Origin: Streptomyces sp. NBC_01549
GTDB taxonomy: Bacteria > Actinomycetota > Actinomycetes > Streptomycetales > Streptomycetaceae
Direction of reading: 5' to 3'
NCBI RefSeq assembly: GCF_026339955.1
Contig: NZ_JAPEPW010000002.1
Location: 124,001 to 188,000 of the forward strand
DNA: 64,000 nucleotides
A program made the translations under genes and the position numbers. This document shows positions 1 to 64,000 of the stretch, piece by piece. Within the stretch, counting starts at the first letter, position 1, and each line of letters opens with the position of its first letter. Under the pieces are notes generated by a model. The model made no database searches, had not been told where the DNA came from, and saw only the letters and a list, made by a program, of their open reading frames with translations.

Positions 1-710
1 CAGTCGACCGGGACCTCATGAATACGCAGTCCGTTGTGCTCGGCGACCAGGAGCAGTTCGGTGTCGAAAAACCATGCGTCGTCCCGGGTCACCTTCAGCA
101 GCGGCCGGAGTACCTCCGTACGGGCCGCCTTGAATCCGCACTGGGCGTCGGTGAAGCGGACTCCGTGGGTGAGCCGGATGATGCCGTTGTAGCAGCGGGA
201 GATGAACTCGCGGCGCGGCCCGCGCACCGTGCGTGCGCCGGGAGCCAGCCGGGAGCCGATCGCGAGGTCCGAGTGGCCGCTGGCCAGGGGCGCGATCAGC
301 GGGAGCAGTCCGTCGAGGCCGGTGGAGAGGTCCACGTCCATGTACGCCACGATGTCCGCGTCGCTGGCGCCCCAGACGGTGCGCAGCGCGAGTCCGCGGC
401 CCTTGCGGTCCAGGTGGACGACGCCGACACCGGGCAGCTCGTCCGCGAGGCGGCGGGCGGTGGCGAGGGTTTCGTCGGTGCTGGCGTTGTCGGCGACGGT
501 GATCCGCCAGGGGAAGGGGAAGTCCTGGGACAGGCGGGCGTGGAGCGTGCGCAGGCAGCCGGGCAGTGCTCGCTCCTCGTTGTAGACCGGAACGACGATG
601 TCCACCGTCGCGGTACCGGCGTGCGGGAGAAGCGAACGTTCGACGGGCTGGAAGGGGGCGGGACGCTCCACGCGGGCGTCGAGTTCGGTGAGGTGGGGGG
701 TGGGAGTCAT
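1..710 (-). CDS. Family 2 glycosyltransferase, 3' end beyond window
   Basis: The reading frame is open from the ATG at 710 to the window edge, about 236 codons, so the C-terminus is missing. It begins MTPTPHLTELDARVERPAPF. It carries GT-A fold landmarks: DIVVPVYNEE, ADNASTDETL, a DxD metal site in MDVDLSTGLDGL, and GSRLAPGA. This is the pattern of membrane-linked polyprenyl-phosphate sugar transferases, which move a sugar from a nucleotide donor to a lipid phosphate or a glycan. The acceptor cannot be read from sequence. An in-frame ATG at 725 is also possible, but TGAGG sits five bases before the ATG at 710. The gene has no clear link to the degradative genes next to it. Confidence 0.85.
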   Translation of the reverse strand, partial: MTPTPHLTELDARVERPAPFQPVERSLLPHAGTATVDIVVPVYNEERALPGCLRTLHARLSQDFPFPWRITVADNASTDETLATARRLADELPGVGVVHLDRKGRGLALRTVWGASDADIVAYMDVDLSTGLDGLLPLIAPLASGHSDLAIGSRLAPGARTVRGPRREFISRCYNGIIRLTHGVRFTDAQCGFKAARTEVLRPLLKVTRDDAWFFDTELLLVAEHNGLRIHEVPVD

Positions 711-1419
711 GGCTTCCTCAGGCATGAGGGGACGGCAGACTGCGGCTGACAGGTCCTGGTCCAGGGCCGCGGGCCTCACTGTCGCCCTCTCGCCTGTGGG
801 AGCCGGGGGAGAATACCGAAAACTGACGGAGAGTCAGATCATTGGCCGATCCTGGGCGAACACCTCGGAACTGCTCATCGACGTCGCCGTCGACGAGGCG
901 GTTCGGCTTATCATCAGGCCGCGTGGTCACGGTGTTTCCCGCGAAGTGGCGCAGGGCCGTTTCAGCCGTCACTTCACGGGCCCGGCGCCCCACCTCGACA
1001 GCAGGAGACGTCCTCCAGCCGGTGGCGCTCACCCGTCTCGGCGCAGGCGAGAGTGCCAGGGGTCAGTGACGGATCGGCGCCGGCACGGTCCGGCTCATGC
1101 GCGCCTCGATCGTGCAGGCGGATGCGGAGGGCGCTGAAGCGCACCTGAAGCGTGTGTCCCCGCCGGGGTGCGTACGCAGGGCTGGACCGCCAGCACGCCG
1201 AGGTTCCGGGCCAGGCCGGCCATGCGCGCCTCGGACGAGCGGAGTGGATCCGTCGACATCGGCCCCCGATCAAGATCCGGACCATTCCCGGGCCGACAAG
1301 CCGCTCCCCGCTTCGGTTGAGACTGTTTCCGCTGTCGCCTGCGGGCATGGGCGTTCGCGGTAGCGGAAAGCGCGACAGGGCGCCTGCGCGGTTCCGGGTT
1401 GGCGTGCGTCGAGGTCTGC
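711..1419. other. Non-coding stretch, no gene seen
   Basis: About 710 bases between the glycosyltransferase start and the terminator of the esterase gene. Open frames here have no recognisable motifs and overlap each other on both strands. The glycosyltransferase promoter should lie at the left end. No repeat or RNA gene was recognised. Confidence 0.5.
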
Positions 1420-1457
1420 GGGGCCAGGCCCGCACGGTGCCGTGCGGGCCTGGCCCC
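1420..1457 (-). terminator. Hairpin terminator of the CE1-type esterase gene
   Basis: GGGGCCAGGCCCGCACGG at 1420-1437 is the exact reverse complement of 1440-1457, with two bases between. It lies seven bases beyond the esterase stop codon, the position of an intrinsic terminator. There is no T run, as is usual in Streptomyces. Confidence 0.85.
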
Positions 1458-1463
1458 GGTGTG

Positions 1464-2798
1464 TCAGTTCTGCAGGCTCCAGTGCTGGTTCGCACCGCCC
1501 GTGCAACTCCATAGCTGGACTTTCGTCCCGTTGGCGGTCCCCTGGCCGCTGGCGTCCAGGCAGAGCCCCGACTGTGCTGCTTTGATCGTGCCGTCGGGAT
1601 TGACGTTCCATTGCTGATCTGCCTGCCCGCTGCAGTCCCAGATCGCCGCCGGGGTGCCGTTGCCCGCTGTCTGGCCGACGCCCAGGCACTTGTTGCCGTA
1701 GACAACGAGCTGCTTTCCGGCGGTGTAGGTCAACCGTTGGTTGGAGCCGCCGTTGCAGTCCCACAGTTGTGCCTGCGTGCCGTTGGTCGCGGTGAAGTTG
1801 TTGATGTCGAGGCAGCGCCCCGACTGCTGGCCGACGATCTCCTGGTTGCCGGACGTCGGTGGCGAATTCGAGCCGAACTGTGTGAAGAACTGCCACACCG
1901 CTGCCGAAGTCCAGGTGCGCCAGCCGTCACCGGTGGAGCCGTCGATGGGACCGGGATCGTGGCCCGCTCCGTCGAACGCGGCCCAGACGACGGGGTATCC
2001 GGATCTGCATCCGGAGTAGGTGGTGATGATGTGCGTCAGGCTTCCGTTGGCCGGCTCGGGCGGGTTCTGCGGGGTGCAGCCGTTCGCCCGGACGAACGTG
2101 TCGCGCAGTTCCCGTCCCGATGAGATGGGCAGCACGTTGTCCCTCAGGCCGTGCAGACCCATGTAGGCGATGGGCTGAGTCCCGCCGTTGCACCCGCTGA
2201 GGTTCGCGCCGGAGTAGACCGCGACCGCACGGAAGACGGTCGCTCGTGAGCAGGCGAGGGCGTACGACATCGCGCCGCCGTAGCTGAAGCCGACGGAGAA
2301 CAACTGGGTGGTGTCGACGCACAGACCCGCTTCGAGCTGGCTGACCATGGCGTCGACGAAGGCCACGTCCTGGCCGCCGGGGTTGGCCCAGCCGTTGCCG
2401 TTGCCCTGAGGGGCGACGAAGATCGTGCTGTTGTTCGCGTTGTCCGCCAGGCGCCGCAGGCCGTAGTAGGACCAGTTGTACCCGTCCGTACCGCCCGAGT
2501 CGACGTCGTTGGCCGTGCCGCCCCGCCAGTGGAAACCGAAGATCAGCCGATAGGGATGGTTGTTGTCGTAGCCGGCGGGGACCCGCAGTATGTAGCTGCG
2601 GGTCTGGCCGCCGCTCTGAATCGTGTGTGTGCCACTCGTCAGCGTGGGGGCCTTGCCGCAGCCGGCGGTCGGACTGAGGGCGCCAGTGGTCGTGGCCGCG
2701 GTGGGCGCGCCGAGGCCGCTGCTGAACGAGGTGCCCGCAGCCGTCAGAACGAGAAGTAGCGCGGCCACGATGGACAATAAGAGCGGTTTGCATTGCAT
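1464..2798 (-). CDS. Secreted CE1-type esterase (feruloyl/acetylxylan esterase-like) with CBM13
   Basis: A 444-residue secreted alpha/beta hydrolase of the PHB-depolymerase/feruloyl esterase type, likely removing ferulate or acetyl groups from arabinoxylan. A signal peptide starts MQCKPLLLSIVAALLLVL. The nucleophile serine is near residue 172 in GFSYGG; Asp in GLRDNVLP near 220 and His in GAGHDPGP near 280 complete a triad. Residues from about 322 to the end form a ricin-type CBM13 with three repeats, each ending in a QxW-like motif. The start at 2798 has AAGGA five bases upstream; a frame extension of 26 residues is less likely because it precedes the signal peptide. It is the last gene of the left CAZyme run. 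The choice between ferulate and acetyl esters is uncertain. Confidence 0.85.
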   Translation of the reverse strand: MQCKPLLLSIVAALLLVLTAAGTSFSSGLGAPTAATTTGALSPTAGCGKAPTLTSGTHTIQSGGQTRSYILRVPAGYDNNHPYRLIFGFHWRGGTANDVDSGGTDGYNWSYYGLRRLADNANNSTIFVAPQGNGNGWANPGGQDVAFVDAMVSQLEAGLCVDTTQLFSVGFSYGGAMSYALACSRATVFRAVAVYSGANLSGCNGGTQPIAYMGLHGLRDNVLPISSGRELRDTFVRANGCTPQNPPEPANGSLTHIITTYSGCRSGYPVVWAAFDGAGHDPGPIDGSTGDGWRTWTSAAVWQFFTQFGSNSPPTSGNQEIVGQQSGRCLDINNFTATNGTQAQLWDCNGGSNQRLTYTAGKQLVVYGNKCLGVGQTAGNGTPAAIWDCSGQADQQWNVNPDGTIKAAQSGLCLDASGQGTANGTKVQLWSCTGGANQHWSLQN

Positions 2799-2900
2799 AC
2801 ATTCCTTCTTCCGTATCGAGGTATGAGCAGGGAGCGCCGGTCGGTTGGGGACGGGTGCTGTGTGCGGCGGTGACACCGCGACGAATAAGGCTCGGGCGGC

Positions 2901-4883
2901 TCAGACGGCGGTGATGGTCCATTCGTTGTTGGTGCTTGAGTTCGGTGTCCACATCACCGTGGTCGAGCCGGACGTGGTGCTGCCGCTGCCGTCGAGGGCG
3001 GTGCCGGTACCGCGATTGACGATCTGGTAGCGGTTGCCACCGAGGCTGTTGAGCGACCACTGCTGGTTGTTGCCGCCGTTCCATGCCGCCTGCCGGGCAG
3101 GAGCGCCGTTGTCGGCATTGCCCCAGCTGTCGGCGGCCATGCCGTTGGTGCGGTTCATGATGCGGGAGTAGCCGTTGCCGAGGTCGATCAGCTGCCACTG
3201 CAGGTTGCTGCTCCCGTCGGAGTTCCACTGCTTGAGGTTGGAGCCGGAGGCGACGTTGCCCCCGCTGTCCAGCACCAGTCCGCTGGTCACGTTGGCGATC
3301 TTGACCCAGGTGGTGGAGCCGCCCGGCGCGCTCAGGACGGGGATCTCACCCGAGAAAGTGAGCTTGACCGTGTACGCCAGGGCGTTGAACGGCGGGTTGG
3401 ACGAGGGCATGGTGAGGTGCAGGCCGGAAGCATCCTGGGTCGGTGCGGGCAGGTCGATGTAGGTGCCGGCGGTGTTGTTCAGCAGTTTGGCGCCCGTCAG
3501 GCTGCTGAGGTTGATCTGACTCGAGTTCAGCGTCGTGATGGTCATGGTGCCGCCCTGCCAGCCCAGCGCGGTGGCGTAGAGGACCTTGTTGTCCCGGCTG
3601 CGGGTGAACCGGACGTCCTGCGGTTTGCCGGCCACCGGTCCGCTGAACGAGCCTCCGCCCATTTTGGTGGGGCCTTCGCCGTAACTGGCCCAGGAGCGGG
3701 TGGCGTAGACCGCCTCTCCGAAGCGGCCGAGCCAGTCGCCCATGGCGAGCAGGATGGACTGCTGCCCGGCGGGGATGGTGCCGTCGGCCATCGGGGCGAT
3801 GTTCAGCAGCATGCTGCCGCCCTTGCTGACCCGGTCGATCAGCGAGTGGAGCAGGGCCTGCGTCGAGTAGTAGCCGATGCCCACCGTGTAGCACCAGCTG
3901 GAGGAGGAGATGCTGTCGTCGGTCAGCCAGTAGGGGCTGAGCAGCCCTGCCGGACCGCCGCGCTCGAAGTCGTAGACCTCACCCTTGTTGTCGAGGCCGT
4001 CCTTGTAGGTCGCGACCACGTCCTTGTTCCACGAGACCGCCTGGTTGTAGTAGTGCGCGAGGAACTGCAGGCGGTAGGACTCCTGCACCAGGCCCAGGTC
4101 GAAGTCCTGCCAGACCAGGTCCGGCTGGTAGCCGTCGATGACCTCGATCAGCTTGTCGTACCAGAGCTTGTTCTCCGCGGCCGAGCCCTGCTGGCCGAAG
4201 AGGAGGCGCAGCGTCGGGTCCGACTGGTTCGGCACGTGGTCGTAGAAGCCGTTGAAGTGATAGGCGTGGTGCAGCGAGGCCATGAACTTCAGCCCCTGCC
4301 CGCGGATGGCCTGCGCGTGAAGCCCAACGAGGTCGAGTCTGGGGCCGTGCTGGACCGAGTTCCACGGGTTGGAGTGGCTGTTCCACATGGAGAAGCCGTC
4401 GTGGTGCTCGGCGACCGGGCCGGCGAACTTGGCGCCCGCGGCCTTGAACAGCTGCGCCCAGGCGTCCGGATCCCACTTGCCGCCCTGGGAGGCGAGTTTC
4501 GGGGCGAACTGCACGTAGTTGCCGGCCTTGTCGCGGGCACCGTCGATGAAGTTGTTGTACGGCCATACCGAAGGGTCGCCGTAGGTGGCGATGTGGTGCC
4601 GGTTCTCGACCGAGCCGCCGATGTACATGTTGCGCGGATACCACTCGTTCCCGAACGCGGGAACGCTGAAGACGCCCCAGTGGTAGTAGATGCCGAACTT
4701 GGCGTCCTGGAACCAGTCCGGGGCCGGGGGATGCTGGTCCACGGAGGACCAGCTCGCGGTGTAGCTTCCGGGGCCGTCGGTGGCGGCGGCCTCGGGGGCG
4801 AACCGAAGCAAGCCGAAGGCCGTGGCAGCGCCGGCCGCCGCCAGCAGTCGGCGCCGGCTGAGCGGCAGGGAAGAGGAGGACAT
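2901..4883 (-). CDS. Secreted GH29 alpha-L-fucosidase with C-terminal CBM13
   Basis: A 660-residue exo-alpha-L-fucosidase releasing L-fucose from cell wall side chains. The N-terminus MSSSSLPLSRRRLLAAAG looks like a twin-arginine export signal. The GH29 core covers about residues 45-500, with HHDGF at 160-164 and VWQDFD, where Asp260 is the likely nucleophile. Residues 525-660 are a CBM13. An Ig-like C-terminal domain of the catalytic part precedes the lectin. It is a close paralogue of the gene at 44720, which sits beside the L-fucose operon; that gene has an extra domain. GAGAGG lies upstream of the ATG. It lies 67 bases downstream of the GH59 gene and is probably cotranscribed. Confidence 0.93.
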   Translation of the reverse strand: MSSSSLPLSRRRLLAAAGAATAFGLLRFAPEAAATDGPGSYTASWSSVDQHPPAPDWFQDAKFGIYYHWGVFSVPAFGNEWYPRNMYIGGSVENRHHIATYGDPSVWPYNNFIDGARDKAGNYVQFAPKLASQGGKWDPDAWAQLFKAAGAKFAGPVAEHHDGFSMWNSHSNPWNSVQHGPRLDLVGLHAQAIRGQGLKFMASLHHAYHFNGFYDHVPNQSDPTLRLLFGQQGSAAENKLWYDKLIEVIDGYQPDLVWQDFDLGLVQESYRLQFLAHYYNQAVSWNKDVVATYKDGLDNKGEVYDFERGGPAGLLSPYWLTDDSISSSSWCYTVGIGYYSTQALLHSLIDRVSKGGSMLLNIAPMADGTIPAGQQSILLAMGDWLGRFGEAVYATRSWASYGEGPTKMGGGSFSGPVAGKPQDVRFTRSRDNKVLYATALGWQGGTMTITTLNSSQINLSSLTGAKLLNNTAGTYIDLPAPTQDASGLHLTMPSSNPPFNALAYTVKLTFSGEIPVLSAPGGSTTWVKIANVTSGLVLDSGGNVASGSNLKQWNSDGSSNLQWQLIDLGNGYSRIMNRTNGMAADSWGNADNGAPARQAAWNGGNNQQWSLNSLGGNRYQIVNRGTGTALDGSGSTTSGSTTVMWTPNSSTNNEWTITAV

Positions 4884-4950
4884 GTGTGGGCCTCTCGGGG
4901 GAATTGACGGAAGTGATGCGGGCGTCGGTGATCGTCAGCCGGTCACCGGA

Positions 4951-7608
<2,658 letters not shown>

Positions 7609-7616
7609 TTACGGAG

Positions 7617-9146
7617 TCAGTTCAGCGACCACTGCTGGTTGGATCCGCCGTTGCAGGTCCACAGCTCCACTGGGGTGCCGTTCGCGGTGGCGGCGCCGGT
7701 CACGTCCAGGCACAGGCCGGACTGGGCGCTGGTGATGGTGCCGTTGGCGTTGACGTTCCACTGCTGGTTGGTCTGGCCGTTGCAGGTCCAGGTGATGACT
7801 TTGGTGCCGGGGCTGGTGCCCTTGTTGGAGGCGTCCAGGCACAGCTGGCTGCTGCCGGAGTACACGGTGAGCTGGTTCGAGGCGGTCCGGGACCAGGTCT
7901 GGTTCGCCGCGCCGCTGCAGTCCCGGATCTGCGTCTGCGTACCCGGCGCTGTGGACCCGCCCGGCACCTCCAGACACCTGCCCGCACCCACCGCATGCAG
8001 CGCGGTCGCCGTGCCACCACCGCCTCCCACCCCGTAGCCGGCCGCGGTGATGCCGGCCTGCACGGCGTTCTCGGTGGCGTCGGAGGGGTAGCCCGCCGTC
8101 ATCGCGCCTTCGAAGAACTCGCCCACGCCATTGGGACTGTTGTCGCCCCCGGTGCCGAGCAGGACCGAGCCGTCGACCTTCATCGGTGAGTAGCCGTTCG
8201 GCAAAGGGCCGGAGAAGGTGGTGGTCAGGCCGCCGCTCGCGCCGTTGCCGTATTTGAGAGTGAAGTTGCTGGTGCCGTTGTTCTTCAACCACGCGCTGAC
8301 GAAGGGGTAGTGCACGCCGACGTTGCCAGGGTCCTTGTTGGAGCCGGTGTTGGTGTGGAACATGCCGTTCTCCAGATCGGCCTCGACCCACGGGCCGCTG
8401 CCGGTGCATCCGCCGAACCAGCAGGCGGTGCCCCAGTAGATGGCGTTCATGGTGGCGTTGCCGGTGTCGGTGTGGGAGTTCTCACCGCTGCCGTAGTCGA
8501 AGCAGCACCACTGGTTCGTGTAGTTCGACGACGTCACCATGTAAATGCCTTCGGGCTGGGATCCGGTGGGCACGCCGCTCGCGTGGTCGAGCCGGTAGCC
8601 GACGCCGGGGGTGACCTTGACCCCGAAGACCTGGTGGCCGGCCGCGGTCACCGGCAGGGCCATGGCGTCCGCTCCGATGTCGGATCCACCTGGTCCAGGT
8701 CCCTTCCAGTAGCCGCCCCAGGACATCGGCAGGTCGTTGTGCTTGGCGGTCTGGTCGTAGATCTTCGTGATCGTGCACGACGTGCCCGAGCAGAACGACA
8801 CCTGGGACGCGGCGTCCGCGTATCCGCCGGCGCTGAGCACCTCGATGTCGCGGTAGCTGTGATCGGAGGACCGCTGAATCTGGTACAGCGGCCCGTTGTA
8901 CGACGCGAAAAGCGCCCTGGTGGTGGCGTGCGCCGTCACACACGGCGTACCGCCCGCGGCATAGAGGTCACACGGAAACGACGTGTCCGCCACGCGGTGG
9001 GCCGCCGGATGGACGACGGCGGCCGTACCGGCCCGCGAGGATGTGGCGAACGCCGGTGCGCCGAACGCGGCCACGGCCATCGCCAGGGCAAAAAAGAGCA
9101 CGGCCTCCCATCGCCTTCGTCGGCGATCGCTGGCTGGTTCGAGCAT
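7617..9146 (-). CDS. Secreted GH54 alpha-L-arabinofuranosidase with C-terminal CBM13 (copy 1)
   Basis: A 509-residue enzyme that removes arabinofuranosyl side groups from arabinoxylan or arabinan. The signal peptide is preceded by the basic run DRRRRRWEAVLFFALAM. The GH54 domain covers about 57-371, opening with PCDLYAAGGTPCV and holding the CCFDYG disulphide motif. Glu259 in ADLENG and Asp335 in GTGGDN match the nucleophile and acid/base known for fungal AbfB. A CBM13 replaces the CBM42 of fungal GH54 enzymes at about 382-509. The ATG at 9146 has GAGGAGGT eight bases upstream; an open frame extends 77 codons further but lacks a signal peptide start. Confidence 0.92.
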   Translation of the reverse strand: MLEPASDRRRRRWEAVLFFALAMAVAAFGAPAFATSSRAGTAAVVHPAAHRVADTSFPCDLYAAGGTPCVTAHATTRALFASYNGPLYQIQRSSDHSYRDIEVLSAGGYADAASQVSFCSGTSCTITKIYDQTAKHNDLPMSWGGYWKGPGPGGSDIGADAMALPVTAAGHQVFGVKVTPGVGYRLDHASGVPTGSQPEGIYMVTSSNYTNQWCCFDYGSGENSHTDTGNATMNAIYWGTACWFGGCTGSGPWVEADLENGMFHTNTGSNKDPGNVGVHYPFVSAWLKNNGTSNFTLKYGNGASGGLTTTFSGPLPNGYSPMKVDGSVLLGTGGDNSPNGVGEFFEGAMTAGYPSDATENAVQAGITAAGYGVGGGGGTATALHAVGAGRCLEVPGGSTAPGTQTQIRDCSGAANQTWSRTASNQLTVYSGSSQLCLDASNKGTSPGTKVITWTCNGQTNQQWNVNANGTITSAQSGLCLDVTGAATANGTPVELWTCNGGSNQQWSLN

Positions 9147-9280
9147 GGAGACCTCCTCTGTGGCTGTGCACACGTGGTGGCGCCGAAGCAGCCTGGAGTC
9201 GATACGAAGGCGTCCGGCCGCCCGCGGCAGGCAGGCCCTGACGGCCCGGCCGGTACTCGGTGGAGGCGCGGACGGGGGGC

Positions 9281-10930
9281 TCATCCCAGCCTCCACCGCT
9301 GGCTGCTGCCGCCGTTGCAGGTCCACAGCTGGGCGAGGGTTCCGTCGGCGCCGGCCGCTCCGGTGACGTCCAGGCACAGGCCGGACTGGACGCCGGTGAT
9401 CGTGCCGTTAGAGTTCAGCGTCCACTGTTGGTTGGTCTGACCGTTGCACGACCAGATCTCCACCTTCGTCCCGGGGGTGGTCTGGTTGTTGTAGGCGTCC
9501 AGGCACATCTGGCCGCTGCCGGAGTAGACGGTGAGCTGGTTGGACGTGGAGTGCGTCCATATCTGGTTGGTCCCGCTGTTGCAGCTCCAGATCTGCACCT
9601 GGGTGCCGGCGGTCTTGGACGAGTTGGGTACGTCCAGGCACTTGCCCGCACCCACCGAGTGCAGCTCACCGGTCACACCGGTGCCGCCGCCGCTGGTGCC
9701 GCCCGCGACCCGGTACATCACCGTGGCGTGCGCCGGCACCGAGGCGCTGATCGTGCCCAAGGTGGTCGAGGCCGCCCCGGACCACAGGTCGGTCAGGGCA
9801 TAGCTGGACGCCCCGGTCTTCCCGATCGCGGCCGCGGTGGTGCTGATGGTCGCCGTCGAGCCCGTCTCGTTGAACAGCGCCACCGACACATCCCCGTTGG
9901 CCAGCGGCTTGGCCAGCACGTCCCGGCCTCCCGAGGACGACACCATGGTGCCCTGTTTGCCCAGGGGGTCCTGGTCGACCGCGATCACCCGGGAATTGGT
10001 CAGCGTGGACAAGGTGTCCGCACTGGCCGAGGGGATGTTGGTGCCCGCGATCAGTGGCGCGGCCATCTCCGCCCACAGGCTGAACTCGCTGCGGCTCTCG
10101 GTGGCCGTCATCGAGCCGTTGCCGACCTCCAGCATGTCGGGGTCGTTCCAGTGGCCGGAGCCGGCGTAGGAGGCGAGTCCCACGTTGCTGTGGAAGATCG
10201 ACAGCATGCTGGAGAAGTTCGCGCTGATGTCCCCGGTGGTGCGCCAGCTGTTGCCCACGCCCGCGCCCCAGGTCCACACGTTGTCCTGGCCCCAGTTGCA
10301 CAGGCTGTAAAGGATCGGTCGGCTGGTGGCCGCCAGGGCGTCCCGCATCGCGGTGTAGCGGGTCTGCGCCGGAACCCCGTTGTTGTTGCAGTTGTCGTAC
10401 TTCAGATAGTCCACACCCCACGACGCGAACGACTGTGCGTCCGTGGTCTCGTGCCCCAGGCTGCCCGGATACCCGGCACAGGTCGCGGTGCCCGCGTCCT
10501 CGTAGATCCCCAGCTTCAGCCCCAGCGAGTGCACGTAGTCCGCGGTGCCCTTGATGCCGTCGGGGAACTTGGCCGGATCCGGCACCAGGTGGCCGCCCGA
10601 ATCGCGGCTGTGGGTCATCCAGCAGTCGTCGATGTTGACGTACGAGTAGCCCGCCGCCTGCATGCCGTTGGTGTGCATCGCCTGCGCGGTGGACTTGATC
10701 AGCGACTCGGAGACGTTGCAGCCGTACGCGTTCCAGTCGTTGAAGCCCATCTGCGGGGTCAGCGCCAGCCCGTTGCCAAGCGCGGCGGCGGGCTGCGCCG
10801 TGCTCAGGGAAAGGAAGGGGGCGGCCGCGGTGAGCAGCACGGCCGAGAAGGTGAGCGCCAGGGTTCTGCTCAGGGACAGCAGCGTGGACAGCGGCCGAAG
10901 ACCCCTGGCTCTCGCAGTGGTCGTGGGCAT
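9281..10930 (-). CDS. Secreted GH27 alpha-galactosidase with CBM13
   Basis: A 549-residue secreted GH27 enzyme. Key motifs are MGFNDWNAYGCN near 61, NIDDCWM at 99-105, YLKYDNCNN with nucleophile Asp179, and HWNDPDML with the acid/base loop at 261-268. CBM13 occupies about 423-549. One GH27 member from S. avermitilis is a beta-L-arabinopyranosidase in which, as I recall, a sugar-binding Asp is replaced by Glu; here both Asp of NIDDCW are kept, favouring alpha-galactosidase. A Glu in GIYEDAGT, just downstream, leaves some doubt. It lies 42 bases after the GH54 gene upstream, so cotranscription is likely. Confidence 0.92.
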   Translation of the reverse strand: MPTTTARARGLRPLSTLLSLSRTLALTFSAVLLTAAAPFLSLSTAQPAAALGNGLALTPQMGFNDWNAYGCNVSESLIKSTAQAMHTNGMQAAGYSYVNIDDCWMTHSRDSGGHLVPDPAKFPDGIKGTADYVHSLGLKLGIYEDAGTATCAGYPGSLGHETTDAQSFASWGVDYLKYDNCNNNGVPAQTRYTAMRDALAATSRPILYSLCNWGQDNVWTWGAGVGNSWRTTGDISANFSSMLSIFHSNVGLASYAGSGHWNDPDMLEVGNGSMTATESRSEFSLWAEMAAPLIAGTNIPSASADTLSTLTNSRVIAVDQDPLGKQGTMVSSSGGRDVLAKPLANGDVSVALFNETGSTATISTTAAAIGKTGASSYALTDLWSGAASTTLGTISASVPAHATVMYRVAGGTSGGGTGVTGELHSVGAGKCLDVPNSSKTAGTQVQIWSCNSGTNQIWTHSTSNQLTVYSGSGQMCLDAYNNQTTPGTKVEIWSCNGQTNQQWTLNSNGTITGVQSGLCLDVTGAAGADGTLAQLWTCNGGSSQRWRLG

Positions 10931-10972
10931 AAGTCATCGACTCCTGGACCGAGTTGGGGAGCTGAGAGGAGT

Positions 10973-12475
10973 TCAGCGATAGCCGGCGGCGGTGACGTTG
11001 GCCTGCACCGCGTTGTCGGTCGCGTCGGAGGGGTAGCCGGCGACGATGGCTCCCTCGTAGAAGGTGCCGGCGCTCAGGTTGGCGCCGCCGCCGGGCTTGC
11101 AGCAGTCGCCGCCGCTACCCAGGACGATGGCCCCTTGCTTCTTCATGGGGCTGTATCCGCCGGGGAGCCCGCCGTCCCACAGGGTGGTCAGGCTGCCGGA
11201 TTGCGCGTTGCCACCCTTGAGGGCGAACCTCGACGTCCCGTTGTTCTTCAGCATCGCGGTGACGAACTTGCCGGGGAAGGCCCGCTGGTTGGTGTTCCAG
11301 GACTGACTGCCGCCGGAGTACAGGCCCCATTCGAGATCGGCCTGGACCCAGGGACCGCTTCCCGAGCAGCCGCCGAACCAGCACTCGGTGCCGAAGTTGA
11401 TCGCGTCCATCGCCCCGGCAGCGTCGGCCTTCCGTGTCGTCTCGCTGTTGCCATAGTCGAAGCAGCAGCCGCTGTTGACGTGGGTGCCGCTGGTCACCAT
11501 GTACGCCCCTTCGGGCGCGCTGCCGGTCGGCACGCCCGTCAGGTGACCGTCCCGCCAGTAGCTGTTCCCGGGATTGATGTACAGCGAGTACGCCTTGGTA
11601 CCCCCGGCGGTCAGCGACTCGGAGGTCGCCTTCGCGGGACTGCTCTGGCTCGATCCCGGGACCTGGGCCGATCCCTGGTACCACAGGTCGTTGCCGTGCC
11701 CGGACTGGTCGTAGACGACCGTGATCACGCACGAGGTGCCCGCGCAGAACGAGTCCTGCGCCGCCGCATTGGCGAAGCCGCCGGACGCCAGCACACCGAT
11801 GTTCCTGGTCGCGTTGTCCGAGGAGCGCCTGACCTGGTACAGGTTGCCGTTGTACGAACCGGAGAGCGCCCGCACGGTGCTGTGCGCGGCCACGCACGGC
11901 GTACCGCCCGTGGAGTAGATGTCGCACGGGCCCGATCCACCAGACGTGGGCGGAGTTGTCGACGTGGTCCACTTCTGGCTGCTCTGGCCGTTGCAGGTCC
12001 ACAGGATGACCGCGGTGCCGTTGGCCGTGCCCGCTCCGTTGACGTCCAGGCAGAATCCGGACGCCACACCGGTGACAGACCCGTCGGAGTTCTGTCGCCA
12101 CACCTGGGTCGGCCGCCCGTCGCACGACCGGATGACCACCGGGGCTCCGGGAGCCGTCCGGTTATCGTAGGCGTCCACGCACCGGGTGCCGTTCATCGCC
12201 CTCAGCTCGCCCCCCGATGTGAACTCGAACTCCTGATTGACCTGGTCGTTGCAGTCCCAGATCTCCAACGCCGTTCCCGGCGTGTCGACGTTGCCCTTGA
12301 CGTCCAGACATCGCCCCGACGCCGAGCTCACCAGGGGAGCCACAGGTGCCGATGCCGACCATGTCGGCGCGGTCGCCAGCAAGACGGTCAGCAGTGCCAT
12401 CACGCATATGGCGGCGGTTGCCGGTAAGCGTGGTCCATGAGCGGGGCTCCGGGGCGAAACGGATGAAGGCTGCAT
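10973..12475 (-). CDS. Secreted GH54 alpha-L-arabinofuranosidase with N-terminal CBM13 (copy 2)
   Basis: A 500-residue GH54 enzyme whose domain order is reversed relative to copies 1 and 3: signal peptide, CBM13 (about 41-168), a short Thr/Pro/Gly linker (TTPPTSGGSG), then GH54 from about 182 to the last residue. Catalytic motifs are kept as ADLEWG and GSGGDCC. The acid/base loop carries an insertion with two cysteines, so its geometry may differ. The start at 12475 has GAGGAA four bases upstream. Two ACATCCCATGT-like sites lie about 125 and 200 bases upstream, shared with the fucose operon promoter. It is the first gene of a probable transcription unit running left. Confidence 0.92.
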   Translation of the reverse strand: MQPSSVSPRSPAHGPRLPATAAICVMALLTVLLATAPTWSASAPVAPLVSSASGRCLDVKGNVDTPGTALEIWDCNDQVNQEFEFTSGGELRAMNGTRCVDAYDNRTAPGAPVVIRSCDGRPTQVWRQNSDGSVTGVASGFCLDVNGAGTANGTAVILWTCNGQSSQKWTTSTTPPTSGGSGPCDIYSTGGTPCVAAHSTVRALSGSYNGNLYQVRRSSDNATRNIGVLASGGFANAAAQDSFCAGTSCVITVVYDQSGHGNDLWYQGSAQVPGSSQSSPAKATSESLTAGGTKAYSLYINPGNSYWRDGHLTGVPTGSAPEGAYMVTSGTHVNSGCCFDYGNSETTRKADAAGAMDAINFGTECWFGGCSGSGPWVQADLEWGLYSGGSQSWNTNQRAFPGKFVTAMLKNNGTSRFALKGGNAQSGSLTTLWDGGLPGGYSPMKKQGAIVLGSGGDCCKPGGGANLSAGTFYEGAIVAGYPSDATDNAVQANVTAAGYR

Positions 12476-12600
12476 TCTGTTCCTCGAATATGTGGGGGAA
12501 GGGGACAGCGAGTGCCGTGCCTGTCCGAGGGAATCCAGCCGGGGCGGTCCGTCGACCGCTCCCGTCAGCGGGCCCGAATGTACTCACGGAGAACACTCAG

Positions 12601-12687
12601 ACATCCCATGTTCCATAGTGATCCCACACACCTGACACAGTGTCAATGCGTGCGTCTCACCGAATCAGAACTCGATCCATCCCATGT
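12601..12687. promoter_or_regulatory. Two ACATCCCATGT-type sites upstream of GH54 copy 2
   Basis: ACATCCCATGT at 12601-12611 and CATCCCATGT at 12678-12687. The same element occurs near 44371-44651 and 52337-52472, always between genes. ACAT and ATGT arms form an inverted repeat around three bases. Operator function is inferred from recurrence. Confidence 0.6.
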
Positions 12688-12723
12688 TTTTCCTGGTCAG
12701 CTCGCCGTGACGGCATGCCGGAA

Positions 12724-12759
12724 CCCGCGTCCGGCGACGGCCACCGTGCCGGACGCGGG
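12724..12759 (-). terminator. Terminator of the GH10 xylanase gene
   Basis: CCCGCGTCCGGC at 12724-12735 pairs exactly with GCCGGACGCGGG at 12748-12759 over a 12-base loop, 63 bases past the GH10 stop. Confidence 0.8.
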
Positions 12760-12821
12760 GGTGGGTTCGCGGTACTCCGAAACGGACCGCGGGCAGGAGC
12801 GCGCGCTTGGCGCCGATCACC

Positions 12822-14297
<1,476 letters not shown>

Positions 14298-14370
14298 TCA
14301 TTCTCCTTGTGTGTGTGGGGGGAAGACACCGACCGCGAGACGGTGCTGCGAGTGGAGTCGGGTCACGGGC

Positions 14371-15510
14371 TCAGGAGGCCGGCAGAGCGGTCCACTGCTG
14401 GTTGGCGCCGCCGTTGCAGTCCCACAGGACCAGTTGCGTACCGTCAGTGGTCGATGCACCGGGGTCGTCGAGGCAGCGGCCGGAGACCGGGTTGCGGTAG
14501 CCGCCGTTGTACGCCTGCCATTGCTGGTTGGTTCCGCCGTTGCAGTCCCAGATCTCGATCTTGGTGCCGTTGGCGGTACCGCGGCCGGTGGCGTCGAGAC
14601 ACTTGCCGAGGGCCCGCAGGGTGCCGTCGGAGTGTGCGGACCACTGCTGCGCGTCGGAGCCGTTGCAGGTCGCGATGTCCGCGGCAGTCCCGTTGGCGCT
14701 GTTGCCGCCGTTCACGTCCAGGCACTTTCCGGCGATTCCGGAGCGCACCTGACCGCCCGCGGAAGCCGGCGGTTTGATCCAGCCTGCCGCGTCCGCGGCC
14801 TGGACCCCGGCGTTGAAGGCGTCCGCCATCTTGCGGTAGCCGTTGTCGTTGGGGTGCAGGGAGTCGGCCAGGTCCGCGCTGGTCAGGGCGCTCATGTCCA
14901 CCAGGCGTACGTGCTTGCCGGCGGCCTGCTCGGCCTGGACGATGCCGGGTAACTTGGCGTTGAACGCGGGCCGGTTGGCCTCCTCGGTGCCGCTGGTGGA
15001 GATGATCACGGTGCCGACGAGGACGGTCGCGTCGGGTGCGTCGTTGGTGATCCGGTCGATGAGCGCACGGAGCCGGTCGGGGGCGGTCGGGATCTGGTAG
15101 TTGCCGTTCAGGTCATTGGTGCCGATCTCCAGGGTGACCACGTTCGGCCGGTAACGGGCCAGCACGGAGTCCGCGATGCCGGTTATCTGGTCGATGCGCC
15201 AGCCGGAGTGGCCTTCGTTGTCCGGGTCGGACATGGTGCCGCCCCGGCCCGAGCCGACGAAGTCCAGGGCGTGTCCCTCGGCCGACAACTGGTTCCACAG
15301 AAAGCCCCGGTAACTGTTCCCCGACGGGCTGCCGACACCCCAGGTGATCGAGTCGCCCAACGGCATCAGCCGCAGGCCGGTGGGCGTTGCGGCGGCCCGT
15401 GCGGCGGAGGACGGCGGCTCGGTGCCGGTGGCGGCCGCCGCGGGCAGGGCGGTGGCGACGCCGAGCGCGGCCGTCAGCGCGGCGGCCAGGGGTGCCGCGT
15501 ACTTCTTCAT
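14371..15510 (-). CDS. Secreted SGNH esterase, CE3-like, with CBM13
   Basis: A 379-residue secreted SGNH/GDSL hydrolase. The serine block LRLMPLGDSITWG (Ser54) and the NDL block IGTNDLNGNY are typical of carbohydrate esterase family 3, which deacetylates xylan; the Asp/His pair is in SLHPNDNGY. The catalytic domain ends near 250 and a CBM13 follows to the C-terminus. The gene at 52620 encodes a close paralogue without the lectin domain. The neighbouring GH10 xylanase gene supports a xylan role. GAGGAA lies five bases before the ATG. Confidence 0.88.
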   Translation of the reverse strand: MKKYAAPLAAALTAALGVATALPAAAATGTEPPSSAARAAATPTGLRLMPLGDSITWGVGSPSGNSYRGFLWNQLSAEGHALDFVGSGRGGTMSDPDNEGHSGWRIDQITGIADSVLARYRPNVVTLEIGTNDLNGNYQIPTAPDRLRALIDRITNDAPDATVLVGTVIISTSGTEEANRPAFNAKLPGIVQAEQAAGKHVRLVDMSALTSADLADSLHPNDNGYRKMADAFNAGVQAADAAGWIKPPASAGGQVRSGIAGKCLDVNGGNSANGTAADIATCNGSDAQQWSAHSDGTLRALGKCLDATGRGTANGTKIEIWDCNGGTNQQWQAYNGGYRNPVSGRCLDDPGASTTDGTQLVLWDCNGGANQQWTALPAS

Positions 15511-15567
15511 CAGCGTTCCTCACTGGTGCGGGACAGTGGGTGGGGGGTGAACGAGCACGCGAGCGGG

Positions 15568-18018
15568 TCAGCGGGGGGTGAAGTCCTGGTTGCTGCCGGC
15601 CGTGTTCTTGCAGGGCCATTGGTCGAGCTGCTGGCCGAGGTTGCTACCGCCGCCGTAGACGTCAAGACACAGACCGCTGTTCTTGTTCTGGAAGGAGTAC
15701 GAGCCGTCGGACTGCGGTACCGGCAGCCACAGACTGGCGGCCGCTCCGTCCGGGGCCTGCTGCACGATGTCGGGCGTACCGGCGGTCGTGGAGCCGCCCG
15801 ACACCGCCACGATCTGTCCGGAGTTCTGCGCCCGCAGCTGTCCGTAACCGCCCGTGGCCGGCACGAACTCGAACTGCTGGTTGCTCTGCCCGTTGCAGGT
15901 CCACTGGCCGATCGCGGCACCCGCGCTGGTGGAGTTGCCGTACACGTCCAGGCACAGACTGTCGCTGCCGATCACCAGCTGGTGGGAGCCGGTGGGGAAG
16001 CCGCCACCGTCGCCCGACGATTGGACGCCCGCCTGCTGGATGACCTGGTTCGCGCCCTGAGGCCAGTTGGTGCCGCTGACCTGGACGTTGCCGGTGAGGA
16101 CATTGTTGTGCGGAGGACCGGTGGCCACGTACGTGTTGCCGCCGTTGTACCAATTGCCGGAGAAGGCGCTGTCGTCGGTGTGGTTGTTCGCATTGACGTT
16201 GGTGAGCGCCCAGTTGCTGGCGTCCTGCACCACGTTGTTGGACACCTTCAGGTACCGGGAGCCCTCGTCGAGGTACAGGGCGGTGGTGCGGTTGTTGTCG
16301 TACATGTAGTTCTCGGAGATCACCGAGCCTGGGCTCGCCGACAGGTTGTAGATGCTGCCGCCGTCGAACATCGCGTTCTTGGTGTCGAAGACCAGGTTGT
16401 GGGAGACGGTGTTGTTCTTCAGCGTCGTGGGAGTGCTGTAGAGGGGCTGGTAGGTGTACGTGCCCCGGTTGACGTAGTCCTGGCTGCCACCCGGGTCGTT
16501 GATCCCCCAGCCCCAGCCGATGTCGATCCCGTCGTAGGGCAGGTGGTCGCACTGGTTGTGGGTGATCGTCGCGTTCGTGACGTAGGTGGACAGGATGGCC
16601 GCGGTCTCCTTGTAGTCGGTGCCCACCCCGCTGACCCGGTTGTTGCTGATGACGATGTTCTGGTTGGTCATCTGCGGGTTGCCGGGGTGGTGCGCGTCCG
16701 GCTGGATCCCGCCGACCTGGATGCCGCTGCCGGCGATGTCGGTGAACGTGTTGCCAGTGATGGTGACGCCGTTGGCGCCGAGTCCGGTACCGGAGGCCGT
16801 GGCGACACCGTCGTTGCCCACGCCCAGTCCGGCCTGCCCGAGTTCGGAGAACGTGTCGCCGGAGAACGTGATGCCGGTGGCGGCGGATACCTGTACGGCC
16901 GCGGGCATCTGCGCCCAGCGGTTACGGGCGGCCTCGAACTGCGTGCACCCCGACTTGCAGGTGCTCAGCCAGTTGGCGGGCATCGCGTAGGCACCGGTGA
17001 TGTGCGCGCCGCTCTGCTGGTCCGCGTAGCCGTCGGATCCGCTCGGGCCGAGCCAGGAGGTTCCCGTGAACCGGATGCCGGTGAAGCTCAGGCCGGTCGC
17101 CGGTGAGCTGTAGCTGCCGCTGATGCCGAGCAGGCTCTGCAGCCGGGGCAGTTCGACGTCGAGGCTGTTCGGGTTCTGCCCCGGCTGGGCCCGGTAGTAG
17201 AGGTCGCCGGTGGACGAGTCGAGATACCACTGTCCGGCCTGCTTGAGGAACGCGTAGTTGTTCTCGAGATACATGGTCCCGCCGGCGAACGGCGCGTTGA
17301 TGGTGTCGTATCCCCAGGAGTTGTTGTTCCACGCGGGCTGCTGCATGGTGATGGTCCTGCCGCTGATCGACTGGACCGGCGCGTAGCGGTCGGTGAAGGA
17401 GTTGAGGCTCTCGACTTCCATGTGGTTCTTGTCCGAGAGCCCGGCCAGGTAGTCGAGGGAGAAGTCGGTGACAGTGAGGCCGGTCTGGGTGAAGGTGAAG
17501 GCGGAGCGGGGCACCTGGATCGCCGCCCGCGGTGCCTCCTTGCCGTTGACGTACAACTGACGCGTGTTCACGTCGGTGCCGACATGGACCGACCAGATAT
17601 TGCTGCTCTGATCATGCACCTGCCAACCTGATATCTGCTGGGCGCCGCTCACGACCGGCTGCTGCCCGGAGACGGCCTGGTAGGTGATGGTGTGGCTGTT
17701 CTGGCCGCCGTCGCCGGAGCCGAAGGTCAGCGGCTTGGACAGCCGGTAGGTGCCACCGGCCAGGTAGACCACGACGTCCGAATCGGCCGAGAGCCGGTGC
17801 GCGGGCTGCTGCGCCTGGTCGATCGTGGCGAACGGCTGCTCGGCGGTGCCGTTCCCGCCGGGAGCCGCACCCGGCACCACGTACAGGGCGGCGGCCGACG
17901 CCTGGGGCTCGGCAGGTACGGCGTACACGGCCCCGGCCGTGGCCAGGCTATGGACCAGTAAGGCGAGCAGAGCCAAGGGGGCGGCCCAGAGGCCGCGGAG
18001 CACTCTGGTTCTGGACAT
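15568..18018 (-). CDS. Secreted right-handed beta-helix protein, GH141/polysaccharide-lyase-like, with CBM13
   Basis: An 816-residue secreted protein. After the signal peptide comes YVVPGAAPGGNGTAEQPFAT, the usual opening of extracellular beta-helix enzymes, then repeated turns rich in Asn and Val (NNTVSHNLVFD, ITGNTFTDIAG) up to about residue 660. The N-terminal half with an inserted sandwich (VSGAQQISGW, LYVNGKEAPRAAI) resembles GH141, a family with fucosidase and xylanase members. A CBM13 fills about 690-816. GGAGG six bases before the ATG at 18018 fixes the start; a longer frame begins 75 codons earlier. Substrate is not readable. The tail is the source type of the fragment at 7406. Confidence 0.75.
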   Translation of the reverse strand: MSRTRVLRGLWAAPLALLALLVHSLATAGAVYAVPAEPQASAAALYVVPGAAPGGNGTAEQPFATIDQAQQPAHRLSADSDVVVYLAGGTYRLSKPLTFGSGDGGQNSHTITYQAVSGQQPVVSGAQQISGWQVHDQSSNIWSVHVGTDVNTRQLYVNGKEAPRAAIQVPRSAFTFTQTGLTVTDFSLDYLAGLSDKNHMEVESLNSFTDRYAPVQSISGRTITMQQPAWNNNSWGYDTINAPFAGGTMYLENNYAFLKQAGQWYLDSSTGDLYYRAQPGQNPNSLDVELPRLQSLLGISGSYSSPATGLSFTGIRFTGTSWLGPSGSDGYADQQSGAHITGAYAMPANWLSTCKSGCTQFEAARNRWAQMPAAVQVSAATGITFSGDTFSELGQAGLGVGNDGVATASGTGLGANGVTITGNTFTDIAGSGIQVGGIQPDAHHPGNPQMTNQNIVISNNRVSGVGTDYKETAAILSTYVTNATITHNQCDHLPYDGIDIGWGWGINDPGGSQDYVNRGTYTYQPLYSTPTTLKNNTVSHNLVFDTKNAMFDGGSIYNLSASPGSVISENYMYDNNRTTALYLDEGSRYLKVSNNVVQDASNWALTNVNANNHTDDSAFSGNWYNGGNTYVATGPPHNNVLTGNVQVSGTNWPQGANQVIQQAGVQSSGDGGGFPTGSHQLVIGSDSLCLDVYGNSTSAGAAIGQWTCNGQSNQQFEFVPATGGYGQLRAQNSGQIVAVSGGSTTAGTPDIVQQAPDGAAASLWLPVPQSDGSYSFQNKNSGLCLDVYGGGSNLGQQLDQWPCKNTAGSNQDFTPR

Positions 18019-18261
18019 CGTCATCCTCCAGTGGTGGCGCACATGGGCCGGTGCTGTCGGGACGGTGTGGCGTTGTTCGCCGTCGAGGCCGCCCGTACAA
18101 CGCACCCACTCCGGGGTCGGGCGAAGGGGATCGGGCCATTCGGCCAGATGGTCGGAGAATCCATGTGAAGCTGCCCGCCGGGCGTCGGCACGGGGATGCC
18201 TGTATCCGGTGGCGGTGGCCCGTGGCCGGGGTGAGCCGACCACGAGCTGGAGCCGTTCAGG

Positions 18262-19857
18262 TCAGTTGAGACTCCATTGCTGGTTGGATTGACCGTTGCA
18301 CGGCCAGAGTTCGGCCAGAGCGCCGTTGGCCGTGGAGGCGCCGATGACGTCAAGGCAGAGTCCGGACTGGGTGCCGGTGACGGTGCCGTCCGAGTTCAGC
18401 TGCCATTGCTGGTTGGCACCGCCGTTGCACGGCCAGGTCACCACCTTGGTGCCGGCGGACGTCTGGTTGTTGTACGCGTCCAGGCACATCTGGCTGCTGC
18501 CGCTGTAGACGGTCAGCTGGCCCGAGGACGTGCGGGTCCAGGTCTGGTTGGCAGCACCACTGCAGCCCCAGATCTGCAGCTGCGTACCGGCCGTGGTGGA
18601 CGAGTTCGGCACGTCCAGGCACTTGCTCGCGCCTACCGCGTGCAGCGCACCGGTGCTCGCCCCGCTGGAGGAGTTGCTGTATCCGGCCTCGGTGATGTTG
18701 GCCTGGACCGCGTTCTCGGTGGCGTCCGACGGGTAGCCGGAGGTCATCACGCCCTCGTAGAAGGTGCCTTGGGCGCCCTTGCTGTTGTCGCCGCCGATGC
18801 CCAGGATGATGGCACCCTGCTTACGCATCGGGTTGTAGCCCGCGACGTTGGGACGTGGTCCGTCGTAGAAGGTGGACAGGCCGCCGGACTGCGCATTGCC
18901 CCCACGGATCGCCCAGTGGTTCGGGCCGCCCTTGACGATGGCGGTCGTGTACCGGTGGTTGATGGTCGGGTCGCCCGCGTTGTAGTGCTGGTTGACCCCG
19001 GAGAACAGGCCGTTCTCCAGGTCGGCCATGATCCAGGGGCCGTTGCCCGAACCGTAGCCCCAGACCTTGATGTTGCCGAAGTAGATGGCCTCCATGGTGC
19101 CGTTGCCGTCGTCATTGCTGTCCGTCTCGGCGTTGCCGTAGTCGAAGCAGCAGCCGCCGTTGTAGTGCGTGCCGTCGAAGATCGCGTACATGCCCTCGGG
19201 GTTGTCCCCGGTGGCGACGCCGTTGGTGTGGTTGTTGCGGTAACCCGTACCGGGCGCCACGAAGACGCCGTAGGCCTTGTGACCCCCCACCGTGGTGGGC
19301 GCGGCGGTCGCGTCGGCGAGGTTGTCGGGGCCGCCCGCGGCACCGCCGCCCGGCGCCTGGGTGAGGTTGTTGCCGCGGCCTGACTGGTCATAGATGATCG
19401 TGATCAGGCAGGTCGTCCCCGAGCAAAACGAGTCCTGGGCGGCTGCGTCGGCGTAACCGCCCGCGCTCAGGACGCCGATGTTCCGGGTGGTGTTGTCCGA
19501 GGCACGCCGGACCTGGTAAAGCGGCCCGTTGTAGGAGGCGTACAAACCTCGCGTCGTACTGTGCGCCGCCACACAGGGCGTACCGCCTGCCGCGTAGAGA
19601 TCACATGGTCCGGACGTGGCAGCCCGGGCCGTCTCGGCCGTGGCCGTGGCACCGGCCAGCGCGCCGACGACGAGCACGGCCGCGGCCCCCGCCCGGGCGA
19701 ACGTTTTCGGCCGGGAGTGGTGGGAGCGCTCCCATTGGCGGGCAAGTGTCTGATCCGGCACATTCTCCGGCCTGCCACGGCGCCGTACCGCCGCGAGCAG
19801 CCGTTGGACGCCACCGCGCCCGGCCAGCAAGTGGCGTCTCGTACGTGTGGTTCCCAT
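18262..19857 (-). CDS. Secreted GH54 alpha-L-arabinofuranosidase with C-terminal CBM13 (copy 3)
   Basis: A 531-residue GH54 enzyme and the copy most like fungal AbfB: it keeps GPWIMADLENGLFSG and GIGGDNSKGAQGTFYEG. The GH54 domain is about 83-398 and CBM13 about 405-531. The N-terminus is unusually long: about 50 basic residues come before the hydrophobic signal core AAAVLVVGALAGA. GGGAG precedes the ATG at 19857. A perfect CebR-type palindrome lies inside this N-terminal coding stretch, and a GAAGCGCTTG site lies about 60 bases upstream. It is the first gene of the left CAZyme run and diverges from the LacI regulator. Confidence 0.92.
   Translation of the reverse strand: MGTTRTRRHLLAGRGGVQRLLAAVRRRGRPENVPDQTLARQWERSHHSRPKTFARAGAAAVLVVGALAGATATAETARAATSGPCDLYAAGGTPCVAAHSTTRGLYASYNGPLYQVRRASDNTTRNIGVLSAGGYADAAAQDSFCSGTTCLITIIYDQSGRGNNLTQAPGGGAAGGPDNLADATAAPTTVGGHKAYGVFVAPGTGYRNNHTNGVATGDNPEGMYAIFDGTHYNGGCCFDYGNAETDSNDDGNGTMEAIYFGNIKVWGYGSGNGPWIMADLENGLFSGVNQHYNAGDPTINHRYTTAIVKGGPNHWAIRGGNAQSGGLSTFYDGPRPNVAGYNPMRKQGAIILGIGGDNSKGAQGTFYEGVMTSGYPSDATENAVQANITEAGYSNSSSGASTGALHAVGASKCLDVPNSSTTAGTQLQIWGCSGAANQTWTRTSSGQLTVYSGSSQMCLDAYNNQTSAGTKVVTWPCNGGANQQWQLNSDGTVTGTQSGLCLDVIGASTANGALAELWPCNGQSNQQWSLN
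19721..19734. promoter_or_regulatory. CebR-type box inside GH54 copy 3
   Basis: TGGGAGCGCTCCCA, a perfect 14-base palindrome identical to the known operator of CebR, the cellobiose-sensing LacI-family repressor of Streptomyces cellulase genes. It lies about 125 bases inside the coding sequence. Confidence 0.8.
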
Positions 19858-19917
19858 CTGATCTCCCTACCGTGCCGACGCAACCCGGTCAGGTTGTGGT
19901 GGTGGCACTGACAAATG

Positions 19918-19931
19918 CCGAAGCGCTTGAA
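19918..19931. promoter_or_regulatory. LacI-type half-conserved palindrome upstream of GH54 copy 3
   Basis: CCGAAGCGCTTGAA, sharing the GAAGCGCTT core with the four sites at 53555-53690 and 63520-63655. One arm is imperfect. Confidence 0.5.
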
Positions 19932-19934
19932 CGT

Positions 19935-21111
19935 GCCGTTGTGCAGTGGGATTGCAGAGAGGTTTCGGGGGAACAGTGCTCCCGGTTTCGAAGGGCTGTC
20001 AAGGATGCGGAGGGCCTGCCACGAACCTTGTGGCGGAATCGATTCGACCGCTGATTCCTGTGGTGCGCAAGGTCTCAGCGCGCTCGAAAAGTTGCGATGT
20101 GACGGCAGCGGACGACGACGCGACCGCCCGCCGTGCGGGCGCTGCGGGCCGCGCGGGTGTGCCCGACGGCCGGGCCCGGATCACCGGATGACTCACCATC
20201 ATGCCGGTGAACAGGGACGTAGCCGAAGCGCCCCAGACCGCGGAGCGCCGGTTCGGAGGGCGCCGGCCGAAGCGGCGGCGCCTCGGCCCGCGCGTCCGCG
20301 CCGCCTTCACGGCGGGACGCCATTGACCCCGAACTCCACCAGTCGTGCTACCCCGTCGAAGCACTTGTGCGGAATCGATTCGCTGCATGCCGTCCGGTCA
20401 TACCTGAGACGCGGAACGTGTGACGATTCCCGGCAGCTCGACGCCGTTCCCCGCGACTCATGGCACTCGGGCATCCTTCGTCGGCCCGAGCCCGAAAGGG
20501 CGCAGCGCAGGCCCGCCGCATGCACCGCCGGGCAACAGGGCGCTCGACCAGCACCGGCCCTGACCACTCCCCCGGACGGATGTCGACGAGGTCCCGCTCG
20601 ATCCCGGACGCGGTCCGGCCGCTCCGTCATGCCCCGTACCGGGTGATCGTGAGCGCACGAGGGCGCACCGTCCTGGCGCCCCACCGGGCTGTCGAAACCG
20701 GGTGCACCGAGGAGATTGCCGGGTGCACCAAGGGGGTTACCGACGCCAAGAAGCGCACATTCACGGCGGGAGCCCGAGAACTTCCCCTCCAGCCGGACAC
20801 AGCCCGGCTTGGGGGCACGGCCCGTCACGACGGTTGCGGCCGCGATCGGGTGGGGTCGCCAGCCGCCGACGCCGGTTGGAGGGTCACGAGCATCGCAGCG
20901 ACAAGTCCCGCGACGGTCACGTTTCGTCGTGATCGGCGTCGAGAACAACCACCGCGCCGACTACGACGTCGCCCTCGCGCCCCGGCGAAGAGCTACGGTC
21001 GTCAGCCTTACGCCGAAGGCTGTACCACCCCGCGCCGACACCCCGGGCCTGATGGCGAGCAGATGCGCGCAAGGTATCCTTCGGCCCGCGGTCAAGTTGT
21101 CGGGGAGCTGC
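19935..21111. other. Long intergenic region before the LacI regulator
   Basis: About 1.2 kb without a supported gene. Several overlapping open frames exist on both strands but none shows a recognisable domain. It holds two copies of GAATCGATTC and must contain the divergent promoters of the GH54 and LacI genes. A stretch reading FVVIGVENNHRADYDVALAP in the frame just upstream of the regulator at about 20930-20990 may be a gene remnant; it was not identified. Confidence 0.5.
20036..20381. promoter_or_regulatory. Pair of GAATCGATTC palindromes
   Basis: GAATCGATTC occurs at 20036-20045 and 20372-20381, both inside the longer shared string GCGGAATCGATTCG. A central CG in an even palindrome is typical of LacI-family operators, and a LacI gene follows at 21112. 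Confidence 0.45.
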
Positions 21112-22134
21112 ATGAACATCGGGGAGATCGCTCGGCGCGCCGGCGTGTCACGCAGCACCGTGTCCTACACGCTCAGCGGCAAACGACCCGTCTCGAGCAA
21201 GACCCGGAGACGTATCCAAGACGTGATCGACGAATTGGGCTATCGCCCCAACGCGACCGCGCGGGCCCTCAAGGAGGGCCGGACCCGGACGATCGGTCTC
21301 GTCATCCCGCCGGCCGGCAACAGGCTCACACACATGCAACTGGACTTCGTTGCCAGCGTGGTCGATGCCGCCGCCCGGGTCGACCTGGATGTGCTGCTGT
21401 CCCCTTCCGGCGGGGATCATGACCGCTCCTTCGAGCGGTTGGCCTCGGAGGGCCGCGTGGACGGTGTCATCCTGATGGAGATCCGCATGGAGGACCCTCG
21501 TGTGGGTCGCCTGCAGGACGCCGGGCTGCCCTTCGTCGGTATCGGGCACACGGCCGGCGACCAGCAGATGTCCTGGATCGACGTCGACTACGCCGGCTTG
21601 GTCCAGCACTGTGTGCGACACCTCGCCGATCTGGGGCACCGCCGAGTGGCTCTGATCACTCGTTCCCCGGAACTCGTCTCGGCCGGTTACGGCCCGGCGC
21701 GCAGGGCCAGAGACGGTTTCGAGGCCGCCATAGCGGAACGCGGCCTCGACGGCATCGAAGTGCCTTGCGGGGACGACGCCCGCTCGGGTCAGGAATGCGT
21801 CGAGGCGCTCCTGCGCAGCCATCCGGACCTCACCGCTGTCACCACCATCAACGAGGCCGCCCTGCCCGGCATCCAGCGCGCGCTGGCGGACGCTGGCCTC
21901 CAAGTGCCGTACGACTTCTCCATCACCGGAGTGGCGGCCAAGGCCTGGGCCGAGGACTTCCACCCACCGCTCACGGCAGCGGACGTACCGGCTCTGGACA
22001 TGGGCGAGAAAGCCGTTTCCCTGCTGGTGGAACGCATCACCGCGCCGGACACCCCGCCTCGGCACATCCTGTTGACCCCCCCAATCTCGCTGCGCTCCAG
22101 CACAGCGGCCGCACGCCCTGGCCGGCAGGTGTGA
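21112..22134 (+). CDS. LacI-family transcriptional regulator
   Basis: A 340-residue sugar-responsive repressor. The N-terminal helix-turn-helix reads NIGEIARRAGVSRSTVSYTL with hinge residues RPNATARALKEGRT, then a periplasmic-binding-type effector domain (IGLVIPPAGN, DLGHRRVALITRSPE). The ATG at 21112 has GGGAG upstream; the frame is open 132 codons further but without the fold. It is divergent from the left CAZyme run and upstream of cellulase fossils, so it likely controls one of these. The effector cannot be told from sequence. Confidence 0.92.
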   Translation: MNIGEIARRAGVSRSTVSYTLSGKRPVSSKTRRRIQDVIDELGYRPNATARALKEGRTRTIGLVIPPAGNRLTHMQLDFVASVVDAAARVDLDVLLSPSGGDHDRSFERLASEGRVDGVILMEIRMEDPRVGRLQDAGLPFVGIGHTAGDQQMSWIDVDYAGLVQHCVRHLADLGHRRVALITRSPELVSAGYGPARRARDGFEAAIAERGLDGIEVPCGDDARSGQECVEALLRSHPDLTAVTTINEAALPGIQRALADAGLQVPYDFSITGVAAKAWAEDFHPPLTAADVPALDMGEKAVSLLVERITAPDTPPRHILLTPPISLRSSTAAARPGRQV

Positions 22135-22230
22135 GTCGACCCCGCGGCGCGCTGAGCCGGGCGGGTACGACGATCGCGTCCACAAGACGCCCCCGACGCC
22201 CACCGTTCCACAGGCCGAGTCCAGCGTCTG

Positions 22231-22495
22231 CCGTGGATTGACTGGACGCCGCTGGACGGTCTCTACAACCTCTGTGCCCAATGGGCAGAAGGCTTCATGA
22301 CGGACTGTGTGCGCGCCGTGGACGCGGTCGCCGAGCTGCCAGGACTTGACAGTGGGGAGGGACAGTACCTGGAACTCACCCGATACCTGCGCCGGCACGG
22401 TCCGCACCGCGTCGAGACGACCTTCGCCGCACTCGACCACTTCGACGGTGTCCACTTCGCTCACCGCGCCACAGCCCGGCCCTGTTCAGCCACAC
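22231..22495 (+). pseudogene. Remnant of a CE7 acetyl xylan esterase (cephalosporin-C deacetylase family)
   Basis: The frame reads FMTDCVRAVDAVAELPGLD, then directly YLELTRYLRRHGPHRVETTF and HFDGVHFAHRAT. These match separate blocks of CE7 esterases (TDAVRAVEAAASFPQVD; YAEITNFL; FDGVNFAARA in Thermotoga). The section between them, which holds the GGSQGGG nucleophile motif, is deleted, and the C-terminus is gone. The frame stays open to 22560 but into unrelated sequence. Confidence 0.7.
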
Positions 22496-22660
22496 GGGCT
22501 GGCTCCGCCGCAGCACGGGAGGAGGCCGACCGGCGTGGACGAACGTCGTCGCAGGGGTAGCGGCCTCCTTTCTGTGCCATTTCTGTGAAACGCGGCAACC
22601 TCCTGCCCGGCGGCGACCACTGGAAAGCGACTCAACTCGATCTTCCAGAACGGATGAGCA

Positions 22661-23712
22661 ATGAGAAAGCAGCAAGCCCCACAGCACCGCCGACCTGGTC
22701 TTCGAGAGCGTCAACGAGCCCCAGTTCGACAACGCCGACAACACCCGCAAGGCGCAGCTGCTCAACGAGCTGAACGCGTCCTTCCACAAGGTCGTGCGGG
22801 CTTCGGGCGGCAACAACAAGAACCGTCTGCTCATGCTGCCCACCGAGGGCTGCACCCCCGACCAGCGGCTGATGGACGGCCTGGTCACCACGATCAAGTC
22901 GCTGCGCGACTCCCGGCTCATCGCGACCGTGCACTACTACGGCTACTTCCCGTTCAGCGTGAACGTCGCCGGCTCCACCCGCTTCGACACGCAGGCCCGG
23001 GGTGACCTGGACAAGACGTTCAAGCGGATGCACGACACCTTCGTCGCCCAGGGCAACCCCGTCGTTCTCGGCGAGTACGGCCTGCTCGGCTACGACCACG
23101 GTCCCGGCGCGGTCGAACACGGCGAGATGCTCAAGTACTTCGAGGCGCTCGGCCACGCCGCCCGCACCAACAAGGTCACCACCGTGCTGTGGGACAACGG
23201 TGCCTTCTACGACCGCGCCGAGCGCCGGTGGAAGGACACGGGGCTGTTCCGCCAGATGAAGTCGAGTTGGACGACGCGCTCGGCGACGGCCTCCACCGAC
23301 CGCGTCTTCGTGCCGAGGTCCGGCCGCGTCAAGGACCGTACGCTCACCCTGGACCTGAACGGCGCCACCTTCACAGCGCTCAAGCAGGGCACCACCAAGC
23401 TGGTCAGCGGCCGGGACTACACCCTCTCCGGCAGCCGGCTCACCCTGAAGGCGGCCGCACTCACCCGGCTCGTCGGCGACCGCTCCCCCGGCGTCAACGC
23501 GACGCTCCAGGCCGGGTTCTCCCGAGGAGTGCCCTGGCGCATCCAGGTGGTCACCTACGACGCCCCGGTGCAGACGGACACGACCGGTACGACGGCGTCG
23601 TTCGGCATCCCCACACAGTTCCGGGGTGACGCGCTGGCGACGATGCAGGCCACGTACGCCGACGGCAGCAACGCCGGCCCGACCAACTGGACTTCGTACC
23701 AGGAGTCACACC
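22661..23712 (+). pseudogene. GH5 cellulase pseudogene with internal deletion
   Basis: A possible start reads MRKQQAPQHRR, like the N-terminus of the intact paralogue at 59668 (MKDIRRPEHHR). It then jumps out of frame to LVFESVNEP, equivalent to residue 189 of that paralogue, so about 175 codons are lost. From there the GH5 frame runs well conserved through LGEYGLLGYD and an X2-type module to NWTSYQE at 23706, where it breaks. Both catalytic glutamates remain but half the barrel is missing. Confidence 0.85.
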
Positions 23713-23991
23713 GCGTACGGCAACGCCGTGAACAGTGAACTCAGCGCCCGGTACGGCTACACCAAGCCGTTCGTCGTGGACACCAGCCGCAACGGCAACG
23801 GCTCCAACGGCCAGTGGTGCAACCCCTCAGGTCGCCGTATCGGCACCCCCACCCGGCTGGGCGGAGGCGCCGAGATGCTCTTGTGGATCAAGGTTCCGGG
23901 CGAGTCCGACGGCAACTGCGGCATCGGAACCGGCTCTTCGGCCGGACAGTTCCTGCCCGAGGTCGCCTACAGGATGATCTACGGCTACTGA
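23706..23991 (+). pseudogene. GH6 cellulase C-terminal fragment
   Basis: In the next frame the sequence reads TAYGNAVNSELSARYGY, PFVVDTSRNGNGSNGQWCNP and LWIKVPGESDGNCG, ending at a stop at 23991. This is the C-terminal part of a GH6 endoglucanase or cellobiohydrolase, including the conserved GESDG block. It is fused to the GH5 remnant by deletion and frameshift. Confidence 0.88.
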
Positions 23992-24064
23992 TCCAGGATC
24001 GCTCGCGCGCAGTTCCGGCACCGGGTCAGGACGGCCCGCTTGACGGAACTGCGCCCCCTGAACG

Positions 24065-24862
24065 CTATCCGAACAGGCGTCGCTGGATCTCCCGCCGGTA
24101 GTCCTCGAGTGTCCTGTCGAGATGAGCCGCCGTAGCCTGGGCCGCCTCGTCGGGCCGGCCGTCGCGAATGGCCCGGTAGATCACCTCGTGCTCCACCACC
24201 GCGGACTCGGTTCCTTCACCCAGCGTGTCGTGGATCCCGATCGCGCTGGACTGCCGCTGCAGTCTGCGCGCGTCACGCACGGCGCTGACGAGGAAGGTGT
24301 TGTGCGAGGCCGCGGCCACGGCCATGTGGAAGTCCTCGTCCGCCTTGTTGAACACGCCGACCTGACCGTGGGCGAACCCGTGCCGACACTGCTGCATGGC
24401 CACCTCGATGGTCCGCAGCTCGGCGGGCGTGGCACGGGTGGCGGCCAGGCTGCTCGCGGCCATCTCCTGAACCCTGCGGAACTCGAACAGCATAAACACG
24501 TGATCGAGGTCGACGGGGCGGAAGAAGCCACCCCAGCGGCTGGTGACGAGCAGGCCCTCATCGTCCGCGACGAACAGTCCGCGCCCCTTGTGCGCCCGGA
24601 CCCGGCCGAGCGCCGAAAGGATCTTCACGGCCTCCCGCACCACCGCCCTGCTGGTGTTCAGCCTCTGGGCCAGATCGTTCTCCGTGGGCAGCCGATCACC
24701 TGCCACCAGACGGGCCTCGGCGATGAACTCGATGATCCGCTCCGCCACGACCTCGTAGCCGGGCCGGTAGTCACGCCGCTCGTCCGCGCTGTTCACCGCT
24801 GCCGCCGCAACGGGAGGTGCCTGCGTCGGCAAGGCCTCCTGGGCCGCGGGCGTGTCGTTCAT
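24065..24862 (-). CDS. GntR-family (FadR/FCD) regulator
   Basis: A 265-residue regulator with a winged helix at about 35-105 (ENDLAQRLNTSRAVVREAVK) and a C-terminal all-helical FCD effector domain. The FCD metal-site residues are visible in DEDFHMAV and EHEVIYRAI. FCD regulators usually sense sugar acids or other carboxylates. It is divergent from the sugar ABC operon at 25240 and likely represses it. An N-terminal Ala-rich extension of about 30 residues is not part of the fold. Confidence 0.9.
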   Translation of the reverse strand: MNDTPAAQEALPTQAPPVAAAAVNSADERRDYRPGYEVVAERIIEFIAEARLVAGDRLPTENDLAQRLNTSRAVVREAVKILSALGRVRAHKGRGLFVADDEGLLVTSRWGGFFRPVDLDHVFMLFEFRRVQEMAASSLAATRATPAELRTIEVAMQQCRHGFAHGQVGVFNKADEDFHMAVAAASHNTFLVSAVRDARRLQRQSSAIGIHDTLGEGTESAVVEHEVIYRAIRDGRPDEAAQATAAHLDRTLEDYRREIQRRLFG

Positions 24863-25239
24863 CTGGTCTGCCTCCTGGCTGACGCAACTGGGGCGGCTGA
24901 TCGCTGTGGAACCGCGCTCATCGTAACTCAGGCATCGGATGAGTCGTATTCATCGAGTAGGTAGATCCATGCCATAGAGCGGGGGCCCTAACTGGTGCAG
25001 ATGGCGATTTATTGGACACTTCCCGACTCGCATTGCACCACCACACGCAAATCACCGAGGAAGAAGGCTGCACAAACCCTTGACGGAACCTTCGATAGGG
25101 CGGCTAATTTCTTCCGCGACGGCAAGCGACACGGCCGTCTGCGGTCCCCGACGCCCGACCGGTTCGGCCCGGCGTCGCCCTGTCCTCGCGCCACCTGCCC
25201 GTCCGCTCGGGGCGCCCGGTGAAACCAGTGGAGTCGCAC
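24863..25239. promoter_or_regulatory. Divergent promoter region of GntR gene and sugar ABC operon
   Basis: 377 bases without a gene. TTGACG at 25080-25085 and TAATTT at 25105-25110 could be a sigma-70-type promoter for the operon, with a long 19-base spacer. GGATGA and TTCATC at about 24936-24953 form an inverted repeat that could be the GntR operator. Confidence 0.4.
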
Positions 25240-26601
25240 ATGACCGTCAACAAGCCTTCGTCCGGCCGGGAGAGGGCATCCAGTAAGAGGCGTGCGGCGT
25301 TGCTGACCGGCTGCGCGGCCACGGCGGCGCTGACCCTGACTGCCTGCGGCGGCGGCGCCACGGGGACGACGACCAAGGACGGCTTCGGTCAGGCGCCGCA
25401 GAAGGACGGCGCGTTGACCGTCTGGGTGGACGCGACCCGTGTGGAGGCCGCGAAGCTGTACCAGAAGCAGCACCCGGACGTGAAGCTGGACATCGTCACC
25501 TACGACGGCGACGCCAACGGCTCGAACTACCTTCAGACCAAGGTCCAGCTGTTCAACCGCACCGGCAAGGGCTGGCCGGACGTCGTGTTCAGCTCCCAGA
25601 ACAACGAGGCGACCTGGGCGGTCGACGCGGGCTTCGCCGCTCCGCTCAACAAGGGCCTGATCCCCTCGGCATCCCTGGGGAAGTTCGCGAGCGGGGCCAA
25701 CGACGTCTGCACGGTGGGCGGCACCCTCTACTGTCTGCGCAACGACCTCTCCCAGGCGGTGCTGTGGTACAACGCGCCGTTGTTGAAGAAGTTCGGTTAC
25801 CAGGTTCCGACGACCTGGGAGGAGTACCAGACGCTCGGCGAGAAGGTGGCCAAGGAGCACCCGGGCTACCTCGTGGGTGACGCCGGCGACTCCTTCACGC
25901 CCGAGATCTACCTGTGGGCGAGCAAGTGCGGCGCCAACCACATCACCGGCCCGAAGGCTGTGTCGGTGAACACCTCCAGCGAGGCCTGCACCAAGATGGC
26001 CAAGCTCATGGACGTGCTGATCGAGAACAAGTCCATGTCCATCAGCGGGGTCTTCAGCACCGACTTCGGCAAGAACAAGGCCGACAAGGTCCTGCTCATG
26101 CCGGGTCCGGCCTGGTATGGCGGAGCGCTGTTCGAGGGCACCTTCAAGACGCCGGCCAAGCAGATCGCGGCCGCACCCATCCCCCAGTGGCAGGGGGAGA
26201 CCTCGCCGTCCACCGGCAACGTCGGCGGCGGCACATGGCTGCTGTCCAAGCATTCCGCGCACATCAAGGCCGCCACCGACTTCCTGAAGTGGGTCACCAC
26301 CGACAACGCCTACCAGGGCAAGAAGGCGCCGGGCTTCCCCGCGTACACTCCGGCGGCCGAGACGTGGCTGACGGGACAGGATGCCTCCGGCTACTTCGCG
26401 AGCGATCTGAGCGCCCTCAAGGCCGCCTCCTCCCAGGTCTGGAACGGCTGGGGCTCGGGCCAGTTCAGCCAGGAGGCGATCTGGGCCGCCACCGTCAAGC
26501 CCGGTCTGACCCAGGGCAAGAGCGTCGTCTCGATGCTGCCGGCCTGGCAGGACTCCATCGTCAAGTACGCCAAGTCCAACGGATACAAGGTCTCCCAGTG
26601 A
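25240..26601 (+). CDS. Sugar ABC transporter substrate-binding lipoprotein
   Basis: A 453-residue cluster-B (maltose-type) binding protein. The basic leader ends in a lipobox TLTACGGG with Cys36 as the lipid site. It captures a sugar or oligosaccharide outside the cell and passes it to the two permeases that follow. ATG at 25240 has GGAG nine bases upstream; a GTG at 25219 would add seven residues. The stop overlaps the next start. Location beside a fuconolactonase gene suggests a fucose-containing or related ligand. Confidence 0.9.
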   Translation: MTVNKPSSGRERASSKRRAALLTGCAATAALTLTACGGGATGTTTKDGFGQAPQKDGALTVWVDATRVEAAKLYQKQHPDVKLDIVTYDGDANGSNYLQTKVQLFNRTGKGWPDVVFSSQNNEATWAVDAGFAAPLNKGLIPSASLGKFASGANDVCTVGGTLYCLRNDLSQAVLWYNAPLLKKFGYQVPTTWEEYQTLGEKVAKEHPGYLVGDAGDSFTPEIYLWASKCGANHITGPKAVSVNTSSEACTKMAKLMDVLIENKSMSISGVFSTDFGKNKADKVLLMPGPAWYGGALFEGTFKTPAKQIAAAPIPQWQGETSPSTGNVGGGTWLLSKHSAHIKAATDFLKWVTTDNAYQGKKAPGFPAYTPAAETWLTGQDASGYFASDLSALKAASSQVWNGWGSGQFSQEAIWAATVKPGLTQGKSVVSMLPAWQDSIVKYAKSNGYKVSQ

Positions 26602-27512
26602 CCCTCACCCACTCCCCGGCCGGCTCTGCCGGCGGGTGCCGTCGCGGCGCCGGCCGGCAGAGCCGGGCCGGTATGGCCTTCGTCGCCGCCTACGTGGTCC
26701 TGCTGGTCGCCTTCGGCGTCCTTCCGACCGCTTACGCGGTCTACTTCGCCTTCACCGACGCCGGGGGCACGGTCACCGGCTTCTCCAACTTCGTCACCAC
26801 GGCGCAGGACTTCCGCTTCGTGGACGCCGTGAGCCATGTCGCCGTCTATCTTGCCTTCTGGCTCCTGTCCCTGGTGGTGTTCGTGGTGGCCCTGGCGCTG
26901 CTGCTGCACCGCCTGGCCTCGGGTTCCGCCAGCAAGGCGCTGCGTTTCCTCTACTACATCCCGGGAGCGCTCGCCGGCGCCGCGAGTGTGCTGGTGTGGC
27001 TGTTCATGCTCGACCCGACGGTGAGCCCGGTCAGTTCGCTGCTGGGCGCGCTGGGGTTCGACACCTTCGGCGAGGTGATCGCGCCCGGCAACCTGCCCCT
27101 GCTGTTCACTGTCATCGCGTTCTGGACCGGCGCGGGGGGCTGGATCGTCGTCATGTACGGCGCACTCAACAACATCCCCACGGACGTGATGGAAGCCGCG
27201 CGCATCGATGGCGCGGGCGGCTGGCAGACCGCCTGGCACGTGCAGATCCCGATGCTCCGCAAGTGGATCGTGTACATGGTGATCCTGGCGTTCGCGGGCG
27301 GCGCCCAGCTCTTCGTCGAACCGCAGTTGCTGTCCCTCGCCAGTGTGGGCGTGGCCGGACGCGACTACTCGCTCAACCAGTTGACGTACGACTTCGCCTT
27401 CCAGATGAACAACATCAACGGGGCCGCCGCGGTCTCGGTGGAGCTCCTGGTGGTCAGTGTGTCGGCCGCCGCCGTCTTCGTCGCACGGTCGGGGTTCTTC
27501 GATGCCGACTGA
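26598..27512 (+). CDS. Sugar ABC transporter permease, MalF type
   Basis: A 304-residue inner-membrane permease with about six membrane helices and the EAA loop EAARIDGAGGWQTAWHVQIP, which contacts the ATPase. GTG at 26598 overlaps the upstream stop as GTGA, a sign of translational coupling. No ATPase gene is present in the operon; Streptomyces carbohydrate importers of this class normally use the shared ATPase MsiK. Confidence 0.92.
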   Translation: MTLTHSPAGSAGGCRRGAGRQSRAGMAFVAAYVVLLVAFGVLPTAYAVYFAFTDAGGTVTGFSNFVTTAQDFRFVDAVSHVAVYLAFWLLSLVVFVVALALLLHRLASGSASKALRFLYYIPGALAGAASVLVWLFMLDPTVSPVSSLLGALGFDTFGEVIAPGNLPLLFTVIAFWTGAGGWIVVMYGALNNIPTDVMEAARIDGAGGWQTAWHVQIPMLRKWIVYMVILAFAGGAQLFVEPQLLSLASVGVAGRDYSLNQLTYDFAFQMNNINGAAAVSVELLVVSVSAAAVFVARSGFFDAD

Positions 27513-28470
27513 AACCCCTGTCAGTCGAGGCGCCGCCACGGCGAGCTCGGAACGGGAAGCGCCCCTCATGAGCCGATCTCACCACCAGCCGCCGCACCGC
27601 CGGCCCGTACGGCATGTGGCCTCACGACTGCTGACCGGATCCGTACTGGCCGCGTTCCTCGCCTTCTTCGTGCTGCCGGTGCTGTGGCTCGTCCTCGCGG
27701 CGACCAAGACCGACCAGCAGTTGGTCCACGACAACCCGCTGTCCTTCGGCTCCCTCCACGCGCTGAAGGCCAACTGGAACGCGCTCACGGCGTTCCAGGA
27801 CAACGCCGTCATGCAGTGGCTCGGCAACTCCGCGCTCTACGCGGTGATCTCGCTGGTCATCACCCTCGGTGTCGCCATTCCCGCGGGATACGCCCTGGCC
27901 ATGACCGAGTTCCGCGGCCGGCACAGCCTGCTGGTCGCGACGCTGGTTGTGATGCTCATGCCGAACGCCACACTGGTGGTGCCGTTGTTCCTGGAGATCA
28001 ACGCGGTGCACCTGATCGGCACGATGTGGTCGATCATCCTGCCGTACTCGTTCTACCCGTTCGGCGTGTACCTGACCTACATCTACTTCACCACAGCCGT
28101 ACCGAAGGACCTACTGGCGGCTGCACGGATGGACGGCTGCTCGGAGTTCCGCGTCTTCTGGCACATCGCGCTGCCGCTGGCGACCCCGGTCATCGCGCTC
28201 GTGGGCTTCTTCAGCTTCGTCGCCAACTGGACCAACTACTTCCTGCCGTACGTCATGCTCCCCGAGAGCAGCCAGATGCCCATCCAGGTGGGGGTCGGAA
28301 CCCTGCTCAGCAACGTGCCGTCCTTCAACCCGGCCGTCGGCACCCTCGCGATCGAGCGGCCGCAGCTGGCTCTGGCGACGCTCGTGGCCATCACGCCCGT
28401 GCTGATCGTCTTCCTCTTCGCCCAGCGCTTCCTGGTCAGCGGGATGCTCGCCGGCGCCACCAAGGAATAG
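27502..28470 (+). CDS. Sugar ABC transporter permease, MalG type
   Basis: A 322-residue permease with six membrane helices and the EAA-loop equivalent AAARMDGCSEFRVFWHIALP. ATG at 27502 overlaps the end of the first permease by 11 bases. An internal ATG at 27568 gives a shorter N-terminus and cannot be excluded. It pairs with the MalF-type permease to form the channel. Confidence 0.9.
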   Translation: MPTETPVSRGAATASSEREAPLMSRSHHQPPHRRPVRHVASRLLTGSVLAAFLAFFVLPVLWLVLAATKTDQQLVHDNPLSFGSLHALKANWNALTAFQDNAVMQWLGNSALYAVISLVITLGVAIPAGYALAMTEFRGRHSLLVATLVVMLMPNATLVVPLFLEINAVHLIGTMWSIILPYSFYPFGVYLTYIYFTTAVPKDLLAAARMDGCSEFRVFWHIALPLATPVIALVGFFSFVANWTNYFLPYVMLPESSQMPIQVGVGTLLSNVPSFNPAVGTLAIERPQLALATLVAITPVLIVFLFAQRFLVSGMLAGATKE

Positions 28471-28544
28471 CGGCCCGTCCCGACCGCCCGGCCGTCGTCC
28501 CCGGCGTGCGCCGTCCCGCCGCCCGCCCCGAACGGAGATCTCCC

Positions 28545-30557
28545 ATGCCCTTCAGCTCTGCCGACCGCACCGCGGCCGAGGACACCCCCGGCGACCGCCC
28601 GGTCGCGCCACCTGAGATCGAGGCGGGGGCGCCGCTGCTCGAACCACCCGGCTGGGCCGTGGCCCAGCGATCCCTGTTCGACCTCCTCGACCACGCCTGG
28701 CGGCGCTTCGCCCACGACTTCACTGGTCCGGACGGACGGCTGAACTACTCCGGCCCGCTGACCACCCGTGACGGTGTGGACGACTTCTACGAGGTGTTCT
28801 TCAACTGGCCCCAGCTCTACCTCCTCGGCGGCGCCGACGATCTGCTGCCCGCCAGTGAGAAGCACTGGGAGGGCGTGACCCGACAGCTCACCGAACTGGG
28901 CATGCTGCACGACGAGTTCGAGCGCGGCTACGACTGGTTCCACCAGGGCGAGAGCCTGCTCCTGCTCTACTTCCTCAGCATGGCCGCCCCCGACCGCTGG
29001 GCCGAACGCGCCCTGCGCTTCGCCGAGTTGTACGTCGACCCGACCAAGGGCAACTACGACCCCGAGCACCGCGTCATCACCCGCCCGCACAACGGCAGCG
29101 ACCCCGACCGCACGGGCCTGTTCGACGGCGACGTCTATCCCTGGCTGCAGAAGGAAGCGGAGACCTACGGCTTCCCGCTCGACTGGATCCCCGAGGCCGA
29201 CGGCGGCCCCTACCCGCTCTCCGCGGACCCGCGCATCGGCGCGCAGATGCGGGACCGGATGGGCGTCGGCGACACGGCGGTCAACCTCGCCGCGGCCGGG
29301 CTGGTGCTCAACGCCTGGATACTGTCCGGCGAGGACCGCTACCGCGACTGGATCGTCGAGTACGTCGGCGCGTGGCGGGAGCGCACCGAGGCGAACGGCG
29401 GTCTCGTCCCGGACAACGCCGGCCCTGACGGCGTCGTCGGCAGCCTGCTGGAGGGCCGCTGGTACGGCGGCCACTACGGCTGGTCCTGGCCGCACGGCTG
29501 GCACAGCGTGGGCCACGCGGCCTGTGTGGCGGCGCTGGCGGCGGCCACGGTCACCGGGGACGACGACTACCTCTCCATGGTCGCGACCTCGCTCGACACC
29601 CTCATCGGCCACGCCAAGGTGATGCCCCACACCGAGGCGGACTCCAGTCTCCCCTCCAAGTGGGCGGTCGAACTCGGCCCCGACATCCACACACCCACTC
29701 CGCACCTGCCGTTCCGCCACAACGACTCGGGCTGGTTCGACTACAACCCGGCCACCCCGCCCGTGCCGGTGGCCCTGTGGCACCACACCGCCTCCGACGC
29801 CGACCGCGCCCGGCTGGAGAGGCTGCGCGAGGCCGACGGCATCGACTGGCGCACCGTCCGGCCCTTCCGCGCCAAAGAGGAGTCCGGGCACGAGAAGGCG
29901 TGGTTCGCCTTCCTCGCCGGCGAAGACCCCGGCTACCCCGAGCGGATCCTCGCCACCGCCCAGGCCCAGGTCCGCCACCGCCTGCGCCGCATCGAGCGCT
30001 ACCGCGACCTGGATGTCCCCGAGGCCGACATCCATGTGTGGCAGCAGTGCAACCCCGTGACCACCGAGGCCCTCGTCCAGCTCACCTGGGGCGGCCCCCA
30101 GGTGCTGTACAACGGCGGCCTTCAGCAGGCTCGGCTGCGCTACCACGACGCCGAGGCCCGCCGTGCCGGCCTGCCGCCGGACGTGGCCGCACTGGTCACC
30201 TCCATCGACCCCGAGGCGACCACCGTCGAGCTGGTGAACCTCTCCCCCGAGTCCACACGCACGGTGATCGTCCAGGCGGGCGCCTTCGCCGAGCACACCA
30301 TCACAGCCGTCCGGTACACGACCTGCACGGACGACGGCTGGATCGGGGACATGTACGACTACGGCCACACCGAGCCCGTCGTCACCACGTCGGAGCAGGC
30401 CTGCGACAGCGCCTTCTTGACGGTCCGGCTGCCCGCCTCCACCCGCGTCAAGCTCGCCTTGCGCCTCCAACTGCGTACCAACGCACCCAGCTACCGCACA
30501 CCGTTCGACACCTCGGCCGGCCGGGCCGCCTCCGGCACGGAGGGAGAGACCGCATGA
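28545..30557 (+). CDS. Unrecognised 670-residue cytoplasmic protein, probable alpha-helical-barrel glycosidase or lyase
   Basis: I do not recognise the family. There is no signal peptide. The middle (about 90-450) shows spaced helical segments rich in aromatic and acidic residues (FHQGESLLLLYFLSM, GDTAVNLAAAGLVLNAWIL, GWHSVGHAACVAALAAATV), as in six-hairpin (alpha/alpha) barrels of glycosidases and lyases. GGHYGWSWPHGW near 305-316 and WYGG before it are candidate active-site segments. The last 130 residues look like a beta-sandwich. It is 74 bases after the permease and overlaps the mutarotase start as ATGA, so it most likely acts on the imported saccharide and frees a sugar for the mutarotase. 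GGAG precedes the ATG at 28545. Confidence 0.7.
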   Translation: MPFSSADRTAAEDTPGDRPVAPPEIEAGAPLLEPPGWAVAQRSLFDLLDHAWRRFAHDFTGPDGRLNYSGPLTTRDGVDDFYEVFFNWPQLYLLGGADDLLPASEKHWEGVTRQLTELGMLHDEFERGYDWFHQGESLLLLYFLSMAAPDRWAERALRFAELYVDPTKGNYDPEHRVITRPHNGSDPDRTGLFDGDVYPWLQKEAETYGFPLDWIPEADGGPYPLSADPRIGAQMRDRMGVGDTAVNLAAAGLVLNAWILSGEDRYRDWIVEYVGAWRERTEANGGLVPDNAGPDGVVGSLLEGRWYGGHYGWSWPHGWHSVGHAACVAALAAATVTGDDDYLSMVATSLDTLIGHAKVMPHTEADSSLPSKWAVELGPDIHTPTPHLPFRHNDSGWFDYNPATPPVPVALWHHTASDADRARLERLREADGIDWRTVRPFRAKEESGHEKAWFAFLAGEDPGYPERILATAQAQVRHRLRRIERYRDLDVPEADIHVWQQCNPVTTEALVQLTWGGPQVLYNGGLQQARLRYHDAEARRAGLPPDVAALVTSIDPEATTVELVNLSPESTRTVIVQAGAFAEHTITAVRYTTCTDDGWIGDMYDYGHTEPVVTTSEQACDSAFLTVRLPASTRVKLALRLQLRTNAPSYRTPFDTSAGRAASGTEGETA

Positions 30558-30901
30558 AGCGCATCGCCCAGACCATCAGGCTCCGACCCGACCACCGCGA
30601 GGAGTACCTCGACCTCCACTCGGCCGTCTGGCCCGGCGTCGAAGCCGCCCTGCACCGGTCGAACATCCGCAACTACAGCATCTTCCTCCACGGCGATGTG
30701 CTGTTCGCCTACTTCGAGTACCACGGTGACGACTTCGAGGCCGACATGGCCGTCCTCGAAGCCGACCCCGATACCCAGGAGTGGTGGAAACTCACCGACC
30801 CCTGCCAGGAGCCCTGGCCCGACCGGGGCGACTCCCGCCAGTGGACGGAGCTCCCCGAGATCTGGCATCTGAGCCCGCCAGGTGACACCACCAGCGCCTG
30901 A
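30554..30901 (+). CDS. L-rhamnose mutarotase family protein
   Basis: A 115-residue protein of the RhaM family, which interconverts alpha and beta anomers of 6-deoxysugars. LHSAVWPGVEAAL near 21 holds the family's histidine, and the C-terminal half has WWKLTDPCQEPWP. It overlaps the upstream gene as ATGA. Rhamnose is the classic substrate, but the following gene is fuconolactonase-like, so L-fucose or a related sugar is possible. Confidence 0.88.
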   Translation: MKRIAQTIRLRPDHREEYLDLHSAVWPGVEAALHRSNIRNYSIFLHGDVLFAYFEYHGDDFEADMAVLEADPDTQEWWKLTDPCQEPWPDRGDSRQWTELPEIWHLSPPGDTTSA

Positions 30902-30962
30902 CGCACCTCGCCCCACACCACTTGGCCAAACCCGAAGTGGACCGACCTGACTTGGACCTCCA

Positions 30963-31874
30963 GTGACCCCCACCACCGCCGAACTCATCGACGCCCACCA
31001 CCACCTGTGGGACCTCGACCAGCGTCCGCAGCCCTGGCTCGACGACCCCGCTCTGGCAACGATCCGCCGCACCTTCACCCCCGACGACCTGCGTACCACC
31101 GCGACCCGGCCCATCGCGGGCCGCCGTCTGCACAGCACGGTGGCCGTGCAGTGCGTGCCGGACGTGCCCGAGACAGAGGACCTGCTCGCGCTCGCGGAGC
31201 GGGAGCCGCTGATCGGGGCCGTGGTCGGCTGGGCGGACCTGACGTCACCGGGGATCGGCGACCTGCTCGACGGGTTGCTCGCCGGGCCGGGCGGTACGTA
31301 TTTGCGGTCCCTGCGTCATCTCGTGCAGGGCGAGACAGATCCGCACTGGCTCCAACGCCCCGATGTCGAACGCGGGTTGGCGGCGCTCCGAGACCGCTGG
31401 CTCTGCTACGACGTGCTCGTCCGCAGCCACCAGCTCCACCAGGCGATCCGGCTGGCCGAGCGGTTTCCGGACCTGCCCCAGGTGCTCGACCACGCCGGCA
31501 AGCCATCGATCGCCGACGGTGAACTGACGGACTGGAAACGCCAGTTGCGCATGCTGGCCGCACACCCGCACGTGGTCTGCAAGGTGTCGGGGCTGATCAC
31601 CGAGGCGGACCACGAGAAGTGGACCGTCGACGACATCCGCCCGGTGTGGGACGTCCTGCTCTCCGCCTTCGGCCCCGACCGCCTGATGTTCGGCTCCGAC
31701 TGGCCGGTCGCAAACCTTGCGGGCGGCTGGAACCGCTGGGCCGCCACCGTGGACGGACTGCTCGACGGCTGTTCCGACACCGAGATCCACGCGGTGCTCG
31801 CCGGCACCGCGACCGCCTTCTACCGTCTCCCCTCCGTGTCAGAAGAAGCCGACGTCGCCGCGCGCAGCCTCTGA
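30963..31874 (+). CDS. Amidohydrolase-family lactonase, L-fuconolactonase-like (copy on plus strand)
   Basis: A 303-residue TIM-barrel lactonase of the COG3618 type, which opens sugar-acid lactones. Landmarks are IDAHHHLWDL near 9, LDHAGKPS near 178 and FGSDWPVANLAGGW near 243. It is colinear and highly similar to the lactonase at 38271 in the L-fucose operon (same [13 protein letters not shown] and KWTVDDIRP blocks). Start is GTG at 30963, 61 bases after the mutarotase. The remains of a fucU tail and an alcohol dehydrogenase follow, the same order as in the other operon. Confidence 0.9.
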   Translation: MTPTTAELIDAHHHLWDLDQRPQPWLDDPALATIRRTFTPDDLRTTATRPIAGRRLHSTVAVQCVPDVPETEDLLALAEREPLIGAVVGWADLTSPGIGDLLDGLLAGPGGTYLRSLRHLVQGETDPHWLQRPDVERGLAALRDRWLCYDVLVRSHQLHQAIRLAERFPDLPQVLDHAGKPSIADGELTDWKRQLRMLAAHPHVVCKVSGLITEADHEKWTVDDIRPVWDVLLSAFGPDRLMFGSDWPVANLAGGWNRWAATVDGLLDGCSDTEIHAVLAGTATAFYRLPSVSEEADVAARSL

Positions 31875-31945
31875 CCGTCACGCCCACCCCGGCGTACGCA
31901 CCCGTCGCACGCGCCGACGAACCCGCGCTGGACACCCATACACGT

Positions 31946-32236
31946 CTGCTGACCATTGGTGTCCGCGCTGAAGGGACCCTGACGACACGATGACTCTTGC
32001 CGTCCGTTACGTTTCCGCCCGCACACTGGACACGGCTCCCGCGCTCAGCGTGCCGCCCGGTCCGGGTGAGGTGGAGCTGGCTCCCGCGTTTGTCGGTATC
32101 TGCGGTACCGATCTGCACATCTTCCACGGTGACATGGACGCCCGGGTCGCCGCGCCCGCTGTCCTGGGGCATGAGATGTCCGGCCGTGTGGTGCGGGTGG
32201 GTGAGGGTGTGGAGGGCTGGCAGGCCGGTGACGCGG
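31946..32236 (+). repeat. 291-bp inverted repeat, left arm
   Basis: Identical to the reverse complement of 37600-37890 except for one base (A/T) by eye. It holds the last 14 codons of a fucU-type gene and the first 82 codons of the zinc alcohol dehydrogenase. Confidence 0.93.
31990..32236 (+). pseudogene. Truncated zinc-dependent alcohol dehydrogenase (N-terminal 82 codons)
   Basis: Starts MTLAVRYVSARTLDTAPALS and is identical in protein to the gene at 36773-37846 up to GWQAGDA, then runs into unrelated sequence. The catalytic-zinc motif GICGTDLH and the GHEMSG block are present, but the nucleotide-binding fold is lost. Upstream, TLTTR and a stop overlap the ATG exactly as in the intact locus. 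Confidence 0.92.
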
Positions 32237-32237
32237 G

Positions 32238-32330
32238 TCCCTCGACACCGTCGGCAACACCTGGGCGCCGAAGGCCTGTTACGCGGACGAACTCGGCACG
32301 TACGTCCTCTACTCCCGCTGGACGCAAACC
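32238..32330 (+). pseudogene. Possible fragment of a five-bladed beta-propeller glycosidase
   Basis: Directly after the repeat arm, the frame reads SLDTVGNTWAPKACYADE and LGTYVLYSRW. The pattern W-A-P, a few residues, then GTYVLY is typical of GH43-type enzymes. Too short to assign firmly. Confidence 0.35.
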
Positions 32331-32476
32331 GTCGTGCCGGGACCGCCGAGATTCGGTTCGAAGCGGTTGGCTCCGCAACTACCATCCGGCTCCGTGAAGT
32401 ACGCCTGCTGCGCTGACGGGAGCGGTCCGTATCGTCTCCCCGGGCAGGTCGCTGCCCGTGACGGCTGCTCCGGCCG

Positions 32477-32581
32477 GCAGCGGTGCGCGACGACCTCGGT
32501 GACGCCCAGGGCGTGCAGGGCGGCGGCGGTGGCGACGATGTCGACGAGCGTGTGTCGGCCGCCCAGCTCGTGCAGATGACC
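32477..32581 (-). pseudogene. Possible fragment of a LarC nickel-insertion protein
   Basis: The minus strand reads GHLHELGGRHTLVDIV and ALHALGVTEVVA, which resembles the central block of LarC, the protein that helps build the nickel-pincer cofactor. Neither end is present. It adds to the evidence that 32237-32592 is a scar made of several gene pieces. Confidence 0.45.
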
Positions 32582-32592
32582 GGTGGCCTCCG

Positions 32593-33315
32593 TCACTTCG
32601 GCGCTGTCGTTCCGAAGGGAAGGGGTTCGCCGGAGCGCAGGTGTTGCCTCAGCCACTGCTCGGTGTTGCTCACATGCAGCAGTGCGGCAGCCTGGCTGAG
32701 GGCGGAGTCACGGGTGGACAGCGCGTTGAAGATCGCCTCGTGCTCGGCAAGGGTGCGGCCCGCGGCCTGGGTGTCGACCAGGCCGCGCCAGATACGGGCG
32801 CGCAGGGTGCGGCCGGAGATTCCTTCGAGGAGAGTGAGGAGGGTTTCGTTGCCCGTGGCCGAGATGACGGCACGGTGGAACGCGGCGTCGTGGGCGTTGA
32901 GCTCCCCGACGTCGTCGCGGGCCTCGCGCATTGCGTCCAGGTGCCGCTTCACCTCGGCCAGTTGGGCGTCGGAGATCCGGGTGGCGGCAAGGGCCGTGGC
33001 GATCGGTTCGAGGAGCCGCCGTACCTCCATGAGGTCCTGCAGGGCGACCGAGTCGCCCTGCAGGAGTTCCACCGCCCCGCCGAGCCCCTCCAGCAGCAGG
33101 CTCGGCTGGAGGCTGGTCACATACGTGCCGTCGCCCCGGCGGACTTCCAGGACCCGCGCGACGGCCAACGCCTTGACCGCTTCCCGAGCGAGGTTGCGGG
33201 ACAGCCCCAGCTGTGCGGCCAGGTCCGGCTCCGGCGGGAGCTTCGAGCCCGGAGGCAGGGCACCGGTCCGGATCAACTCACGGATCTGCTCGATGGCCTT
33301 GTCCGTCAGAGACAC
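32593..33315 (-). CDS. GntR-family (FadR/FCD) regulator at the end of the L-fucose operon
   Basis: A 240-residue repressor with an N-terminal winged helix (PDLAAQLGLSRNLAREAVKA) and an FCD effector domain with HDAAFHRAVI and LAEHEAIFNAL metal or ligand residues. FCD regulators often bind a sugar acid such as fuconate or a keto-deoxy acid. It is the last gene of the operon; its start overlaps the aldo/keto reductase stop by ten bases, so it is probably autoregulated. Not close to the GntR protein encoded at 24065. Confidence 0.9.
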   Translation of the reverse strand: MSLTDKAIEQIRELIRTGALPPGSKLPPEPDLAAQLGLSRNLAREAVKALAVARVLEVRRGDGTYVTSLQPSLLLEGLGGAVELLQGDSVALQDLMEVRRLLEPIATALAATRISDAQLAEVKRHLDAMREARDDVGELNAHDAAFHRAVISATGNETLLTLLEGISGRTLRARIWRGLVDTQAAGRTLAEHEAIFNALSTRDSALSQAAALLHVSNTEQWLRQHLRSGEPLPFGTTAPK

Positions 33316-34319
33316 CGCTCATCCCTCCCCCCACCGTGCCCCGTGAGCACGTCCGACCTGATCAGCCCCTGAGTGCGGAGAGCCTCCCAGAGGCCGTCCG
33401 GGATGTGCTGATCATGGAGTTTCACGTTTCGTCCGACCTGTTCCGGAGTCCGCATGCCCAGGGTGACGTTGATGATACTGGGATGCGTGTGCGGGAAGGC
33501 GATGGCGGCGGCGGGCAGGGTGGTGCCGTGTGCCTCGCAGACCTCGGCGATGGTCAGGGCTCTCGCGACGAGCTCCGGCGGGGCGTCCTGGTAGTCGTAC
33601 TTCATGCCCTGGGCGGGCCGGTCGAGGGAGAGCAGTCCCGAGTTGAACACGCCGACCGCGACGACGCTCTTGCCGAGGTCCTGGGCGGCGGGCAGGACGT
33701 CGTCCAGTGCCGACTGGTCCAGGAGTGTGTAGCGGCCGGCGAGCATCACCAGGTCGGCGGCGGTCTCGCGCAGGAAGCGGGTGAGCATGGCCGACTGGTT
33801 CATGCCGGCGCCGATCGCGCCGATCACGCCCTGGTCGCGCAGGTCCGCGAGCGTGGGCATGGCTTCCTCGGTGGCCTGCCGCCAGTGGTCGTCCGGATCA
33901 TGCAGGTAGACGATGTCGAGGCGGTCCAGGCCGGTGCGCTCCAGCGTGTCCTCGATGGAGCGGAGCACGCCGTCGCGGCTGAAGTCCCACTGCCGGCGCA
34001 GGTCGTCCCGTACGACGAAGCCCTCGGTGTCGACGCCGCGTGGCTCCTCGTTGGGCACCAGCAGCCTGCCCACCTTGGAGGAGATGACGTACTCGTCACG
34101 CGGACGTCCCCGCAGGGCGGCACCCAGACGGCACTCGGAGAGGCCGAGGCCGTAGTGCGGTGCGGTGTCGAAGTAGCGGATACCCGCATCCCAGGCCGTA
34201 TCGACGGCGGCGGTCGCGTCGTCGACCGGGGTGACGCGATACAGGTTGCCGATCACGGAGGCGCCGAAGCCGAGCTCGGTGAGCGCGACGGATGTGTCCT
34301 GGATCTTCTGCTGGTGCAA
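33306..34319 (-). CDS. Aldo/keto reductase, L-fucose (D-threo-aldose) dehydrogenase-like
   Basis: A 337-residue AKR. The catalytic tetrad is visible: Asp in YFDTAPHYG, Tyr in the same block, Lys in ISSKVGR, and His in VYLHDPDD. This subfamily includes D-threo-aldose 1-dehydrogenase, which oxidises L-fucose to L-fucono-1,5-lactone with NAD(P). Lactonase and fuconate dehydratase genes in the same operon support that role. A 35-base gap separates it from the kinase gene. Confidence 0.85.
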   Translation of the reverse strand: MHQQKIQDTSVALTELGFGASVIGNLYRVTPVDDATAAVDTAWDAGIRYFDTAPHYGLGLSECRLGAALRGRPRDEYVISSKVGRLLVPNEEPRGVDTEGFVVRDDLRRQWDFSRDGVLRSIEDTLERTGLDRLDIVYLHDPDDHWRQATEEAMPTLADLRDQGVIGAIGAGMNQSAMLTRFLRETAADLVMLAGRYTLLDQSALDDVLPAAQDLGKSVVAVGVFNSGLLSLDRPAQGMKYDYQDAPPELVARALTIAEVCEAHGTTLPAAAIAFPHTHPSIINVTLGMRTPEQVGRNVKLHDQHIPDGLWEALRTQGLIRSDVLTGHGGGRDERCL

Positions 34320-34354
34320 GCCGTGCTCCTGGGATACGGGTAAGGGGGCTCCGG

Positions 34355-35392
34355 TCAGCGACTGACGTGGGCTGATCCGCCCGCGATGAGCGCCTCGACC
34401 TCGGCGAGCGAAGCCATGGAGACGTCGCCGGGCGTGGTCATGGTGAGCGCGCCGTGGGCGGTGCCGTAGGCCAGGGCGCGCTCCAGGCCGGTGTCGCTGA
34501 GCAGACCGTGGATCAGGCCGGCGGCGAAGGCGTCGCCGGAACCGATGCGGTCCAGAACCGGCAGGCCGGGCATCCGCGGGCCGGTGACGAAGCCGGTTTC
34601 GGCGGACCAGCCGGCCGAGGACCAGTCGTTGACCCCGGCCGAGGGCACCTCGCGCAGGGTCGTCGCCAGTACTTTCGCTTCGGGCAGCAGGCCGGCCACC
34701 TCGGCGAGCGCGTCCGCCACCTCGTCGGCCCCGATGCGCGCCTGACCCGGATACGTCCCGGCCAGACCGAGGGCACCCACCACGACGTCGGCCTGCCGGG
34801 CGAGCCGCAGGTCCGCCTCGCGGGCGGCGTCGGCGCCGCCCCGGCCGGCCCAGAGGCTGGGACGGTAATTGGGGTCGTAGGAGACCGTGATCCGATGGCG
34901 GCGCGCCGCGGCCATGGCCTCGTCCGCGACATCCAGCGTGGTGTCCGACAGGCCGGCGAAGATGCCGCCGGTGTGGAACCAGCGCACCCCGGCGGAGAAC
35001 ACGGCGTCCCAGTCGACGTCCCCTTTGCGCAGCTGGGAGACGGCGGTGTGGGCGCGGTCGCTGACACCGAGGGCACCGCGGATGCCGTAGCCGCGTTCGA
35101 CGAAGTTCAGCCCGTTGCGGGCGGTACGGCCGATCCCGTCGTCGGGCACCCAGCGGATCAGCGAGGTGCCGACGCCGCCCTGGAGGATCAGGTCCTCGAC
35201 GAGCCGGCCCACCGCATTGTCGGCCAACGCGGTCACGACGGCTACCCGCCGGCCGAAGCAGCGTCGCAGTCCGCGGACGACGTTGTACTCGCCGCCGCCC
35301 TCCCAGACCTGGAAGGAGCGGGCGGTTCGGATCCGTCCCTCGCCCGGATCGAAGCGCAGCATCACCTCGCCGAGGGCCACCACGTCGATCAC
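34355..35392 (-). CDS. PfkB-family sugar kinase, 2-keto-3-deoxygluconate kinase-like
   Basis: A 345-residue ribokinase-fold kinase. The first signature reads WEGGGEYNVVRGLRR and the second DRIGSGDAFAAGLIHGL, whose Asp is the catalytic base. VALGEVMLRFDP at the N-terminus is typical of KdgK. It should phosphorylate a 2-keto-3-deoxy sugar acid at C6. GTG at 35392 overlaps the aldolase stop. The canonical reaction needs a 6-hydroxyl, which 2-keto-3-deoxy-L-fuconate lacks, so its true substrate here is open. Confidence 0.88.
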   Translation of the reverse strand: MIDVVALGEVMLRFDPGEGRIRTARSFQVWEGGGEYNVVRGLRRCFGRRVAVVTALADNAVGRLVEDLILQGGVGTSLIRWVPDDGIGRTARNGLNFVERGYGIRGALGVSDRAHTAVSQLRKGDVDWDAVFSAGVRWFHTGGIFAGLSDTTLDVADEAMAAARRHRITVSYDPNYRPSLWAGRGGADAAREADLRLARQADVVVGALGLAGTYPGQARIGADEVADALAEVAGLLPEAKVLATTLREVPSAGVNDWSSAGWSAETGFVTGPRMPGLPVLDRIGSGDAFAAGLIHGLLSDTGLERALAYGTAHGALTMTTPGDVSMASLAEVEALIAGGSAHVSR

Positions 35393-36018
35393 GTCATGCT
35401 CCTCTCGACGGCCTCGGCGGTCAGCCGGCGGATGTCCTCGTAGTCGCCGCGCTCCAGGTGGGCGGCGGTGGCCATCCAGCTGCCGCCGACGGCGAGGACC
35501 GCCGGGTCGGCGAGGTAGGCGGCCAGGCGGGAAGCGTCGATCCCGCCGGTCGGTACGAAGCGCGTCCGGGGGAAGGGGGCCGCGAGCGCTCGCAGCGTCC
35601 GCAACCCGCCGAGCGGCTCGGCGGGGAAGAGCTTGACGGTGTCGATGCCGGTCCGCAGGGCACGCATCAGCTCTGTCGCGGTGGCGATGCCGGGCACCAC
35701 AGGCACCCCCAGCTCCCGGCACTTCGCGACGACCTCCTCGTCGAAACCGGGCGAGACCACGAAGCGGGCCCCGACCGCCACGGCCCGCTCCGTCTGCTCG
35801 GGCGTGAGTACCGTGCCGGCGCCGACGGCCAAGCCACCGTGGGCGGCCATCTCCTTGAGCACCCGCTCGGCGCCCGGGGTACGGAAGGTGACCTCGGCGC
35901 ACCGGGCACCGCCCGCCGCGAGGGCGTCGGCCAGTGGGCCGGCCATCGCGGTGGACGGCACGGTCAGCACCGGAAGGAGACGGCAGCCGTTCAGCACGGA
36001 GTCGAAGCCGGCGGTCAT
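35389..36018 (-). CDS. KDPG/KHG-type aldolase
   Basis: A 209-residue class I aldolase. EVTFRTPGAERVL carries the Glu base, and KLFPAEPLGG the Schiff-base Lys (in TVKLFPAE near 142); GGSWM is typical of the C-terminal end. It cleaves a 2-keto-3-deoxy sugar acid, usually the 6-phosphate, to pyruvate and an aldehyde. The ATG at 36018 overlaps the dehydrogenase stop as ATGA. Enzymes of this fold vary in need for phosphate. Confidence 0.9.
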   Translation of the reverse strand: MTAGFDSVLNGCRLLPVLTVPSTAMAGPLADALAAGGARCAEVTFRTPGAERVLKEMAAHGGLAVGAGTVLTPEQTERAVAVGARFVVSPGFDEEVVAKCRELGVPVVPGIATATELMRALRTGIDTVKLFPAEPLGGLRTLRALAAPFPRTRFVPTGGIDASRLAAYLADPAVLAVGGSWMATAAHLERGDYEDIRRLTAEAVERSMT

Positions 36019-36776
36019 CGGCCGAGCCATCCGCCGTCGACGGGCAGGACGACGCCGTGGACGTATGCGGCGGCGTCGGAGGCGAGGAACACGGTGGCGC
36101 CCGCCAGGTCGTCGGCGTTGCCCCAGCGTCCGGCGGGGATGCGGTCCAGGATCGCCTTGCTGCGGACCGGGTCGTCCTGGAGGGCCTGGGTGTTGTCGGT
36201 GGCGATGTAGCCGGGCGCGAGGGCGTTGACGTTGACGCCGTGTGGCGCCCATTCGTTGGCCAGGGCCTTGGTCAGTCCGGCGATGCCGTGCTTGGCGGCG
36301 GTGTAGCCGGGGACGGTGATGCCGCCTTGAAAGCTGAGCAGCGACGCCGTGAAGATGATCTTCCCCTGGCCGCGGGCCACCATCGACGTGCCGACCGCCC
36401 GGCTCAGCGCGAACTGCGCGGTGAGGTTGACCTGGAGCACCAACGCCCAGTCCGCGTCGGTGTGTTCGGCGGCCGGAGCGCGGCGGATGGTGCCCGCGTT
36501 GTTGATGAGGATGTCCACCGGCCGCTGGCGCCCGGCCAGGTCGACGCCCAGGGCCCGTACGGCTTCGGGGTCGGCGAAGTCGGTGCGGATCGCCTCGAAG
36601 GAACGCCCCGCGGCGAGGACGTCCTTCTCCACCGCGCTGCCGGATGCCTCCAGGCCGGCGCTGACGCCGATGACGTCCGCGCCGGCCTCGGCGAGCGCGA
36701 GGGCCATGGCCCGGCCGATGCCACGCCGGGCACCGGTGACGACGGCGAGCTTCCCGGTGAGATCGAAGGAGGTCAT
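36015..36776 (-). CDS. Short-chain dehydrogenase, KduD-like / keto-deoxy-fuconate dehydrogenase candidate
   Basis: A 253-residue SDR with cofactor motif TGARRGIG, NNAG, and the Ser-Tyr-Lys triad in ASLLSFQGG and PGYTAAKHG. NVNALAPGYIATDNT and GRWGNADDLAG closely fit KduD, 2-dehydro-3-deoxy-D-gluconate 5-dehydrogenase. Known 2-keto-3-deoxy-L-fuconate 4-dehydrogenases are also SDRs, and the operon favours that reading. ATGA overlaps on both sides show tight coupling. Confidence 0.88.
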   Translation of the reverse strand: MTSFDLTGKLAVVTGARRGIGRAMALALAEAGADVIGVSAGLEASGSAVEKDVLAAGRSFEAIRTDFADPEAVRALGVDLAGRQRPVDILINNAGTIRRAPAAEHTDADWALVLQVNLTAQFALSRAVGTSMVARGQGKIIFTASLLSFQGGITVPGYTAAKHGIAGLTKALANEWAPHGVNVNALAPGYIATDNTQALQDDPVRSKAILDRIPAGRWGNADDLAGATVFLASDAAAYVHGVVLPVDGGWLGR

Positions 36777-37846
36777 ACGGCCACTCCCTGAGCGTCGTCG
36801 GTGTTGTCGGTGTCGGTGTCGGTGTCGGTGGTGCAGTCCACGAGGATCTTCATCACGTCACCGCCGCCCTCCAGGGCCTCGAACGCGGCGGGCGCCTGTG
36901 TGAGCGGCACGACCTTGCTGATCAGCCGCTCGACCGGAATCGTGCCGTCCGCGACGAGTGTCACCGCCTTCTCGAAGTCGGGGCGGTCGTACAACCGGGC
37001 CCCGACCAGGGTGAGTTCGCGCCAGAAGAAGCGGTGCAGGTTCACCTCGCGAGGCCGGGGGTGGATGGCGACCAGACAAAACCGGCCCCGCACCCCCAGC
37101 ACGTCGACCGCGGTCTCCACGCCGCCCGCCGCGCCGGACACCTCGAAGGCAACATCCGCGCCCGCCTCCCCGGTCCACTGCCGCACCAGCTCCGGCACGT
37201 CGTCGTCAACCGGGTTCCACGCCGTCAGCCCCAGCTCCTCGGCGAGCAGCCGGCGGTGGGCGCTCAGCTCCACCACCCTGACCTCGGCCCCCGTGGCCCG
37301 CGCGACCAGTGCGATGAGGATGCCGACCGGGCCGCCGCCGACCACCACGACCTTCTCACCCTCACGCACGGCGGCCCGGCCCACGTCGTGCACGGCGACC
37401 GCCGTCGGCTCGACGAGCGCGGCTCGGTCCAGGGGAAGGGTGTCGGGCAGCCGGATGAGAGTGGCGGCAGGCACCGTCCAGCGCTGCTGCATCGCGCCCG
37501 GGGAGTCGATGCCGATGAAGTCCAGGTGCTGGCAGATGTGCTGATGGCCCATCAGGCACGCTGGGCAGGTGTCGTCCCAGCGCAGCGGCATCACCGTGAC
37601 CGCGTCACCGGCCTGCCAGCCCTCCACACCCTCACCCACCCGCACCACACGGCCGGACATCTCATGCCCCAGGACAGCGGGCGCGGCGACCCGGGCGTCC
37701 ATGTCACCGTGGAAGATGTGCAGATCGGTACCGCAGATACCGACAAACGCGGGAGCCAGCTCCACCTCACCCGGACCGGGCGGCACGCTGAGCGCGGGAG
37801 CCGTGTCCAGAGTGCGGGCGGAAACGTAACGGACGGCAAGAGTCAT
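36773..37846 (-). CDS. Zinc-dependent medium-chain alcohol dehydrogenase
   Basis: A 357-residue MDR of the sorbitol/threonine dehydrogenase class. Catalytic zinc ligands are Cys38 in GICGTDLH and His61-Glu62. The structural zinc lobe has Asp91 in place of the first Cys, followed by Cys94, Cys97 and Cys105 (DDTCPACLMGHQHIC). The cofactor motif is VVGGGPVG. It ends in an odd acidic tail encoded by a short tandem repeat. It may oxidise L-fucose or a pathway intermediate, overlapping with the AKR. Its first 247 bases are duplicated at 31990. Confidence 0.9.
   Translation of the reverse strand: MTLAVRYVSARTLDTAPALSVPPGPGEVELAPAFVGICGTDLHIFHGDMDARVAAPAVLGHEMSGRVVRVGEGVEGWQAGDAVTVMPLRWDDTCPACLMGHQHICQHLDFIGIDSPGAMQQRWTVPAATLIRLPDTLPLDRAALVEPTAVAVHDVGRAAVREGEKVVVVGGGPVGILIALVARATGAEVRVVELSAHRRLLAEELGLTAWNPVDDDVPELVRQWTGEAGADVAFEVSGAAGGVETAVDVLGVRGRFCLVAIHPRPREVNLHRFFWRELTLVGARLYDRPDFEKAVTLVADGTIPVERLISKVVPLTQAPAAFEALEGGGDVMKILVDCTTDTDTDTDNTDDAQGVAV
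36805..36830. repeat. GTCGGT microsatellite in the alcohol dehydrogenase 3' end
   Basis: About four tandem copies of a six-base unit encode alternating Asp-Thr (TDTDTDTDN) just before the C-terminus. Slippage would lengthen or shorten the tail by two residues without a frameshift. Confidence 0.8.
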
Positions 37847-37890
37847 CGTGTCGTCAGGGTCCCTTCAGCGCGGACACCAATGGTCAGCAG
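37600..37890 (-). repeat. 291-bp inverted repeat, right arm
   Basis: Partner of 31946-32236. It covers the last 14 codons of fucU and the start of the intact alcohol dehydrogenase. The arms bound a 5.4-kb segment. Confidence 0.93.
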
Positions 37891-38280
37891 CAGGTTGGCG
37901 TAGGTACGGGTGTCGGCCGTGACGATCGCCAGCGCCAGGTCCGGCGAGCGGGCAGCGTCGTAGAACTCGAAGCGGCCGAGCGTGTCGACCGGGACGGGTG
38001 CCAGCTTCGAGCGGTACTCGGCGATGGCCGGCGGCTCCGGTTCGCCCTCGGGCGGCACCATCACGTGGGCTGCCTCGACGGGCAGGGCGCGCAACAGGAC
38101 GTCGAGCACGGTGGTGACGTCGAGCAGACCGGGGGCCAGGTTGAGGTGCACGGTCCTGGCGCGCTCGCCGGTGGCGGTGCTCGCGGGGTAGTGGCCGTCG
38201 GCGAGCAGGACGCGGGCGCCGTGGCCCGCTCCGGCCAGGGATTCGAGGATCCCGGGGTGCAGCAGTTCCGTCAGGAGCAC
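37843..38280 (-). CDS. fucU: RbsD/FucU-family L-fucose mutarotase
   Basis: A 145-residue mutarotase of the FucU/RbsD fold, with ILESLAGAGHGARVLLADGHYPA near the N-terminus, ARTVHLNLAPGL in the middle and RFEFYDAAR near the active-site Tyr. It speeds the change between L-fucose anomers before oxidation. GTG at 38280 has AGGGGA upstream and lies inside the lactonase end; its stop overlaps the dehydrogenase ATG. A longer frame upstream is the lactonase in another frame. Confidence 0.88.
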   Translation of the reverse strand: MLLTELLHPGILESLAGAGHGARVLLADGHYPASTATGERARTVHLNLAPGLLDVTTVLDVLLRALPVEAAHVMVPPEGEPEPPAIAEYRSKLAPVPVDTLGRFEFYDAARSPDLALAIVTADTRTYANLLLTIGVRAEGTLTTR

Positions 38281-39173
38281 AGTGTCCCCTCCTTCGTCGG
38301 GGCAGGGGTCAGGTGGTAGAAGGCGGTCGCGGTGCCGGCGAGGACCGCGTGGATCTCGGGGCCGGAGCAGCCGTCCAGGAGTTCCTCGACGGTGGCGGCC
38401 CAGCGGTTCCATCCGCCGGCGAGGACGCAGACCGGCCAGTCGGAGCCGAACATCAGCCGCTCGGGGCCGAAAGCGGAGAGCAGGACGTCCCAGGCCGGGC
38501 GGATGTCGTCGACGGTCCACCTCTCGTGGTCGGCCTCCGTGACCAGGCCCGACACCTTGCAGCGGACCTGGGCATGGCTGGCCAGGTCCCCCACCTGTCG
38601 TGCCCAGTCGGTCAGTTGTCGCCGTGCGAGGGGCGGCTTGCCCGCATGGTCCAGGACGAGCGGCAGCTCCGGGAGCCGCTCCGCGAGACGAATCGCCTGC
38701 GAGAGCTGGTGGCTGCGGATCAGCACGTCATATCCGAGTCCGCGCTCTCCGACCGCTCGCAACCCGCGCTCGACATCCGGTCGTTGGAGCCAGTGCGGGT
38801 CCGACTCGCCCTGCACGATGTGGCGTACGGCCCTCAGGTACCGGCCGGCGGACCCTGTCCGCAGATCGTCGAGGACGTCGCCGATCGCGGGGGATGTCAG
38901 GTCCGCCCAGCCGACGACCGCGCCGATCAGCGGGTCGCTGTCGGCCAGAGCGAGGAGGTCGCGGGTCTCGGGCACGGACGTGACGCACTGAACGACCACC
39001 GTGCTCGTCAGCCGCCGTCCGGCGATCGGCCGGGTCGCGGCCGAGCGCAGAGCGAGCGAGCTGAAGCTGCGGCGGATCGGCTCATGGCCGGGTTCGTCCA
39101 GCCAGGGCTGCGGCCGCAGGTCCAGGTCCCAGACGTGGTGGTGGGCGTCGATGAGGGCCTGGACGTCAGACAC
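38271..39173 (-). CDS. L-fuconolactonase (amidohydrolase family)
   Basis: A 300-residue COG3618 lactonase that hydrolyses L-fucono-lactone to L-fuconate. Metal-site and barrel motifs are [10 protein letters not shown] near 8, [11 protein letters not shown] near 176 and [14 protein letters not shown] near 239. It overlaps the fuconate dehydratase end by eight bases and fucU by ten, fitting the step between dehydrogenase and dehydratase. The plus-strand copy at 30963 is a close paralogue. Confidence 0.92.
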
Positions 39174-40491
39174 GGGCGGTCCAGACGGGGCCGTCGGGGT
39201 ATGTGTACTCCTTGAGGGATTCGGGGTGCATCTGCGCGCTCAGCCCCGGCAGCGTCGGCGCCAGGTAGTGGCCGTCGACGATGCGCACCGGGTCGACGAA
39301 GTGCTCGTGCAGGTGGTCGACGTACTCGATGACGCGGTCCTCAGTTGTACCGGAGACGGCGACGTAGTCGAACATCGACAGGTGCTGGACCATCTCGCAC
39401 AGGCCGACGCCGCCGGCGTGCGGGCAGACGGGGACGCCGAACTTCGCGGCGAGCAGCAGGATCGCGATGTTCTCATTGACGCCGCCGACCCGTGCGGAGT
39501 CGATCTGCACGATGTCCACCGCGCCGGCCTGGAGGAGCTGCTTGAAGACGACCCGGTTGGCGATGTGCTCGCCGGTGGCGACCTTGATGGGGTGGACGGC
39601 CTTGCGCACGGTGGCGTGGCCGAGGATGTCGTCGGGTGAGGTGGGCTCCTCGATCCAGTACGGCTGGTAGGGGGCCAGGGCGCGCATCCAGTCGATGGCG
39701 GGCTGCACGTCCCATCTCTGGTTGGCGTCGACGGCGATGCGGATGTCGTCGCCGACCGTCTCGCGGGCGGTGCGCATGCGGCGTACGTCGTCCTCCAGGT
39801 CTGCGCCGACCTTCAGCTTGATCTGCGTGAAGCCGTCGGCGACCGCCTCGCGGGCCAGGCGGGACAGCTTCTCGTCGGAGTAGCCGAGCCAGCCGGGGGT
39901 GGTCGTGTAGGCGGGGTAGCCCTGGTCGAGCAGCCGGCCGATGCGGTGCTCGCGGCCGGGTGCGGCGCGGCGCAGGATGTCCAGCGCCGCCTCGGGGGTG
40001 AGGGCATCGCTGAGCCAGCGGAAGTCGACCTGGGCGACCAGCTCCTCCGGCGACATCTCGCCGAGGAACCGCCACACCGGCTTGCCCGCGCGCTTGGCGG
40101 CCAGGTCCCAGGCGGCGTTGACGACCGCGCCGGTCGCCATGTGGATGGCGCCCTTCTCCGGCCCCAGCCAGCGCAGTTGGGGGTCGTGGACCAAGGAGCG
40201 GGAGAAGGCGCCGAGGTCGGAGCAGACCTCCTCGACGGACAGGCCGACCACGTGCGGGGCGAGGGCCGCGATGGCGGCGGCCTGGACGTCGTTGCCGCGT
40301 CCGGTGGTGAAGGCGAGGGCGTGGCCCTCCAGTCCGTCGCCGGCGTCGGTGCGCAGGACGACATAGGCGGCGGAGTAGTCAGGTTCGGGGTTCATCGCGT
40401 CCGACCCGTCCAGGTGCTCGGACGTCGGGAAACGTACGTCGAGGACGTCCAGGGCGGCGATGCGGGCGGATGCGGGCACGGCGGAGGACAT
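39166..40491 (-). CDS. L-fuconate dehydratase (enolase superfamily)
   Basis: A 441-residue dehydratase turning L-fuconate into 2-keto-3-deoxy-L-fuconate. Family signatures include [18 protein letters not shown] near 17, [20 protein letters not shown], the base Lys in [11 protein letters not shown], metal ligands in VDANQ and WIEEPT, and the His of [15 protein letters not shown]. Length equals that of characterised FucD. The ATG at 40491 has GGAG eight bases before it; the open frame upstream lacks homology. This gene is the strongest pointer to L-fucose as the operon's sugar. Confidence 0.95.
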
Positions 40492-40586
40492 TGCGGCAAC
40501 TCCTGAGGAGCAGGCGGGGCACAGGGCCCCGCTGCGACGGAAAGGTGAGGCGGCTGTGGGAGGTCCGGCGGCGAGGGCCTCGCGGG

Positions 40587-41630
40587 TCACTCCTGGACCT
40601 TGCCGCCCGTGATGCGCGAGATGGCGAGGGCGACCAGGATGATCAGGCCGTTGAGGGCGCCGATCCACTGGGCGGGGACACCGCCCAGGGTGAGCACGTT
40701 CTGGATCATGAAGAGCAACAGGATGCCGCAGAACGCCCCGAACATGGTGCCCTTGCCGCCGTTGAGGCTGATCCCACCGATGACGGCGGCGGCGAACACG
40801 GTGAAGATGTAGCCGTTACCCTGCGCGGAGGCGACGGAGGCCAGCCGTCCGGAGAGCAGCAGTCCGGCGAGGGCGGCGAGCACGCTGCCGGTGACGATGA
40901 CGATCCACAGCACTCGGTCGGTGCGGATGCCGGCCGCCTTCGCGGCGTCGACGTTGCCGCCGATGGCGTACAGCGAGCGGCCGAAGCTGGTCCAACCGAG
41001 CACCACGATCGCGACGGCGAAGAGCACCAGGCAGATCCAGATGGACGCTGGCATCCCGAACCATTCGGCGGTGCCCAGGTAGAGCATCGACTCGGGCAGC
41101 TGGAAGAAGGTCTGGCCACCGGAGATGCCCGTGAGGACACCGCGCAGCACGATCAGCATGCCAAGGGTGACGATGAAGCCGTTGAGGCCGAAGCGGATGA
41201 TCAGCAGGGAGTTGACCACGCCGACCAGCGCGCCCACGGCGAGCGTGACGGGAATCGACCAGGCGCCTGGCAGCAGCCCTAGACCGTGTCCCGCGCCGGT
41301 CGGCACCACCAGCCAGGCCGCGACACCGGGCGCGAGGCCCATGGTGGACTCAAGGGACAGGTCCATCTTCTTGACGATCAGAATCATCGCCTGGGCGAGG
41401 ACCAGCAGAGCCATCTCGGACATGGTCTGCAGGACGTTGATGAGATTGTCGGCCTGCAGGAAGACCGGGTTGACGATCTGGCCGACGATCGCGATGACCA
41501 CGATCGCCGGGACGAGCGCGAGGTCGCGCAGCCGGGCCAGGGGTATCCGGCCGCCGAGCAGCGCGATCCGCTTCGCCGCCGGTTCCGTTTCCGTGGGGGC
41601 GGCGGTGTCCGCGAGGACGGTTTCAGGCAT
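40587..41630 (-). CDS. Sugar ABC transporter permease, RbsC type
   Basis: A 347-residue membrane protein with about eight to ten helices and the BPD_transp_2 signature [18 protein letters not shown] and [12 protein letters not shown]. It forms the channel of a monosaccharide importer with the ATPase and binding protein encoded next to it. Its start overlaps the ATPase stop by eight bases. Confidence 0.93.
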
Positions 41631-43185
41631 TGAGGGCCACTCCTTCCATCGCGGCCACGAGGTCGTGGTCGTGCCAGCCGCGGGCGATCTCTGAGGTCAC
41701 ACGGCCCTGGAACATCACCAGGACCCGGTCGCACATGCGCAGATCGTCGAGTTCGTCGGAGGCGATGAGCACTCCGGTGCCGGTCCGCGCGGTCTCCTCG
41801 ACCTTGCCGAGGAGGAACTCCTTGGAGCGCACGTCCACGCCCGCGGTCGGGTTGATCAGGACCAGCAGTCGGGGGTCGTCGGCCAGGGCGCGGGCCATGA
41901 CGACCTTCTGCTGGTTGCCTCCGGACAGGGCGGAGACGGGCAGGTCGGGCCCGGGGGTCTTGATCGCCAGGTTCTCGATCATGCGCCCGGCGAGCCGGTC
42001 CCGGCGGCTGCGGCTCAGGAACCCGTTCGAGCCAAGGCGTTTCGGTACGGACAGTGTGGCGTTGTCCGCGATGGACATGTCGGGAACGAAGCCCTGGTGG
42101 TGCCGGTCCTGCGGGACGAACCCGGCGCCGGAGGCGAGCGCCGCGGGCACGCTGCCCGGCCGGGGCCGGTTCCCGGCGATCTGCACCTCGCCCGCCGCTG
42201 CCGCCCGTAGCCCTACGACGGTCTCGGCGACCTCGGTGCGCCCGCTGCCGGCGGCGCCCGCGAGGCCGACGATCTCGCCGGCCCCGACCTGGAAACTGAC
42301 GTCGTCGTACGCGTCGCCTCGCAGAGCATGGACGCTCAGTGCGGCCGTGGCGTCAGGAGTGAGGGTGCTCGCCCGCTCCCCTTGCCGGTCGGCCGCCGCC
42401 TCACCGGTCATCGCGGCGACCAGATCGGCGCGAGGAAGTTCCGCCACTGGCGCCGTGATGATGTGCCGGGCGTCGCGGAAGACCGTCACCATGTCGCAGA
42501 TCTCGTAGACCTCCTGGAGATGGTGACTGATGAACAGAAACGTCACGCCCTGGCGTTGCAGGTCACGGATGCGGTCGAAGAGGCGGTTGATGGCGGCCCC
42601 GTCGAGCTGGGCCGTCGGCTCGTCGAGGATGATGAACCGGGCGCCGAAGGACAGCGCGCGGGCGATCTCGACGAACTGCCGCTGTTCGACGCTCAGTTCG
42701 CCTGCGGGGGTGTGGGGGTCGACGTCCACCGACCAGGTCGCCAGCAGTTCCTGGGCGCGGCGACGGGTGGCCTGCCAGCTGATGAGCCGGCTGCGTCCGT
42801 GGTCGTGCCGGTGCAGGAAGAGGTTCTCGGCGACGGTCAGCGCGGGGATGATCGTGGACTTCTGGTAGACGCAGGCCACGCGTTGCCGCCAGGCGTCCCG
42901 GTCGGCGGGGCGGGGGGCGGGCTCGCCGCCGAAGGTGACCGTTCCCTCGTCGGGGGCCTGAAGGCCGGTGAGGACCGACACCAGAGTCGACTTGCCGGCT
43001 CCGTTGCGGCCGACGAGCGCGTGGGTCTCGCCGGGCCTGATGGTGATCCGGGCGCCGTTCAGGGCAACCGTCGGACCGAATCGTTTGACCATGCCCGTCG
43101 CCTCGACGACGGGCGGGTCGGAGGGGACCCGTCCGTCGTCCGCCGGGACGGGCTCGGGGGTGACTGCTCGCTCCCCGTCGCTCAT
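41623..43185 (-). CDS. Sugar ABC transporter ATPase, RbsA type (two ATPase domains)
   Basis: A 520-residue fused double ATPase. Domain 1 has Walker A GRNGAGKST and Walker B FIILDEPTAQLD. Domain 2 is degenerate at Walker A (GAAGSGRTE) and has INPTAGVD at Walker B, with an LSGGNQQK signature, the normal asymmetry of this family. Domain 1 has LSVEQRQ as its signature. It powers import of the operon's monosaccharide, most likely L-fucose. Confidence 0.94.
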   Translation of the reverse strand: MSDGERAVTPEPVPADDGRVPSDPPVVEATGMVKRFGPTVALNGARITIRPGETHALVGRNGAGKSTLVSVLTGLQAPDEGTVTFGGEPAPRPADRDAWRQRVACVYQKSTIIPALTVAENLFLHRHDHGRSRLISWQATRRRAQELLATWSVDVDPHTPAGELSVEQRQFVEIARALSFGARFIILDEPTAQLDGAAINRLFDRIRDLQRQGVTFLFISHHLQEVYEICDMVTVFRDARHIITAPVAELPRADLVAAMTGEAAADRQGERASTLTPDATAALSVHALRGDAYDDVSFQVGAGEIVGLAGAAGSGRTEVAETVVGLRAAAAGEVQIAGNRPRPGSVPAALASGAGFVPQDRHHQGFVPDMSIADNATLSVPKRLGSNGFLSRSRRDRLAGRMIENLAIKTPGPDLPVSALSGGNQQKVVMARALADDPRLLVLINPTAGVDVRSKEFLLGKVEETARTGTGVLIASDELDDLRMCDRVLVMFQGRVTSEIARGWHDHDLVAAMEGVALNA

Positions 43186-43230
43186 CTCAACCGCCTTGTT
43201 CTCGTGAGCCGTCGCGTTCCGGAGGAGGGA

Positions 43231-44295
43231 TCAGCCGAGGTTGTTGCCCCACAGCGCCTTGTCGTCGCTCTTGACGCTGGCGACGCCGCCGAAGGTGCCG
43301 CCGTCGGCGGTGACGAGCGGGGCGGAGAGCTGGTCCTCGAGGACACCGTCGCGGACCTGGATGATGGTGCTGTCGTGGTCGGTCTTCCCGGGCTTGAACG
43401 TCTTCCCGTCGATCGCGGCCTTGAGGTAGGACAGGGCGTACTTGGCATAGAGGTCGGCCGGCTGGGAGACCGTGGCGTCGATCTTCCCGGCGGCTATGGA
43501 CTTCAGTTCTTCGGGGATGCCGTCGTTGGAAACGACGAAGACGTGCTTCTTGTCCTTCGGATCGACCAACAGCCCCTTCTGCTTGAGGACTTGGAGTGTG
43601 CCGGACAGGGCGAAGCTGGACTCCATGTAAATGCCCTTGATGTCCGGGTTGGCAGTCAGGTCGGTCTGCAGCTTCTGTGCGGCAACCGCACCGTCCCAGT
43701 TGGCGGCCTCGCCGAACACCTTGATGCCGGGGTAATCCTTCTTCATGCAGGCGTTGAACGCCTCTGTGCGGTCACGGCCGTTGATGGAGTCGAGACCACC
43801 CTCCAGCATCACGACCTTGCCCTTGCCGCCGAGCTTGGTGCCGAGGTACTGGCAGGCCTTCTCGCCGTAGGCGCGGTTGTCGGCGCGCACGACCATGAAC
43901 ACCTTGCCGGTGTCGGGGCGGGTGTCGACGGTGACGACCGGGATCTTCTTCGCCTCCAACTGCGCGAGGGTGGGCGCGATGGCGGCGGTGTCCTGCGGCG
44001 CCATCGCGATGCCCTTGACGCCCTGGCTGATGAACGTCTGTGCGTTGGCGGTGAGTTTGGCGACGTCGTTCTGCGAGTTGGTGGTCTTGAGCGAGAGGCC
44101 GAGCTTCTTGCCGTACTCCGGCGTGTACTTGATGTAGGAGTTCCAGAAGTCGGTGTCGGAGCGCGGGTAGTCGACGCCTACCAGCGGCGCGTCACCCGAT
44201 GACGCCGACGTGGTGGAGCCGCTGTCGCACGCACTGAGCAGCGCCAGTGCGGACAGGGCGGAGACGGCGGAACAGAGGGCGGTTCTGAGTCTCAT
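43231..44295 (-). CDS. Sugar ABC transporter substrate-binding lipoprotein, RbsB type
   Basis: A 354-residue cluster-B-I binding lipoprotein. The lipobox LLSAC puts the lipid on Cys23. The mature part reads PLVGVDYPRSDTDFWNSYIK and EGGLDSINGRDRTEAF, typical of ribose/galactose-type receptors. ATG at 44295 has GAGGAAG upstream; the frame extends 51 codons further without a signal. First gene of the 12-gene operon, divergent from the GH29 fucosidase gene. Confidence 0.92.
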   Translation of the reverse strand: MRLRTALCSAVSALSALALLSACDSGSTTSASSGDAPLVGVDYPRSDTDFWNSYIKYTPEYGKKLGLSLKTTNSQNDVAKLTANAQTFISQGVKGIAMAPQDTAAIAPTLAQLEAKKIPVVTVDTRPDTGKVFMVVRADNRAYGEKACQYLGTKLGGKGKVVMLEGGLDSINGRDRTEAFNACMKKDYPGIKVFGEAANWDGAVAAQKLQTDLTANPDIKGIYMESSFALSGTLQVLKQKGLLVDPKDKKHVFVVSNDGIPEELKSIAAGKIDATVSQPADLYAKYALSYLKAAIDGKTFKPGKTDHDSTIIQVRDGVLEDQLSAPLVTADGGTFGGVASVKSDDKALWGNNLG

Positions 44296-44370
44296 CGATG
44301 CTTCCTCGCGCTGGTCCCGTAGCGGGAGATGTTTCGCCTCGACGGCATCCACGTGTCGCCGCGCAGTAGA

Positions 44371-44651
44371 GATGGGATGTTTATAGAGCGGCTTCCGACG
44401 AGCTGTCCAGCCCTCTGTACAAAATCGCAGCGAAAGAGGCCGGTTCACCGGTGTCCACGCGGAGAGGTGACAGCCCTCCAGGGGAGATCCATCCCATCAA
44501 TCGTCGACATCTGATGGCTCGCGTTGACCGTGAAGCACTGCAAGACATGCCATGTTTACGGGATCACAATACGCACTAAGTTAAGGCAAATAAGGCTAAT
44601 CACCCTACGACGTGGTCACTTTCATCCCTGCACGCTGGTTGACATCCCATG
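44371..44651. promoter_or_regulatory. Divergent promoter region with four ACATCCCATGT-type sites
   Basis: Sites are GATGGGATGT at 44371-44380, CATCCCAT at 44490-44497, ACATGCCATGT at 44545-44555 and ACATCCCATG at 44642-44651. The region separates the L-fucose operon from the GH29 gene, so a single regulator could control both directions. The outer two lie close to the likely transcription starts. Confidence 0.65.
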
Positions 44652-44719
44652 GCGACATGGCCGACCTTCATGCGGGGCCCTGCATTCCCCCTGTCCCCTT
44701 CCGCATCAGGGATGTGTCC

Positions 44720-46951
44720 ATGTCGAGCTCGATCAACAGACGCCAGTTCCTGGCCGCCGCAACCTGCGTGGCCTCGGCAGCAGTTGCCGGAGGTGTGTTC
44801 GGTGCCGGTGTCGCCGAGGCGGCGCCCAGCACGTACACGCCCGACTGGAACTCGGTCGACCAGCACCCGCCGGCTCCGGAGTGGTTCCAGGACGCGAAGT
44901 TCGGGATCTACTTCCACTGGGGCGCCTTCAGCGTCCCCGCCTACGACAACGAGTGGTACCCGCGCAGCATGTATCAGGCGGGCAGCAACGCCAACCAGCA
45001 CCACATCGCGACCTACGGCCAGCCGTCGGTGTGGCCGTACCACAACTTCATCAACGGAGCGCGGGACCTGGCGGGCAACACCGTGCAGTTCGCCCCGAAG
45101 CTGAAGTCGGCCGGCGGGAAGTTCGACCCCGACGAGTGGGTACAGCTGTTCGTCGACGCCGGCGCCAGGTTCGCCGGCCCGGTCGCCGAGCACCACGACG
45201 GGTTCTCCATGTGGGACAGCCAGGTCAACGAGTGGAACTCGGTGAACAAGGGCCCCGGTCTTGACCTGCTGCGGCTGTTCTCCACGGCCATCCGCGCAAA
45301 GGGCCTGAAGCTGCTGGTGGCCATGCACCACGCGTACCACTTCAACGGCTTCTACGAATACGTCCCCGCGCAGACGGACAGCAGCCTCAAGAAGCTCTAT
45401 GGGCAGCTGGGTTCGTCCGCGGAGAACCAGCTCTGGTTCGACAAGCTCAAGGAGGTCATCGACCGCGCCCAGCCCGACATCCTGTGGCAGGACTTCAAGC
45501 TGGACGCCGTCGACGAGACGCAGCGGCTGAACTTCCTGGCGTACTACTACAACCAGGCAAACAGCTGGGGCCGTGAGGTCGTCGCCACCTACAAGGACGG
45601 CATGAACGGCGAGGGCGAGGTCTTCGACTACGAGCGCGGCGGCCCGGCCGATCTCACCGCCCCGCACTGGCTGACCGACGACAGCATCTCCAGCTCCAGC
45701 TGGTGCTACACCCAGGGCATCGGCTACTACAGCATCCCGCAGATGCTGCACTCGTTCCTCGACCGGGTCAGCAAGAACGGCAACGTGCTGCTCAACATCG
45801 CTCCGATGGCCGACGGCACCATCCCCCAGGCGCAGAAGGACATCCTGCTCGGTATCGGGGACCATCTGAAGCGCTTCGGCGAGTCGGTGTACTCCACCCG
45901 CGCCTGGACGACGTACGGCGAGGGCCCGACGAAGATGGGCGGCGGTGCGTTCACCACTCCGCATGCCGGCACTGCGCAGGACATCCGCTTCACCCGCAAC
46001 AAGGCCGACAACGTCCTGTACGCCGCCGTCCTGGGCTGGCCCGGCAGCTCCCTGACGATCAAAACCCTCAGCTCGGACCGGATCAACCTCTCGTCACTGA
46101 CCTCGGTGAAGCTCCTCGGGAACACCGCCGGCACCTACATCGACCTGCCCACGCCGGCCCAGAACTCCTCCGGCCTCACGGTCACCCTGCCGTCCTCGGC
46201 GCCGTACAGCGCCGGCGCCTACGTCCTGAAGCTCAACTTCTCCGGCACGATCCCGGGCCTGCGGCCGCTCGCCGGCGCCATCGCCTTCGCGGACGTCAAC
46301 TACACCGGCGACTCCGCTGTCCTCACCGTCGGCGACCACACGGCGGCCGACCTGACCGCGGCCGGGCTGGGCGCGCGCACCCTCTCCTCCCTCCGGCCCG
46401 CCCCCGGCTACCAGGTGATCGGTTACTCCGGGGACGACTTGAGGGGCACCTCCTGGACGTTCACCGCCGAAAACCCCGACCTGCGCCTCACCGGCAACAA
46501 CGACCGGATCGCCTCGCTGAGGATCCAGTTCAACCCGGCCACGTACTTCCGGATCACCAACGTCACCAACGGCCTCGCCCTGGACAGCGGCGGCAACGTC
46601 GCCTCCGGCTCCAACCTCAAACAGTGGACCTCGGACGGCAGCACCAACCTGCAGTGGCAGGCGGTGGCGGTCGGCGGCGGCTACTACAAGCTGGTCAACC
46701 GCACGAACGGTATGGTCGCCGACGGCTGGGGCGCCACCGCCGACGGCTCCGCCGCCAGACAGGCCGCCTGGAACGGTGGCACCAACCAGCAGTGGAGCAT
46801 CACCCACCGCGGTGGTGACCACTATTCGATCGTCAACCGCACCACCGGCCTGGCCCTCGACGGCGGCGGCAACGTCGACTCCGGTTCCATCACCAAGCAG
46901 TGGACCTACGACAGCAGCACCAACCTGCAGTGGACCTTCACCGCGCTGTAG
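44720..46951 (+). CDS. Secreted GH29 alpha-L-fucosidase with crystallin-like domain and CBM13
   Basis: A 743-residue secreted fucosidase. MSSSINRRQFLAAATCVAS is a twin-arginine signal. The GH29 core shares HHDGFSMW and ILWQDF (nucleophile Asp) with the gene at 2901. Between the core and the CBM13 lies an extra domain of about 90 residues (FADVNYTGDSAVLTVGDH ... YSGDDLRGTSWTFTAENPDL) that looks like a beta/gamma-crystallin or related carbohydrate-binding fold. ATG at 44720 is chosen because the signal starts there. Divergent from the L-fucose import operon, it presumably supplies its substrate. Confidence 0.93.
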   Translation: MSSSINRRQFLAAATCVASAAVAGGVFGAGVAEAAPSTYTPDWNSVDQHPPAPEWFQDAKFGIYFHWGAFSVPAYDNEWYPRSMYQAGSNANQHHIATYGQPSVWPYHNFINGARDLAGNTVQFAPKLKSAGGKFDPDEWVQLFVDAGARFAGPVAEHHDGFSMWDSQVNEWNSVNKGPGLDLLRLFSTAIRAKGLKLLVAMHHAYHFNGFYEYVPAQTDSSLKKLYGQLGSSAENQLWFDKLKEVIDRAQPDILWQDFKLDAVDETQRLNFLAYYYNQANSWGREVVATYKDGMNGEGEVFDYERGGPADLTAPHWLTDDSISSSSWCYTQGIGYYSIPQMLHSFLDRVSKNGNVLLNIAPMADGTIPQAQKDILLGIGDHLKRFGESVYSTRAWTTYGEGPTKMGGGAFTTPHAGTAQDIRFTRNKADNVLYAAVLGWPGSSLTIKTLSSDRINLSSLTSVKLLGNTAGTYIDLPTPAQNSSGLTVTLPSSAPYSAGAYVLKLNFSGTIPGLRPLAGAIAFADVNYTGDSAVLTVGDHTAADLTAAGLGARTLSSLRPAPGYQVIGYSGDDLRGTSWTFTAENPDLRLTGNNDRIASLRIQFNPATYFRITNVTNGLALDSGGNVASGSNLKQWTSDGSTNLQWQAVAVGGGYYKLVNRTNGMVADGWGATADGSAARQAAWNGGTNQQWSITHRGGDHYSIVNRTTGLALDGGGNVDSGSITKQWTYDSSTNLQWTFTAL

Positions 46952-46954
46952 CCG

Positions 46955-46992
46955 ACGGATTGCGCCGCCGCTGACGCGGCGGCGCAATCCGT
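46955..46992 (+). terminator. Terminator after GH29
   Basis: ACGGATTGCGCCGCCGC at 46955-46971 is the exact reverse complement of 46976-46992, with loop TGAC. It starts four bases past the stop codon. Confidence 0.88.
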
Positions 46993-47198
46993 GCCGTGCG
47001 AACCGGACGATCGTGTCGCTGCCGCCTCGACGCCCCCGACGTCAGCTCCGAAGCTGGGGGGAGTCAGCAGGCGCAGCGCTGTTCCCGTGTACGGGGGCGG
47101 AGCGGTCCTGTTGCGTTTGGGATGCCAAAGCGTGCCCCGACGCGACTGGGCGCGTGTCCCCGGGGGACGGGCAGCCACACTCAGTGAAAGGGACACGA

Positions 47199-48773
47199 AT
47201 GCAGAGAGATGGCATGCATATGATATTCAGTGTGACGTGGTGGGGACGTGGGAGGCGTACGGGAGTGCTCGCCGCGGTGACCGCCTTACTCGCGGCGCTG
47301 CTGACCGGACTGGGTGCCGCCGGGACGGCGCAGGCGGCCACGGTGGATACGAGCGCGTCATACGTGCTGGTCAACCGGGGCAGCGGCAAGGTGCTCGACG
47401 TGTCCGGTGCGAGCACCTCCGACGGGGCGGGCCTCACGCAGTGGACCCGCACCGACAGTGCCAACCAGCGGTTCCAGTTCGTCGACTCGGGCGGCGGCTA
47501 CTACCGGCTCAAGGCGCAGCACTCCGGCAAGGTGCTGGACGTCTACAACTACTCCACCGCCGACCACGCGGACATGGTGCAGTGGAGCGACCTCAACGGC
47601 ACCAACCAGCAGTTCCGGCTGGCCGATTCCCCGGACGGTTACGTCCGGCTGATCAACCGCAACAGCGGCAAGGCCGTCGAGGTCGAGAACGCCTCCACCG
47701 CGGACGGCGCCAAGGTCGTGCAGTACACCGACTGGGGCGGCGCCAACCAGCAGTGGCAACTGGTCCGCGAGACAGGAGTGCTGACACAGGTGCACACCGC
47801 GGGGCGGGTCAAGGACGCCGGGAACACCGTGCAGTACAGCTGGCCTGGTGTGTACTTCGAGGGCCGCGTCAGCGGCACCGGCGTGGGCATCGTGCTCAAC
47901 GACTCGGCCGCCGACTACGACGTCCAGGTCGACGGAACCACCGTCGCCACACTCGTCACGCCCGGCAACACCACGCACTGGATCAACGGCCTGTCGAACA
48001 GCACACACACCGTCCGGCTCGTCAAGCGCAACGACACCCCGGGGGACACCAGCACGTTCGGAGGCTTCGTCGCCGCGCCCGGCGGTGCCGTACTGAGCAA
48101 ACCGGCCGCCCGCAATCGCCAGATCGAGTTCGTCGGCGACTCCCTCACGGTGGGCTACGGCAACCTCTCGACCTCCCGCACCTGCACCTGGGACCAGGTC
48201 AAACGGAACACCAACTCCGATGTGAGCTACGGCGCCCTCACCGCCCGGCAACTGAACGCCGACTACCAGATCAACGGCTACTCGGGCCTTGGCATGGTGC
48301 GCAACTACAACGGAGGCTCGCCGGACCTCACGTACCGGACCTTCTACGACCGTGCCCTGCTGAACGTGTCCGGCGACGTCTGGCAGAACCCAGGCACCTG
48401 GCGCCCCCGGGTCGTGGTGGTCAACCTCGGCACCAACGACTTCTCGACCGCCATCAACCCCGGTGAACCGTGGACGCCCGACAGCCTCGCGGCCGCCTAC
48501 CGCAGCGCCTACGGCGACTTCGTCCAGAAGCTGCGCACGCGCTACGGGGCCGACACGACCATCGTGGCGGTGGGCGCAGGCCAGTACGCCGGCCATGTCC
48601 AGCAGGTCGTCAAGGCGCGCAACGACGCCGGCGACAGCCGGGTCCGCTACTGGTTCCTCGACGACTCGGGCCTGGACTTCCTCGGCTGCGACTGGCACTA
48701 CTCGGCCCACGACGACCGACTCATCGCCGACCGGCTCACCTCGTTCATCGCCGGTCTGCCGACAGGCTGGTGA
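47199..48773 (+). CDS. Secreted CE2-like acetyl esterase with N-terminal CBM13
   Basis: A 524-residue secreted protein. After a signal peptide (near 45) comes a CBM13 (about 50-185), then a CE2-type jelly-roll domain (GRVKDAGNTVQYSWPGVYF), then an SGNH hydrolase with Ser in FVGDSLTVGYGN, Asn in NLGTNDF and a D-x-H triad end in GCDWHYSAHDD. CE2 enzymes deacetylate xylan or other beta-glycans. GAAAGG lies seven bases before the ATG; later in-frame ATGs at 47214 and 47220 are possible. Confidence 0.88.
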   Translation: MQRDGMHMIFSVTWWGRGRRTGVLAAVTALLAALLTGLGAAGTAQAATVDTSASYVLVNRGSGKVLDVSGASTSDGAGLTQWTRTDSANQRFQFVDSGGGYYRLKAQHSGKVLDVYNYSTADHADMVQWSDLNGTNQQFRLADSPDGYVRLINRNSGKAVEVENASTADGAKVVQYTDWGGANQQWQLVRETGVLTQVHTAGRVKDAGNTVQYSWPGVYFEGRVSGTGVGIVLNDSAADYDVQVDGTTVATLVTPGNTTHWINGLSNSTHTVRLVKRNDTPGDTSTFGGFVAAPGGAVLSKPAARNRQIEFVGDSLTVGYGNLSTSRTCTWDQVKRNTNSDVSYGALTARQLNADYQINGYSGLGMVRNYNGGSPDLTYRTFYDRALLNVSGDVWQNPGTWRPRVVVVNLGTNDFSTAINPGEPWTPDSLAAAYRSAYGDFVQKLRTRYGADTTIVAVGAGQYAGHVQQVVKARNDAGDSRVRYWFLDDSGLDFLGCDWHYSAHDDRLIADRLTSFIAGLPTGW

Positions 48774-48795
48774 CGCCACGGGCGGCTGCGGGCGG

Positions 48796-49170
48796 CTACG
48801 GCCGGTTCGGTACGACCGAGTTGATCGGCGTCAGGTTGAAGACGCCGAACTCGTTGAGCTCGATGGCGGTCACGCAGTCAACGCCGTTGTAGCCGTTGCA
48901 CAATTGGGCGGTGGCGTTGCCGCTGCCGTACTGGTTGTTGAGCACATAGTGGTCGCCGAACTGGTCGCTCAGATTGTGGGCACCGTAGCTGTAGAAGATG
49001 TCCGTCGGCGTGCTCGTATAGATGTCCGCACCCTCGGGGTAGATACACACCGCCCCGCCCGGACAGCCGTACACGGGCCTGTCATTCGCGTGTGCCGAGC
49101 CGGTACCGACCGCCGTCAGAGCAGCCGCGGCGATGGCGAGCGCGGCGGCGCCCCGCGTGATCCTGCGCAT
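48796..49170 (-). CDS. Small secreted peptidase-inhibitor I36-like protein
   Basis: A 124-residue secreted protein. After MRRITRGAAALAIAAAALTA the mature part begins near HANDRPV and reads CPGGAVCIYP, with more cysteines at CNGYNGVDC. This is the layout of I36-type (crystallin-fold) metalloprotease inhibitors such as SMPI from Streptomyces, but many such proteins have no known role. It is on the opposite strand to its left neighbour and shares no operon. Confidence 0.65.
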   Translation of the reverse strand: MRRITRGAAALAIAAAALTAVGTGSAHANDRPVYGCPGGAVCIYPEGADIYTSTPTDIFYSYGAHNLSDQFGDHYVLNNQYGSGNATAQLCNGYNGVDCVTAIELNEFGVFNLTPINSVVPNRP

Positions 49171-49351
49171 GATGGTCTCCTTCAGTCCGCGGCCGACCCC
49201 CGTCGGCCGCCACCCCTGCGAGCCGAGGTCGACGACCTGATCGATGACGGGTCGCGACCTGCCGTCGTCGCGCCAACCCTGCGACGGCTACGCCGCCTCG
49301 TCCATGAATTCGATCCTGTTCAAAGCGACTCGGCGGCCTTCGCCGGCGGAC

Positions 49352-49408
49352 CTCACCGTCTCAAGGAACCCCAGCCGACGCGCGGCTGGGGTTCCTTGAG
49401 ACGGTGAG
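49352..49408 (-). terminator. Perfect 26-bp hairpin after GH62
   Basis: A 26-base arm at 49352-49377 pairs without mismatch with 49383-49408 across loop ACGCG. It begins four bases past the GH62 stop. Unusually long for a Streptomyces terminator. Confidence 0.9.
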
Positions 49409-49412
49409 CAGG

Positions 49413-51463
<2,051 letters not shown>

Positions 51464-52249
51464 TCACGCCTCGGCGGCCCCGATGAATTCGCGCACGGCG
51501 CTGCGCGGGTCCCCCGAGCGGACCAGTGCCTCGCCGACCAGAACCACGTCGGCTCCCCAACCGCGATACACCGCAACGTCCTTCGGGCCCGTCACTCCTG
51601 ATTCCGCGACCCTGACCGTGCCTTTGGGGATGCCCGTCACGAGGTCCGCGAACACGGTGCGATCCACGTCCAGCGTTGTCAGGTTCCGCGCGTTGATGCC
51701 GAGGAGCTCAGCTCCCGCAGCGACAGCGCGCCGGACTTCGTCCGCCGTGTGCGCCTCCACGAGCGGCGTGAGACCCACCTCCTTGCACAACCCCATCAAG
51801 TCCGCGAGCAGACCGTCGTCCAGCGACACGACCATGAGAAGCGCAAGATCGGCGCCGTGCGCGCGGGCCTCCCACAGCTGATAGGGGTCGACGATGAAAT
51901 CCTTGCGCAGGACGGGCACATCGACCCGGGCACGTACGGCGTCCAGATCGGCGAGAGCGCCGCCGAAACGCCTGCGCTCGGTCAGCACGCTGATCGCAGC
52001 GGCACCGTCGGCCGCATACTGGGCCGCGAGAGACGCGGGATCGGGGATGTGCGCCAGCGCCCCCTTGCTGGGGCTCTTTCGCTTCACTTCGGCGATGATC
52101 GACACCCCGGGCACACGGAAAGCGGGCAGGGGGTCAAGCGCGGGTGCCGCGTCCAACGCCCGGGAGCGCAGCTCCGCCAACGGCGTCGCAAGCTTGCGTT
52201 GTTCCAGGTCTTCGCGAACCCCCGCGAGGATCCCATCCAGAACGGTCAT
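51464..52249 (-). CDS. trpC: Indole-3-glycerol phosphate synthase
   Basis: A 261-residue TIM-barrel enzyme of tryptophan biosynthesis that closes the indole ring of CdRP. Motifs are SIIAEVKRKSPSKG near 50, VLRKDFIVDPYQ, and VRVAESGVTGPKDV. All catalytic Lys and Glu blocks are kept, so it is likely active. GGGAGAGGG precedes the ATG. No other trp gene is near. Streptomyces often carry a second trpC; isolation among sugar genes is unusual. Confidence 0.95.
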   Translation of the reverse strand: MTVLDGILAGVREDLEQRKLATPLAELRSRALDAAPALDPLPAFRVPGVSIIAEVKRKSPSKGALAHIPDPASLAAQYAADGAAAISVLTERRRFGGALADLDAVRARVDVPVLRKDFIVDPYQLWEARAHGADLALLMVVSLDDGLLADLMGLCKEVGLTPLVEAHTADEVRRAVAAGAELLGINARNLTTLDVDRTVFADLVTGIPKGTVRVAESGVTGPKDVAVYRGWGADVVLVGEALVRSGDPRSAVREFIGAAEA

Positions 52250-52336
52250 TGCCCTCTCCCTGTCGAATCGATCACGGCGAGAGTATCGGCCTGCCTCAGA
52301 GCGCGGGAATTGAACTTCTCGTGTACCAGCAACCAG

Positions 52337-52472
52337 ACATGGGATGTTACTGGGTCACTGCCGGAGAGGGAGGGAGCGGCGAACAGGCCGTCGGAGCAGC
52401 GGCGACGGGACGAAACGCCGCAGAGTTCACCCCTGTGCCGCCGATCCCTAAATTCTGGCATCCATGGGATGT
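52337..52472. promoter_or_regulatory. Two ACATGGGATGT-type sites between trpC and the CE3-type esterase gene
   Basis: ACATGGGATGT at 52337-52347 and CCATGGGATGT at 52462-52472, the reverse-complement form of the element at 12601 and 44642. They lie 148-283 bases upstream of the esterase gene and also upstream of trpC. Confidence 0.6.
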
Positions 52473-52619
52473 CCAGCCAGGGATGTGCGTGATATCTGTA
52501 CGAGTCGGCCGTCGACGCCAACGGGACGGTACGACGGCCGAGTTGCTGACTCGTATGGCGATTCAGCCCCGTTTCAACCCCGTTGATTCGGCACTCACTC
52601 GTCATGAGAGGACGCCTGA

Positions 52620-53351
52620 ATGAGAAAGTCCTGGACTTCATCGCCCCTCACTCTTGCCACTGGCGCGCTCGGGGTGACGGCGGCAGGTGTGACCCCTGCC
52701 TCTGTCGCCTCCAACACGCCTTTGCGGGTCATGCCGTTGGGCGACTCGATCACCTGGGGTGAGGGAAGCAGTACGGGCAACGGCTATCGGGATCCGTTGT
52801 GGGACAAGCTTGCGGCGGACGGCCATCCGCTGGACTTCGTCGGCACGTTGCGGGGCGGTTCGATGTCCGACCCCGACAACGAAGGCCACTCCGGATACCG
52901 CATCGACCAGATCGCCACGCTCGCCGACGCCTCGCTGACCCGCTACCGGCCCAACGTCGTGACGCTGGAGATCGGCACCAACGACCTCAATGGGAACTAC
53001 CAGCCCGCCACCGCCACCGCCCGGCTGAAGTCGCTGGTCAACCAGATCACCGCCGCCGTCCCCGACGCAACCGTCCTCGTGGCTTCCCTGGTCGTATCCA
53101 CCAGCGACACGGTGGAGCAGTACCGTGCCTCGTACAACCAGGCCGTCCCCCACATCGTGAGCGAGGCACAGGCCACGGGCAAGCACGTCGCGTACGTGGA
53201 CATGAGCAGCCTGACCACCGCCGACCTGGCCGACACCCTGCATCCCAACGACTCGGGCTACCAGAAGATGGCGGACGCCTTCCACCATGGCATCCAGGCC
53301 GCGGACAGCGCCGGGTGGCTGAGGAGCCCCGCCCCCGCCGCCGCACGATGA
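52620..53351 (+). CDS. Secreted SGNH esterase, CE3-like, without lectin domain
   Basis: A 243-residue secreted esterase, a single-domain paralogue of the protein encoded at 14371. It has LRVMPLGDSITWG, GGSMSDPDNEGHSGYRID, IGTNDLNGNY and LHPNDSGYQKMADAF. Deacetylation of xylan is the likely role. Start ATG at 52620; MRKSWTSSPLTLATGALGV is a short signal peptide. A strong hairpin follows the stop. Confidence 0.88.
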   Translation: MRKSWTSSPLTLATGALGVTAAGVTPASVASNTPLRVMPLGDSITWGEGSSTGNGYRDPLWDKLAADGHPLDFVGTLRGGSMSDPDNEGHSGYRIDQIATLADASLTRYRPNVVTLEIGTNDLNGNYQPATATARLKSLVNQITAAVPDATVLVASLVVSTSDTVEQYRASYNQAVPHIVSEAQATGKHVAYVDMSSLTTADLADTLHPNDSGYQKMADAFHHGIQAADSAGWLRSPAPAAAR

Positions 53352-53359
53352 CCCCCACA

Positions 53360-53396
53360 CCCGGGACCTGAGCCCTCTCCGGGCTCCGGTCCCGGG
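53360..53396 (+). terminator. Terminator after the CE3-type esterase gene
   Basis: CCCGGGACC at 53360-53368 pairs with GGTCCCGGG at 53388-53396, and inside it GAGCCC pairs with GGGCTC, so only a T/C mismatch interrupts a 15-bp stem. Confidence 0.85.
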
Positions 53397-53554
53397 AGAA
53401 CATCGGTGGCGGGCACCGCCGGACGCGGCGCCGGCCGGACCGTACGGATGCGGCATCGCGAACCGCTCGTCGCGCATGAGCCGTTCGAGCAGGCCGGCCA
53501 CGCTCCGCGCCCACCCCTCGGAATCGAATGCGAAATCGACTCTGAAGCGGGGTT

Positions 53555-53690
53555 GTCGAAGCGCTTCGACGATGGCATTCTCCCTGGTGGGCTGTCAGTG
53601 GACCAGGACAAGACAGCGTCTCGCGATGGAGGCTCTTGTTTCGCACGAAACATGTCCGTTAACTTTCACCTGGAGGTGAAGCGCTTCGAC
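53555..53690. promoter_or_regulatory. Two LacI-type operators upstream of GH42
   Basis: GTCGAAGCGCTTCGAC at 53555-53570 is a perfect 16-base palindrome; GTGAAGCGCTTCGAC at 53676-53690 differs in one arm. Between them TGTTTCG and CGAAACA (53637-53652) form another inverted repeat. The 480-base gap before the GH42 gene has no other gene. Confidence 0.75.
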
Positions 53691-53832
53691 AACGCCGCCC
53701 CACCCTCACGGCCGTCCCCCACCCCGCCCCCTCCCCGCGAGGCGAGCGGCCCGAGAACGAACAAGTACTGCTGTCACCGGCCCTGACGACCCGACAGAGC
53801 ACGACTCGATTCTCCGTACCCGAGGAACCGTC

Positions 53833-55818
53833 ATGACGACTCGCAGCATCACCGACCGCCTGGGCGGCCTGGCCTTCGGCGGGGACTACAACCCCGAGCA
53901 GTGGGACGAGCCGGTCTGGAAGGAGGACGACGAGCTGATGCGTACGGCCAGGGTCAACCTGGCCACGGTGGGTGTCTTCTCGTGGGCCCTGCTCGAACCG
54001 GAGGAGGGACGCTACGACTTCGCCTGGCTCGACGCCCACATCGAACGCCTGCACGCGAACGGTGTGGCCGTCGACCTGGCCACCCCCACCGCCTCCCCGC
54101 CGCCCTGGTTCACCCTGGCTCACCCGGACGCACTGATGGTCGGGCCCGACGACACCCGACTCGTCCACGGCAGCCGGGACACGTACTGCCTCACCGCACC
54201 CGCCTACCGGAGCGCGGCCCGTCGGATCGCCGGGGCGCTTGCCGAACGCTACGGAGACCATCCCGCCCTCGCGCTGTGGCACGTGCACAACGAGTACGCC
54301 ACCCTCTGCTACTGCGACCACACGGCTGCCGCCTTCCGGGTGTGGCTGCGCGCCCGCCACGGCTCGCTCGACGCCCTCAACGAGGCCTGGGGAACAGCCT
54401 TCTGGAGCCAGCGCCACACCTCCTGGGAACAGGTACTGCCGCCGCGTGCGACGAACTGGCACAAGAACCCCGGCCAGCATCTAGACTTCCACCGCTTCTG
54501 GGCCGACGAGGTCATCGCCGCCTACCGCGAGCAGCGCGACGCGATCCGCGCGCACAGCGACCGGCCGGTGACGACCAACCTGATGCTGCCCTCGTACCAG
54601 AACCTCGATTTGTGGGGCCTCGCCCGGGAACTCGACGTGGTCACCTCCGACCAGTACCCCTCCTCGCCCGGTCTGGGCGCCGCCGCCGACCTCGCCTTCC
54701 ACGCGGATCGCGCCCGATCGCTGGGCGACGGCCGTCCCTGGCTGCTGATGGAGCAGGGCACCAACACCGTCTACGACGGCGACCGGGTCCTCGCCAAGGA
54801 CCCCGGTGACATCCTGCGCCACACCTTGGGTCACATCGCGCGCGGCTCGGAAGGCGCCCTCTTCTTCCAGTGGCGGCAGTCCCGGGCCGGCGCCGAGACC
54901 TGGCACTCGGCGATGGTGCCGCACGCCGGGCCCGACAGCCGGATCTTCCGTGAGGTCACGCAGACCGGGGAGGCCGTCGCCCGGCTCGCCGAGCTGGCGG
55001 GCTCGACGGTCTCCGCGCAGATGGCCGTCCTGCACGACCCGGACGCCTGGTGGGCACTCGGCGTGGACGGCCTGCCCTCCACAGAGCTCGACTACCACGC
55101 GGCACTCGGCCGGGCGCACCGCGCACTGTGGGACGCCGGCGTCGCGGTCGACTTCGCCCACCCCGAACACGAGTTGAGCCGCTACCCGCTCGTCGTCGCA
55201 CCGGCCCTGTTCCTCCTCTCCGCCGGGGCGGCCGAGAAGCTGCGCCGATACGTCGCCGACGGCGGGACACTCCTCGTCCAGCACGCGAGCGGCTACGCCG
55301 ACGAGCGCCTCCACGCCCACCTCGGCGGCTACCCGGCCGCTCCCCTGCGCGAGGCGCTGGGCATCCGCGTCGAGGAGTACCGGCCACTGCGGCGCAGCGA
55401 GCGGATCACCCTGTCGGACGGCACACAGGGCACCGCCTGGAGCGAGTCCCTGCGCACTGAGGGCGCCGAGACGCTCGCCACCTACACCCACGGGATGCTC
55501 ACCGGCAGCCCGGCGCTGACCCGTCACTGTTTCGGCACCGGGCAGGGCTGGTACCTCTCGACCCACCTCGACGACGCCGACTACGGCGCCCTGGTCGCCC
55601 GGCTGCTCGACGAGGCCGGAGTGGGCCCCGAGTTGCCGGGCCTGCCTCCGCAGGTCGAGGCCGTCACCCGGCACGCCCCGGACGGCCGCCACTGGCGCTT
55701 CCTGATCAATCACAGCGCCGAACCCGTGTCGCTGCCCGAGCCCGCCCACGACCTGCTCACCGGCGGCACGGTGTCCGAACTGCCGCCCGGCGGTTGCGCG
55801 GTACTGCGCGGGCACTGA
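53833..55818 (+). CDS. GH42 beta-galactosidase, cytoplasmic
   Basis: A 661-residue beta-galactosidase without signal peptide, acting on imported galactosides or galacto-oligosaccharides. GGDYNPEQW near 16 is the family hallmark. Glu154 in WHVHNEYA is the acid/base and Glu307 in LLMEQGTN the nucleophile. The zinc-site cysteines are in CYCD at 159-162. A trimerisation domain (about 390-600) and a small C-terminal domain follow. Two GAAGCGCTTC operators upstream suggest LacI-family control. The GH36 gene follows within 36 bases. Confidence 0.95.
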   Translation: MTTRSITDRLGGLAFGGDYNPEQWDEPVWKEDDELMRTARVNLATVGVFSWALLEPEEGRYDFAWLDAHIERLHANGVAVDLATPTASPPPWFTLAHPDALMVGPDDTRLVHGSRDTYCLTAPAYRSAARRIAGALAERYGDHPALALWHVHNEYATLCYCDHTAAAFRVWLRARHGSLDALNEAWGTAFWSQRHTSWEQVLPPRATNWHKNPGQHLDFHRFWADEVIAAYREQRDAIRAHSDRPVTTNLMLPSYQNLDLWGLARELDVVTSDQYPSSPGLGAAADLAFHADRARSLGDGRPWLLMEQGTNTVYDGDRVLAKDPGDILRHTLGHIARGSEGALFFQWRQSRAGAETWHSAMVPHAGPDSRIFREVTQTGEAVARLAELAGSTVSAQMAVLHDPDAWWALGVDGLPSTELDYHAALGRAHRALWDAGVAVDFAHPEHELSRYPLVVAPALFLLSAGAAEKLRRYVADGGTLLVQHASGYADERLHAHLGGYPAAPLREALGIRVEEYRPLRRSERITLSDGTQGTAWSESLRTEGAETLATYTHGMLTGSPALTRHCFGTGQGWYLSTHLDDADYGALVARLLDEAGVGPELPGLPPQVEAVTRHAPDGRHWRFLINHSAEPVSLPEPAHDLLTGGTVSELPPGGCAVLRGH

Positions 55819-55828
55819 CCTCGAAAGG

Positions 55829-55868
55829 GCCGACATGACCAAGGAACAGCCGACATGACCAAGGAACA
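55829..55868 (+). repeat. 20-bp tandem duplication at the GH36 start
   Basis: GCCGACATGACCAAGGAACA occurs twice in a row (55829-55848 and 55849-55868). Each copy holds an ATG, so the first opens a seven-codon frame (MTKEQPT) whose TGA overlaps the second ATG. The AAGGAA of the first copy serves as ribosome site for the second. Confidence 0.92.
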
Positions 55869-57990
55869 ACAGGCCTTCCACTGGGGGCACGAGGCCCTTC
55901 ACCTGGAGATCGTCCTCGATGACCACGGCAGCCCGCGCCTCACGCACCTCGGACTGCCCGGCGAGGCGCAGAGCATCCCCGGTGCGTCCCTGCCTCTGGT
56001 GGAGGTGACGGCCGCGGGTCACGGCCGCGGCTGGTCGGGCAACCTCCTCGTGGGCACCGATCTCAGCGGACGGCTGCGCCACCGGACCCACCACGCGACC
56101 CGCGACGGCGACTGGCACACGCTGACCGTGCACCTCCACGATCCGGAAACCGGGCTGGTCGCGGAGGTGACCTACCGGTCACCGAACGGCATCCCCGTGC
56201 TCCGCAGCGAGGTGACCCTACGGAACGTTGGGCAGACCACGCTGCACCTGGAGTCGGTCAGCTCGCTCGCGGTGGGCTGTCTCACCCCGCAGGACCCAGC
56301 GGCCATCGATGCCGCGGACCTGTTGTGGGCGGAGAACGACTGGCTCGCCGAATGCCGTTGGCAGCGACAGCCGATGCGCCTGACCACACCAGCCCACAGC
56401 GGACGCGTGAGCTACCCGAACCGCAGAGCCGGCTTCGCCCTCAACGGACAGGGCACCTGGTCCAGTTGCGGACGCCTCCCCATGGGCGGCCTGACTGACC
56501 GGCGTACCGGCCGCACCTGGGTGTGGCAGATCGAGCACAACGGCGGGGGCTGGCGTTGGGAGTGCGGCGAGCGGGACAAGGCGGCCTACGCGGCGCTGTT
56601 CGGACCCACCGACACCCACCACAGCTGGCGGCACCCCCTTGAACCCGGCGCCGTCTTCCGCACCGTACCCGCCGCCCTGTCCTTCAGCGACGACGGCGGC
56701 CGGGACGAGGCGTTCGCCGCGCTGACCCGCTACCGCCGCGCCCAGCGCCGCCCGCATGCCGACCACCAGCGCCTGCCCGTCATCTTCAACGACTACATGA
56801 ACTGCCTGATGGGCGACCCCACGACCGAGAAGCTGCTGCCGCACATCGACGCGGCGGCCGACGCGGGCGCGGAGTACTTCGTGATCGACGCCGGCTGGTA
56901 CGACGGCGACGACGGCGGCTGGTGGGACAGCGTCGGCGCCTGGGAGCCCGCCGCCTCCCGCTTCCCCGGGACGCGCGGAATCCACGAGGTGCTGGACCGC
57001 ATCCGGGAGCGCGGCATGGTGCCCGGCCTGTGGCTGGAGCCGGAGGTGATCGGCGTACGCAGCCCCATGGCCAAGTCCCTGCCCGACGAGGCGTTCTTCC
57101 GCCGCGACGGCATCCGCGTCACGGAGGCCGGCCGGCACCACCTGGACCTGCGCCACCCGGCCGCCCGTGCCCACCTGGACGAGGTCGTGGACCGCCTGGT
57201 CGGCGAGTGGGGCGTCGGCTACCTCAAGCTCGACCACAACATCGACCCCGGCTCCGGCACCAGCGCCCACCCCGGCGAGACCCCGGGCGCCGGACTGCTC
57301 GGCCACAACCGCGCCCACCTCGACTGGCTCGACTGCGTCCTGGACCGCTACCCGCACCTGGTGCTGGAGAACTGCTCCTCCGGCGGCATGCGCTGGGACC
57401 ACGCCCTGCTGTCCCGGATGCAACTGCAGTCCACGAGCGATCAGGAGAACCTCCATCTCTACGCGCCCATCGCGGCTTCCGCGCCCACCGCCGTCACCCC
57501 CGAACAGGGTGCCGTCTGGGCGTACCCCCAGCCCCAGGACTCCCTCGACGAGGTGGCCTTCACCATGGCCAACGCGCTCCTCGGCCGAATCCATCTCTCC
57601 GGCCGCATTCCCGAACTCGAGCCGGAGGCCCGCGCCCTGGTCCACGAGGCGATAGCCGCGTACAAGGCCATCCGCGCCGACCTGCCGGGGGCCGTGCCGT
57701 CCTGGCCCCTGGGCCTTCCCGCCTGGGACGACCCCTGGATCGCCCTGGGCCTGCGCACCCCGGCCACCACCTACCTCACCGTCTGGCGCCGACCCGGAAC
57801 CGACATCACGGCGACGCTGCACCTGCCCCACCTGCGGGACACCGCCGCCCGTGTCGATCTGCTCTACCCCTCGGTCAGTCGGGCCGTTTCCGCCTGGACG
57901 CCCGACACGGCCGAGCTGAGCCTGACCCTGCCCACCGCGCCGTCCGCCGTCCTGCTCCGCATCACCGCCACGGACCCCGGAGCTCCCTGA
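55855..57990 (+). CDS. GH36 alpha-galactosidase, cytoplasmic
   Basis: A 711-residue enzyme that removes alpha-galactose from imported oligosaccharides. The N-terminal beta domain is followed by a barrel with FVIDAGWY near 342, GLWLEPEV near 391, nucleophile Asp460 in YLKLDHN, CSSGG near 507 and acid/base Asp529 in STSDQEN. No signal peptide. The start at 55855 is the second copy of a duplicated start region; it lies 36 bases after the GH42 stop and within the same likely operon. Confidence 0.95.
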   Translation: MTKEQQAFHWGHEALHLEIVLDDHGSPRLTHLGLPGEAQSIPGASLPLVEVTAAGHGRGWSGNLLVGTDLSGRLRHRTHHATRDGDWHTLTVHLHDPETGLVAEVTYRSPNGIPVLRSEVTLRNVGQTTLHLESVSSLAVGCLTPQDPAAIDAADLLWAENDWLAECRWQRQPMRLTTPAHSGRVSYPNRRAGFALNGQGTWSSCGRLPMGGLTDRRTGRTWVWQIEHNGGGWRWECGERDKAAYAALFGPTDTHHSWRHPLEPGAVFRTVPAALSFSDDGGRDEAFAALTRYRRAQRRPHADHQRLPVIFNDYMNCLMGDPTTEKLLPHIDAAADAGAEYFVIDAGWYDGDDGGWWDSVGAWEPAASRFPGTRGIHEVLDRIRERGMVPGLWLEPEVIGVRSPMAKSLPDEAFFRRDGIRVTEAGRHHLDLRHPAARAHLDEVVDRLVGEWGVGYLKLDHNIDPGSGTSAHPGETPGAGLLGHNRAHLDWLDCVLDRYPHLVLENCSSGGMRWDHALLSRMQLQSTSDQENLHLYAPIAASAPTAVTPEQGAVWAYPQPQDSLDEVAFTMANALLGRIHLSGRIPELEPEARALVHEAIAAYKAIRADLPGAVPSWPLGLPAWDDPWIALGLRTPATTYLTVWRRPGTDITATLHLPHLRDTAARVDLLYPSVSRAVSAWTPDTAELSLTLPTAPSAVLLRITATDPGAP

Positions 57991-58034
57991 ACCACCCCAC
58001 GCCCGCATCACGAATCGACGAGAGGACCCATCGA

Positions 58035-59546
58035 GTGCCCCCTCTGCAGCAGCCGGACGGACGATTGACCAACCCCGTGATCCCCGGCTTCCACCCCGAC
58101 CCCAGCGTCTGCCGCGTCGGCGACGACTACTACCTGGCCTGCTCCAGCTTCGAGTACTTCCCTGGGGTACCCCTCTTCCACAGCCGTGACCTGGTGCACT
58201 GGACGCAGATCGGCAACGCCCTGGACCGGCCGGAGCAGCTGCGTCTGTCGGACGCGTGGTCCTCCGGCGGGATCTACGCCCCCACCCTGCGCCACCACGA
58301 CGGCCGCTTCTGGTTGATCGTCACCAACTGCACCGAGGGCGGCGGCAACCTGATCGTCACGGCCACCGACCCCGCCGGACCGTGGTCGGACCCCATCTGG
58401 GCGCCGGGTGTCCCCGGCATCGATCCCGACCTGGTCTGGGACGAGGACGGCACCTGCTGGTGCACGGTCGCCGGGGTCTCGCAGGTCCGCATCGACCCGT
58501 CCACCGGGCAGACGTACGGAACACCGCACAGGCTCTGGTCCGGCGGGTCCGGCGCCAAGGCCCCGGAGGCGCCGCACCTGTACCGGATCGGCGACTACTG
58601 GTACCTGCTCATCGCCGAGGGCGGCACCGAGCACGGCCACGCCGTGTCGATCGCCCGCGGCCGTACGCCCGCCGGCCCGTTCGAGCCGTGCCAGGCCAAC
58701 CCGATCCTCACTCACCGCGGCACCGACCACCCCGTCCAGAACACCGGGCACGCCGACCTGGTCCAAGGCCCCGACGGCTCCTGGTGGATGGTGTTCCTCG
58801 GCGTCCGACCGCGCGGCGGCACACCGGGCTGGCATGTGCTCGGACGGGAGACCTTCCTGGCCCCCGTGACCTGGGTGGACAACTGGCCGGTCGTCGGCGA
58901 GGTCGCCTTGGACCTGCCCGAGCTCCCGTGGCCGCTCTCCCCCAGCCCTGTCGAGGAGCACCGGGACGACTTCGAGCTCGCCGAACTGCGACCGTCCTGG
59001 ATCTCCCTGCGCGACCGGCCCGCCGAACTCTGCACCACCAAGGAGCGCCCAGGATGGCTGACGCTCCGCGCGCGGGGCGACTCCCTGGACGAGCCCGACG
59101 TGGTGTTCACCGGCCGGCGTCAGCAGCATCTGTCGTGTCGGGCGCGCACTCTGGTCGACGCCGCGGAGGGAGGCGGTGGCCTCGCCGTGCGGCTCGACGA
59201 GCGGCACCACTACGCGATCGAGGTCGACGGCACGGAGGTGCGGGTCGTCGCGCGCGTCGGCTCCCTGCGCACGGTCGTGGCCGAACAACCCCTGCCCGCC
59301 GGGCCGGTGGTCCTCGCCGTCACGATCACGGAACCGCCCTCTCCGGACGGGCCGTGCACGGGACCCGACGTCGTCTCCCTCGGCGTCGAGCAGCCCGACG
59401 GCACGTTCACCGAGCTCGCGACCCTCGACGGCCGCTACTTGTCGACCGAGGTCGCCGGCGGCTTCACCGGTCGGGTCATCGGCATGTACGCCGCGGCAGG
59501 CACCGTCCACTTCGACTGGTTCGACTACGAGCCCCTCGACGGCTGA
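58035..59546 (+). CDS. GH43 beta-xylosidase/alpha-L-arabinofuranosidase, cytoplasmic
   Basis: A 503-residue enzyme with an N-terminal five-bladed propeller and a C-terminal jelly roll (from about 330), the plan of GH43 xylosidases. Catalytic acids are Asp22 in FHPDPS, Asp in GIDPDLVWDEDG, and Glu in KAPEAPHLY. No signal peptide, so it acts on imported oligosaccharides. GTG at 58035 has AGGA upstream. It follows the GH36 gene by 44 bases. Confidence 0.92.
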   Translation: MPPLQQPDGRLTNPVIPGFHPDPSVCRVGDDYYLACSSFEYFPGVPLFHSRDLVHWTQIGNALDRPEQLRLSDAWSSGGIYAPTLRHHDGRFWLIVTNCTEGGGNLIVTATDPAGPWSDPIWAPGVPGIDPDLVWDEDGTCWCTVAGVSQVRIDPSTGQTYGTPHRLWSGGSGAKAPEAPHLYRIGDYWYLLIAEGGTEHGHAVSIARGRTPAGPFEPCQANPILTHRGTDHPVQNTGHADLVQGPDGSWWMVFLGVRPRGGTPGWHVLGRETFLAPVTWVDNWPVVGEVALDLPELPWPLSPSPVEEHRDDFELAELRPSWISLRDRPAELCTTKERPGWLTLRARGDSLDEPDVVFTGRRQQHLSCRARTLVDAAEGGGGLAVRLDERHHYAIEVDGTEVRVVARVGSLRTVVAEQPLPAGPVVLAVTITEPPSPDGPCTGPDVVSLGVEQPDGTFTELATLDGRYLSTEVAGGFTGRVIGMYAAAGTVHFDWFDYEPLDG

Positions 59547-59667
59547 ACCAGGCCCCTGCCTCTGCACCCCTCTGCCTCCCACTACTCAGCATGAGCCGAC
59601 GGTGGCGCCTGATCGCTGCCCGGCCACGGACCGGATCACCCGCACCACTGACCGAAAGGCATGACAC

Positions 59668-61437
59668 ATGAAGGACATACGGAGACCCGAACACCACCGC
59701 AGCCGCGACCCCGGACGCCTGGCCGGCCTGCTGATGACGCTGCTCGTCGTCCTGGGACTGTCCGGCAGCACCGCGCTCGCCGCGACCGGCGGCACGGCAC
59801 AGCAGGCAAGCGCCACGGTCAAGGTTCCGGCCGGTGCCAAGGACGCCGTCGCCGCGATGCAGCCCAGTTGGAACCTGGGCAACACCCTGGACGCGATTCC
59901 GGACGAGACGTCCTGGGGCAACCCCAAGGCCACCAGGGAGCTGTTCAAGACCATCGGGGCGCAGGACTTCCACAGCGTCCGCATCCCGGTGACCTGGAGC
60001 GCACATCAGTCCACCACCGCGCCCTACACCGTCGACGCCGCGTACCTGAGCCGTGTCAAGGAGGTGGTCGACTGGGCACAGGCCGAGAACCTCTACGTCG
60101 TGCTCAACGTCCACCACGACTCATGGCAGTGGGTCTCGAAGATCTCCACCGACCACGACAACGTGCTCGCCCGCTACGACGCCCTGTGGACCCAGATCTC
60201 CGCGACGTTCCGCGACGAGCCGCGCACCCTGCTCTTCGAGAGCATCAACGAACCGGGCTTCGACAACGCCACGGCGGCGCAGAAGACCCAGTTCATGAAC
60301 GAGCTGAACACCTCGTCCCACGAGATCGTCCGCTCTTCGGGCGGCGCGAACAAGGGCAGACTGCTCGTCCTGACCACACAGGGCGGCACCCCCTCACAGG
60401 ACCTCATCGACGACCTGTACACGACGATCAGCGCGCTGCACGACAGCAACCTGGTCGCCACCGTGCACTACTACAGCTATTACCCGTTCAGCGTGAACGT
60501 CGCGGGTGGCACCCGGTACGACGCCGCCGCCCAGAACGACCTGACCGACGCCTTCGCCCGCATGCACGACACCTTCGTCGACAGGGGCATCCCCGTCTAC
60601 CTCGGCGAGTACGGCCTGTTGGCCTGGCCCGACCACAACCATCCCGACCGCGTCGAGCGGGGTGAGGCGCTGAAGTACTTCGAGCACCTCGGATACACGG
60701 CGCGCCAGGCCGGCGTCACCACCGCCCTGTGGGACCCCGGAACCTTCGCCTACCTGAACCGGGACACCCTGAAGTGGCAGGACCCCGCCCTGTTCACCTG
60801 GATCAAGTCGAGCTGGACCACCCGCTCGGGAACCGCCTCCTTCGACAAGGTCTTCGTGGCGAAGCCGAGCCGGATCACGGCCCAGTCGCTCACATTGAAC
60901 CTGAACGGCACCAAGTTCCAGAGTCTGTGGAACGGCGACACCAAGCTTGTCGCGGGCAAGGACTACACCGTCTTCAAGGATCGGCTCACCCTCACGGCGC
61001 AGGCGCTGACCCGGCTGACCGACGAGCGGGACTACGGGGTCAACGCGACGCTCCAGGCCCGGTTCTCCCGCGGCCTGCCCTGGAAGATCGACGTGGTCAC
61101 CTACGACACCCCGGTGCTGTCGAACGCCACGGGCACACCCGATTCGTTCACCCTTCCCACGAAGTACCAGGGCGACCTGCTGGCGACCATGGAGGCCACG
61201 TACGCCGACGGCAGCAACGCCGGCCAGACCAGCTGGACTCGGTACCAGGAGTTCAACCAGGCCTTCTCGCCGGACTACCCGAACGGCACGATCATCCTGA
61301 CTCCCGAATTCCTGAAGGCACTGCGTGACGGTGAACCGGCGACGCTGACCTTCCACTTCCACAGCGGCGCCAAGGTGAAGTACAAGGTCACGAAGTCCGG
61401 AGACTCCGTCATCGGTACGGCTGTCAAGGAATCCTGA
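59668..61437 (+). CDS. Secreted GH5 endo-beta-1,4-glucanase with X2-type module
   Basis: A 589-residue secreted cellulase. The GH5 barrel (about 58-360) shows WNLGNTLDAI, NVHHDSW, acid/base Glu195 in ESINEP and nucleophile Glu314 in YLGEYGLL. After it an Ig-like X2 module (LTLNLNGTKFQSLWNGDTKL) is followed by a beta domain of CBM46-like character. It is the intact paralogue of the pseudogene at 22661. A hairpin follows at 61451. Confidence 0.92.
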   Translation: MKDIRRPEHHRSRDPGRLAGLLMTLLVVLGLSGSTALAATGGTAQQASATVKVPAGAKDAVAAMQPSWNLGNTLDAIPDETSWGNPKATRELFKTIGAQDFHSVRIPVTWSAHQSTTAPYTVDAAYLSRVKEVVDWAQAENLYVVLNVHHDSWQWVSKISTDHDNVLARYDALWTQISATFRDEPRTLLFESINEPGFDNATAAQKTQFMNELNTSSHEIVRSSGGANKGRLLVLTTQGGTPSQDLIDDLYTTISALHDSNLVATVHYYSYYPFSVNVAGGTRYDAAAQNDLTDAFARMHDTFVDRGIPVYLGEYGLLAWPDHNHPDRVERGEALKYFEHLGYTARQAGVTTALWDPGTFAYLNRDTLKWQDPALFTWIKSSWTTRSGTASFDKVFVAKPSRITAQSLTLNLNGTKFQSLWNGDTKLVAGKDYTVFKDRLTLTAQALTRLTDERDYGVNATLQARFSRGLPWKIDVVTYDTPVLSNATGTPDSFTLPTKYQGDLLATMEATYADGSNAGQTSWTRYQEFNQAFSPDYPNGTIILTPEFLKALRDGEPATLTFHFHSGAKVKYKVTKSGDSVIGTAVKES

Positions 61438-61450
61438 CCGACCGGCCCTC

Positions 61451-61483
61451 GCCCTGGTTGCCCACCTCCCGGGCGACCAGGGC
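61451..61483 (+). terminator. Hairpin after GH5
   Basis: GCCCTGGTTGCCC at 61451-61463 pairs with GGGCGACCAGGGC at 61471-61483 with one T-G pair. Fourteen bases past the stop. Confidence 0.75.
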
Positions 61484-61620
61484 TCTGACGTCTCTGCGGC
61501 GCCGCGGCATATCCCCGCTCGCGCGTGGGCCACTTCCTGTGAGAAATCGTTGGCAACCTTTGCACTTCCGGTGGTCACTCAGTAGTGCACCATCGGCTCG
61601 ATCTTGCGAACGGACAGGAA

Positions 61621-62589
61621 ATGAACACATCGAGGCAGGCTGCGCGGCAGCGCAGACAAAGACGCAGGCTCATGCTGGCCGGCACATCGGCGCTGATCGC
61701 CGCAGGCGTTGTCGCCTACCTGGTCATGGCGTTGCTCCCCGACCGCAGCGTCGACGCAGGGCCTGCCGCAGCCACGCCCCTCGCCACCACCCAGGTGAAA
61801 GCCACCGCCGCCGGCGGCGAGAGGGCCACCCCGGCCGCGACGGCGAGCCCTACCGGCTCGCCCAGCCCGACAGGCTCCCCCACTCCGAAGGGTGCCGCGA
61901 CCACCACGTCGCCGCGACCGTCACCCACTGACACCCCGGAGCCCAAGCGAAAGCCCGCTACCACAACTGCGCAGGCAGGACGGCTTCAGCCGCACACCAC
62001 CTACCGGGGCGTCGCCACCGCCTACGAGGCCGCGGACGGAAACGGCGCCTGCCTGTTCGGCCCCAGCCCCGACCTCATGATCGCGGCCATGAACACCACC
62101 GACTACGAGACGTCCAGGGCGTGCGGCGCGTACGTGCTCGTGCGCGCGGCCAACGGCAGATCCATCACGGTACGCATCACCAACGAATGCCCCCTGCCCT
62201 GCGCACCCGGGCAACTCGACCTCAGCCAACAGGCATTCGCCAAACTGGCCGACCTCAAGGTCGGCCGGATCCCCATCACCTGGAGCCTGGTGAGCCCCAG
62301 CATCTCCAACAAGATCTCCATCCGGTACAAGACCGGCTCCAGCCGCTACTGGTGCGGCATCCAGGCGATCGGCCACCGCAACCCAGTCGCCAGGCTGGAG
62401 GTCCGCACCTCAGGCGGCTGGCGGCGACTGCCCCGCACCTCCTACAACTACTTCATCGCCGCGGACGGCAGCGGGTGCGGCAGCGCGATCAGACTCACCG
62501 ACGTCTACGGCGAACGGTTGACCATCAACGGAATCGCGGTGCGGCCGAACGTCGTGCAACCCACCCAGGTCCAGTTCGCCCGGCACTGA
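61621..62589 (+). CDS. Bacterial expansin-like protein
   Basis: A 322-residue membrane-anchored or secreted expansin. One N-terminal hydrophobic segment (LMLAGTSALIAAGVVAYLVM) is followed by a Thr/Pro/Ser linker to about 125. The double-psi barrel reads YRGVATAYEAADGNGACLFG, then ITNECPLPCAPGQLDLSQQAFAKL with the conserved Asp. A CBM63-like domain follows (VARLEVRTSGGWRRLPRTSYN). Expansins loosen cellulose-matrix contacts without hydrolysis. AGGA sits directly before the ATG. Confidence 0.88.
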   Translation: MNTSRQAARQRRQRRRLMLAGTSALIAAGVVAYLVMALLPDRSVDAGPAAATPLATTQVKATAAGGERATPAATASPTGSPSPTGSPTPKGAATTTSPRPSPTDTPEPKRKPATTTAQAGRLQPHTTYRGVATAYEAADGNGACLFGPSPDLMIAAMNTTDYETSRACGAYVLVRAANGRSITVRITNECPLPCAPGQLDLSQQAFAKLADLKVGRIPITWSLVSPSISNKISIRYKTGSSRYWCGIQAIGHRNPVARLEVRTSGGWRRLPRTSYNYFIAADGSGCGSAIRLTDVYGERLTINGIAVRPNVVQPTQVQFARH

Positions 62590-62646
62590 CCCCACCGTCC
62601 GCCCAAGGCCTACGTCGAAGCCACTTCGCGGACTGCAACGCACTGA

Positions 62647-62695
62647 GGGCCGAGGTCGACCGCGCCTGAGAAAGGACGCGGACCGACCTCGGCCC
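62647..62695 (+). terminator. Hairpin after the expansin gene
   Basis: GGGCCGAGGTCG at 62647-62658 pairs with CGACCTCGGCCC at 62684-62695. It may serve both the expansin gene and the convergent pseudogene. Confidence 0.7.
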
Positions 62696-62714
62696 CGGTG
62701 TCGCTGATGTCGGG

Positions 62715-63355
62715 TCAGCCACCGCTGACGGTCAGGTTGTTGGTGTTGAAGTTGAGTCCGCCGGACGACGAGGTGATCTCATAGCCCAGGTGGACAGCCG
62801 GTGCGACCAGTACACCAGCCCCCACTCGCGGTTGAGGGTCTCCACATCGCCGTATCGCTGCCGCAGGTCGTCCACGAACCGCTGGAAGACGCCGTGGTTG
62901 TGCGGCAGTCGCGGGCCGGGCTCGTTGTCGACCTGGAAGCCGATGACCGCGGGGTGGGCGGCGTAACGGGCCGCGATCGCGCGGATCACCCGCTCCGCGT
63001 GGAAACGGAAGGCCGGGTGCGTGAAGTCGACCTCCTGCCGGGCACCCCATGCGGCGCGGCGCCCGGCGGCGATCTCCGGGTACTGCCGGGCCAGCCACGG
63101 CGGCACCGCGTAGGTGGGAGTGCCGAGTACGACGGAGATGCCGCGCTCATGGGCTCCGTCCAGGACCGGTTGCAGCCAGCCGAGTTCGAACCGGCCGTTC
63201 TCCGATTCCCAGGTGGACCAGACCGACTCGCCGACGCGGATGACGGTGAACTTGGCCTCCGCCATGAGATCGAGGTCGGTCTTGAGCCGTTCGTACGGCT
63301 GGTACTCGTGGTAGTAGGCGGCGCCGAACAGGACGCGCGCGGGCAGATCAGTCAT
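62715..63355 (-). pseudogene. Truncated GH42 beta-galactosidase fused to a foreign gene tail
   Basis: About 190 codons of a GH42 N-terminus (FGAAYYHEYQPYERLKTDL, VDNEPG with acid/base Glu) end after LNREWGLVYWSHRL. From there the GH42 frame reaches a stop at 62732, while another frame reads GYEITSSSGGLNFNTNNLTV and ends at 62715. The latter looks like the real C-terminus of a different secreted enzyme, not identified. The nucleophile part of GH42 is lost. The promoter side with its operators is intact. Confidence 0.85.
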
Positions 63356-63519
63356 GTGAAGCCCTCAAGGAGACGGATGGTTCCCGGCCGCCGGAATCCG
63401 GTCGTGGATCCCGGCGGCCGGGACGGGGAGGTGGTGGGTGTCCGGGGGTCGAACCGGTCACGGACGTACCGGACTTGGTCACGTGGCGGGTGAGGGCGGC
63501 GCCGCCCCCTAGACGGATC

Positions 63520-63655
63520 GTCGAAGCGCTTCACTCGATCACGCAAGTTAATGAGGAATTTCTGGCGAAGCAAGAGGCCACAGACAATGGAACCCTCTTC
63601 CTCCCTTGGGCATTGACATAACATCTTGAGCGGTGACAGCGTCGAAGCGCTTCAC
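63520..63655. promoter_or_regulatory. Two LacI-type operators between GH42 pseudogene and GH1 gene
   Basis: GTCGAAGCGCTTCAC at 63520-63534 and again at 63641-63655, identical to each other and one arm different from the perfect palindrome at 53555. They lie in the divergent promoter region 63356-63705. Confidence 0.78.
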
Positions 63656-63705
63656 CAACTGATGTCTCTCCCGCTCGTTGAGGTGTCCCACCCGTGGGTT
63701 CTTTA

Positions 63706-64000
63706 TGGCGTCACCAACCCGCCCGCCCGACCTGTCCGCCCACCCGACTGGCCCGGCCGCACCGGCGCGGCCCGGCGCTGGAGCTCTGAACACCCTGTCC
63801 GACACACCCGGGCCCACCGTGCGCCCGTTCCCCGAACTACCCGCCGGGTTCCGCTTCGGAGCCGCGACCGCCGCCTACCAGATCGAGGGCGCCCACGATG
63901 AGGACGGCCGCGGCCCGTCCATCTGGGACACCTTCAGCCACACCCCTGGACGCACCCTCGGCTGCGCCACTGGTGACACCGCCTGCGACCACTACCACCG
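63706..64000 (+). CDS. GH1 beta-glycosidase, 3' end beyond window
   Basis: The frame is open from ATG 63706 to the edge (98 codons). It reads [30 protein letters not shown] and [10 protein letters not shown], the N-terminal signature of GH1 beta-glucosidases and beta-galactosidases. No signal peptide. The first 45 residues are Pro/Ala-rich and not part of the fold, so a GTG at 63821 may be the true start; neither has a strong ribosome site. Confidence 0.88.

Follow-up and report, generated by a model that had tools for sequence, protein, structure and literature searches.

A probable L-galactose catabolic operon built around an L-fuconate dehydratase in Streptomyces sp. NBC_01549

The window analyzed here is a stretch of 64,000 nucleotides from the genome of Streptomyces sp. 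NBC_01549 (contig NZ_JAPEPW010000002.1, positions 124,001 to 188,000), which as a whole, judged by eye, is a plant-cell-wall enzyme island. Three open reading frames on its minus strand encode a KdgK-like kinase of the PfkB family (34355-35392, GTG start), an EDA-type KDPG aldolase (35389-36018) and a KduD-like SDR (36015-36776), and neighboring frames overlap by 4 nt. Overlaps of the same length are found between the SDR gene and that of a zinc-dependent MDR dehydrogenase (36773-37846; PF08240/PF00107) and between the latter and a FucU/RbsD-family mutarotase gene (37843-38280; PF05025, 91.6 bits), as in a translationally coupled operon. The minus strand continues with an amidohydrolase of the L-fucono/L-galactono-lactonase type (38271-39173; PF04909), the putative L-fuconate/L-galactonate dehydratase FucD, belonging to clade A (39166-40491), and a sugar ABC transporter whose permease (40587-41630), ATPase (41623-43185) and sugar-binding protein (43231-44448, start codon uncertain) were assigned by eye and recur beside clade A FucD genes. 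On the other side of the kinase, and on the same strand, are an aldo/keto reductase (AKR; 33306-34319; PF00248) and a GntR/FCD regulator (32593-33315; PF07729 and PF00392). A GH29 alpha-L-fucosidase with ricin-type lectin domains is encoded divergently on the plus strand (44612-46951, start codon uncertain; PF01120, 296.9 bits, and PF14200 in a scan from 44687).

No FAH gene is present in the operon or elsewhere in the window, and the seven matches obtained by searching the genome with PF01557 all lie outside it. Among the nine operon proteins scanned with Pfam and NCBIfam there is no aldehyde dehydrogenase, and neither the altronate dehydratase UxaA nor the tagaturonate reductase UxaB was found among the operon genes by ORF inspection, Pfam or NCBIfam. 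Overlapping frames, family scores and the structural match of FucD thus bear out the preliminary description, according to which an SDR, a KdgK-like kinase and an EDA-type aldolase share a tight operon with FucD in the absence of FAH. That description overlooked the MDR gene, the KduD likeness of the SDR and the AKR gene.

The kinase scores 70.2 bits against PF00294 (cut-off 25.8), and its closest solved relative is the KDG kinase of Thermotoga maritima (2AFB, E 8.8e-36). Its resemblance to Escherichia coli KdgK is weak (26% identity over part of the length) and all its NCBIfam scores are under the cut-offs, so that the assignment as a KDG kinase is one by family; the GSGD motif is kept in all 69 kinase sequences compared. 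The genome has no other match to it at E<=1e-15, and a relative with 33% identity occurs in locus L202. The aldolase is clearly assigned by PF01081 (201.0 bits, cut-off 27.8), TIGR01182 (221 bits, above the cut-off of 156.05) and PDB entry 1EUA (E 1.7e-45). Positions matching E. coli E45, R49, T73, K133, T161 and G162 are kept in 68 of 68 sequences, G163 in 67 and S184 in 66; considering that Lys133 is presumably the Schiff base residue, and taking Glu45 and the phosphate-pocket residues to have their usual roles, both the active site and the phosphate pocket are intact. For the SDR, the best family is KduD (TIGR01832), with 327.9 bits, slightly below the cut-off of 338.85, while the top non-KduD family reaches 207.8. 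The protein is 49% identical to E. coli KduD and 52% to an agar-cluster SDR. Only one other match to TIGR01832 was found in the genome at E<=1e-60 (290.6 bits, also below the cut-off). In the MDR protein, Cys38, His61, Glu62, Cys94 and Cys97, which we take to serve zinc binding, are kept in 108 of 108 sequences; its identity is 37% to an agar-cluster MDR versus 32% to E. coli LgoD, which is a narrow margin.

The upper-pathway genes are those of sugar oxidation and dehydration. FucD matches the Xanthomonas campestris L-fuconate dehydratase 2HNE at E 1.7e-208, and Lys225, Lys227, Asp255, Glu281, Glu282, Glu308 and His358, assumed here to be its catalytic residues, are kept in 63 of 63 sequences. 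It is 72% identical to the second FucD of the genome and 34% identical, over 220 residues, to an anhydrogalactonate cycloisomerase; the enzyme of the enolase family in the operon is thus FucD, and no such cycloisomerase is encoded there. The lactonase scores 188.5 bits against the fuconolactonase model NF052480, under the cut-off of 400. The AKR has five PDB matches at E<=1e-15, every one named L-galactose dehydrogenase; because no AKR named L-fucose dehydrogenase occurs among the PDB matches, this evidence cannot separate the two sugars.

A second operon converges on the first from the plus strand. It comprises an ABC transporter (25219-28470; binding protein at 25219-26601 by PF01547, permeases by eye), a protein of about 670 aa without family assignment, here called GHx (28545-30557), a RhaM-type mutarotase (30554-30901; PF05336, 107.3 bits in a scan from 30560) and a second lactonase (30963-31874; PF04909; NF052480, 207.4 bits, cut-off 400), which is a paralogue of the first, the two genes forming an inverted match of 841 nt at 79%. 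The MDR, SDR, aldolase, kinase, AKR and regulator genes form a module flanked by an inverted repeat of 291 nt with one mismatch, one arm of which (31946-32236, plus strand) carries the end of FucU and about 82 MDR codons, and the other (37600-37890, minus strand) lies within FucU and MDR.

The linkage of these genes is conserved across genomes. A total of 124 loci carried an MDR 200 aa or longer, from which 10 duplicate records and then 12 of the 114 distinct loci, dropped for short flanks, were removed, leaving 102 contexts (EDA matches in L108, L134 and L155 are included; L040, L051, L052 and L053, which lack an MDR, lie outside the count). Loci are named here for the best 80 among the matches listed in the scan, and the contexts, mostly from Streptomyces, are not independent. 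The SDR lies within 2 kb of the MDR in 100 of the 102; EDA is accompanied by KdgK in 66, neither of them occurs in 32 and just one of the two in 4. In L048, L079 and L081 the kinase is reduced to fragments. Where the context includes a FucD of clade A, both kinase and aldolase are found in 48 of 57 cases, and the operon type headed by GHx accounts for 37 of the 102 MDR contexts. A GH29 with 70% identity or more lies within 12 kb of the MDR in 40 of the 57 clade A contexts, a figure from a separate tally (113 loci, 101 with enough flank) that left out L076, the MDR of which is identical to the one in L049 of the same genome. The gene set is no chance assembly, as it is met again at many loci across actinobacteria.

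L-fucose probably has its own gene set, apart from this module. Among 16 clade A FucD loci, MDR was found in 12, the full four-gene module in 8 and FAH in none, and in the remaining four FucD and the transporter occur without the module. In the other FucD band, represented by 19 loci, MDR, EDA and KdgK never occur, another SDR occurs in 18 and an FAH, whose closest PDB relative is the L-2,4-diketo-3-deoxyrhamnonate hydrolase 8GSR, in 10. The separation is not absolute, as the other FucD adjoins the module in L163 and L078 and lies within 20 kb of it in L100. The other FucD of the NBC_01549 genome is found in locus L038, where the SDR, putatively labeled a 4-dehydrogenase, is only 33% identical to that of the operon and has DHRS6/BDH2 (2AG5) among its relatives. 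FAH is not adjacent there; the closest relative of the operonic FAH (L001, 69%) lies about 2.6 Mb away, so that the fucose route of this genome may be incomplete. The idea that L001 is the orthologue of the operonic FAH is weakened, because two such genes coexist in each of G107, G009 and G210, one being operonic (76-78% to the query) and the other resembling L001 (68%), which makes L001 probably a separate paralogue.

Considering the agar-type gene set, the phosphate pocket and the separate fucose set, the kinase substrate is most likely KDG, formed from L-galactose via C5 epimerization, and not a 6-deoxy acid. We therefore regard the operon, with moderate confidence, as an L-galactose catabolic operon whose upper half probably also admits L-fucose. 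AKR, as an L-galactose/L-fucose 1-dehydrogenase, would oxidize the aldose, the lactonase would open the lactone and FucD would dehydrate the aldonate. L-Fuconate would thereby yield 2-keto-3-deoxy-L-fuconate, which would exit to a 4-dehydrogenase/FAH route coded elsewhere, while L-galactonate would yield 2-keto-3-deoxy-L-galactonate (L-KDGal), in which the 6-hydroxyl is retained. The MDR may act as a 5-dehydrogenase oxidizing L-KDGal at C5 to a 2,5-diketo acid, which the KduD-like SDR, as a 2,5-diketo-3-deoxygluconate 5-reductase, would re-reduce with the opposite configuration to D-KDG (2-keto-3-deoxygluconate); phosphorylation of its 6-hydroxyl by the kinase, as a 6-kinase, would give KDPG, which the EDA aldolase would split into pyruvate and D-glyceraldehyde-3-phosphate.

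By family, MDR, KduD, KdgK and EDA together correspond to the genes of the agar-sugar route, the enzymology of which reportedly goes back to Lee et al. 2014. In agar degraders, an MDR (EC 1.1.1.389), KduD (EC 1.1.1.127), KdgK and EDA have been assigned to the L-KDGal route by homology (PMC5943477, PMC10163077); the preliminary description overlooked this conversion of L-KDGal to KDG. In the anhydrogalactose pathway of the Pseudoalteromonas atlantica type, the same four families follow the L-KDGal-forming enzyme; however, L-KDGal arises there through anhydrogalactose dehydrogenase and cycloisomerase, whereas here FucD would supply it from L-galactonate, together with an aldose dehydrogenase, a lactonase and a mutarotase (same sources). 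Aldose dehydrogenase, lactonase, FucU and FucD are in turn shared with route 3 of the non-phosphorylating L-fucose pathway (X. campestris type), as outlined in PMC11199699 and PMC6336799, from which the window operon differs in having a KduD-like SDR and no FAH hydrolase, the other SDR being in L038 and FAH elsewhere on C12. The L-galactose pathways via D-tagaturonate and D-altronate (Luteolibacter, P. vulgatus and E. coli on L-galactonate; PMC12632266) likewise epimerize C5 by two dehydrogenases, and in Luteolibacter KDG, KDG kinase and KDPG aldolase follow as proposed here, but epimerization precedes D-altronate dehydration in those pathways, whereas FucD and KduD suggest dehydration first in the present operon. 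Fucose-type and L-galacto-type catabolism also lie side by side in Halomonas loci, where the galacto branch, according to PMC5507952, uses lgoD, uxaA and uxaB or uxaF. The parts themselves are known, and the joining of a fucose upper half to an agar lower half may be new.

Several other readings of the same genes were weighed. The overall route might run in another order, with the MDR oxidizing L-galactonate at C5 to D-tagaturonate, the SDR reducing this to D-altronate and FucD dehydrating the latter to KDG for KdgK and EDA. LgoD, which acts on C5 of L-galactonate, belongs to the same dehydrogenase family as the MDR, lgoD, uxaA and uxaB or uxaF co-localize with L-fuconate genes in Halomonas (PMC5507952), and a residual D-altronate activity is recorded for X. 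campestris FucD (PMC13406643). However, the SDR is nearest to KduD, no UxaA-type gene is among the operon genes and the MDR is slightly nearer to its agar counterpart than to LgoD. Moreover, in the predicted agarolytic Streptomyces G602 (locus L189), homologues of EDA (40%) and KdgK (31%) are followed directly by a gene of the enolase family and by homologues of SDR (52%) and MDR (37%). At a distance of about 4.5 kb from them lies a cycloisomerase of 361 aa, which agrees with SCO3480, an enzyme reported to form KDGal, in length and C-terminus and differs by one residue at the N-terminus, as judged from primers (PMC9706016). In locus L092, with MDR at 65% and SDR at 68% to those of the window, the enolase is 70% identical to the L189 cycloisomerase. 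At both loci the homologous dehydrogenase pair is accompanied by a cycloisomerase or a relative of one, from which L-KDGal would be the expected product; this speaks for the proposed route, and the altered order is unlikely.

The preliminary description offered three options, all starting from the difficulty of explaining a kinase and an aldolase by 2-keto-3-deoxy-L-fuconate, which stands. Its suggestion that the aldolase splits this acid unphosphorylated, which would yield pyruvate and L-lactaldehyde and make the other genes accessory, is now disfavored and distinctly improbable. Aldol cleavage of the acid is known from route 1, with the aldolase FucH (PMC11199699), and a fucosidase adjoins the operon; however, the EDA-family aldolase keeps its phosphate-pocket residues, kinase, MDR and KduD would have no job, EDA and kinase seldom occur one without the other across the 102 contexts, and no aldehyde dehydrogenase is encoded among the nine scanned genes of the operon. 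The suggestion of a second sugar is the best of the three, yet galacturonate, or unsaturated uronates from pectin, served by kinase, aldolase and KduD, is very unlikely to be the answer, and L-galactose fits better. KduD, KdgK and EDA do constitute the lower pectin route, the window, judged by eye, is an island of plant-cell-wall enzymes and the genome holds no second good KduD, the other TIGR01832 match being the weaker one given above. Against this, UxaC has no match in the genome, in a search that was positive for 7 of 14 control genomes; both matches of the KduI family (PF04962) are surrounded by what look by eye like inositol genes and are read as IolB on that basis; and the MDR, which has no role in that route, nearly always accompanies the SDR. 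A kinase that targets a different hydroxyl of the 6-deoxy acid, giving a phosphorylated fucose branch, could account for the recurrence of kinase and aldolase beside FucD, but no precedent was found in the literature searched, MDR and KduD stay unexplained and a simpler account exists, which leaves it a most improbable option. The description also named a fucose-induced FAH hydrolase elsewhere in the genome, together with a kinase and an aldolase confined to KDG and KDPG, as evidence against its proposal, and FAH-family genes do exist outside the window.

For the L-galactose route itself, X. campestris FucD shows residual L-galactonate activity, while the FucD and FucX so far reported favor L-fucose substrates and L-galactose gave no growth gain in Campylobacter jejuni (PMC13406643 and, for the latter two points, also PMC6946681). 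The adjacent GH29 points to L-fucose and against L-galactose, and together with the four module-free clade A loci it suggests that the ancestral operon may have been a fucose operon. The contexts in which MDR lacks both KdgK and EDA also count against the route, as do the scores of SDR and lactonase below curated cut-offs and the distance of the kinase from E. coli KdgK.

L-Galactose occurs in minor amounts in plant cell walls and in certain galactans of animals. If the proposal is right, it would predict an L-galactose route for many Streptomyces and some other actinobacteria, and it would provide a rule for reading such loci, in which the branch taken depends on the 6-hydroxyl, and MDR and KduD beside FucD signal L-galactose. 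Testable functions would also be named for genes known by family only, as well as for GHx, which has no family match.

The repeat around the module suggests a further possibility. When the segment is flipped in silico at the repeat, the MDR protein is unchanged and the second operon (ABC-GHx-RhaM-lactonase) is rebuilt, and in other genomes the module does lie behind such an operon. The module might then be an invertible cassette that follows FucD and the fucosidase in one orientation, that of the window, and the convergent operon in the other, and the cell would plug one L-galactose module into either of two sugar-uptake operons. We consider this doubtful at best, and it is weakened by Streptomyces sp. 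Ag109_O5-1 (L110), which shows the same convergent arrangement as the window but lacks the MDR-fragment repeat. GHx had also been considered as a pointer to the sugar and was dropped: no Pfam or NCBIfam match was obtained (scan from 28539), its AlphaFold model is poor (mean pLDDT 55.0, 14 sequences), Foldseek gave nothing at E<=0.001, the top weak matches being GH76 and GH127 glycosidases, and no substrate could be read from it. In a phylum sample of 346 genomes, one GHx besides that of the window was detected (46%, locus L194), with FucD, AKRs and a lactonase nearby.

The kinase, aldolase and SDR named in the preliminary description proved to be real genes within a single minus-strand operon, which extends from a sugar-binding protein gene (43231-44448) to a GntR regulator gene (32593-33315). 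Its order is ABC transporter (genes assigned by eye), L-fuconate dehydratase (FucD), lactonase, FucU mutarotase, zinc dehydrogenase (MDR), KduD-like SDR, EDA aldolase, KdgK-like kinase, aldo/keto reductase (AKR) and GntR; the SDR, aldolase and kinase genes have 4-nt overlaps with their neighbours. As described, an FAH gene is absent from the operon, and seven FAH-family matches are located elsewhere in the genome (12.6 Mb, 15 contigs). Paralogous lactonases (30984-31824 and 38315-39155) lie in inverted orientation and are 79% identical. By eye, the remainder of the window resembles a plant-cell-wall enzyme island.

The apparent paradox of a KdgK-type kinase in a 6-deoxysugar pathway was based on the requirement of KdgK for a 6-hydroxyl. 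The paradox is removed because the SDR is nearest to KduD (TIGR01832, 327.9 bits, slightly below the cut-off; 49% identity to E. coli KduD versus only 33% to the SDR that accompanies the genome's second FucD) and because MDR (36773-37846), a partner previously overlooked, lies directly upstream of it. 2-Keto-3-deoxy-L-galactonate is 2-keto-3-deoxy-L-fuconate with the 6-hydroxyl added, the configuration at C4 and C5 being identical. FucD acting on L-galactonate would yield this compound. The subsequent steps have been assigned in agar degraders, reportedly on the basis of Lee et al. 2014. There, MDR, KduD, KDG kinase and KDPG aldolase are assigned by homology to the conversion of 2-keto-3-deoxy-L-galactonate via the 2,5-diketo acid and KDG to KDPG (PMC5943477, PMC10163077); in Vibrio, the former paper states, 2-keto-3-deoxy-L-galactonate is believed to reach central metabolism by another way. 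Xanthomonas campestris FucD is reported to have residual activity on L-galactonate (PMC13406643), and in Halomonas the genes for L-fuconate are co-localised with those for L-galactonate (PMC5507952). A FucD feeding the MDR-KduD-KdgK-EDA route was not found in the excerpts of the literature searched.

With regard to the sugar, L-galactose appears more likely than L-fucose. The AKR is compatible with either, although all five PDB matches to it are L-galactose dehydrogenases; L-fucose is what the GH29 fucosidase gene divergent from the operon (44612-46951, which the 2901-4883 protein resembles by eye) points to. Fucose probably has its own gene set, as suggested by the separate gene content of two FucD bands. 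FucD matches (E<=1e-40) occur in 175 of 297 genomes of the same family, and those listed with at least 70% identity fall into bands of 89-95% (clade A, the group of the operon's FucD; 16 loci in 15 other genomes) and 70-76%, the latter including the genome's own second copy. All 16 clade A loci were compared with 19 loci of the other band, namely the genome's second copy and 18 more. MDR, SDR, EDA and KdgK accompany FucD in 8/16 clade A loci, part of this module in four and none of it in four, and FAH in 0/16. MDR, EDA and KdgK are found in 0/19 loci of the other band, which carry another SDR in 18 cases and an adjacent FAH in 10; L057, lacking both, is a shorter stretch, and no FAH adjoins the second FucD of the genome studied here. 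This FAH resembles L-2,4-diketo-3-deoxyrhamnonate hydrolase (NF053535, 334 bits, cut-off 500; PDB 8GSR, E 3.3e-75). The separation is not complete: both sets adjoin in two loci (L163 and L078) and lie within 20 kb in a third (L100).

Galacturonate, proposed as a second sugar, is disfavoured by this genome, which yielded no UxaC match and whose two KduI-family matches are flanked, as judged by eye, by inositol genes. In a search of the genome with the kinase, only the window's own gene matched at E<=1e-15; EDA-family matches number three, and there is one further KduD-like SDR (290.6 bits). The L202 cluster (G000:C11:354000-365000), which contains enolase-family, aldolase, kinase and GntR genes, resembles a D-galactonate pathway by eye. 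A different order, with an LgoD-like oxidation as the first step, is less likely. L-galactose routes via D-altronate are on record (PMC12632266). The window kinase is distant from E. coli KdgK. Positions corresponding to E45, R49, T73, K133, T161 and G162 of the E. coli aldolase are invariant in 68/68 EDA sequences (G163 in 67, S184 in 66), and the signature residues are likewise mostly conserved in MDR, SDR, kinase and FucD; this conservation favours a phosphorylated substrate for the aldolase.

MDR matches (E<=1e-40) were detected in 63 of the 297 genomes, many being distant relatives; the alignment was also searched in named genomes, and the best 80 among the loci listed were taken. A second operon type carrying the module comprises ABC transporter, GHx, RhaM, lactonase, MDR and SDR, and its end consists of EDA, KdgK and AKR, of FAH plus the other SDR, or of the two sets combined (L074, L075, L076, L077 and L084). 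Among 102 MDR contexts with sufficient flank, which are mutually related rather than independent trials, SDR lies within 2 kb in 100, and EDA occurs together with KdgK in 66 (FucD-A 48/57, GHx 17/37, other 1/8); 32 contexts have neither and four have one of the two. That the EDA-KdgK and FAH end modules alternate behind MDR-SDR fits a KDG-like product usable by either. GHx (28545-30557, ~670 aa), the recurrent head of the second type, has no Pfam or NCBIfam match; its predicted fold, from a poor model, weakly resembles GH76 and GH127 glycosidases.

The module is bounded by inverted repeat arms (31946-32236 and 37600-37890; 291 nt, one mismatch), each comprising the end of FucU and ~82 codons of MDR. 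An in silico flip between them leaves MDR unchanged and places the module behind the convergent GHx operon. In five genomes that have both operon types (L049/L076, L041/L080, L043/L081, L048/L075, L045/L074), the DNA of the two MDR copies is 94.4-100% identical. All 40 pairings of these copies across genomes score lower (78.7-94.0%), and the difference suggests gene conversion within genomes; in one genome (G105), an 1840-bp stretch is 99.9% identical.

An agarase CBM (PF17992) was found in one of 392 sampled Streptomyces genomes, in whose cluster homologues of EDA, KdgK, SDR and MDR form a row that also includes an enolase-family gene (remaining labels by eye). A 361-aa cycloisomerase ~4.5 kb away agrees in length and C-terminus with SCO3480 (primers, PMC9706016) and differs by one residue at the N-terminus. 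At another locus (L092), MDR (65% identical to the window's) and SDR (68%) lie beside a relative of this cycloisomerase (70%) and a gene resembling an MFS transporter by eye. MDR-SDR pairs also occur outside Streptomycetaceae: in Kineococcus (L181, L182) they are accompanied by FAH and the other SDR, and in Amnibacterium (L185) by these plus weak EDA and KdgK relatives.
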